Source: a virus
Virus record (IMG/VR): IMGVR_UViG_3300027733_000106
Coordinates: 1 to 39,117 of that record
Strand: one strand, 5' to 3'
Length of the DNA: 39,117 bases
Part shown: positions 1-39,117 of the stretch, piece by piece
Numbering within the stretch: position 1 is the first letter of the stretch
Layout: every line of letters starts with the position of its first letter
The notes under the pieces: generated by a model
Told to the model about the DNA's origin: nothing
Databases searched by the model: none
The model's input: the letters and a program-made list of their open reading frames with translations, nothing else
Translations under genes and position numbers: made by a program

Positions 1-318
1 CAAGACTTTAGTATTAAGTTATGGTGCTTTGATACACAAGTATACAACGAAGCATCATTTACCGGTTATACTATTTCTGAATTTGATGAATATCAACCAA
101 AAGGTGGCGGTGGTACTGACTTTGATGCTAACTGGGAATATATGAAAGAAAATGACATTATTCCTAAAAAGTTCCTATGTTTTACTGATGGGTATCCTTT
201 TGGAAGCTGGGGGGACGAAACGTATACAGATACAGTGTTTATTATACACGGTAATGATACAATCGTAGCCCCATTTGGTGAAACTTGCTATTACGAGTTT
301 TCAAAAGAAAAAGCTTGA
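1..318 (+). CDS. VWA-like domain protein, C-terminal part (5' end outside window)
   Basis: Open from base 1 with no start in the window, ending at a TGA at 316-318; 105 residues are visible. They look like the second half of a von Willebrand A-type fold. A GGGGTDF stretch around residues 35-41 fits the MIDAS threonine, and the CFTDGYP stretch around residues 60-66 fits the MIDAS aspartate strand. The DxSxS strand would lie upstream, outside the window. VWA-like domains of the DUF2201 type, often with a putative metallopeptidase half, are known in T4-like marine phages; its role in infection is not known. Its last 28 bases overlap the end of the converging minus-strand endonuclease-like gene. 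The family call is by motif only. Confidence 0.65.
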   Translation, partial: QDFSIKLWCFDTQVYNEASFTGYTISEFDEYQPKGGGGTDFDANWEYMKENDIIPKKFLCFTDGYPFGSWGDETYTDTVFIIHGNDTIVAPFGETCYYEFSKEKA

Positions 319-1079
319 TTATAATCCTCATATAATTTAGATAATGTTTTATATGAGGATTTATGTTTTTTATAATTATCAGTGTCTTTAATAAGACGAA
401 GATTTGAAACATCTGAAATAACATTTACCGGAACGTTATTTAAGAATCCATCAAACACACTATAAACGTGGTCTATATGCCAATATTTGCCACGTTTGTT
501 TTCTGGATCTAAAATATGTTTATATTTTTGATATTGAGTTTCTAAGTATTGATGACATCTATTTCTATACTGTTGTTTAGATAAACCGTTTATAGTAAAA
601 TCTTTATTTTCATATACATTTGCCCAATACAGTTTTCTCACATTAGATAATTGCAATTTAACTTCTGTAGATTTTGATACGTTGTCAACTCCGTATTTTT
701 CTAATGATTTCTGTTTCTTTTTATCTTTTACTGATTGTAGTTGGCTAGTATTAGTAACACCAATTAATGTTTCCATATCAGTTATTGAGCACAATTGCGA
801 ACAATATGTATGATACTGTTGATGTCTAATGTTATAAGTAGTACGATTGTTGCACATAGCACATGTTGGATACGCTGTTATTTTATTAGCATAACAAAAT
901 AATTGTTCTGTAAATGACGGGTTTATTAAAAATGACGTAGTATTACATATTTCTGCATACAACATATTATGATATGTTTTTATATGATATTTTCTCTTAG
1001 AATAATACACATGATCTACATTGATGCTTTGTAAAAATAAAATAACAGGTTGGAACGAATAAATAGAATTGCTGGACAT
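291..1079 (-). CDS. zinc-ribbon / HNH endonuclease-like protein (putative homing endonuclease)
   Basis: A 262-residue protein. A zinc-ribbon-like cysteine set is visible (C73, C76, C93, C97), then a SLEKYGVDN motif near residue 125, and a C-terminal HNH-like core with HIDH at 201-204, SNLRLI at 225-230 and an N-K-K-H stretch at 235-239. Its D203-H204, N226 and H239 fit a beta-beta-alpha metal nuclease. Proteins with this layout are typical free-standing homing endonucleases of large phages. It is read against both neighbours, its 3' end overlaps the VWA-like gene by 28 bp, and the ATG has a good AAGGAG Shine-Dalgarno sequence 8-9 nt upstream. Its KYG motif and zinc ribbon match the protein starting at 38311. 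Whether it is active or mobile is inferred. Confidence 0.7.
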   Translation of the reverse strand: MSSNSIYSFQPVILFLQSINVDHVYYSKRKYHIKTYHNMLYAEICNTTSFLINPSFTEQLFCYANKITAYPTCAMCNNRTTYNIRHQQYHTYCSQLCSITDMETLIGVTNTSQLQSVKDKKKQKSLEKYGVDNVSKSTEVKLQLSNVRKLYWANVYENKDFTINGLSKQQYRNRCHQYLETQYQKYKHILDPENKRGKYWHIDHVYSVFDGFLNNVPVNVISDVSNLRLIKDTDNYKKHKSSYKTLSKLYEDYNQAFSFENS

Positions 1080-1115
1080 AATAGTCTCCTTAGATTATTG
1101 TATGAATGTTTAGAG

Positions 1116-1143
1116 TAGTTAGGAATTCCCGTTCCGTGAACTA
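1116..1143. repeat. gapped inverted repeat (possible operator)
   Basis: TAGTT and GGAA are mirrored by TTCC and AACTA around a TTCCCG centre. The arms are interrupted by an A on one side and GTG on the other. It sits about 20 bp upstream of the -35 box at 1165, so it could be an operator or a hairpin in the leader of the leftward gene. There is no U-tract, so a terminator role is not supported. Confidence 0.3.
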
Positions 1144-1164
1144 CATTCTTATTTACCAGTTTAG

Positions 1165-1193
1165 TTGACAACTATCACTAATTATCGTATAAT
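1165..1193 (+). promoter_or_regulatory. consensus sigma-70 promoter of the thyX operon
   Basis: TTGACA at 1165-1170, a 17-bp spacer and TATAAT at 1188-1193 match the bacterial housekeeping consensus at all 12 positions. Transcription would start near 1200, about 25 nt before the ATG at 1227, which has an AAAAGGCG ribosome binding site. It fits early expression by unmodified host RNA polymerase of the genes at 1227-3518. Confidence 0.85.
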
Positions 1194-1226
1194 ATACTTT
1201 TATCACACTAAAATTAAAAGGCGTAA

Positions 1227-1514
1227 ATGGCACTAAAAAATGGAAAACCAAATCCATTAGATTATTTTAAAATGCGGAGAGTAGATTATGCTTGTCCGCA
1301 TTTTGAATACTTTACTATTAATAAATCAAGAACGGATTTACTCGAATTTATTAATGAGTGGATTACTAAAAACTTAAATAGCAGGTACTACATTGGAAAA
1401 GGAATTTCATTAGATAGTAACAACGCTATTATTTACAACATTACAATTGGGTTTGAATCAGAGAAAGAACTTAGTTTTTTCACAATTGCATGCCCATATT
1501 TACATTCAAGATAA
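1227..1514 (+). CDS. hypothetical protein, first gene of the thyX operon
   Basis: A 95-residue protein that I do not recognise. It has no signal peptide or membrane segment, a mixed charged and aromatic composition, a tryptophan-containing helix-like stretch around residues 37-50 (DLLEFINEWITKNL), and a C-terminal part that looks like two beta strands. The start is supported by an AAAAGGCG ribosome binding site and by the consensus sigma-70 promoter just upstream. It is 31 nt from the next gene and reads in the same direction as the thyX cluster, so it is probably an early gene. No function is proposed. Confidence 0.75.
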   Translation: MALKNGKPNPLDYFKMRRVDYACPHFEYFTINKSRTDLLEFINEWITKNLNSRYYIGKGISLDSNNAIIYNITIGFESEKELSFFTIACPYLHSR

Positions 1515-1545
1515 TTAATTATATTACACTTACAGAGGAAAAAAC

Positions 1546-1800
1546 ATGACAGAAGAAACTACACAAGCCGCAGTACAAGAACCAACACAAGACGCAGCTG
1601 CACAAGAATCAGCAACCGATCTTACTATTAATGATTTAAATGCATTAAAAACTATCATTGACATTGCTAGTTCAAGAGGTGCATTTAAACCTACTGAAAT
1701 GGTAGCAGTTGGTCAAACATATACTAAATTAGAAAACTTTTTAACACTTGTATCAAAGCAAGCTGAAGCACAACAAGCTACTCAACCAGGTGCGCAATAA
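1546..1800 (+). CDS. small acidic protein conserved in T4-like marine phages
   Basis: An 84-residue protein. Its first 23 residues are Gln/Thr/Ala/Glu-rich and probably disordered. A compact helical core follows, with DLTINDLNALKTIIDIASS near residues 25-43 and a conserved-looking RGAFKPTEMVAVGQTY stretch, then a Gln/Ala tail. I recall very similar small proteins of unknown function in T4-like cyanophages, just upstream of the next two genes found here. An AGAGGAAAAAAC ribosome binding site supports the ATG. Its TAA shares one base with the ATG of the next gene, which suggests translational coupling. Function unknown. Confidence 0.8.
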   Translation: MTEETTQAAVQEPTQDAAAQESATDLTINDLNALKTIIDIASSRGAFKPTEMVAVGQTYTKLENFLTLVSKQAEAQQATQPGAQ

Positions 1801-2462
1801 TGGCTGACCTTAAACATGTTGGCAGAGTTATTGCATCTGGCAAAAAATGTATCGTAGCATACCGTACATTGCCAGGTGATGCTTACAACTGTTTAATTGT
1901 GCCTACTGAAAACTTACCAGATAGTTATCACGATGCACTTATTAATTTAGTTGAAAGCAATGCAGGTCAATCTGCATACGAATTTGCAGAAGCTATGGCT
2001 CGTGCAAATTTTCCAGACGGTAGCGTAATGCTTCCTGCATTACATACTCAAAATAGATTAGTTAAGATTTCAACTGATCAAATTGAAATGATACCTTCGT
2101 CTTTACAATCGGTTAGATTATCTGAATTGAATCAAATTATCGCAGAACAAAGAGGCACTACAATTGATGAGCTTTCTTTAAAATCTGCAATTAAGGAAGA
2201 ACCATTTCAAAATAAGAAATCAGTAAAAGAAGAAACTGCTGAATCGAAAGCAGCACTTGTAGAACTTTTAACTCCCGAGCAACAAGCTAAACACTATCGT
2301 TCAGAAGCAGATCGTCTTTCAAAAGAAGCAGCTGCACTACGTAGACAAGCTGAAGACTTAGTTCCGACTGCTAAAAAAGCTAAAACTGAAACTGTAGCAG
2401 AAGAAGTCGTAACTACAGCTAAAAAGGCAAAAGTTGTTAAAACAGACGAAGCCACTTCCTAA
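1800..2462 (+). CDS. conserved T4-like phage protein with Lys/Ala-rich tail
   Basis: A 220-residue protein. The N-terminal half (about 1-115) looks like a compact globular domain: a KHVGRV start, AYRTLPGD near residue 21, DALINLVESN near residue 45, FPDGSVMLPALH near residue 72, and a RLSELNQIIAEQ helix near residue 107. I recall close relatives of this domain in T4-like cyanophages, annotated only as hypothetical. The C-terminal half is charged and probably disordered or coiled coil, ending in two TAKKAK blocks. That basic, Ala/Lys-rich tail could bind nucleic acid, but this is only a guess. It overlaps the previous stop by one base and the next gene by 29 bp. Confidence 0.8.
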   Translation: MADLKHVGRVIASGKKCIVAYRTLPGDAYNCLIVPTENLPDSYHDALINLVESNAGQSAYEFAEAMARANFPDGSVMLPALHTQNRLVKISTDQIEMIPSSLQSVRLSELNQIIAEQRGTTIDELSLKSAIKEEPFQNKKSVKEETAESKAALVELLTPEQQAKHYRSEADRLSKEAAALRRQAEDLVPTAKKAKTETVAEEVVTTAKKAKVVKTDEATS

Positions 2463-2754
2463 AGACGTAATAGAAGTTTGGCCTGAAGTATTTGAAGAGG
2501 TAACGTTACAATCGTTACCTCTTCTTTATTTGCATTCAGTAGTTATTAATTTTAAAGATAATAAGTCTTGGGAAATAAAATTAACAACGAAAATAAAAAA
2601 AGACGGATGGTCTAGCTTTCAACAAAGTTTATCAGAATTATTAACTTCATACGAAGAACAAATTGATGACGTAGACTTTAAACTTGATGCAGTAAAAGTA
2701 AAAAAAGATGTAGAAAAACTAACTAATAAATTTTTAAAGAAACAAAAATTATGA
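2434..2754 (+). CDS. conserved small phage protein upstream of thyX (TTG start)
   Basis: A 106-residue protein that starts with TTG at 2434, inside the end of the previous gene. The conserved-looking PLPKDVIEVWPEVFEEV stretch begins at residue 7 and no ATG or GTG lies in frame near it, so the TTG is the best start; an AAGG element lies 7-11 nt upstream. The middle reads LPLLYLHSVVINF, and the C-terminus is Lys-rich and helical. Related proteins sit just before thyX in T4-like cyanophages and have no known function. Its TGA overlaps the thyX ATG (ATGA), so the two are probably coupled. The exact N-terminus is uncertain. Confidence 0.7.
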   Translation: MLKQTKPLPKDVIEVWPEVFEEVTLQSLPLLYLHSVVINFKDNKSWEIKLTTKIKKDGWSSFQQSLSELLTSYEEQIDDVDFKLDAVKVKKDVEKLTNKFLKKQKL

Positions 2755-3518
2755 ACATTAAATTAGTATCGTATTCTCAACCAACTGAAGAATTTGCTGA
2801 ATTAGGAATTACTGATGCACAAGAACTTATAGCATTTTGCGCTAGAGTAAGTAATCCGTCAAATCAATTTAATACAGAAACTTCAGAAAAATTAATTAAC
2901 TATTTAATTAAGCATGCGCATTGGTCACCACTTGAAATGGTCAATGTATGTTTAGAAGTAAATACCACTCGCGACATTGCTCGTCAATTATTACGTCACG
3001 CTTCATTTAGATTCCAAGAGTTTAGTCAACGATATGCAGATCCAACTCAGGATTTGTCTTTTGAAATACGTGATGCTAGATTTCAAGATCCTAAAAATCG
3101 TCAAAATTCAATTACAATTAATACTGCAGAAGAAGAGGCGATTAATGACGAATGGCATCTAAGACAAGAAGCTCATATTAATTCAGCAAAAGCACAATAC
3201 GAATGGGCCATTAGCAACGGCATTGCTAAAGAACAAGCTCGTGTCGTTCTTCCAGAAGGCAATACTAAGAGTCGTGTGTATGTTAACGGGACGTTGCGCT
3301 CATGGATTCACTATATACAAGTGCGTAGTAACGTGGATACACAGCTTGAACACAAACAAGTTGCAATAGCGTGTGCGCAAGCAATTAGCGCAGTATTTCC
3401 AATGGTAAATGGCTTTGTTTACAAGGAAGAACCAGTTCCAGAACCTATTAAAGAAGAAATTGTTGAACCTAAGAAGCTTAAATGGCATCAACACTTTTTT
3501 AATTTTTACAAACACTAA
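2751..3518 (+). CDS. thyX: flavin-dependent thymidylate synthase ThyX
   Basis: ThyX makes dTMP from dUMP with methylenetetrahydrofolate, FAD and NADPH; phages use it to keep up dTTP supply. The 255-residue protein has the right length and landmarks: HAHWSPLEM near residue 55 (usual family form H..H.S.lEh), a signature block at residues 82-95 reading RHASFRFQEFSQRY, and a C-terminal substrate-site region with ARVVLP, NGTLRSWIHYI and SNVDTQLEH. The usual signature is RHRxxSxxxxSxR; here the second arginine is Ala84, while R82, S92 and R94 are kept and an arginine appears at 87. About 30 C-terminal residues are a Pro/Glu-rich tail ending in aromatic residues. It is last in its operon and followed by a hairpin terminator. 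Confidence 0.93.
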   Translation: MNIKLVSYSQPTEEFAELGITDAQELIAFCARVSNPSNQFNTETSEKLINYLIKHAHWSPLEMVNVCLEVNTTRDIARQLLRHASFRFQEFSQRYADPTQDLSFEIRDARFQDPKNRQNSITINTAEEEAINDEWHLRQEAHINSAKAQYEWAISNGIAKEQARVVLPEGNTKSRVYVNGTLRSWIHYIQVRSNVDTQLEHKQVAIACAQAISAVFPMVNGFVYKEEPVPEPIKEEIVEPKKLKWHQHFFNFYKH

Positions 3519-3525
3519 TCACAAC

Positions 3526-3547
3526 AAAGCCGGCATATGCCGGCTTT
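3526..3547. terminator. bidirectional terminator between convergent operons
   Basis: A perfectly self-complementary 22-bp sequence with core GCCGGCATATGCCGGC flanked by AAA and TTT. As RNA it gives a GC-rich stem with a short AU loop in either direction, and U-runs follow on both strands. It lies between the thyX stop (3518) and the end of the convergent late operon (3570), so it probably stops transcription both ways. Confidence 0.85.
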
Positions 3548-3569
3548 ATCATTTATAACAGTTGCGTTA

Positions 3570-6500
3570 TTACCAAGTAATAGATACAAATCCAGCTGTT
3601 CCTGGTTTTCCAGAATTAACAACGTTATCTTCACTAGTTATACCGCCGTTGCCGCCTTGGCCGTAAATAGATCCATTGTTTGCACCTTGGCCGCCTGGTG
3701 TGTAAGCATGATTAACTAATTTACCTGTAAGTAAATCAATATAGGCGTCACGCAAGCCAGTTTGTCCAGGTATTAACGGGCTAGTTACTCTAGTTGTGCC
3801 AGGACCTGTAAGATATGCACTGCCGGCGCTGCCGCCTGTTGTAATATAATCGTTACCACTGGCGCTACCACCAGTATCATTGAATCCTTTACCACCGTTG
3901 CCTGCGCCGGCAAAAATCGTACTAACAGTAGTTGCACCGTTTTTTATTACAACTTGAGAGCGAACACCTGAACCTCCAGTTCGATATGCTGCTTGAAGAA
4001 CTGTATCACCCTTGGCTCCAAATCCTGCTATGCCGCCGCCGCCAACATTAATAGTAGCTGTCCACCCGGCTTGTACAGGAACATCAACACCAATTAATCT
4101 CCCGGCTCCGCCGCCGCCGCCGGCTGCGCCGTTATAGTCTCCTGTATCCCAGCCAGCACCACCGCCACCACCACCGCCAATTACTAACACGTATAGCGAA
4201 GTAACTCCTTCAGGTACAGTAAATGTATTATTAACGGTTGTATTAGTACCGGATTTATACTCTAAATATCCAAAACTAACTTCATTTGACATAGGTAATA
4301 CTGTAAATTCAATATATGCTTCGCCGCCAATTTCTCCAGACTGTGTTAACGGTACGCCTTCTACCCCACCAAGATACGGAGTTCCGCCGGTATCAACAGT
4401 TGTAGATGCAACCCCACGACCGCCTACACCTCCGGCTGCGTAATATCGGGTTAATTCTGGAAAACCAGGATCTATGTACGAATATCCGCCGCTTCCTGCA
4501 CCCCCATACACTTTACCGCTAACTGTTCTACTTATACCATACATACCCGACGGTGCTCCGCCTGCACCTGTTCCGGGCGTAATGGTAGGATTACCTGCTG
4601 GATCTACTGCACTAGCGCCGTCGGTTTTATAACGAGTAGTTAACGAATTATTTGCTGCACCACCAACTACTGTAGCTTCTACAGTTGGTGTAGTTCTACT
4701 TGGAACAGGTATCGGTCCGCCGCCTGCGCCACCACCACCGCCTGCTACAGTTGCTATATATGTGTCATCTGCAAATAATTCAAACGCATCGCCGCCGTTA
4801 CCGCCTAGGCCTACTTGTGAGTTAATAGTTGAAGACGCTTTTCCGCCTTTTATTAACTTAAATCTTAACTTTGAGGCACCTGATGGAATAGTTACTATTC
4901 CAGATATTTTATCGCCAGCACCTCCGTTTCCGCCAAATGCAACTGCCATGCCGCCACCACCACCACCACCGCCGACCATAGTAACAGCTACTGTAGGGTT
5001 GTCTGATGACAACAATAATTCACCCGATTTATAAAATCTACGCGTAATCATTGTCTTAGATACTGTAATATCCGATGTTGATTTAGTTACTTGTGTACCG
5101 TTAACACCAGTTGCAGTGTACGTTACTTTAAACTTATTATTAGACTTTGCTGTAGTATTTGCCGAAATTGATAGTTTAGCGTATCCGGTATTTGCAGCTG
5201 CAGTTACATAAGTTGGAGTTAATGTTGTAGATAACCCGCCAGAGCGGGTTGACGAGTTATTAACCATAATACCATCACCATTTCCTTCAATTGCAAAGTT
5301 AATAGTTGCAACACTAGGAGAAACTGATACTACAAAGTCTGTTGCAGGTGCACCTATTATTATACCAGTTGGTTCTTTAACTGATGTAATTACTACATTT
5401 GGTACTACTGGAGAAATTACTGGCACTGCTGGAGTAGTAAAATCGTATCCAACTTCCATCTTACCATTTGCTGCTTCTGATATAATTACTTTAAATTTCT
5501 TACCTAATCCTGCAGGATCAGTTGGAATAAGTACAGGCAATTGATACCCGCTATTTACATCAGTAATTGATCCTGAAATAGCACCTGATTGGAACCAGTT
5601 AGCATTAACATTACTACTAATACCTTCTATTCTCCACCAAATAGTAGTAACTGATTTTGGAGATGTAACTGCAATTGATACACCGGTAGTTTTATTAACA
5701 GGTCCGCCAGCTGGCGTCATTTTATAACCGGCACTTAACACCACTTGTGGACTTGTTACGTTAATAGTAGTTCCAGATTGGTTAGTTTCTTTAATAGTAA
5801 TTGTAAATGGTGTATCTGTAGTTAACGGAGTTGTATATGTTGTTTTAGATGATACATTAATATCAAATGATTTAGTAGTAGATATTACAGTTCCCGTAGT
5901 TGCTGTAAAATAACCACTTAGTGCAGAATCATTAATTTGCCAAAATATAGTTCCTACAGTCGACGTTGCTGGTAATTTAAGGGTGTATTTTACAATTTCA
6001 TTTGGCAAAATACTTGCCTTATCACTATTAAGTGTAGCAACACCAATATCGTTAAACGTAACAGCATTAGATAAACCGCCAGTTACTGTAGGTCCACCGT
6101 CTGTTAAACTAACTGCTAACTTAAATGATTTGGCTGCTTCAGAAATTAAATCTGTTGCAAGTGTAAGAGCTACGGTTGTAGTACCACCAGTAGTAGTTAA
6201 TCCTGTTTTAGTACCTGTTAATTCAGGTAAAGACGGATTAAAATCACTAGCATCTACACCACCTGTTGTTTCTACAAGTTGCCAATAGAATGTATTATTT
6301 GGAATACCTGGATATGTAACAGTAAATGTTACAGTGTTACCTTCAACTAATGGAGTATTTGGTACAATAACTGAGAATGTTTGATTCTGTGTTACACGGA
6401 TAGTAGGTGCAACTACATCAGTTTTAAATCCAGCTGACTCAGATACTTCACTTATTTGTATTGTATATGATTTAAGATCAGCTAAATGAGTCGGAGTTAA

Positions 6501-9500
6501 CGATACACTAAATTTATTATCTTTAACTTTTTCAACACCAGTTAATTTATTTGCAGACGCAGTTTCTTTAAAATCGGCAACTGTTACTGTTGCTGATGAA
6601 CCACTTTCAAGTACTTCCCAGTATATGCTAGTGTTTGCAGCTAAAAACGGTGTTGATACATAGAACGTAGAACGAGTGTCTTTTACTATTGACTGCGATC
6701 CAGCAACACCTGTGATTGGATTAATTAATGATATGCTCCATGTTCCTACTTCTTTAATAGTTATAATTGGAGACGAAGCTGCAAGTTGAATTGGAATGTT
6801 ATCACTAGTAAACAACTTAATACTAAATTTATCAGCATTTCCTTCTGGTAAATTATCAGGATTAGCAGTTAATGTAAATGTTCCAGTAAATTTACCAGAA
6901 ACTACATTTTTAGTAACAGTAAATGATCCAGTAATTGGACTACCTGCAGAATCTTTATGTTCTACAAAATCAGTGTATACTACTGTTCCGTCTTCTGAAA
7001 CAATTTGATATTTTAAACTTGTAGACGATACACTCATTGCAGGCGTTGTAACAGTAAATACCACGTTGCTAGACTGGCCACCGGACACTGGGTTTTCATA
7101 GATCTCTAACGTGCTTGCTGCGATGTTATACCCAACATTTTCTGTTATAGTAATAGTTGGACACGGACTAATTGGTGTAATTAGTGCATTTGCACTGTCT
7201 CTCAAAGTTATTGTAAACTGTTCATCACCTTCAGTTGAATCAGTACTAACCGGTGTTAATGTAAAATAGCCTGTACCAGTTGAACCAATAGTTATATCAC
7301 CAGTAAGTGACCCTGACCCAAAATCAGGTGCAGTTACTCCTGTTCCTACAATAGTATAATGAATAACAGTTGGCGCTACTGATAACGGAGTAGTTACGTC
7401 AAATCTTACAGTTCCGCCTTCTACAACTGATAATTTGTCAGCAACAATCGAATAAGGTTGAGCTTTTGTAATTTCAACTGCAGACGATTTAGCTGCAGAC
7501 TGTGTTGCAAGGCTGTTATCGTCTAACCGAATGTCTAACAAAAATGCCTTTGTACCTGTTCTAACATTTGCAACAGTAGTAATTGTTATGTCTAGGTGTC
7601 CTTGACTGTTTACATACACTGGACCGCCTGCAAATCCTTCTGCAATTTCATTTTCGTTTACTGATGTTGAAAGAATTCTCCAGTAAATTGGTTGAGTAGT
7701 AGGGACATTTTCTGTAGTTAACGAGAACGTAACAGATTGACCTTCAATAACTGAATTATGATTAGGCACAACTGATTTAACCATAGCAGGCGGCACTTCA
7801 ACCGGCTCAGGAGTTCCTGACGTATCGTTAATCATAATTGGCACTAACGTTCTTGCTGCAAATGGGCCATTTAACGAAAGATATGATTCAGAAGCAACAT
7901 AATCATTAAGTTCACTTTCAAGTAAATCTGGAAATTCACGAAGTTCAATATAGAAATTCATGTTGCCTTCAGTTAAGTTATCCGCATTTGCTGTTAATAA
8001 AATTTCAGAGGAGTTGTTATCATCTACATGAATAATACCGTACATTTGTGTCAATTCAGACATAGTAGACAGAGTCGATGTATAATTAAAATTCTGACTA
8101 CCCATACCAGCCGATACTGCTTTCCAGTATAACGAAGTTCCTTTAGTACGTTTTGGAGTACGTACAGTTAACGTCATGCTATCACCTTCGTTAACATTAG
8201 TTACATCAATTCCGTTAACTTGCGGTAATAAAATACGGAATGGAACAAGTTCTGTTACTGAATAAATATCACTTACTTTTATAGGATCTGTATTTTCGCT
8301 AAGACGTAGCTCAATTTGAAAGGTTTCTGTTCCTTCAGTAAGTGCATCATTTATTGCAGTTAATGTAAATGATGCCACCGAAACAGTTTGTGTACCAGTA
8401 GTAATTAATTGAGTCCTAACAGTACCATATAATCTGTTAGTAGTACCTGATGTTGTATCAGCATCAACTACAGAAAAATCAGCAGACGTAATATTTCCTT
8501 GAACTGGTCGTATTCTCCAAAACATTGGCGTATTATTTGCCATCCATGGTGTAACAAATCTAACTGTTGTACTAGATCCTTCTCCCATAGTTGATGCATT
8601 GTTTGATAATTTAATCGTATAATCAACAAGTTCTTTAATTAACAATGTATCAGTTTGTGTATGTACAATTGCACCAGTTGAACTTGATGAACGTAACACT
8701 ATTCTAAATTCTTCATCGCCCTCTGTTGAATTATCAGCAATAGGAGTTAACGTAAGTGTTCCAACACTGTCATTAATTGGAATAGCAGTCGATTGTTGTA
8801 AAAAATCTGCAGCAGTTACAGTACTAATACCGTTTGTTACTGACGAAATTGACCAATACACTGTTCCGCTTACTGTATACGGAGTTGTAATGGTGTATGT
8901 TACTGAATTAATGCCTTCAGTAACTGTAGTTATTGATGTAGTAATTGTATATACTGGTAATTCAGTAATTGTTTCACCAGGGCTTGAAATTAATACAGCG
9001 CCCGCCCCGCCGGCTGCAGTTCTAATATCAACACGGAATGTTTGATTACCTTCAGTAATACCTTCATCTCGTGGATAAACATCAAAATAACCAGTGCTGT
9101 TAGTAATGTTAAAACTAGCACCAAGTGCTTCAAAATCACTAGAAGTTATAAGTGAAGTAGTTGAGATATTCCAAAATAAAGTATCAGTTGGCGTATACGG
9201 AGTTGTAACAGTATAACGAATACCGGTTGTACTACCTTCAACTACTTGTGATGTTGGAACACTAGAAATTGTATACCCAACTGTTTCAGTAATACTAACA
9301 GACGGACTTGTTACTATCCAATTTTCCGGAGTTAATGGATACGCTTTATAAAATTCAACTTTAAAGCTTTCAGTTCCTTCAGTTACTCCGTCATTTCTTG
9401 CATATCGTTTTAATGCTGCTGCTTTAGATTTTACAGTAATAAAGTCGTTTGAAGTTCCGCCAATGCCTGCACCGCCTACTGAATACGTACTACTAAAATC

Positions 9501-11405
9501 AGCTGACGTTATTTCTCCAACTGAATCTTGAACTATTCTCCAATATACCTTAGTTGAATCAGCTAGCGCCGGCACGGATAATGAAAATTCTACACCTGCA
9601 GTAGGAGAGTTTTCACTAAGTGAAGTAATGCCACTAGTTGAAACAGACGGAGGTACTATTGGTACATTAACATAATCATCTGTGATTTCAATTGTATCGC
9701 TGGTATCTGATAATTCTTCTATCCCATTAACTGTAATATACAGTTCAATTCTAAAAAATTCTGTACCTTCTTGTCCATCTTTAGGTTTCAACGCACGTTT
9801 TAATATGTAAGTAGATGCGCTACTAATTGAAAAAGTTCCAGTATCTGCACCATCTGTAAAATCAGCTGCAGATATGTCAGTACCCCCATCGGATACAGCA
9901 ACCCATCTTACTTTTAATGGAGTTTTTGCATTTAATGCTCCAATACTAAACAACGCAGTTGCACCTTCTTTATATTTTGAAGTTGTTTGTGTTTTAAAAT
10001 ACACTGATGGTGCAGGTGGAGGTGGTGAAGCAATTGATGTATCTTGAATTACTTCATATGCAGTTGTTAACAACTCTGCTACTTTATTAGTTGCAGATGG
10101 CACAGCGTCAGTTCTGACTATAAAGTTAAACTTTTCAGTTCCTTCTTTTGTTGATAAATCAGCAGATGCCTTTAGTGTAATTGGACCAGATGTATTATTA
10201 GTAATGGTAATAGGTATATTTACAATTGAATCGAGTTCAATTCCATCAGCATCAAGAAAATCTGCAAAAGTAACACCTGCACCAATTATTGACCAATATA
10301 CCTGAGTGTCATCGTCAACATTAGTAGTTACAATTTCAAAATCTACACCAGTTATCCCATCTTCTCGCATTATAGTTGCAGACCTTGTAATAGAATATCC
10401 AGGTGCTGCTTGTCCTGCTTCAATTACATTTGAATCAGTTACAATGGTAGGTAATGGAACTGCAACATTAATGCCAGTTGCTCTATAAGATTTTGCTATA
10501 CTAACTAGTGTACCCGATACATTTAGTTCTAGGGTTGCATTTGCTGCATCTACAAACTCAATTGTAAATTCAATAGCGCAATCCGTTTCCTCGTCAACGT
10601 TAACAATTTTTGCAGAAATTGAATAATAATTTAATAAGAATGCGTTATCTGTTGAATATTTGCGGAAAACTTCTTTTTTCTCTAATAATGGTCCGTTAAC
10701 ATCAAACAATGACGCATACCCAAAACTTGTATTACCAATTTTTGATGTAGATTTTGTAGCTGTTCTAGTAAAACTAAGTGTACCTAAACCTTTTAATAGC
10801 GAAGTCCAAGATGTATTTTTTGCAGCAGATGAACTTTTTGGAATTGCACCTACTGTAGTACGCGATGCTAGTAATTGAATTTCACTTCCAGTGTTGAAGT
10901 AAAATCTCATATCTTCTGCCGTACCAAAATTTACTTGAAATGTATGAGTAGTAGTTCCATTCCATTCAGATGTTAGTTGTTGTCGTGCAATCTCAGTGTT
11001 AGTTGCATTTGCTGGTGACGGCGGAGTTCTTAATCGATCAGTTTCTGCTAAATTAACTGCACTTACTAACTGTCTAACATAACCTAATGATATTGCCTGA
11101 CTGCCAGCTAATCCTGGTATAATAGCAGCTGAAGCTAATCCTGTTTGGTGAATTCTTGCTTTTTTTATGTCATCTGCTAACAAATTATACAATGTATTTG
11201 TTAAACTTGTGTTTGGTGCTAATGGAGCATTTTCATCAGTTAGTAATGTTTGACCATATCCATAATTGCCTTCACCTGTTCCTAATATCCAACTTATGTT
11301 ACTTTGAATATTATTATATTCATCAACAGTTAAGGTTGCTGCTGAATTAGCAGCTGCTCCAGACGAGCCTGATAATGCCGCAATTGTTAGTTTTTGTATT
11401 GCCAT
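3570..11405 (-). CDS. giant tail fibre/adhesin: Calx-beta-like repeats and polyglycine-rich tip
   Basis: A 2611-residue protein, last gene of the late operon, with an AAGGA ribosome binding site. Residues 1 to about 320 form a distinct N-terminal part, probably for attachment to the tail. Residues from about 320 to 2120 hold roughly 15 degenerate repeats of about 105-140 residues. A typical unit has VxEGxxVxFxVTTP, then a W/Y-WxI strand, TxADF, and TEGxExFxIxLR. This acidic-loop pattern resembles Calx-beta sandwiches, but the family is inferred. From about 2140 to the end there are two Gly-rich segments (runs of up to eight glycines, GGNGGAG, GGGGGAGGG), resembling the glycine-rich domains of phage receptor-binding tips. 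No signal peptide or membrane segment. Likely function: a long host-binding fibre. The receptor is unknown. Confidence 0.8.
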   Translation of the reverse strand: MAIQKLTIAALSGSSGAAANSAATLTVDEYNNIQSNISWILGTGEGNYGYGQTLLTDENAPLAPNTSLTNTLYNLLADDIKKARIHQTGLASAAIIPGLAGSQAISLGYVRQLVSAVNLAETDRLRTPPSPANATNTEIARQQLTSEWNGTTTHTFQVNFGTAEDMRFYFNTGSEIQLLASRTTVGAIPKSSSAAKNTSWTSLLKGLGTLSFTRTATKSTSKIGNTSFGYASLFDVNGPLLEKKEVFRKYSTDNAFLLNYYSISAKIVNVDEETDCAIEFTIEFVDAANATLELNVSGTLVSIAKSYRATGINVAVPLPTIVTDSNVIEAGQAAPGYSITRSATIMREDGITGVDFEIVTTNVDDDTQVYWSIIGAGVTFADFLDADGIELDSIVNIPITITNNTSGPITLKASADLSTKEGTEKFNFIVRTDAVPSATNKVAELLTTAYEVIQDTSIASPPPPAPSVYFKTQTTSKYKEGATALFSIGALNAKTPLKVRWVAVSDGGTDISAADFTDGADTGTFSISSASTYILKRALKPKDGQEGTEFFRIELYITVNGIEELSDTSDTIEITDDYVNVPIVPPSVSTSGITSLSENSPTAGVEFSLSVPALADSTKVYWRIVQDSVGEITSADFSSTYSVGGAGIGGTSNDFITVKSKAAALKRYARNDGVTEGTESFKVEFYKAYPLTPENWIVTSPSVSITETVGYTISSVPTSQVVEGSTTGIRYTVTTPYTPTDTLFWNISTTSLITSSDFEALGASFNITNSTGYFDVYPRDEGITEGNQTFRVDIRTAAGGAGAVLISSPGETITELPVYTITTSITTVTEGINSVTYTITTPYTVSGTVYWSISSVTNGISTVTAADFLQQSTAIPINDSVGTLTLTPIADNSTEGDEEFRIVLRSSSSTGAIVHTQTDTLLIKELVDYTIKLSNNASTMGEGSSTTVRFVTPWMANNTPMFWRIRPVQGNITSADFSVVDADTTSGTTNRLYGTVRTQLITTGTQTVSVASFTLTAINDALTEGTETFQIELRLSENTDPIKVSDIYSVTELVPFRILLPQVNGIDVTNVNEGDSMTLTVRTPKRTKGTSLYWKAVSAGMGSQNFNYTSTLSTMSELTQMYGIIHVDDNNSSEILLTANADNLTEGNMNFYIELREFPDLLESELNDYVASESYLSLNGPFAARTLVPIMINDTSGTPEPVEVPPAMVKSVVPNHNSVIEGQSVTFSLTTENVPTTQPIYWRILSTSVNENEIAEGFAGGPVYVNSQGHLDITITTVANVRTGTKAFLLDIRLDDNSLATQSAAKSSAVEITKAQPYSIVADKLSVVEGGTVRFDVTTPLSVAPTVIHYTIVGTGVTAPDFGSGSLTGDITIGSTGTGYFTLTPVSTDSTEGDEQFTITLRDSANALITPISPCPTITITENVGYNIAASTLEIYENPVSGGQSSNVVFTVTTPAMSVSSTSLKYQIVSEDGTVVYTDFVEHKDSAGSPITGSFTVTKNVVSGKFTGTFTLTANPDNLPEGNADKFSIKLFTSDNIPIQLAASSPIITIKEVGTWSISLINPITGVAGSQSIVKDTRSTFYVSTPFLAANTSIYWEVLESGSSATVTVADFKETASANKLTGVEKVKDNKFSVSLTPTHLADLKSYTIQISEVSESAGFKTDVVAPTIRVTQNQTFSVIVPNTPLVEGNTVTFTVTYPGIPNNTFYWQLVETTGGVDASDFNPSLPELTGTKTGLTTTGGTTTVALTLATDLISEAAKSFKLAVSLTDGGPTVTGGLSNAVTFNDIGVATLNSDKASILPNEIVKYTLKLPATSTVGTIFWQINDSALSGYFTATTGTVISTTKSFDINVSSKTTYTTPLTTDTPFTITIKETNQSGTTINVTSPQVVLSAGYKMTPAGGPVNKTTGVSIAVTSPKSVTTIWWRIEGISSNVNANWFQSGAISGSITDVNSGYQLPVLIPTDPAGLGKKFKVIISEAANGKMEVGYDFTTPAVPVISPVVPNVVITSVKEPTGIIIGAPATDFVVSVSPSVATINFAIEGNGDGIMVNNSSTRSGGLSTTLTPTYVTAAANTGYAKLSISANTTAKSNNKFKVTYTATGVNGTQVTKSTSDITVSKTMITRRFYKSGELLLSSDNPTVAVTMVGGGGGGGGMAVAFGGNGGAGDKISGIVTIPSGASKLRFKLIKGGKASSTINSQVGLGGNGGDAFELFADDTYIATVAGGGGGAGGGPIPVPSRTTPTVEATVVGGAANNSLTTRYKTDGASAVDPAGNPTITPGTGAGGAPSGMYGISRTVSGKVYGGAGSGGYSYIDPGFPELTRYYAAGGVGGRGVASTTVDTGGTPYLGGVEGVPLTQSGEIGGEAYIEFTVLPMSNEVSFGYLEYKSGTNTTVNNTFTVPEGVTSLYVLVIGGGGGGGAGWDTGDYNGAAGGGGGAGRLIGVDVPVQAGWTATINVGGGGIAGFGAKGDTVLQAAYRTGGSGVRSQVVIKNGATTVSTIFAGAGNGGKGFNDTGGSASGNDYITTGGSAGSAYLTGPGTTRVTSPLIPGQTGLRDAYIDLLTGKLVNHAYTPGGQGANNGSIYGQGGNGGITSEDNVVNSGKPGTAGFVSITW
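5040..10440 (-). repeat. about 15 degenerate beta-sandwich repeats within the giant fibre gene
   Basis: The protein repeat is visible by eye: an EG-containing strand, a TTP turn, a YWxI strand, an ADF motif and a TEGxExFxI/V strand recur about every 105-140 codons. The repeats are clear in the first two thirds and lose the EG and TEG motifs in the last three or four units (about 5050-6360). DNA identity between units is low, so the array is old. Confidence 0.75.
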
Positions 11406-11415
11406 TTATATTCCT

Positions 11416-13176
11416 TTATAAAATTACTGATTCGACAATTTTAATAGTGTCGTTACTATTATCTTCAAGTGCAACTGCAAATACTAGCCATGAATCTAAC
11501 GAATTTTTAAGAACTTTAGCTACTCCTGTATCAGCTGCAACTAAATGATCGCCTTTTTTTACACTTCCGATAACTTTAACTGGTACTCTTCCTTTTAATG
11601 CAACTAGTGTACCGTTAACAAGCTCACTGTTCATTATAACCGCTGGATTTATTGATATTGCACCTAATGCTCGTTTGCCATATGTAGCAGCAGTTACTTC
11701 GTGTTCTCCGCCAATCATTAATACAGTGCCTTCATCATAGGTGTCATCTGCTAAGTATTTTTCAGCAACGTCACCATTAGCAGTAGTTGATGTTCCTACA
11801 AAATAATTTGCAACAATTGATCCAGTTGGCATTGTTAAATAACCAAATTGTCCGCCAGTTGAAAATGAACTCGTTTGCGTTATTTGTCCACCTGTTTCAA
11901 ATCCAGTTGTAGTGCCCAAAGTTAACAACACTGTAGTAGATCCTTGGGTTAATGTTGCTGCAAATGGGCCTGCTAAACTAGTACCATCTTTTTGTTTAAA
12001 TGTAAACGTTACGGACCCAGTTGCAACATGCTGATTACTTACTGTAAATGTAGTAGTGTTATCTCCACTAATTGACGACACTTTTAAATATTTAGACGTT
12101 GCAGATGTGCGTGCTACAATTGTTCCCGAAGTTGGTGTATCACTTGCTGATACATAACTTGTACCAACTTTAAGTTGATCTGCAGAATCAGCAGTACCTT
12201 TAAATGAAGTTGCATGTACTTGATTAAATACACTGGTACTTGCGCCAATATTTGACGTGCTAGGCGTTCCTGGCAAAATATCTGCACCGTTAATTTCTAA
12301 TGCAGTTTTAGTTGCGTTAGATTTAAAAGTTTTAAATACTATTTTTTCAGATAATTTATTTTCAATAGTTGGAGTTACTGCATTACCAGTAGTATCATTA
12401 TAAATGTATAATTTTTTCTTAGCAGTTTCATTACCAATAGTAAGACCAATATCAGCAAAAAACGGACTACTTGTGCTGATATAAGTTTCTGCTAAATTTC
12501 CACCTAATCTATCAGAATTAGTTGCTGTACCCCAAAATTTATATGTACTAGTTACAAACGTTGATTGATTAACGTCTTTTGATGTAATACCAGGTTTAAT
12601 TGAAGTAAATCCTGTAATAGGAGTGCTAGCATTTAATGTAAATGCAGATGTGCCTTCGTACATAACATAAACAGTAACATCATTAACAATAACTTCAATG
12701 ATATCACGATCAACCGGAGTTACTGCATTATCTCTTACTACACTACTTTTTATTTTAGTTTTAATACCAGTCAACGAACCGCCAATAAACTGTAAATTAG
12801 CAGTGTTAGTTTTACAATATAAATTATTAGTAGTAGTATCCCACCAAAAATTACCAGTTGATAAATTAGTTGGTTTGTTGTCAGTTTCAGTTGATTCAGT
12901 AATACCTAATACGTGCCATTCTTTTAAATCTGAAGTACCTGTATTAACTTTTAATCGTTTAGTTGATGTTTCATACCATAACTGCCCAGTAGTTGCTTTT
13001 GACGGAAAGGTATCATTTGCAAAATTTTCCAATAAATGAAGAAAATTTGAATTTTGTGGTATTCCATAACCGGCATAATTCTTACCAATTAATGTAATAT
13101 CAAATGTTGTATTTAATGATCCATCTAGTACAGTTGCTGCTAGATTACCATTAGATTTTTTAATGTCATAAGCCAT
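11416..13176 (-). CDS. tail fibre-like protein with shared N-terminal module and C-terminal autoprocessing-like domain
   Basis: A 586-residue protein. The first 90 residues carry the module shared with the next two upstream genes: ITLIGKNYAGYG, NFLHLLENFA, GQLWYET and LKVNTG. The middle is Ser/Thr-rich and beta-like, with NIGASTSVFNQVHATSFKGTAD near residues 305-325. The last ~120 residues, from GDVAEKY (about 464) through LMIGGEHEV, RALGAISINPAVIM, ALKGRVPVKV and GDHLVAAD, resemble a C-terminal domain found in many phage fibres and in SP-beta-type Peptidase_G2/autoproteolytic proteins; cleavage is not shown. An AAGGA ribosome binding site and a late-promoter octamer lie upstream. Probably a trimeric fibre. 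Confidence 0.75.
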   Translation of the reverse strand: MAYDIKKSNGNLAATVLDGSLNTTFDITLIGKNYAGYGIPQNSNFLHLLENFANDTFPSKATTGQLWYETSTKRLKVNTGTSDLKEWHVLGITESTETDNKPTNLSTGNFWWDTTTNNLYCKTNTANLQFIGGSLTGIKTKIKSSVVRDNAVTPVDRDIIEVIVNDVTVYVMYEGTSAFTLNASTPITGFTSIKPGITSKDVNQSTFVTSTYKFWGTATNSDRLGGNLAETYISTSSPFFADIGLTIGNETAKKKLYIYNDTTGNAVTPTIENKLSEKIVFKTFKSNATKTALEINGADILPGTPSTSNIGASTSVFNQVHATSFKGTADSADQLKVGTSYVSASDTPTSGTIVARTSATSKYLKVSSISGDNTTTFTVSNQHVATGSVTFTFKQKDGTSLAGPFAATLTQGSTTVLLTLGTTTGFETGGQITQTSSFSTGGQFGYLTMPTGSIVANYFVGTSTTANGDVAEKYLADDTYDEGTVLMIGGEHEVTAATYGKRALGAISINPAVIMNSELVNGTLVALKGRVPVKVIGSVKKGDHLVAADTGVAKVLKNSLDSWLVFAVALEDNSNDTIKIVESVIL

Positions 13177-13198
13177 TTGTATATTCCTTATTTTATTG

Positions 13199-13206
13199 TA
13201 TTTATT
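13199..13206 (-). promoter_or_regulatory. putative late promoter AATAAATA
   Basis: The minus strand reads AATAAATA, one base from the T4 late -10 octamer TATAAATA. Its 3' end is 22 nt before the ATG of the fibre gene at 13176, in the 40-bp gap between two fibre genes. Three other late genes show the same motif at 19-22 nt. Confidence 0.55.
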
Positions 13207-13216
13207 TTAAAAAGTG

Positions 13217-14110
13217 TTAAAGTTGCGATTGATACGTCCAGACACTGTTTACTACCATAAACGATTTGATAGTTGATCCATCAAGCGATACAACTTTGCA
13301 GATTGGGCCAGTGCCATTGCCATCAATCGTGTCAACTGCATAATCGGCAGCTGGAAAGATAACCTCTAATTTTTCACAGATGACTGTAGTATCAGTAATA
13401 TTTAATGTTATAGTAAGAGGAGCTAACTTTAGTTTGTTATTTAATGATCTTAAATTAACTGCATCTGCATCTTGTTCCGGATCACTTATATTTGATAGCG
13501 TTGCAAATTCTGGTGTTAAAAAGTTAAATCCGGCTCTAATATTTTCAAACCCGCCAACTCCACCGATTGGATCTTTTAAGTTAAACGTGTCAGCACTAAT
13601 AATTCCAACCGTTACCGAATCAACGATTGAACCCGATATAGGCGAAATGGAAATTATTATAATGTTATGTGCTAGCCCTTCTTCATCAAGAACTGCTTCA
13701 ACTGCAACACCGTTATTTGGTGAATTAATTGGACCAGCTAATGTATTTGATACGCCATCATTAAAATACAACTGTTTGTTTCTACTGTCAATCCAAAGAT
13801 CGCCTTTAGAGATTGAACTAGGCATTGAATCTGAAACAATAGTACTGCTGCTTAATTTAAACGCAGTACCGTCGTACACTTTTAAACGACTTTCATTTAT
13901 ATCAAACCAAAGTTGACCTCGAATTGGGTTAGCAGGAGCAGCGCCCGATGAAAAATTTTCTAATAGTCTAACAAAATTTTCATTTAAATTTTCACCGTAC
14001 GAACTTGCGTTTTTTCCAATTAATGTTAAACTTGTTGATAGTTGATCCAGTGTACCGTCAACTATTTCTGTTAGTAACGTTCCGTCTGTGTTGTTTATTA
14101 AATAACTCAT
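13217..14110 (-). CDS. short tail fibre-like protein with the shared N-terminal module
   Basis: A 297-residue protein. Residues 1-110 repeat the module of the neighbouring fibres: LTLIGKNASSYG, NFVRLLENF, PIRGQLWFD, LKVYDG and a second GDLWIDSRNKQLYFNDG unit. The remaining part is Ile/Ser/Thr-rich and probably beta-structured, with DADAVNLRSLNN near residue 215, but it has no collar or autoprocessing-like domain. It looks like a shortened paralogue of its two neighbours and may be an adaptor between the baseplate and a longer fibre; this is inferred. The ATG overlaps the previous stop by one base, with a CAGGT ribosome binding site. Confidence 0.7.
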   Translation of the reverse strand: MSYLINNTDGTLLTEIVDGTLDQLSTSLTLIGKNASSYGENLNENFVRLLENFSSGAAPANPIRGQLWFDINESRLKVYDGTAFKLSSSTIVSDSMPSSISKGDLWIDSRNKQLYFNDGVSNTLAGPINSPNNGVAVEAVLDEEGLAHNIIIISISPISGSIVDSVTVGIISADTFNLKDPIGGVGGFENIRAGFNFLTPEFATLSNISDPEQDADAVNLRSLNNKLKLAPLTITLNITDTTVICEKLEVIFPAADYAVDTIDGNGTGPICKVVSLDGSTIKSFMVVNSVWTYQSQL

Positions 14111-16098
14111 TATAATTTACCTGTAAATATTATGTAATTAATAGTTAAAAATGGATTCATTGCTGAATATCTTGCAGTACTATTAGTTAACGGTGTTATA
14201 GACGCCGTATCTAACGCGTTGGGTTGTGCAGCTGTTATATTTTCGCTTCCTGATGCTAACCCAATTATTTTACTACTAGCATCGTGAACCCGATTAGCAG
14301 GGCCATTAGGATCCCCAGTACCGTTTCGAGTACCACGTGGATTTACTGTACCGGAACCATTTTTATTAGGAACATTACCTAAAGATGCGTTATCCATACT
14401 ATCAAGACCTAATGGAAATCTGCCTCTTAAATCTGGTAATGCAAAGGTCGCATTACCAACTAACTTAGATTCAATTCGATACGAATAAGAAATAACACTA
14501 AACAACTCAGAATAGACAGCTGTTAAAATTTCACTGCCATCACATAATAGATATCCAAGCGGAACAACTGTACCTGCAAATGGAAGAATTGTGCCAACCG
14601 GTATTGACGGAACAGATGCTAAGAAATCAGATTTAGCAATACTTTTTAAATCTGAAGAAGTACCTTCATTACGAAATACTAATAATAAATCTGTATTAAA
14701 CGCACTAGTAATTGGCGGCTTGCCTGTTATTAATCCTGAACTAATTGTCGTTTTAATTTCGATATTGTCTTTACCATTATACGGAACTGCATCGCTAGTA
14801 AAATCACCAATTAATTTAATTGATGCAGCCGATTGTAGAAACCCTGCCGAGCCCGATACATTTCCATCTACGTTTCCTGTTACGTTTCCTGTTATTATTC
14901 CATGTAATCTAGTAGCATAAATGTCTTTAAATCTTAAAGAAGCTGTTCCAATGTCATATACATCATCAAGCGTTGGTTTAATTGCTGGTTGGCCGGTTAA
15001 TACTGATACTGTTAACCCTTTAGTTGTCTTTACTTCGTCATTAAATGTTGATATTTTATTAACAGTTAACGTACCATTTGAAGTAATTCCTCCAGGAGTA
15101 CTATCAGTAGACACTCCAACTACTAAATTTTTGCTAATTTTTGCTTCACCATCTACATCAAAATCTACTGATGGGTTAGTTTGATTGATACCAATTCGTT
15201 GTCTTGTATCAATATGTAAAATGTTTAAAATATCATTTGAACTATTTTTAACTCTAAACTGTATATTTTTGTTTAACGACGTTTGTGTAATAACTGAGCT
15301 ATCGATGCCAATATTAAAACTTAAATCTCCACCTATCGTTAATCCGGAATTTGATTTAACTTCAAATACATTATTAGTAGTTGATTTTACGTCAGATCTT
15401 AAAAAATTTGATGCGTTTACTGCAACATTACTAACATTTAGACTGTCAGCAGCAGTTGCAGTACCTACTAACTTAGCAGCAACAGTACTCGATACTTCAG
15501 TAGTTAATGTAATGCCTCTATTTACAGTAGCAAACCCTTTAATAAATGATTTTGGTACAAAAGTATCTGAACTAAGGATTGCAATTCTTTCATTATTTGA
15601 ATAAAATGAAATTATATTGTGCGGTGCATCATTAACACTTGCAACTGTGTCACTAACTGAATCAACAATTGCACCTGTTTTTAACCCGCCACTAAATTGT
15701 GGCCCAATTAATGACCACGAAATTCCAGAAAAAATGTACAATTGTTGCGTAATTGGATTAACCCACAAATCACCGTTACTAGAATTTGATGTAGGTTCTG
15801 TAGCAGATTTTGTTACTGCGCCAGTCGGTACCCAATTTGATCCGTCGTACACTTTAAGTAATGAATCAGATGTGGTATTATCATACCATATTTGCCCTTC
15901 AACCGGGTTGTTAGGTGCTGTACTTTTAGCAAAATTTTCTAATAAATGTAAAAAATTTTCTGCAATAATTGATGCATACCCTGTGTAATTTTGCCCAACA
16001 AATGATAGAGACGTTTGCTTATTAACATTTTTGTCTTCAACAGTAATTGCAGGTTTTGCAGAATTAGTGCTTTCGGAATACTTAACTTGATATGTCAT
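14110..16098 (-). CDS. short tail fibre-like protein with gp12-type collar domain
   Basis: A 662-residue protein. The N-terminal module (SLSFVGQNYTGYA, NFLHLLENFA, EGQIWYD, LKVYDGSNW, then GDLWVNPITQQLYIF) is shared with the two downstream genes. The middle contains RIGINQTNPSVDFDVDG near residue 300, a common fibre-shaft motif, and TLDDVYDIGTASLRFKDIYATRLHG near residue 385. A phage tail collar domain follows at about 500-580 (IPVGTILPFAG, PLGYLLCDG, FALPDLRGRFPLG). The end, NPFLTINYIIFTGKL, is the usual finish for such proteins. T4 gp12 short tail fibres have the same kind of distal domain. It probably assembles as a trimer at the baseplate and touches the cell surface. An in-frame GGAG ribosome binding site is present. 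Confidence 0.82.
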   Translation of the reverse strand: MTYQVKYSESTNSAKPAITVEDKNVNKQTSLSFVGQNYTGYASIIAENFLHLLENFAKSTAPNNPVEGQIWYDNTTSDSLLKVYDGSNWVPTGAVTKSATEPTSNSSNGDLWVNPITQQLYIFSGISWSLIGPQFSGGLKTGAIVDSVSDTVASVNDAPHNIISFYSNNERIAILSSDTFVPKSFIKGFATVNRGITLTTEVSSTVAAKLVGTATAADSLNVSNVAVNASNFLRSDVKSTTNNVFEVKSNSGLTIGGDLSFNIGIDSSVITQTSLNKNIQFRVKNSSNDILNILHIDTRQRIGINQTNPSVDFDVDGEAKISKNLVVGVSTDSTPGGITSNGTLTVNKISTFNDEVKTTKGLTVSVLTGQPAIKPTLDDVYDIGTASLRFKDIYATRLHGIITGNVTGNVDGNVSGSAGFLQSAASIKLIGDFTSDAVPYNGKDNIEIKTTISSGLITGKPPITSAFNTDLLLVFRNEGTSSDLKSIAKSDFLASVPSIPVGTILPFAGTVVPLGYLLCDGSEILTAVYSELFSVISYSYRIESKLVGNATFALPDLRGRFPLGLDSMDNASLGNVPNKNGSGTVNPRGTRNGTGDPNGPANRVHDASSKIIGLASGSENITAAQPNALDTASITPLTNSTARYSAMNPFLTINYIIFTGKL

Positions 16099-16099
16099 A

Positions 16100-16705
16100 T
16101 TACGCTCCGATACTTGTTAAACTTTGTATACGAACAGTATAGTCAATCTGAATTAATCGGTTTAATGACTTTTGCACAGGATGAAAAATAACATGGGTTA
16201 ATAACATGCTGTTACCATCATTACTAAATGATTTTAACCCTAATTCATCAAATACAAACTCACTGTTATTGTTGTTTGCCGTATCAAATGCACTTTGTCC
16301 ATATGGTTCTGTATAATCCAATAGACATGAAACAAATACATCTGTATAATTTACACCAGTTACATGACGTGTTTGAATGTAATTTCGTGTTGGATCAATG
16401 TTATTAGTTGATCGATCATTAACAACTTTTGTAAAAGTTTGGTTGTATAAACTTGCATTTGTTCCTGAACTATTAGGAGTTAAGTATGTAATAATACCAG
16501 TAGGATCAACCGCAGTACCGCCGTTTCCAAACGCCAGTTGATATATAAAACCTTCGCCGTTATCTGCAATACTTTTTGCCAATGCAATGCTTATATTTTC
16601 ATAGTGTATAGCATTTCGTTTGTTTACATACACTTCTTTACTAGAAGGATCAAAAATTTTAATATGTCCTTCTATATGTAGTCCTGTAATATCTTTATTC
16701 TGCAT
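16100..16705 (-). CDS. conserved virion-associated protein of T4-like marine phages
   Basis: A 201-residue protein with no clear catalytic motif. It begins with a beta-like stretch (HIEGHIKIFDPSSKEV), then NAIHYENISIALAKSIAD near residue 33 and FIYQLAFGNGGTAVDPTG near residue 53, and ends in a beta-rich part with DELGLKS and IDYTVRIQS. I recall similar proteins next to fibre genes in T4-like cyanophages, annotated as structural or hypothetical. Its position between the giant baseplate protein and the fibres suggests a connector or chaperone role; this is inferred from context only. The ribosome binding site is weak (GAGAG), and a GATAAATA late-promoter octamer lies 20 nt upstream of the ATG. 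Confidence 0.7.
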   Translation of the reverse strand: MQNKDITGLHIEGHIKIFDPSSKEVYVNKRNAIHYENISIALAKSIADNGEGFIYQLAFGNGGTAVDPTGIITYLTPNSSGTNASLYNQTFTKVVNDRSTNNIDPTRNYIQTRHVTGVNYTDVFVSCLLDYTEPYGQSAFDTANNNNSEFVFDELGLKSFSNDGNSMLLTHVIFHPVQKSLNRLIQIDYTVRIQSLTSIGA

Positions 16706-16725
16706 AGTGTTCTCTCGTTATCGTA

Positions 16726-16733
16726 TATTTATC
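16726..16733 (-). promoter_or_regulatory. putative late promoter GATAAATA
   Basis: The minus strand reads GATAAATA, one base from the T4 late octamer. Its 3' end is 20 nt before the ATG at 16705, in the 49-bp gap after the giant structural gene. It would allow separate strong expression of the 201-aa protein and the fibre genes. Confidence 0.6.
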
Positions 16734-16754
16734 AAGTAATAATAAGTGTTACTT

Positions 16755-19700
16755 TTAAATGTTTCCTGGGTACTGACTTCCTGGCATTGCATTTAAGAAG
16801 GAAGTAATTGCTATTTTAACTGCATTTGATTTAACAGTTTCATTCCAATCAGTTCCTACACGCTTAATAACTGTAATAATTGTTCCTGCAGGCACTGCAG
16901 TTTCTAATCGAATTTGTTTAGATTTTCCATTTACTGAAAATTCTGCATTATACTGCACATCACCTAATGGACTTGCAATATTAATATTAGCATCATGTAT
17001 CTGATAAGGTACTTTTTTCAATAATTTACCATCAATAACTACTTCAATATTATTACATTGCCCATAATCAGCAGTACTATTGTTGTATACAATTGAATTT
17101 TGATCATGTGTGTCTAAAATTACTGTATTTTTAGTTCCTCGTTTTAACTGGCTTAAAATATTACCTGTAATTTCATTAAATTCAATACGTTCGCCATTTA
17201 TCGTAACTACTCCGGGCTTATTTGGTTCAAGTTTAAAACTACTTGCATCAGTAACTGTTATTGAGGTGTCTTCTCTTAACAATGTAACTGCTAACATAGT
17301 TGTTTTCAATACCCAGTTACTTGATTTTATAGGAAATACTGAAATATCTACATACTGTGATCCATCAGACTCAACCTCAGTAATCAATATATTATCTTGA
17401 TATGGCATCGTTTCATTAGTACCAATTTCTTGTACCGATGCACTAACTTCATGTACTGCTAAAATACCAGTACCTAAGGTTCCTCTACGAAGTTGTCCTA
17501 ATACATTTCCGTTAATAGTAAAAAATTCAATACGCTCGCCATTTATATCAATTACTCCTGGTTTATTTAATTCAGGAGACGGTATATCAAATGTACTTGC
17601 ATCAGTAACTGTAATTGTAGTATCAGTTAGTAACAATGCAACCGTTAATTGGGTCTGTTTATCTGCACGTAATCGTTTAATATGAGTGCGATTTAACATA
17701 TCTTTAAACTGCATGTATGACCCAGTTGGATATTTTGCAGTAGCATCAACTTCTGTAGTGCGATCATATACTTTAATTGCAAGTGCATCAACTACTTGGC
17801 CAGGTACCACTTCTTCTGGTCCTGCATCAGTATCTTGATTTATTAAACTAGAACCATCAATGATTATTTCAGACGCTGCAATACCTGCTGCTGAATGTTC
17901 TGCAAAACTTCCGCCGCTAATTGCAGTATCGATATTATATTCAGATTCGGAACCAGCACTAGTTGAATTACGGATAATAAACATATCACCGTCATTTATT
18001 TGAAAATCTACAACTTCTCCCGATTTATTAGTATACGTCGACGGAATAGTAACTATTTTTGAAACTCCATCTGCAACATATGATGACATTATTGCATGAT
18101 CGTTCTTTATAGAAGTATTTCCATAATTATCATCATCTATACGCACTACTTCGCGCTTTCCGCTCAACTCTAGTTTTACGCCTAATGGAAATGCACGTTT
18201 TAATGTAATAGAAGTTCTGCTAATCTTTAAAAAATCACGATATTTAACTAGTTGTCTTTTAATTTTCAACTCAGTGGTTGCAGCTACTAATGTACTCAAC
18301 ATATTAGAAAGCGTAACAACCTTAGTAGTTGTATTAATATCAATAATTGTTGTGTTATAGTTAAATTCACCTGCAACTATTGTCATTGCACCTAAACTAT
18401 CAGTAACTCCAACTTTACTTCCGCTAACAGTTAAGCTAATAGTAAATTGTGTACTACTAATAATTTCACAAACATAATATGTATGTTCCAATAGTAATCC
18501 GCCAACTGATGTTTTACCTGTAAAAAATAACGGCATATTTACATATAATACCAATGTACTATTAACCGTTAAGTAATTATAGGTACTAGACGTTGATATT
18601 AATCGTAACGTAGTAGTTGTTACAGGATGGATGTTATTTGAAACAACATCACCTATTTTAATCTGGTCAACTGAATCAAGATGTATTTCATTAGTATTAA
18701 AATTTGCATCTGTTAATACTTTTGCTAGTTTATACACTGCTACACTTGGTATATGTTCGTATTTTGAAAAATAATACGTTAATGTTCTACCATCAGTTGA
18801 CAGCAATTTTGTATAATTAAAAGAATAATATACATTTAATACTGATCCAATTGTTGGTATATACGGTAATTCTATATTGTACGTATTTGCAGCAACAGTT
18901 ACTTGATAATCATCAATTGTTGGTTTAAAACTATCCCACGATTCAGTATAGTACGGATTACTATCCCATCCAACTGAACTGTTAACATTTACTCCAGACA
19001 GCACTACTCCGGCATATTCAATACCAGTCATTAATTGTGCTAAATCTTTTCCTAAATTACCCGGTCTTGGAGTATAATAAAATTGAATTCGATCAACTGC
19101 AGTCATTAACGATACATCTTTTATATAAGTTACAACTATATTGCCGTTAGGTGCAGAATCGAATGTAATCAAACCTACGTACGATTCATACCCATTTGCA
19201 GTTGTTATAGTATCAACTTTAATAGTATAAGTATCACGTAACTGCAACAATCCGTTAACGGTTACTGACGAATACCCAACACGAATATCAGGAGCCCACG
19301 TTAATCTAAATTGTACTAATCTAGTTCCTATAAATGTATCGGTACAATCTAAAGATGACATTGCATAATTGCTGTTAATTCTATCAAATTTTAATTTAAT
19401 TAAATTAGATCTAACTACACCATTACCTAATATTGCAATTGCAGTTGCAGCAACTCCGTTACTTGCAAGACCATTTTCAATCTTAATTTCAGGAACTGAC
19501 AGGTATTTTGATCCAGCTGTTACTACAGTAATACGAGATAGTTTGCCGCTAGAAATATACGCTTTTGCAGTTGCATTGTGTCCAGTACTACTTACTACAG
19601 TAACTGTTGGTTCTGATATATAACCTGATCCACTGTTAAGTACTTTTATAGATACTACTGAATATCCTGCATTATCATACCAACTTTGTGTAGTATACGG

Positions 19701-22700
19701 TGCATTACTAGCTGCAGTAATTTTTCCATTTTTAAATTTATAAAACGATGTAGATTCAGCCGGTACATCAAAATCAGTAGTTAATAAATTGCTAGTGTCA
19801 GTTGCATCATACAAACTAACATATTCTCTTACTTGTGTTCTATAAGGCTTAACTTCATTAACATAATCTTCAAAATTACTTAAATTGTCATTTTGATATG
19901 TAACTGTTTGATGCAATGCTCCAACATTATGCATTACATTAACAAAACTAGTCTTAAATATCCAATCAATATATGTCTGTTCGCTCAATGCAGCACGCAC
20001 ACAAGTAAAGAACAATTGCAAATATTCTGACTTTAAGTCATCTATAAACAATTTATCTTTTATTAGATTTAAAATTATACGTAATTCAATTACTGCACCG
20101 TTATCGTAAACTCCTTGATCATAAAAATACCCATCATACCCAATTGTTGTATCTGCAAAGTTATATAACAATGAACTAAATTGAATAGTACCATTTTGAC
20201 TGCCAATAACTTTATAAGATTGTGTCCAATCAGAAGATTTTACATTTTTATATTTTTTTAATAACACCCAGCGGTTTGAATTAGTTGTTCTTACATTAAC
20301 AACCTCACCAACTGCTGCATCCAAATCATACAAATCAGAATAGGTATTAACTGAATGCGATACTGCTGTATACTGCGTATAACTGACGTCATACCAATCT
20401 ACATAACTCCAGTATTTACGAGTATCATAAGATTGCATTAACACTTTATTCCACTCTTCTGTAGTTCTATCGTAATCATATATGCTCCACACACTATTTG
20501 AAGACAAATCACTCTTAACTAACACAGAATAATTTCTAACTGTAATTATAGTATTATCGTCATATCCTTCGCCGGAATTAATAATTTCACAACTATTAAT
20601 TGCGCCTGTATTACTAATTGTAAATCTTACAACTGCACCAATACCGGTTCCTATAACATTTGCATACGGTGCATTTAAATAACCTCTTCCTGGATTAATA
20701 ATATCAATACCTGTAATTTTTCCGTTAACAATTACCGGATTAATCACTGGTTTAATATATGATTTTGCAACAGTTAATCGTAATTCTGCATCAGTATCAA
20801 TATCATCATCGTATAATCCGCGGTTACTGTTTGGTATTGGATCATACATAAATAAATCAGATAAGTCACGAGTATCTACCATTGCATAAGTTAACATTAC
20901 TAAATTAGTTTGTTCAATAAACTGCTTTAACGTTTCACATCTGTTAATAAACATACTTTGGCGTGGACGATTATCTATACCATACTGCAATTTAACTGGT
21001 AATAAGTTATCAGGAACGTTGCGGTGTTGCATATCATATCCGCATAAACTGTCAAACCATTTTTGTTCAATACTTGCAGGTAATACAGTACGTTCATTTG
21101 CGCTAATTAATTTCCATTGAGAATGAATATTTTGAGTAATTTTATCATTTGTCCAATATTCTACTGATAAAACTACGTCATCATGCGATAACATCGGTTT
21201 AACATTAACTAAACTAAACGAATTAGTTCCTGTTAACGCTAAAAACGCATAGCCATCGCCTCGCGGATTTGCAATTAAACTTGCCACATTTGACGCTGAC
21301 AAATTTCTGCCAGCAACATTAGGTATCGTTATTTTATTTTTAACCCAAAAATAGTAAGTGTAAGAATAGCGTTGGCTTATTTTATCATACCTGCGGCGTT
21401 GACAATAATACAAATTTCCATATAATGATTTACCACTTATTCCATTGGCTAATCCTGCATCAGTGTCTGCAGTTTCGTCCCAACTTTCTGGCAATAATTT
21501 TGATTCTACCCATTCATATACATCTATAGTAGCACCGTATGCAAGTGTACTCCACGTTGAGTTTCTATACGCAACATCTTCAGCATAACTACTAATAAAC
21601 TTAGCAGTTCTTAAATCCCACCATAATGTGCCAACTTGTTCTGTATTCCATGCAATGTCAGCATCAACGTTAACACCATTAACTACTGTTGTAGTAGTAT
21701 GAATACTATATATTGCAGGATCATAAAACGATTTAAACTTAATTTCACGATCTGCAATGATTGGATTTTTGCCATATAATGAATCTACTACATCTAAATA
21801 TGTTACTACCTGGTTAGAAACTTTGTTATATAAAAATGCTTGTTTGATTTTTGTTACATCAGGATGAGATATTGCTTGATGTTTTACACTCCATTCAGCT
21901 AACTTCCATTCCCAAGTTATCCACTGTCCGTCAGATCCTGCATAATTGTCAGTCCAAATTAACTCACCTAGTGCAGCACTAGATGGTATGTTGTTATCAT
22001 CTTTGTTAATGTACCGACGAGACACTAATATATTAACATGTAACTTAGCAACTTCTTCGTTACTTAAAGATGGTCCAGATGCTAATGCAATACTAAACTC
22101 AGTACTTGTTACACTAACAACTTTAAAAAATTTATTATTATATAACGGTTTTGGTGTACTATTTGTATCAATAAGTTTAATGTACTGACCTTCTGTTAGC
22201 GTATTATCGCACACAAATCTAACAGTAGTTGCTGTTACATGACATTCTTTAAATGTTGTTTCTGCTAACTCAAGTTGGTATACATTCCAACTTGTTCCTT
22301 CAAACGTACACCATACATATTGTCCAACTGAAAGACTAGTTGAAGATGTTAATAATTCACTAAGTGATTTTACTACTAATGAAACTTCACTTTCTCTAAC
22401 ATGGCCACATGGTCTTAGTACTTGTGCTTGTTTTGTATTCTCAGGCCAAATAGATGGTGTATATCCAAGAGGTTTTACATACACCTCTGTAGGTAAAACG
22501 TGAATAATATAATCATTACTTACAACATCGTTAGTATTTAATAGCTGAAATCCTTGTGGATTTGATCTAAATGAAGATTCGTCTAGTTTAAATTCAACAG
22601 TATTAAATGCCAAAGATGCACCGTAGCTCCCTGTACGGATTGCCCATTCTTCATAAAATGTTAAACTTTCTTTATTAGACGAGCTTAATACATCAAATAA

Positions 22701-25700
22701 TTTATTAAGAACATTTTGTGTGCCTTTCTCAATAATCATACCTTGATAAAATTTAAATTCACTCACGTCATCTTGAATAATGTTTTCTAAATATTGACGT
22801 TTTTGATATCCTATTAAGTGCTGCGACATTTTTTGTTGTGCAATATCAAAATTATCACTATCTAAACTATAAAAATCAGTAAACTGAGTTGCTTTATAGT
22901 TCCAGTTTGGTAACAATTTTGCAGAAGGTGCATTCCTTAATTTAATCCAATTTGAGTTATTAAATGTTTCAGTACCCGGAATTGATTCATTTGCACTATA
23001 ATAGAATGTACGATGTTTAACAACGTCACCTAATGCATAATCCTGCCAAGGTGTCCATTCAGAAATAATTGCGTTATCTATAATAAATCCCGGTACATTT
23101 ACTGAGCCATTCCAGTCGGCACTTACGTATCCTGCTACTTTAATTTTATCTTGTTTATAGCCACTTTCTGGATTATAAATAGTGTCATTAAACATTGTAG
23201 TGTTGTTAATTACTATTACATGTTCTTGCTGTACTAAGTAAAAACTAGCGCAATAAATATAGGTATCTTTCTTAGTTGTATAACTTACTGCGTTGTCTGT
23301 TCTAAATGAATTAACATACTGAGGTAAAATTGGGTTTCCATTCACATCAAACATTTCATACACATAATTTGATTTAGTAATATCATCAACTACACTCAAA
23401 TATGTACTAAAGACTAATGTAGTTGCTGCAGGACTTAATGTTAATACTGAATTTCCGTCAACGCTAAGTCCAGGTAGCAACACGTAATCATCTTCAGTAA
23501 ATGTTAGCTCAGTCATTGTCCGCAATGCTCTATAATAATCTCCAGTATATCGAACAATTTCTCCATTTTGAACAGGTACATTAGGTGTCCATTCAGCCCA
23601 TACTGGTTGATTATTTCCCCAATTTTGAGTAGTCCAGAATACAAATTCCTTAGCACTAGTTTCCCAATTTGCAACTGCACCTAATGCACGATTAAACTCG
23701 TTAAAGTTAAACCCTTGATTAGATAGCCATCTTCCATACCCAAGTAAAAAATCTACTACTAATTGGATAGATGTAAGTTTAGATCCGTAAAGTAACTGTT
23801 GTTCTTCAGTATCCCACCGTTGTTTAAATTCAATTCTTTCTCCGCCAACTACTGGCAAATCTGATAATAATGTAAAATTGTTTGGTTCAAAGAAATCAGT
23901 TGAAACATGAGATACGTTTGTATTATAATACCGTTCATTAAATTTTACATATCTGTCTTTTAAGTAATATTGATTAGCCGACCATAATGAATACGCAGCC
24001 GACACACCGCCAATTGTTATATGAGATCCACTAACACTACTAGAATAATATTTAAAATACGGTTGGGTAATACTATAACCTTTAATTTCATACCCGCCTT
24101 CTACTTTTGTAATAATTACGCCACTATATACTAGCACGCTAATTGGAGACGACGTATTCATAACTACTTTGTAATCTTCTTGAGGTATAAAAATATTACC
24201 AGTTGACGCCGGAGATCTCGATTCTAATAATAAATTAAACTTTTCTTTACTAGTAAATCCGCTAACTCTATAACATAATTGCGATGTTAATGATAACAAA
24301 TCAGATTTATAGTGGTTGTAATTTGCAATATCAGCACAATCGATATAGCTAATCAAATAATTTATAAGACCTGCAGTTTGAATACGATTAGTACTTAAAT
24401 AAATGCTTGGTACCTTAATATCTGATAAATTAATTCGTTTTTTAGTATCAGTATACACAAGTTGATTAGTTAAATTTCTAGAAATTCTTGATCTATCAAG
24501 TAAAACTCCAATTGTGTTAGCTGGTTTTAACAACATTGCAGTTTTTATTACACTAAACGGATAATACGAACTACGACGCCATGCTGCTTCAACTGGAGAA
24601 ATATCACCAAATTTAAAATCACCTTGTTGTGCATCTATCAAACGACCACGTACTATATTGTTTTCATACGGACTAACTAAATCTCCATTTTCGTTAACTG
24701 GCAAATGATCTAACAAAAATGGTTTAACAAATTTAGATAATACAACCGGTGTAGTTGGATCTTTTACTAAACCGTTGCTTATATCTGACCACATAACAAT
24801 ATTGTTACTTGTATACGGTAACGGTCCATATACTTCAGTCCACCAAACCGGTTCTTCTGTTATTCCTAGCATTTCCCATGGACAAATATGAGGCCGATCT
24901 GTTCCATACATCCATTGATATATCCCTCTCCAGCATCCCGGAGACTGTTGATTATCTAAAGTGTAGTGTTTACTATAATTGTATAAAAAGAAATTAGTTC
25001 TATCTTGTGTAAGTATAGTTGAAAAATCTTGTTTTATATTAACTGCCCATTGATAGTAATTTGAGATCAGCACTTCATTAAATTCCTGTAATGAATAATC
25101 ACTAGGAATGCCATATCTAGGAATAACATCGTTAATATCAAATATATTAGAATCGTATTGTACCTTAATATTATTATAAATTCGTTTTTCTAACTCTAAT
25201 GATAACTCATCTCTGTAATCTAACGTTAACTCTTGTGTAGTTTCATTATAGTATCCATACAATAACGTTAAACTTCCGTCATGTCCCTGAAGCACCCATC
25301 TTGGAGTTACTAACGTAGTATCTCTATATATTGTTGGAGTGTATTTTGGCCACATACCTAACTTAGTTGGTGTTTCTGGTATTAAGCAACCATCAGTATT
25401 TTTGTATTCGTAAATTGAAACTTCGTCCTTAGCAGTTAACCTAACTAATAATTCTACAAATCCTTGGGTGTTAAAAATATACTCACTTCCGTGCAACAAT
25501 TGAACGTCATTTAAGTACACTAATACTGCAGAGGTTGATAATGTATCTAATGTAAACACTTTAGATAAAGAAAATATAGTAACTTCTGGATCACGTACAA
25601 TAAAATCAGTTTTATTATATGCACCATATGGTATCATATCACTAAAATAATACGGTGAAGTTGACGGTGTATCGGCATTTAATGCATTTAAAACTAAATC

Positions 25701-28604
25701 TACGTGTCTTTTAGTGTCTGTATCAACACCTAGAGTTGATGCAACATTCATAAACGCACGTTTAAATTTACAATAATCATTTCGAGATTTATCAATTGCA
25801 CGAATAAGATTGTTATCAGATGTAACATGATACATCGATAAGCTTAACGGGCCGCTATGTTGAACAAATTTAGTACCAAACTGTGATAAATTCACTAAAT
25901 CTCTCAAATTACTAATTCCAGGGTAAGTACCTGTAAATTGATAATTTTGTTGTCCTAGGTATATGTTATCAACAATACTATCAACATGGTCAACAACTTC
26001 ACCTAGTGTAAACTCTGTTAATGCACCATTTAACGGATTATGTTGTAAATTAATAGGAATTTCATAATAACCGTTTACATTAATCGGTAACAACGAAAAT
26101 ACTTTAATAGTTAAGATATCAGATAATAATATAGGATTAGTAAAAACAATTTGATGATATAGTAACGGACTTCCGTCATCTAATGTAGATTTAATTGTCC
26201 AAGTATTAGTAGTTAAACTCCGTATACCATTTACATATATTCTCACTTCAATATCAGAAAGTGACGGAAGATTATCAAATATATCAATATCAAAATTATT
26301 TGTTTTATTTGAATTTCTGTATACTCTTACTGCAGGCTGGGTATATTGACACGTACAAGTTACCCAACCATTTTCATAACTTGTAATATTATTATGAGTA
26401 GATATTAAAAATCCAGTATCAATGGTTTTTGTTTGAGTAACGTTTGATGTTTCATATTGGAATGTATCATTAATTAGTGTAAAATTAAATACAATATCAC
26501 CAATGTTATTGATATTTTTATAAGATAAAGGAAATCCTAAATTAGTATCATTTGTACCAGTAGTTCCTACTTTATAAGAAAATATACTAGTCCCTTTAAA
26601 TGTCGATCCACTGTATTCACTAGTATCACCAAAACTAATACCATTATCGTCTACTACATCAAACAACGGTGGCTGGTTAACATCTGTTTTTTGTTGTGCT
26701 AGTTTCCAAGTAATGCCATTAAACCAATACATTAAACCTTGAGAAATTCTACCATGCTTTACAGCTACTACCTGATCAATAACAGGTGATGACTCTTTTA
26801 TTAATCGTAGTTGACGACTACTGTCCCTAGTAATCTTAATATTAGAAATTGTACCTAGAACTGGTTTAATTCCGCCTTTTACTACATATTTTAAACTAGT
26901 TAAACTAATAACTTCTATTACTTGCACTTCAGTATCAATAGTGCTATTGTATAACTTTCCAGTTTTAGATGTTGCAGTTAATGTTGATCCAACTACTACT
27001 CCTTCTGTAGAATCTAACCCGGTAATTATTGCAGTCCAATCTGATTCAACTTTTTGTAAATTAGTAATTGTTCCGCTGCTGCTTATTTTTTTTGAATTAA
27101 TTTCATGCAACACGTCAATAAATTCAACACGATATATGTTATTTGTTACTAACGGATCAGGATCTGCTGTAAAAATTACACGTTGCCCGGATGATAATGG
27201 AATATTGTCAACTGAATAACCTAACGATCCTTCAATATTTGAAAATACATCAGTAGTATACGTGTCAATTAAATCAACATCAACCTCTGCAAACGTGCCA
27301 AAATTAAATAACTTTAAATTTGTATCAAATTCAATAATTGGCCTAACTGCACGATAATTTTGATCAAGATTTGGTGATACTTTATTAATAGCTGCACTAT
27401 CTTCAATTACACTTTTGTGAATCCATTTATTATAACGACTCCACGGATTTTTATCATTACTACCTAGGTCAATTACCATGTAATCAATTTTAGATGCATA
27501 AGAAGTTGCAGTGTCAAACGGTGATACGTCAAATGGGTTAACTTCAAACTGAATAGACTGCGATGTAGTATATGTAGATATAAGCTGTAAATCATTATCA
27601 GCTATTAACTTAATTGCATCACCTACACCAGTAACATGAAATTTTCCAGTTGCATATTTTGCAGGAACAACAGTACCTCTAAACGTTACACACATGCCAT
27701 TACTTAAATTAATGCCACTTGATAACGCATACGTTTTTTTACCTATGATTTCATGTTCAACATTAATATAACTATGATCAGTATCATCTAAAATACTAAT
27801 TACGCCGCCTGCATTAACGTCATTTTCACTTACATAGTATAAAATATCAGGTGCATTATCTAATACTTCAAATGTTACAGTACCTGATGTTATTCCGTTA
27901 TTACTTACAGTATTATAACGGTTTGAGATACCAATGCTTTTAATTGTTTTAATACTAAACGGATGATTAGGCGAATTAACATCAAACTGATAAGTATATC
28001 CTCTGTATAATGTAATTGTTGGATTACGTGTTAGCCCGTCGGGTGTAAGTATAAATGCAGCATCGCCTTTGATTACTTCAAGATCAACTGTAAACTTACT
28101 GTCAACCGCTAACATCGGATTGCTAATAGTAACAACATCCGGGCCGTTGGGCATCCAATAGTAATTTTGAAAATTTACAAACTTATCCCAGTTAATATGA
28201 GGATTCCAACTATAAACTTCTTGTGAATTTAATCTAGGATGATTTGATACGTTTGCACCAAATGCTCTTAACTGATTAACATAATCTAAATAATCTTTCA
28301 AAAAGACAGTATTATCCATATCATCATTAATAACCATTGCAGGTTCTAATTGATAGTTTTGTCTATTTTTACTTGGGGCATTAATAAAGATATCAGACGA
28401 CGATGTTGATTTTGCAGATAATCTACCAATATATCCGTTGACTTTTTTTACTACGCCCGGTTGCGTTAATTGATTTATCGTTGCATGTAAAAACTTTTTA
28501 TTTGAGTCAGATCTGTAATATGCAGGTAAAAAATTTGCAGTGTTATCACTATCACTTGTATCTAGAGTTACGCCTCTAGGTATATTTGTGTCGTTTTTAG
28601 CCAT
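16755..28604 (-). CDS. giant baseplate-associated virion structural protein (gp7/gp8 position)
   Basis: A 3949-residue protein read without interruption over 11.85 kb. It starts with TAATG coupling to gp6 and has a GGGAG ribosome binding site. Its position after gp6 is where T4 has wedge genes 7 and 8, but I cannot align it with them. N-terminal landmarks: FLPAYYRSDSNKKFLHATINQL near residue 26 and NWDKFVNFQNYYWMPNG near residue 138. Three modules at about 1537-1575, 1664-1705 and 1848-1890 resemble CBM5/12 chitin-binding folds (best: YALGDVV, YYSANESIPG, NWIKL). G-x-GY beta units occur near 2638 and 2988 (INPGRGYLNAP, NSGSGYISEP). A duplicated ITVTDAS/INGERIEF unit lies near 3650-3840. Likely a baseplate periphery protein with surface-binding parts; the function is inferred. 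Confidence 0.8.
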   Translation of the reverse strand: MAKNDTNIPRGVTLDTSDSDNTANFLPAYYRSDSNKKFLHATINQLTQPGVVKKVNGYIGRLSAKSTSSSDIFINAPSKNRQNYQLEPAMVINDDMDNTVFLKDYLDYVNQLRAFGANVSNHPRLNSQEVYSWNPHINWDKFVNFQNYYWMPNGPDVVTISNPMLAVDSKFTVDLEVIKGDAAFILTPDGLTRNPTITLYRGYTYQFDVNSPNHPFSIKTIKSIGISNRYNTVSNNGITSGTVTFEVLDNAPDILYYVSENDVNAGGVISILDDTDHSYINVEHEIIGKKTYALSSGINLSNGMCVTFRGTVVPAKYATGKFHVTGVGDAIKLIADNDLQLISTYTTSQSIQFEVNPFDVSPFDTATSYASKIDYMVIDLGSNDKNPWSRYNKWIHKSVIEDSAAINKVSPNLDQNYRAVRPIIEFDTNLKLFNFGTFAEVDVDLIDTYTTDVFSNIEGSLGYSVDNIPLSSGQRVIFTADPDPLVTNNIYRVEFIDVLHEINSKKISSSGTITNLQKVESDWTAIITGLDSTEGVVVGSTLTATSKTGKLYNSTIDTEVQVIEVISLTSLKYVVKGGIKPVLGTISNIKITRDSSRQLRLIKESSPVIDQVVAVKHGRISQGLMYWFNGITWKLAQQKTDVNQPPLFDVVDDNGISFGDTSEYSGSTFKGTSIFSYKVGTTGTNDTNLGFPLSYKNINNIGDIVFNFTLINDTFQYETSNVTQTKTIDTGFLISTHNNITSYENGWVTCTCQYTQPAVRVYRNSNKTNNFDIDIFDNLPSLSDIEVRIYVNGIRSLTTNTWTIKSTLDDGSPLLYHQIVFTNPILLSDILTIKVFSLLPINVNGYYEIPINLQHNPLNGALTEFTLGEVVDHVDSIVDNIYLGQQNYQFTGTYPGISNLRDLVNLSQFGTKFVQHSGPLSLSMYHVTSDNNLIRAIDKSRNDYCKFKRAFMNVASTLGVDTDTKRHVDLVLNALNADTPSTSPYYFSDMIPYGAYNKTDFIVRDPEVTIFSLSKVFTLDTLSTSAVLVYLNDVQLLHGSEYIFNTQGFVELLVRLTAKDEVSIYEYKNTDGCLIPETPTKLGMWPKYTPTIYRDTTLVTPRWVLQGHDGSLTLLYGYYNETTQELTLDYRDELSLELEKRIYNNIKVQYDSNIFDINDVIPRYGIPSDYSLQEFNEVLISNYYQWAVNIKQDFSTILTQDRTNFFLYNYSKHYTLDNQQSPGCWRGIYQWMYGTDRPHICPWEMLGITEEPVWWTEVYGPLPYTSNNIVMWSDISNGLVKDPTTPVVLSKFVKPFLLDHLPVNENGDLVSPYENNIVRGRLIDAQQGDFKFGDISPVEAAWRRSSYYPFSVIKTAMLLKPANTIGVLLDRSRISRNLTNQLVYTDTKKRINLSDIKVPSIYLSTNRIQTAGLINYLISYIDCADIANYNHYKSDLLSLTSQLCYRVSGFTSKEKFNLLLESRSPASTGNIFIPQEDYKVVMNTSSPISVLVYSGVIITKVEGGYEIKGYSITQPYFKYYSSSVSGSHITIGGVSAAYSLWSANQYYLKDRYVKFNERYYNTNVSHVSTDFFEPNNFTLLSDLPVVGGERIEFKQRWDTEEQQLLYGSKLTSIQLVVDFLLGYGRWLSNQGFNFNEFNRALGAVANWETSAKEFVFWTTQNWGNNQPVWAEWTPNVPVQNGEIVRYTGDYYRALRTMTELTFTEDDYVLLPGLSVDGNSVLTLSPAATTLVFSTYLSVVDDITKSNYVYEMFDVNGNPILPQYVNSFRTDNAVSYTTKKDTYIYCASFYLVQQEHVIVINNTTMFNDTIYNPESGYKQDKIKVAGYVSADWNGSVNVPGFIIDNAIISEWTPWQDYALGDVVKHRTFYYSANESIPGTETFNNSNWIKLRNAPSAKLLPNWNYKATQFTDFYSLDSDNFDIAQQKMSQHLIGYQKRQYLENIIQDDVSEFKFYQGMIIEKGTQNVLNKLFDVLSSSNKESLTFYEEWAIRTGSYGASLAFNTVEFKLDESSFRSNPQGFQLLNTNDVVSNDYIIHVLPTEVYVKPLGYTPSIWPENTKQAQVLRPCGHVRESEVSLVVKSLSELLTSSTSLSVGQYVWCTFEGTSWNVYQLELAETTFKECHVTATTVRFVCDNTLTEGQYIKLIDTNSTPKPLYNNKFFKVVSVTSTEFSIALASGPSLSNEEVAKLHVNILVSRRYINKDDNNIPSSAALGELIWTDNYAGSDGQWITWEWKLAEWSVKHQAISHPDVTKIKQAFLYNKVSNQVVTYLDVVDSLYGKNPIIADREIKFKSFYDPAIYSIHTTTTVVNGVNVDADIAWNTEQVGTLWWDLRTAKFISSYAEDVAYRNSTWSTLAYGATIDVYEWVESKLLPESWDETADTDAGLANGISGKSLYGNLYYCQRRRYDKISQRYSYTYYFWVKNKITIPNVAGRNLSASNVASLIANPRGDGYAFLALTGTNSFSLVNVKPMLSHDDVVLSVEYWTNDKITQNIHSQWKLISANERTVLPASIEQKWFDSLCGYDMQHRNVPDNLLPVKLQYGIDNRPRQSMFINRCETLKQFIEQTNLVMLTYAMVDTRDLSDLFMYDPIPNSNRGLYDDDIDTDAELRLTVAKSYIKPVINPVIVNGKITGIDIINPGRGYLNAPYANVIGTGIGAVVRFTISNTGAINSCEIINSGEGYDDNTIITVRNYSVLVKSDLSSNSVWSIYDYDRTTEEWNKVLMQSYDTRKYWSYVDWYDVSYTQYTAVSHSVNTYSDLYDLDAAVGEVVNVRTTNSNRWVLLKKYKNVKSSDWTQSYKVIGSQNGTIQFSSLLYNFADTTIGYDGYFYDQGVYDNGAVIELRIILNLIKDKLFIDDLKSEYLQLFFTCVRAALSEQTYIDWIFKTSFVNVMHNVGALHQTVTYQNDNLSNFEDYVNEVKPYRTQVREYVSLYDATDTSNLLTTDFDVPAESTSFYKFKNGKITAASNAPYTTQSWYDNAGYSVVSIKVLNSGSGYISEPTVTVVSSTGHNATAKAYISSGKLSRITVVTAGSKYLSVPEIKIENGLASNGVAATAIAILGNGVVRSNLIKLKFDRINSNYAMSSLDCTDTFIGTRLVQFRLTWAPDIRVGYSSVTVNGLLQLRDTYTIKVDTITTANGYESYVGLITFDSAPNGNIVVTYIKDVSLMTAVDRIQFYYTPRPGNLGKDLAQLMTGIEYAGVVLSGVNVNSSVGWDSNPYYTESWDSFKPTIDDYQVTVAANTYNIELPYIPTIGSVLNVYYSFNYTKLLSTDGRTLTYYFSKYEHIPSVAVYKLAKVLTDANFNTNEIHLDSVDQIKIGDVVSNNIHPVTTTTLRLISTSSTYNYLTVNSTLVLYVNMPLFFTGKTSVGGLLLEHTYYVCEIISSTQFTISLTVSGSKVGVTDSLGAMTIVAGEFNYNTTIIDINTTTKVVTLSNMLSTLVAATTELKIKRQLVKYRDFLKISRTSITLKRAFPLGVKLELSGKREVVRIDDDNYGNTSIKNDHAIMSSYVADGVSKIVTIPSTYTNKSGEVVDFQINDGDMFIIRNSTSAGSESEYNIDTAISGGSFAEHSAAGIAASEIIIDGSSLINQDTDAGPEEVVPGQVVDALAIKVYDRTTEVDATAKYPTGSYMQFKDMLNRTHIKRLRADKQTQLTVALLLTDTTITVTDASTFDIPSPELNKPGVIDINGERIEFFTINGNVLGQLRRGTLGTGILAVHEVSASVQEIGTNETMPYQDNILITEVESDGSQYVDISVFPIKSSNWVLKTTMLAVTLLREDTSITVTDASSFKLEPNKPGVVTINGERIEFNEITGNILSQLKRGTKNTVILDTHDQNSIVYNNSTADYGQCNNIEVVIDGKLLKKVPYQIHDANINIASPLGDVQYNAEFSVNGKSKQIRLETAVPAGTIITVIKRVGTDWNETVKSNAVKIAITSFLNAMPGSQYPGNI
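17131..17640 (-). repeat. tandem intragenic duplication near the end of the giant structural gene
   Basis: Two copies, about 17477-17640 and 17131-17297, lie about 345 bp apart. Both encode a unit with ITVTDAS, NKPGV, INGERIEF, ITGN/INGN and QL(R/K)RGT. They share long stretches of DNA identity, for example TTGCATCAGTAACTGT and AATTCAATACG, so the duplication is fairly recent or kept by gene conversion. Confidence 0.8.
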
Positions 28605-31600
28605 TAAATACTCCCATACGATGAGCTAGATATAGTTTGTCGATTAATTGTGTTGTCAAGAGTTAAAATATTTGATGTTTTAATATTACTTGCCGTAATG
28701 CCTGAAATTATTTCAATGTCATTAACAGTTACACCATTTATTAATATTTCATTACTAGTTGATTTAATTTCATACAAACTACCAAAATTAAGTCCTTGCT
28801 TGCGAGGCACTATTACAAAATTTGAAATATACGGTGTTAATTCGTTCATTACATAAGTCGATAACTCAGTAAAGAAGAACGTGTCACCAAAATCCCAATT
28901 ATCTAAATTAAAAAATGTATTAATTGCTGTAATAACACGAGACTTAACATCATTATCAGAAACTACTAATCCCGGTGTTTTTGTAATTTTAAATACTGCT
29001 TGTAATTCAGGATCTGCCGATGCTCCAAATAAGATTTTATAATTTACCGAATGATATATTACTTCATCTGATATAGATTTAATTAAATTTAAAGTAGGTG
29101 CAACTATATTGTATAATTCTGCAGAACTTGGTGGTAACGGTTTAGAACTTACTGAACCAACTACCCATTTTCTAAATTCAGTATCATAACTTTTAGTTAA
29201 AATATATACATCAATAATGTTGCTAAGACCTGGATCAATTCTTGATTCATAGTTAGCGTTGTGAATGTATTGAAATTTTAAATTAGAACGCCCTTCGTAA
29301 ACTTTATAATCTAATGTCGGTTCTAATATTCCAGTAGTTGATGCCTTTTTAACAACAGTTGCAATTGGAAAATAATGATACGATCCAGGATCACCAGTTG
29401 TTATAGATTCATTATCTTCTATAGTAATCTTGCTATCTATAACAGTATATCGATAATCATCTTGACCTAACGAAATAGAGTATTTTTCTTGTAATATATA
29501 CGGGTCTGCTAAATCAATAATATTTGTAAACAATTCAGGATCATCAACTATTCCGTTATCATCTGCATCTGCAAACGATACTACGATTTTTTTATTATCT
29601 ACATACCCGTCTAATCCAACATACTCTGATACAATTTCCCATTTAAGATCAGTTGTATACGGAACTGTTTGATTAGGAACTCTATTAATACTTAAAATGT
29701 TAATCTTATCTCTTATTAATACATTTGATGTGCTGTATGTATGTTCATGCTTATCATAATAGAACCTAAGTTGCGAATCACTTTCAAAAACATAACGAAT
29801 GTTTCGACTAGTAACTGTATAATATTCGTTGTTTGTAGTAAACAATATCATCCAACTAGCATCAACTCTACCGTTAGTATTGTCTCCTTGATTAAACAAT
29901 CTAAACGGATCTGTTAAATTTAAATTTGACTCGTATACGATATTCCATGTCTGTGTAGCAATATTAAAACTTAATCCAAATGGTTTATTTTCAAATATCA
30001 AATCAATCATTGTAGTAACTACACTAGTGTCTAATGTTGTTCTAAATTTAGGAATAATTTGAGCAATCATTGCTCTTGAATCTACATTTACGTTTAATGT
30101 TATTGGTCCGGTTCCGTCAACTACTGCAGTACCATTTGATATAACTGACTTTACTGATGCCCAAATATATGTAACTGCACCTGGAATTTCGTTAACTGAT
30201 TTATTTTCCGGAATACTAAGCAATTTATTATAATTTGTAGTATCAAAATATGTACCTACAGGGCTTATAAACTTAATCATCGACCCTACTTTAACATATT
30301 GCAACTCAGTTGAATCCGTTGATGCTGCACTACCTACACCTTGAATATCAGCAAGTGGTGTATCTGATACGGTTGTATACATATACCCAGTAGAAGAAAC
30401 TACATCTAATGTTACTGCATTCCATGAAATATTAAGAGTACTTCCTAATTTTGAAAAATTTGTATATTTTAAATAATAAAAATTTTTAAGATCTGGAATA
30501 GACATTATATCATTAATTTCATTATTAATAATCCCTTCAATTTCTGTTCTAGTTGAATAAGAAAATTTAATATATGAATCATATTCTTCTTTATATAAAA
30601 TGCCGTCATCTGCAAATAAATTAGTCGAACTGTATTTTCCAGTTGGATCAACTAAATCAAAATATCTACTAATTCCGCTCGACGCACGATTAATTGCTTT
30701 AACTTTTAGTACTTGCTGACTTACACCTAATGGACAGATATTATAATCTTCACCTGTAATCATTCTATTTTGTGTATAATATGTTGCAGGTGCATTTGCT
30801 TTAATACTACTATTAGTTTCCGCTGCTTCTGCATTAGATACTGATGTAGCAAGACTTAACGTTACGATTAATGTTTCTTGCTGTCCTACTTGCGAAAGGT
30901 ACGGGACTAATATAGTTACATTGCGAATGTCTCTAGTATTAATCGTGTATGACAGCCCGTTGCTTAGCCGATAATACGCATTAAAAGTTCCATATGGTAG
31001 ATTGCCAAATGTACCGTCACTAAATGTTAAACTAACTGCATCATTTGTTCTAGTAGAAACACCATATATGTTTTTAATATCTTTACTAATACTGTTATAA
31101 ATGATGTTGTTACCTTCAAGATTAGGAACTTGCACCCATTCTTCAGACTCATTTCCGTTTTTATCTAACCGATATAACCATACATCAGTATTGTTAATTC
31201 CGGTTGATCCAATATTAACAATTTCATTTTTTCTAGGTTGTGTAACTGTAAACTGCGATGACCCTAATGTACCTTGTGTAAAGTTTAAGAAAAATCCTGA
31301 ACCTGCACTACCATAGCCATGACCGTCATTTCTATAAATGCAAGACAGATTTCTACCTAATTTAGGAGTTTCTTCATAGATGTAATCTTGTCCTAAAAAT
31401 GTTGTACTAGTTACTTCAAAATTCATCACACGACCGGATATAGTCTTATTAAACGAAAAAATTGGAACATCTGTATTAGTACTTTGGATTAGATATTGAT
31501 CAGTAGGTATTCCATATATAACTCCGCTGTTTGACGGATTACCAAACTGTTGAGATGCAGGCATTGCTGCATTCATTACTTTAATAAATTGGTCATACCA

Positions 31601-32053
31601 GCTAGCATTTGAAGAATCATTCCAACTAATGTTTTGACCTGATAAATTTCGTCCATTACTATCATATACATTCTCAGATGTTTGTATTGATGTAAATTTT
31701 AATAGCCCGTGTGCTGCAATAGATCGTTTTGCATTATAACTTACTAACTTAGCTAATCGTAACACACTATCGCGACGTTCTGCTAATTCTAAAAAGTTTT
31801 CACGTGCATTTAAATCAACACGAAACGCTACACTTTGTCCTAAAAACGCAATTACATCTATTAATGCTAAGTATTCTGAACTTTCAATGTAATCGTTAAA
31901 ATCTTCTGGGTAATTTTGGCGAATATAATCAACCATTGTGCGTCTTAAATTTTCAAAATCATAACTTTGAAAATCTGCACTTTTAAAAGATTGATATACT
32001 TTCTTCCAATCTTCAGCTACTAATAATCTATTCTGTCTGTCGGTTGCACTCAT
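28604..32053 (-). CDS. 6: baseplate wedge protein gp6-like
   Basis: A 1149-residue protein, longer than T4 gp6 (660). The N-terminus is typical of gp6 in T4-like marine phages: LLVAEDWKKVYQSFKSADFQSYDFE, then MVDYIRQNYPEDFNDYIESSEYLALIDVIAFLGQS and FRVDLNARENFLELAERRDSVLRLAKL, all within the first 105 residues. The C-terminal third has KPLPPSSAELYNIVAP and a DVKSRVITAINTFFNLDNWDFGDTFFFTELSTYVM region, as expected for the gp6/baseplate-J-like core. gp6 dimers form the ring of the baseplate wedges. An AGGA ribosome binding site and a late-promoter octamer lie upstream, and the gene is coupled to the giant protein gene by a TAATG overlap. Confidence 0.93.
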   Translation of the reverse strand: MSATDRQNRLLVAEDWKKVYQSFKSADFQSYDFENLRRTMVDYIRQNYPEDFNDYIESSEYLALIDVIAFLGQSVAFRVDLNARENFLELAERRDSVLRLAKLVSYNAKRSIAAHGLLKFTSIQTSENVYDSNGRNLSGQNISWNDSSNASWYDQFIKVMNAAMPASQQFGNPSNSGVIYGIPTDQYLIQSTNTDVPIFSFNKTISGRVMNFEVTSTTFLGQDYIYEETPKLGRNLSCIYRNDGHGYGSAGSGFFLNFTQGTLGSSQFTVTQPRKNEIVNIGSTGINNTDVWLYRLDKNGNESEEWVQVPNLEGNNIIYNSISKDIKNIYGVSTRTNDAVSLTFSDGTFGNLPYGTFNAYYRLSNGLSYTINTRDIRNVTILVPYLSQVGQQETLIVTLSLATSVSNAEAAETNSSIKANAPATYYTQNRMITGEDYNICPLGVSQQVLKVKAINRASSGISRYFDLVDPTGKYSSTNLFADDGILYKEEYDSYIKFSYSTRTEIEGIINNEINDIMSIPDLKNFYYLKYTNFSKLGSTLNISWNAVTLDVVSSTGYMYTTVSDTPLADIQGVGSAASTDSTELQYVKVGSMIKFISPVGTYFDTTNYNKLLSIPENKSVNEIPGAVTYIWASVKSVISNGTAVVDGTGPITLNVNVDSRAMIAQIIPKFRTTLDTSVVTTMIDLIFENKPFGLSFNIATQTWNIVYESNLNLTDPFRLFNQGDNTNGRVDASWMILFTTNNEYYTVTSRNIRYVFESDSQLRFYYDKHEHTYSTSNVLIRDKINILSINRVPNQTVPYTTDLKWEIVSEYVGLDGYVDNKKIVVSFADADDNGIVDDPELFTNIIDLADPYILQEKYSISLGQDDYRYTVIDSKITIEDNESITTGDPGSYHYFPIATVVKKASTTGILEPTLDYKVYEGRSNLKFQYIHNANYESRIDPGLSNIIDVYILTKSYDTEFRKWVVGSVSSKPLPPSSAELYNIVAPTLNLIKSISDEVIYHSVNYKILFGASADPELQAVFKITKTPGLVVSDNDVKSRVITAINTFFNLDNWDFGDTFFFTELSTYVMNELTPYISNFVIVPRKQGLNFGSLYEIKSTSNEILINGVTVNDIEIISGITASNIKTSNILTLDNTINRQTISSSSYGSI

Positions 32054-32072
32054 GATGTTGTCCTAATAATGG

Positions 32073-32080
32073 TATTTATT
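32073..32080 (-). promoter_or_regulatory. putative late promoter AATAAATA for gp6
   Basis: The minus strand reads AATAAATA with its 3' end 19 nt before the gp6 ATG at 32053. It sits in the 49-bp gap between gp25 and gp6, directly after the palindrome at 32089-32102. The location and spacing match the other three candidate late promoters. Confidence 0.6.
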
Positions 32081-32088
32081 GTTTATAT

Positions 32089-32102
32089 TAACTGCGCAGT
32101 TA
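32089..32102. repeat. perfect palindrome abutting the gp25 stop codon
   Basis: TAACTGCGCAGTTA is a perfect 14-bp inverted repeat, and with one mismatch it extends through a further four A/T pairs on each side. It begins directly after the gp25 stop and ends 8 bp before the late octamer. It could be a weak terminator or RNA-end stabiliser for the upstream transcript, or a protein site. No long U-tract follows. Confidence 0.45.
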
Positions 32103-32537
32103 TTATATTAAGCCATTGTCTTGATCAAATCTTAATTTTATTTGCTCTGTAATCTTATACGGTTTATAATTTAATGCAAACTCAATTTGAATACCGCTAT
32201 CATAAGAACCAATAGATGCATTTTGAATTTCCACACGAGGATCGTAATTAATAATCCGATTAACATCTTGTAAAACGATAGCTTTAACTTCGTCAGTCAT
32301 TGGCTCAAATAGAATATCCCATATAATTGTTCCAAACGACGGTTGCATTAATCGCTCACCTTGCCTAACATGGAAATGATTCATAATATCTTGCTTTATT
32401 AATTCAAAATCATACAAGCTAAACGTATCTACAGAATCGTTTACTGTACTAAATCCGCTATAAGTTTTAGGTGGAACAATTTCAGTTTTTGTTGGATTAG
32501 CAGGTAATGTAATCCGATGATATAAATTTTCGCTCAT
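32103..32537 (-). CDS. 25: baseplate wedge protein gp25-like
   Basis: A 144-residue protein, close to T4 gp25 (132). It belongs to the GPW/gp25 family found in phage baseplates and related contractile systems. Visible family features are the LIKQDIMNHFHVRQGERLMQPSFGT region at about residues 47-70, followed by IWDILFEPMTDEV, INYDPRVEI and a final strand pair. The QGERLMQPSFG core with the glutamate is typical. In the family this protein helps join the wedge core to the sheath. The ATG lies 1 bp inside the gp5-like gene, with an AAGGA ribosome binding site in the end of that gene. Confidence 0.93.
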   Translation of the reverse strand: MSENLYHRITLPANPTKTEIVPPKTYSGFSTVNDSVDTFSLYDFELIKQDIMNHFHVRQGERLMQPSFGTIIWDILFEPMTDEVKAIVLQDVNRIINYDPRVEIQNASIGSYDSGIQIEFALNYKPYKITEQIKLRFDQDNGLI

Positions 32538-34012
32538 TAAGATGATCCTTTTATTTTCTTAAATGTATCTGTTGACGTGGTATATTTTTTCCACATTGTT
32601 GGCTCTTGTCCTTCTTTAGGTTGCACAACTAACGTAGGCGGATTCTTTGGCGGATCATCAGTATTTGCAACTGCTTTAGTTTTATCTTTAGTAAACATAG
32701 TCGGGTCTAAATTCTCATGGCCTGCCCATGGTTCTACACTAGGTACTCGTACTGGAAGAAACGCAGGAACTGCAGATGCTGCAGCTGGTCCGTTCATGTG
32801 AATTTGTGCTGCAGATTCAACATGATTGCCACCTGCTTTAATGTTACTAGTGCCACCGCACATTAATTTGCCATCGGCGCCGGCTCTAATTTCATAATTA
32901 GCCATTGCAGTACAATTAAAATTTGCACCAGCCGTTAAATTAATACTGCCAGCAGCTTGAAAATTAATGTCTCTATCAGCTATAAAATTAAAATCGTTCT
33001 CAGTATGAAAACTAATGCTATCCTTAGCATATACATCAATCTTACCGTTAGCAGTCATTTCAATCCAAGAATTACCACTACCGTGTGAAATGTAAATCAA
33101 ATCTTCACTATTATGTAATAAAATTTGATGTCCTGATCGTGTTCTAATCCTAACTAATTCGTTATGAGGAATGTTAACATTACCATCTTTTTCGTCTTGC
33201 TCAGGTGATACATACTCAGGACCGGCTTCGCTTGCTTTCTTTTTACGAAGAAATTTATCGTCACCGTCATCCATTACAAAAGTCGATCCTCCTAATCTAC
33301 TCACATACGTATTTTTAATAGCGTGTTCTTTTTTACCAATTGTGCCTTTTGCAGAACCGGAACCTTTGTCTAACGGTCCTGGGGTTGATATTCCAAAAAC
33401 TGCACTAGGTGTTTCTCGTCTTGCACTACTTGTAGTAGTACCGCGAATGTCATCTACGTCTAATCCACTGTTAATTAAAATTTTAGCAAACGGATGTGAC
33501 GGTTTTTTATTCTGTGTTGTATCGCCGGTAGAATTGTTATTTTTCTTATTATACTCTGCAACTGGTAATCTTTTTGATGTCTTGCCATCAAGAAATCCAT
33601 CTGCATCAAGTACTCGTTCAGTACCTGCCATTCCAGGTACCATAAAATTCATATGCTCATCTTGTACGCATCCTATCCAAAATCCACGCTTTGGATCACC
33701 ATCTATAAAGATAATAATTACAGTAGTTCCTGGATCGGGAGGAATCATCCACATACCGTAACTTTTTTGTGTATCACTAAATGTATCAGAATCTTTACGA
33801 GTGTAATCAAATCCTGTTACACCGTAAAATGGAGACATGTATTTTACTTGATGCAATTGTCCTTCTGAATTAGTGCCGCCAACTGGTCTTAGAATTTCAA
33901 CTTCTAATCCTCCCATATAGTTTGGATCTAAATGACCTACTACTTTAGCTAAAAACGGACCAGGCGTTGCAGCTGGTTGTGAAATACTTGAGGTTTCTAC
34001 ATTCTTAGCCAT
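32537..34012 (-). CDS. 5: baseplate hub/spike protein gp5-like, no lysozyme domain seen
   Basis: A 491-residue protein. The N-terminal 120 residues look like the gp5/VgrG OB fold: GPFLAKVVGHLDPNYMGG at about 18-35, then MWMIPPDPGTTVIIIFIDGDP and RGFWIGCVQD. A Lys/Ser-rich linker follows. At about 286-385 a spike beta-helix region is visible (ELVRIRTRSGHQILLHNSEDL, NSWIEMTANGKIDVYAKDSIS, ADRDINFQAAGSINLTAGANF), as in VgrG and the gp5 C-terminus. A VPSVEPWAGHENLDP stretch near residue 429 is also typical of cyanophage gp5. No T4 lysozyme-like catalytic block (Glu...Asp...Thr) is seen between the two parts. A GGAGG ribosome binding site supports the start. Confidence 0.88.
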   Translation of the reverse strand: MAKNVETSSISQPAATPGPFLAKVVGHLDPNYMGGLEVEILRPVGGTNSEGQLHQVKYMSPFYGVTGFDYTRKDSDTFSDTQKSYGMWMIPPDPGTTVIIIFIDGDPKRGFWIGCVQDEHMNFMVPGMAGTERVLDADGFLDGKTSKRLPVAEYNKKNNNSTGDTTQNKKPSHPFAKILINSGLDVDDIRGTTTSSARRETPSAVFGISTPGPLDKGSGSAKGTIGKKEHAIKNTYVSRLGGSTFVMDDGDDKFLRKKKASEAGPEYVSPEQDEKDGNVNIPHNELVRIRTRSGHQILLHNSEDLIYISHGSGNSWIEMTANGKIDVYAKDSISFHTENDFNFIADRDINFQAAGSINLTAGANFNCTAMANYEIRAGADGKLMCGGTSNIKAGGNHVESAAQIHMNGPAAASAVPAFLPVRVPSVEPWAGHENLDPTMFTKDKTKAVANTDDPPKNPPTLVVQPKEGQEPTMWKKYTTSTDTFKKIKGSS

Positions 34013-36199
34013 TTAAAATCCTCCAGTAATGCCTTTAAAGGCTGCTAATCCATTTTTTGTAAAATTAGACAAACTAAACGACGATTCTTTTGTACTAGCT
34101 GATTCTTGCATAGAAGCACGTTTTCCTGATAATTGTTGTTCAAATGCACCTTTACTAAATGTACTAACTACTTGGCGAACTGTATATACTCCACTAAATT
34201 GTAACAATGGCGATGTTGGAAATGTTCCGTCAAATTTATATACGCCAGTTGCTTGGTTAATATCAACCGGAACCCTAAAATTAACTACAATATTAACCTC
34301 ACCTGCTTGATAATTTATAGTACCATCATTGTTTAAATTTGGATATTGTGTAGGTGCCGATGTGTAATTACCAAAACCACTATGATGTAAAAATGCAGGA
34401 TCGCCTACAATTTTCATCTCTAAATCAATCATATCACTCCCTTTGGTAATAGCATCGTGAAACAACCTAGCTGCCCTAGTCCCTGCAGTTTCTTTTCCTC
34501 CGCCACCGTGAAAATCAGTAGACAAAAATGTAGCAATATATCCAGCCGACGTTGGTGTTGTTCCTAATTCAGGTGAATTTCCTTTAAGGGCAACAGTGTT
34601 AGCAGACTCTTCATTACTTGCAGACCCTTGTTCTCCCGATGTTTTTACATCTTGAGATCCTTTTACATAATCAGCTTGCATTAATCCCTTAAATGTATTC
34701 TCCATTTTAATCTCAAATGTTATTACATCTGTGTTTTTACCAGTATAAATGTAATTGTACTCTTTTACAATCATTGATGTTAGTAAATCAAACCCTGGAG
34801 CTTTTTCATTTGGTGCTAGTAATCCAGAACTAGCATGCGCATTATACGGAATTACTCGATACACAATTACTTTAGGTTTAGTTCCTGTAGTTGTATAGTT
34901 TGCATCAGTAGACACGTTAAACACTTGTATATCAATTCTCCACCATTTCTTATATCCCATCGGTGATGTTCCTTTTGGATCTAAAGATTGTGTTGGAAAA
35001 TTACTTTGTAAAATTACTTGGTTGATAGCATTTGGAATGTCAGTATCTTGTCTAAATTTAAAATCACATTCTGTAGGTTTTGGTGTATTATTAGCTCTAA
35101 TAAAGCATCCAGTATCTTCATTATATACTTGATTTTCTTTTCCATATGACGGATCAGGTGTTTTGTCGTTACCAAACCCTAACGATGCTTTACCAATAAT
35201 ATTACATTTTTCAGCTTCTTGAACATGAGTTTCGTTAACTTTGCTCTTAGTTACGCCTAACTTTTCGTACAGTGTACTTGACGTTGCACTTCCAGCAGTA
35301 GCTCCTGCACTGTCTGACGAATCACCTTTATCTGACGCAATTTCTTGCGGAAATAATATTATTATTTCATCTGGTACTTCTATAATTTTATCTTCTTTAT
35401 ATTGTTGTAATCGTTTGTTCCATACTGCTTGCAAACTTTTTTCTCCAGTTTGTAAGATTTCTTGAACAGTTGACCCTTTAATTGACATGTCAGTTGCTAA
35501 CTTAGCAACAGAATCTGTTAATCCAATTTCATTCCAAACAAATGCACTTATTTCATAATGCGACCCTGTAGTATCAACTTTCATATTAATGTCTCTAAAC
35601 TTAAACGGTATATGTCTAGTAGCTGCAGTAATAGGTAACATCATTCCATTTTCAGAATTTCCTCGAAATTCTATAGTTAATAAAAACGGTGCATCGTTCC
35701 AATTACGGTGATCTGCTTCCCAGGCTGCTTGCTGACATGACATTGTAAATAATCCCATACTAAATGGTTCATAGATTGAAAACGATATTTGTGTCGATGT
35801 AGTATTATTGCCTTGTATAAACCCAACATTACCTTCAATTTTTAAGTCGTCAATAAAGAAATCAAACTTTCCGTAATCAAGTTTTACACGGTTATCTGGA
35901 TCAGCATTCCCTGATTTACAAATAATCTGTGGTGGGTTTCCATATCGATTACCAGGCTGTAATGTTTTATTTTTAAAATATGAATTGTCCGGATCTTTAA
36001 TATCATTGTCATGCAACGCACTAATTGATAAAATATAATCGTACGTTGCATAACCATGAAGTAAGTTAGGAACTGGCAATTTTATATCAGGTATTTTTTT
36101 AATTTTTAGCCCAAAATCTGATGCAATTTCCGACATACTAGTTGCAATAACTTTAGACGTGTCTTCAATGAATGTTGTTGCTGAATCTATAAGTGACAT
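34013..36199 (-). CDS. large baseplate hub-associated structural protein
   Basis: A 728-residue protein between gp53 and the gp5-like gene, which is the usual place for a large hub-associated protein in T4-like marine phages. Visible parts: an N-terminal beta-rich region with FTMSCQQAAWEADHRNW and FLLTIEFRG near residues 150-180, an Asp/Ser/Ala linker at about 288-311, and a C-terminal part with MIDLEMKIVGDPAFLHHSGFG near residue 590 and FSGVYTVRQVVSTFSKGAFEQQLSGKR near 665-690. The latter two resemble sequences in long-tailed phage hub proteins that bind the tail tube. It may fill the role of T4 gp27 or gp29; this is inferred from position. An AGGA ribosome binding site is present. Confidence 0.75.
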   Translation of the reverse strand: MSLIDSATTFIEDTSKVIATSMSEIASDFGLKIKKIPDIKLPVPNLLHGYATYDYILSISALHDNDIKDPDNSYFKNKTLQPGNRYGNPPQIICKSGNADPDNRVKLDYGKFDFFIDDLKIEGNVGFIQGNNTTSTQISFSIYEPFSMGLFTMSCQQAAWEADHRNWNDAPFLLTIEFRGNSENGMMLPITAATRHIPFKFRDINMKVDTTGSHYEISAFVWNEIGLTDSVAKLATDMSIKGSTVQEILQTGEKSLQAVWNKRLQQYKEDKIIEVPDEIIILFPQEIASDKGDSSDSAGATAGSATSSTLYEKLGVTKSKVNETHVQEAEKCNIIGKASLGFGNDKTPDPSYGKENQVYNEDTGCFIRANNTPKPTECDFKFRQDTDIPNAINQVILQSNFPTQSLDPKGTSPMGYKKWWRIDIQVFNVSTDANYTTTGTKPKVIVYRVIPYNAHASSGLLAPNEKAPGFDLLTSMIVKEYNYIYTGKNTDVITFEIKMENTFKGLMQADYVKGSQDVKTSGEQGSASNEESANTVALKGNSPELGTTPTSAGYIATFLSTDFHGGGGKETAGTRAARLFHDAITKGSDMIDLEMKIVGDPAFLHHSGFGNYTSAPTQYPNLNNDGTINYQAGEVNIVVNFRVPVDINQATGVYKFDGTFPTSPLLQFSGVYTVRQVVSTFSKGAFEQQLSGKRASMQESASTKESSFSLSNFTKNGLAAFKGITGGF

Positions 36200-36200
36200 G

Positions 36201-36503
36201 TTATATTCCTAATGAAACTTTTAATTTACTGTACTGCGGTATATATATTTGCTTTCCTGGAACAAAATCAAAAATAGGATCTTGAATTACGTTTAAGTTT
36301 CGTTGTGTAAACACCCACCATAACGCAGGATCTCCATATAGATCATACGCTAACAAATCAGGACGATGCTTATACTGTGCTTCAATTAAATATAAAAAAT
36401 CCGAAACATCTGATGCTACTGGTCTAATCCGCAATACATCTAAATAATCTTGAACAACTGGCGTAGTAAACCACGGACTAGTATTGTTATATTTTGCTGT
36501 CAT
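36201..36503 (-). CDS. 53: baseplate wedge protein gp53-like
   Basis: A 100-residue protein, shorter than T4 gp53 (196). It carries the strongly conserved gp53 block: FLYLIEAQYKHRPDLLAYDLYGDPALWWVFTQRN at about residues 37-70, then IQDPIFDFVPGKQIYIP near the end. gp53 joins the wedge assembly and helps attach wedges around the hub. The short length means the T4 C-terminal half is missing, which is common in marine relatives. The ATG overlaps the upstream stop by one base (TAATG), so the two are likely coupled. Confidence 0.95.
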   Translation of the reverse strand: MTAKYNNTSPWFTTPVVQDYLDVLRIRPVASDVSDFLYLIEAQYKHRPDLLAYDLYGDPALWWVFTQRNLNVIQDPIFDFVPGKQIYIPQYSKLKVSLGI

Positions 36504-37405
36504 TACACATATCCAAAACTATTATTTAAATAAGAACCTGATACAAAATTGTCTAAACTAAACTTACGAGCACTTGTTCTACTATATGCAGGTGCTAATG
36601 TTATTTGAAATTGGCTTTTTGTCGGTACATGCGCAATACCACCGGATGCTGTTCCACCTATACCTAACGAGTTTGCTAGGGTTGCAGTACTACCAATAAA
36701 ATCTGTTATTTCAGTTAATGAATCAAACCCTAATGCGCCTGCTACTGCTCCAGCTCCACCTGCTACTGATCCAATAACACCGGCAAAACTAGTATCAGTT
36801 TTAACTGAAATGTAATCGCACTCTGCAGTTAAACTTGTACTAAACGACTTAACTACTACTGGTACATTATTAAACACATAACTACCGTATCCGTTTAACA
36901 TAACAATTGGTGGGGGATTTCCTGCTTTTGGATCGTACCCCGAAAACATTTTAGTAACAGCTCTAAAATAATGCATTGCTGCAATCCAATACAATGCTTG
37001 CTCTGTATCTTCAACATTCATTGGCGCGGTTATTGTAATTTCACCTGGATCACTGTGCTGATACGTCTGAAACGAAAAGTTTGAATGTATTGGAGACATT
37101 TTTTGATATGCTGCACTGCTTGCAATATTAATAGTTGGCGTATACGGGAAAATCATTCCGCCTGCATCTTTTAATGGTTTTAAAACCGGACTACCTCTAA
37201 AACTTGGCCATGTTGGTAACGACAATCTAACTCGCCAATCGTCAATCATCATGTCTTCAACTATTGCATATACACTCATTAAATCGCCAGCAACTTCTCC
37301 CGCTCGTGGTAGAGAAAACGATCGTCTCCCACTTACAAAATCCATTGCACTACCTAATGCACCTATGCCTGCGCCAGCTGCTGCGCCTAATCCTGCTATT
37401 GACAT
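36503..37405 (-). CDS. tail-tube-proximal baseplate protein (gp48/gp54-like)
   Basis: A 300-residue protein, first gene of the late operon. It has a Gly/Ala-rich N-terminus (residues 1-20), then DWRVRLSLPTWPSF near residue 55, IFPYTPTINIASSAAYQKMSP near residue 85, GEITITAPMNVEDTEQALYWIAAMHYFRAVTKMF near 121-155 and GNPPPIVMLNGYGSYVFNNVPVVV near 161-185. This core is typical of T4-like cyanophage proteins encoded just before gp53 and is usually assigned as tail tube initiator or cap (T4 gp54 or gp48). I cannot tell which. A Gly/Ala-rich hydrophobic stretch at about 215-250 is odd for a soluble protein. An AAAGGAG ribosome binding site and a late promoter are upstream. Confidence 0.7.
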   Translation of the reverse strand: MSIAGLGAAAGAGIGALGSAMDFVSGRRSFSLPRAGEVAGDLMSVYAIVEDMMIDDWRVRLSLPTWPSFRGSPVLKPLKDAGGMIFPYTPTINIASSAAYQKMSPIHSNFSFQTYQHSDPGEITITAPMNVEDTEQALYWIAAMHYFRAVTKMFSGYDPKAGNPPPIVMLNGYGSYVFNNVPVVVKSFSTSLTAECDYISVKTDTSFAGVIGSVAGGAGAVAGALGFDSLTEITDFIGSTATLANSLGIGGTASGGIAHVPTKSQFQITLAPAYSRTSARKFSLDNFVSGSYLNNSFGYV

Positions 37406-37427
37406 TTTTATACTCCTTTTATTGTAT

Positions 37428-37435
37428 TATTTATT
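37428..37435 (-). promoter_or_regulatory. putative late promoter AATAAATA for the structural operon
   Basis: The minus strand reads AATAAATA, its 3' end 22 nt before the ATG at 37405. It touches the -35 box of the divergent sigma-70 promoter at 37435-37440. It would give late transcription of the baseplate genes by gp55-bound polymerase. Confidence 0.6.
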
Positions 37436-37463
37436 TGACTTTATTAACTGCAGAGTTTATAAT
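37435..37463 (+). promoter_or_regulatory. sigma-70 promoter of the gp55-like gene
   Basis: TTGACT at 37435-37440, a 17-bp spacer and TATAAT at 37458-37463 match 11 of 12 consensus positions. The start point would be near 37470, followed by a GGAG ribosome binding site at 37476-37479 and the ATG at 37490. It fits expression of the late sigma factor by host polymerase before late genes switch on. Confidence 0.8.
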
Positions 37464-37489
37464 ATACATGTAAATGGAGATACACAAAA

Positions 37490-38314
37490 ATGCTTACACC
37501 AAAAGTAAATTACTTAAACAATAAAGATATGCTGTTAGAAATACATAGATCAAAAAGTTCTTACTGTGTTTTTACAAACCCATCATACCATCAATACGAC
37601 ATTATTTTACCTAGCCTTGATAAAATAAACATCCGCACTATCGCTACTGCAAAACGGAATCAAGCAAAGCGTATAGGGGACTTAGCGTATTTAACTAGAA
37701 AGAGTGAAGGCGAAAAAATTAAACAAGCAGAATGCGAAGTTAACTACAAAACTATTCCAAAAGAAGGTTTAGTATTTAGAATTATGTCGTACGAACATAT
37801 TCCACTAAACGCAACAAGAAAGAAAAATCCAAAAACAGAAGCAGATAAAAGAGAAAAAGTTAACTTTCCGCCGTTTCAACACTGGAAATTTATAGACAAC
37901 GAATTAGTATGTGTTGGTAGAAGCCATTGGAACGGCAGTTTAGAAGACGGGCATTTTGATAAAAATGCAGGACAAATTACCGATACGTTAGCTCGTATGA
38001 TGATTAAATTATGTGAACGTTATGCTACTAGAGGTAATGTTAGAGGTTATACCTACAACGATGAAATGCGTGGACAAGCAATATTACAATTAACACAGAT
38101 TGGATTACAGTTTGATGAATCTAAATCAGATAACCCATTTGCTTATTTTACAGCAGCAGTTACCAATTCGTTCGTAAGAGTTATAAATATAGAGAAGCGC
38201 AATCAGAATATTAGAGATGATATTTTAGAAATGAACGGAATGAATCCATCTTATACTAGAACAGGATCTGAAGAATATGAAACCGCAATGCGAAGATCAG
38301 AGGATTACGAGTGA
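37490..38314 (+). CDS. 55: gp55-like RNA polymerase sigma factor for late transcription
   Basis: A 274-residue protein, longer than T4 gp55 (185). The C-terminal part has the sigma-2-like core of the family: MIKLCERYATRGNVRGYTYNDEM at about 171-193, ILQLTQIGLQFDESKSDNPFAYFTAAVTNSFVRVINIEKRNQ at about 198-239, and IRDDILEMNGMNPSYTRT. The N-terminal ~150 residues (SLDKINIRTIATAKRNQAKR, then FPPFQHWKF and GRSHWNGSLEDGHFDK) are also found in marine relatives as I recall them. gp55 redirects host polymerase to late promoters of the TATAAATA type, matching the octamers seen upstream of the virion genes. Its stop overlaps the next start (GTGA). Confidence 0.9.
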   Translation: MLTPKVNYLNNKDMLLEIHRSKSSYCVFTNPSYHQYDIILPSLDKINIRTIATAKRNQAKRIGDLAYLTRKSEGEKIKQAECEVNYKTIPKEGLVFRIMSYEHIPLNATRKKNPKTEADKREKVNFPPFQHWKFIDNELVCVGRSHWNGSLEDGHFDKNAGQITDTLARMMIKLCERYATRGNVRGYTYNDEMRGQAILQLTQIGLQFDESKSDNPFAYFTAAVTNSFVRVINIEKRNQNIRDDILEMNGMNPSYTRTGSEEYETAMRRSEDYE

Positions 38315-39117
38315 TTGAATATCAAAAAATTTTAACTACATTAACAGAATTAGACAGGCGAGGTCGCCTGTCTTACACTGCATTATTAAAAACACCGTAT
38401 GCTGAACAAATATCACAAATTGCTATATTGTTATCAAGTACAAATGCTAGACAAATAATTTATCATATTAAACAACAATCACTTGTGATCCCATGCTGTA
38501 AATGTAGTAACCAATTAAAATGGCATCCGGATTTACAACAATATCGATTATACTGTAGTGCAAGATGCACTGCAACTTATTCTACTGTTATTAAAAAGAA
38601 AAAGAATTTAGAACTTCTAGGAGTCGAATGGCATACTCAAACTGACAATTGGAAAACTAAAGTAAAGTCTACTAGTTTAGAGAAATACGGTGTTGAACAT
38701 TATTCACAAACTGCCGAATACAAACAACGAGTTATTACTTCTAATTTAGAAAAATATAATGTATCACATGTTATGCATTTATCAGCGACTAAGCAAAAAA
38801 TTAAAAATACTAATTTAATTAAATACGGCGTTGATAATCCTGCAAAAAATTATAATGTTCAATCTAAAATTAAAGAAACGAATCTTATTAGATACGGCTG
38901 CACTAATCCGTTACTAAATTTAGATATTCAACAACAAATTAAAGATACTAATATTATTAAATACGGTTATATTAATCCTCTAAGTAATGCCAGTATACGA
39001 GAAAAAAGCGTTGCTACTAAACGAGAACACTATTTTTCTGCAGATACATTAGAAAAACTTACAAACGCATCTTGGCTAGAAAATGAACAGCATTCAGGTA
39101 AAACTGTACACGAGATT
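38311..39117 (+). CDS. zinc-ribbon / KYG-repeat protein, partial (putative homing endonuclease, runs off the window)
   Basis: 269 codons are visible to the right edge with no stop. It begins with GTG overlapping the sigma gene stop, and an AGAGGA ribosome binding site at 38299-38304 with 6-nt spacing supports this start. Residues 62, 65, 82 and 86 are cysteines in a CxxC...CxxxC ribbon preceded by a helical region. Five 23-residue repeats follow at about 121-235, each with a (N/S)LxKYGVxNP-type core. The last visible residues, WLENEQHSGKTVHEI, look like the start of a helix-turn-helix. The ribbon and KYG motif match the protein at 291-1079, which carries an HNH core, so a nuclease domain is expected beyond the edge. 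Confidence 0.65.
   Translation, partial: MIEYQKILTTLTELDRRGRLSYTALLKTPYAEQISQIAILLSSTNARQIIYHIKQQSLVIPCCKCSNQLKWHPDLQQYRLYCSARCTATYSTVIKKKKNLELLGVEWHTQTDNWKTKVKSTSLEKYGVEHYSQTAEYKQRVITSNLEKYNVSHVMHLSATKQKIKNTNLIKYGVDNPAKNYNVQSKIKETNLIRYGCTNPLLNLDIQQQIKDTNIIKYGYINPLSNASIREKSVATKREHYFSADTLEKLTNASWLENEQHSGKTVHEI
38671..39015 (+). repeat. five 69-bp (23-codon) repeats in the KYG-repeat gene
   Basis: K/R-Y pairs fall at residues 125, 148, 171, 194 and 217, an exact 23-residue period. Each unit reads roughly xxxxK(I/V)KxTNLIKYGVxNPxxN. The second unit has KYN and the last two are less regular. The period is seen in protein; the DNA has diverged. Confidence 0.8.

Follow-up and report, generated by a model that had tools for sequence, protein, structure and literature searches.

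A probable modular receptor-binding adhesin in a T4-like jumbo phage: an N-terminal module, a Calx-beta-like repeat rod, and a Gly-rich tip in one chain

The window analyzed here, a 39-kb IMG/VR fragment (39,117 nucleotides, record IMGVR_UViG_3300027733_000106), contains a single, intact open reading frame of 2611 residues (3570..11405, minus strand) that probably encodes a modular receptor-binding adhesin with a docked N-terminus, a Ca2+-stiffened rod, and an exchangeable Gly-rich tip. The N-terminal module would anchor the protein to the tail or baseplate, approximately 15 Calx-beta-like beta-sandwiches, probably stiffened by Ca2+ at acidic sites, would hold the tip tens of nanometres out, and two terminal Gly-rich modules, swapped by recombination, would bind the host surface. 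An earlier note made from the DNA alone had described a reading frame of exactly this length, which is real but lies on the minus strand, and had placed rod and tip in one chain, which is borne out by a tip that forms the C-terminus of the 2611-residue protein.

The source of the window is a T4-like jumbo phage, as indicated by the match in gene order, a gp6 homologue (28604-32053) that is 32-37% identical to jumbo phage baseplate wedge proteins, and a conserved 201-aa gene (16100..16705, minus strand) that is 52% identical to its counterparts in Atu_ph07 and Phosso and served as the synteny anchor. The genes from 37405 down to 3570 share one orientation and constitute a T4-like baseplate and fibre cluster. 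Besides the 201-aa gene, its minus-strand members include a 3949-aa structural protein (16755..28604; ORF call and synteny), a 662-aa tail collar fibre-like protein (14110..16098; phrog_523, E 1.4e-15), and, based on annotation search and synteny, a 297-aa virion protein-like gene (13217..14110) and a 586-aa virion/fibre-like protein (11416..13176) that is the constant syntenic neighbour of the adhesin. The adhesin frame begins 10 bp past the stop of this last gene (11416), with an AAAGG motif about 7 nt ahead of its ATG. The location of the adhesin gene among tail genes agrees with the tail-fibre role that the earlier note had suggested, as far as context is concerned. No fibre chaperone gene was found after the adhesin frame; the convergent gene, a ThyX-like thymidylate synthase by inspection (2751..3518, plus strand), ends 51 bp from the adhesin stop, and phage 121Q also has an annotated thymidylate synthase near its homologous cluster. 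In Sinorhizobium phage Phosso (L089, 19260-31785), four annotated radical SAM genes and an oxidoreductase are located downstream of the homologous fibre region. Elsewhere in the window, a 262-aa frame (291-1079, minus strand) has an HNH-like ending (HIDHV...N...NYKKH), and about 900 bp around it (312-1215) are cleanly missing from a close relative (L092), consistent with the empty site of an inserted homing-endonuclease-like gene; a frame cut by the window end (38311-39117, plus strand), containing recurrent 'LEKYGV' units as well as a Cys4 motif, resembles it in style and is possibly another endonuclease-like gene.

The rod occupies residues 333-2117 and is composed of ~110-residue repeats, 14 of them clear and one (repeat 15) faint with a hidden Markov model (HMM) that includes the window's own repeats, matching the roughly 15 degenerate repeats of the earlier note. 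An independent HMM, built from the repeats of two other phages alone so that detection is non-circular, recovers 12 repeats in the adhesin (domain E 8e-9 to 4e-24), and the real repeats score 21.9-71.1 bits, compared with a best score of 10.6 bits in 200 rod shuffles. Based on the repeat HMM and the alignment of acidic positions, the rod can be divided into a proximal, Calx-beta-like part (repeats 1-12, residues 333-1786; 6048..10409, minus strand) and a diverged distal part (repeats 13-15, residues 1789-2117; 5055..6041, minus strand). The repeats are termed Calx-beta-like because the window adhesin scores 25.5 bits with Pfam Calx-beta (PF03160), below the gathering cut-off of 27, while relatives pass it (G001, 29.8 bits; L103, 43.4 bits). 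In a PDB fold search with the repeat model, the second- and eighth-ranked matches are to NCX1, as the full exchanger (8jp0, E 1.5e-7) and as CBD12 (3us9, E 5.5e-7), with Ig-type folds alongside that match about equally well. The Calx-beta likeness proposed earlier is upheld by these relatives above the Pfam cut-off and by the presence of NCX1 among the top fold matches. Neither the repeat profiles nor the tip profiles had a significant match in sequence searches of the PDB, and weak Pfam matches (AGS_C, Ig_3, 60KD_IMP) were dismissed as chance matches inside the beta-sandwich repeats. Calx-beta-like repeats also occur in structural proteins of another contig (L098) and of the cyanophages S-RIM44, Syn1, and S-CAM3, including the baseplate hub/tail lysozyme gp5.

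Alignment of the repeat model with NCX1 CBD1, using a query sequence confirmed to match that of the PDB chain exactly, places columns 49, 74, 78, and 81 on D421, D447, E451, and E454. The Ca2+ ligands of NCX1 CBD1 are E385, D446, D447, I449, E451, D498, D499, and D500, and D421 is a Ca2 ligand in the isolated domain; E454 is not among the coordinating residues, and the E454K mutation replaces the Ca1 site (PMC3386913). The putative repeat equivalents of E385 and D498 fall outside the aligned stretch. When four core acids (columns 16, 49, 74, and 78) are scored, at least three are kept in 10 of the 15 repeats, all ten within repeats 1-12; repeats 8, 11, 13, and 14 fall short of three, with the acidic positions lacking in repeats 13 and 14, and repeat 15 is too faint to judge. 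To judge from this alignment, most rod repeats probably carry acidic sites expected to bind Ca2+, and the calcium-type site suspected in the earlier note corresponds to positions that align with known NCX1 CBD1 ligands. CBD1 and CBD2 of NCX1 are likewise beta-sandwiches with these acidic ligands; however, they are a cytosolic regulatory pair in an ion exchanger, whereas the window repeats would form an extracellular rod. The alternative of a generic, metal-free Ig-type spacer for the rod, in which the acidic motifs are structural, is unlikely but deserves the most serious consideration among the alternatives. It would accommodate the sub-threshold Calx-beta score of the window adhesin, the many Ig-fold structures that match the repeat model, and the five of 15 repeats that are without most of the acids or too faint to judge, but it does not account for conserved acids in register with the Ca2+ ligands of NCX1 or for the two relatives over the Calx-beta cut-off.

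A third part of the protein, overlooked in the earlier note, is a 326-residue N-terminal module (residues 1-326; 10428..11405, minus strand), whose relatives reveal how the protein is constructed. An AlphaFold model of residues 1-582 (mean pLDDT 82.5) comprises helices, a beta domain, and then two beta-sandwich repeats, while residues 1-326 match no PHROG family and none in Pfam convincingly. Searches of cultured phages by tblastn with the whole adhesin, its N-terminus, and its tip yielded zero matches, and scanning IMG/VR for peptide patterns of the full-length adhesin was equally fruitless. Relatives were reached by synteny through the 201-aa neighbour gene, by which 80 loci were fetched, and the gene order is conserved wherever the contig is long enough. 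Among 62 complete homologous proteins (some from contigs that are near duplicates), 51 are no longer than 384 aa and are nearly all N-terminal module, in an unchanged slot after the baseplate/fibre genes. EST35_0123 of Pseudomonas phage PA5oct (406 aa) matches the N-terminal module (HMM E 7.5e-41) and has the same gene order as in the window, following a gp10-like baseplate protein; its record is annotated with ESI-MS/MS, as are those of its neighbours, including the gp10-like protein. Module homology and synteny place the window adhesin in the same virion-protein family, although the PA5oct protein lacks both the rod and the Gly-rich tip. Judging by this annotation, the N-terminal module belongs to the virion in PA5oct, and in the window adhesin it is likely a virion docking module. 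Amongst the cultured phages recovered here, the dock is found only in PA5oct-type phages; Atu_ph07 and Phosso, which are the nearest cultured phages when judged by the 201-aa neighbour, are without it, and neither the dock nor the repeats had a match in Atu_ph07, Phosso, 121Q, or CBB.

The extended relatives demonstrate a variety of arrangements behind the same dock. The full layout of dock, rod, and Gly-rich region is also present in G001 (2618 aa; 14 repeats, then a Gly-rich region and a different end), in G002b, in L103 (2558 aa, 14 repeats) and L105 (2975 aa, 14 repeats), both recovered by a further scan, and in two tandem genes of L106. Other relatives join the N-terminal module to a Gly-rich domain without a rod (L014), extend it by Pfam He_PIG Ig domains (L004), or carry three repeats (L024), and G002 encodes two tandem giant adhesins of 2205 and 2568 aa. 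A count of 14-15 repeats recurs in six proteins from five phages, and proximal repeats tend to match best by position among the window, G001, L103, and L105. This positional correspondence marks the array as old, with a length that has apparently been held, and a recent expansion by fresh duplication was rejected on that ground. Relatives that keep the dock but vary or lose the rod and tip point to what may be a host-grabbing fibre made from swappable parts. In L106 (6656-15384), three tandem dock copies comprise adhesins of 1094 and 1481 aa (five repeats, Gly-rich ends) and a stand-alone protein of 312 aa, so that dock-only and adhesin forms coexist within one phage.

Hair-like whiskers are carried by the related jumbo phages CBB (about 119 nm, along the tail; PMC5259590) and Atu_ph07 (mainly on the capsid; PMC6102473). 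These whiskers, and the proposal that Ig-like domains on phage surfaces help surface interaction (PMC5259590), raise the alternative that the adhesin is a whisker or surface decoration of the virion, with weak and non-specific adhesion, and not a baseplate-anchored long fibre. This alternative is improbable given that the adhesin slot lies in a baseplate/fibre operon with a tail collar fibre gene nearby, and that the missing dock and repeat matches in Atu_ph07 and CBB indicate that their whiskers are another protein. The same result led to rejection of the adhesin as the source of the whiskers in those two phages; a Pfam Calx-beta search of both, run without a positive control, carries no weight. 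An appendage similar to whiskers is nevertheless possible in the window phage.

The tip (residues 2118-2611) is about 490 residues long, contains 24.4% Gly, and consists of two tandem Gly-rich modules; the earlier description of about 470 Gly-rich residues was correct as to composition but gave a shorter extent and a single block. Module 1 (residues 2118-2375; 4281..5054, minus strand) has no Pfam match, and module 2 (residues 2376-2611; 3573..4280, minus strand) is a member of Gly_rich_2 (PF21722; 35.1 bits versus a cut-off of 24.3, E 1.8e-8) and also matches phage minor tail protein families weakly. No relative could be confirmed when the tip alignment was used for a scan. The fold model of the tip has a pLDDT of 38, too weak to prove the polyglycine helices that these modules may form, and its fold list is headed by the Gly-rich domains of ALK/LTK (E about 0.1-0.4) and the Bxb1 tail tip, none of them significant. 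Together with the strand pattern ahead of the first GGGG loop, this list points to the type that combines a TNF-like with a Gly-rich domain (ALK, LTK, Bxb1). The tip, in particular its second module, probably belongs with Pam3 gp24 and ALK and not with S16 gp38. A gp38-type tip joined to a rod, which was the reading of the earlier note, is very doubtful, because the strand pattern and fold list favour the other type and gp38 is outside the top 50 fold matches of the weak tip model, even though Gly-rich motifs are present and Pam3 gp24 and S16 gp38 have a common Gly-rich layered architecture (PMC9608196); of the earlier reading, the recognized Gly-rich domain stands, while the kinship with gp38 becomes doubtful. 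Compared by description, S16 gp38 is also a Gly-rich receptor-binding tip, but it is a separate small protein on gp37 with a beta-helix middle domain and no rod, while the tip here is fused to the 2611-aa chain. Other small Gly-rich proteins were encountered on related contigs: three tandem Gly_rich_2 proteins of 285-307 aa on another jumbo phage contig (L095 of G017, 1864-4462, minus strand), a possible tip cassette, and, in G001 (L094, 1-2809), Cys- and Gly-rich proteins of 206-263 aa, arranged in tandem with further small genes and with a Cys content unusual for a phage tip-like domain.

Placing a Gly-rich tip at the end of a longer chain is in itself no novelty, with precedents in Pam3 gp24 and the LSH1 hub. 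The tail fibre Pam3 gp24, which contains TNF-like and Gly-rich domains and is reported to resemble ALK and S16 gp38 (PMC9608196), is likewise one chain with an N-terminal dock and a Gly-rich distal domain, used in gp24 for host recognition; however, it is short (modelled to residue 280), has a helical dock and no repeat rod, and requires the chaperone gp25 (PMC9608196), whereas the window adhesin has a rod of about 1785 residues and a pair of Gly-rich modules. Polyglycine-rich (brush) domains are known at the C-terminus of the LSH1 hub protein and on siphophage tail tips such as that of mycobacteriophage Bxb1 (PMC13243795, PMC13252515), there on a siphophage hub or central fibre, and the consulted parts of these sources mention no Calx-beta rod. 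The fusion of a Calx-beta-like repeat directly to a Gly-rich domain is already known in cyanophage P-SSM2 (PSSM2_126, Q58MM8), although that protein is 485 aa long, has one repeat, lacks the dock module, and lies in another gene context. The one-chain combination of rod and Gly-rich tip, which the earlier note had considered unusual, is therefore real but has precedents.

Comparison with the closest relative, G001, reveals uneven conservation across the locus. Identity is 97% for the convergent gene and 77% for the 201-aa gene, 38-41% for the fibre-like genes, 37% for the dock, and 31% for the rod, while no match to the tip could be detected. At the DNA level, the two phages are 88% identical from 1216 to 3554, where identity halts 16 bp from the adhesin stop codon (homology end at 3554..3572), with none through the tip. 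Such a break is the trace that would be expected from exchange of adhesin sequence by recombination, which may have swapped the tip, and other histories are possible.

The suggestion that the adhesin represents a new class of long fibre built from a single protein, with a fixed-length, Ca2+-stiffened rod of 14-15 beads, a dock that otherwise occurs alone, and an exchangeable polyglycine tip, is tentative and falls somewhat short of an even chance; if it is true, reach and stiffness would depend on ambient Ca2+. The dock, rod, and tip plan is contained in one gene whose natural versions differ in length, so the role of the rod and tip in adsorption could be tested by comparing relatives. The analysis also yields a Ca2+ hypothesis for phage adsorption in which specific residues are named, and adds a candidate long appendage to a group of jumbo phages that includes whiskered relatives.
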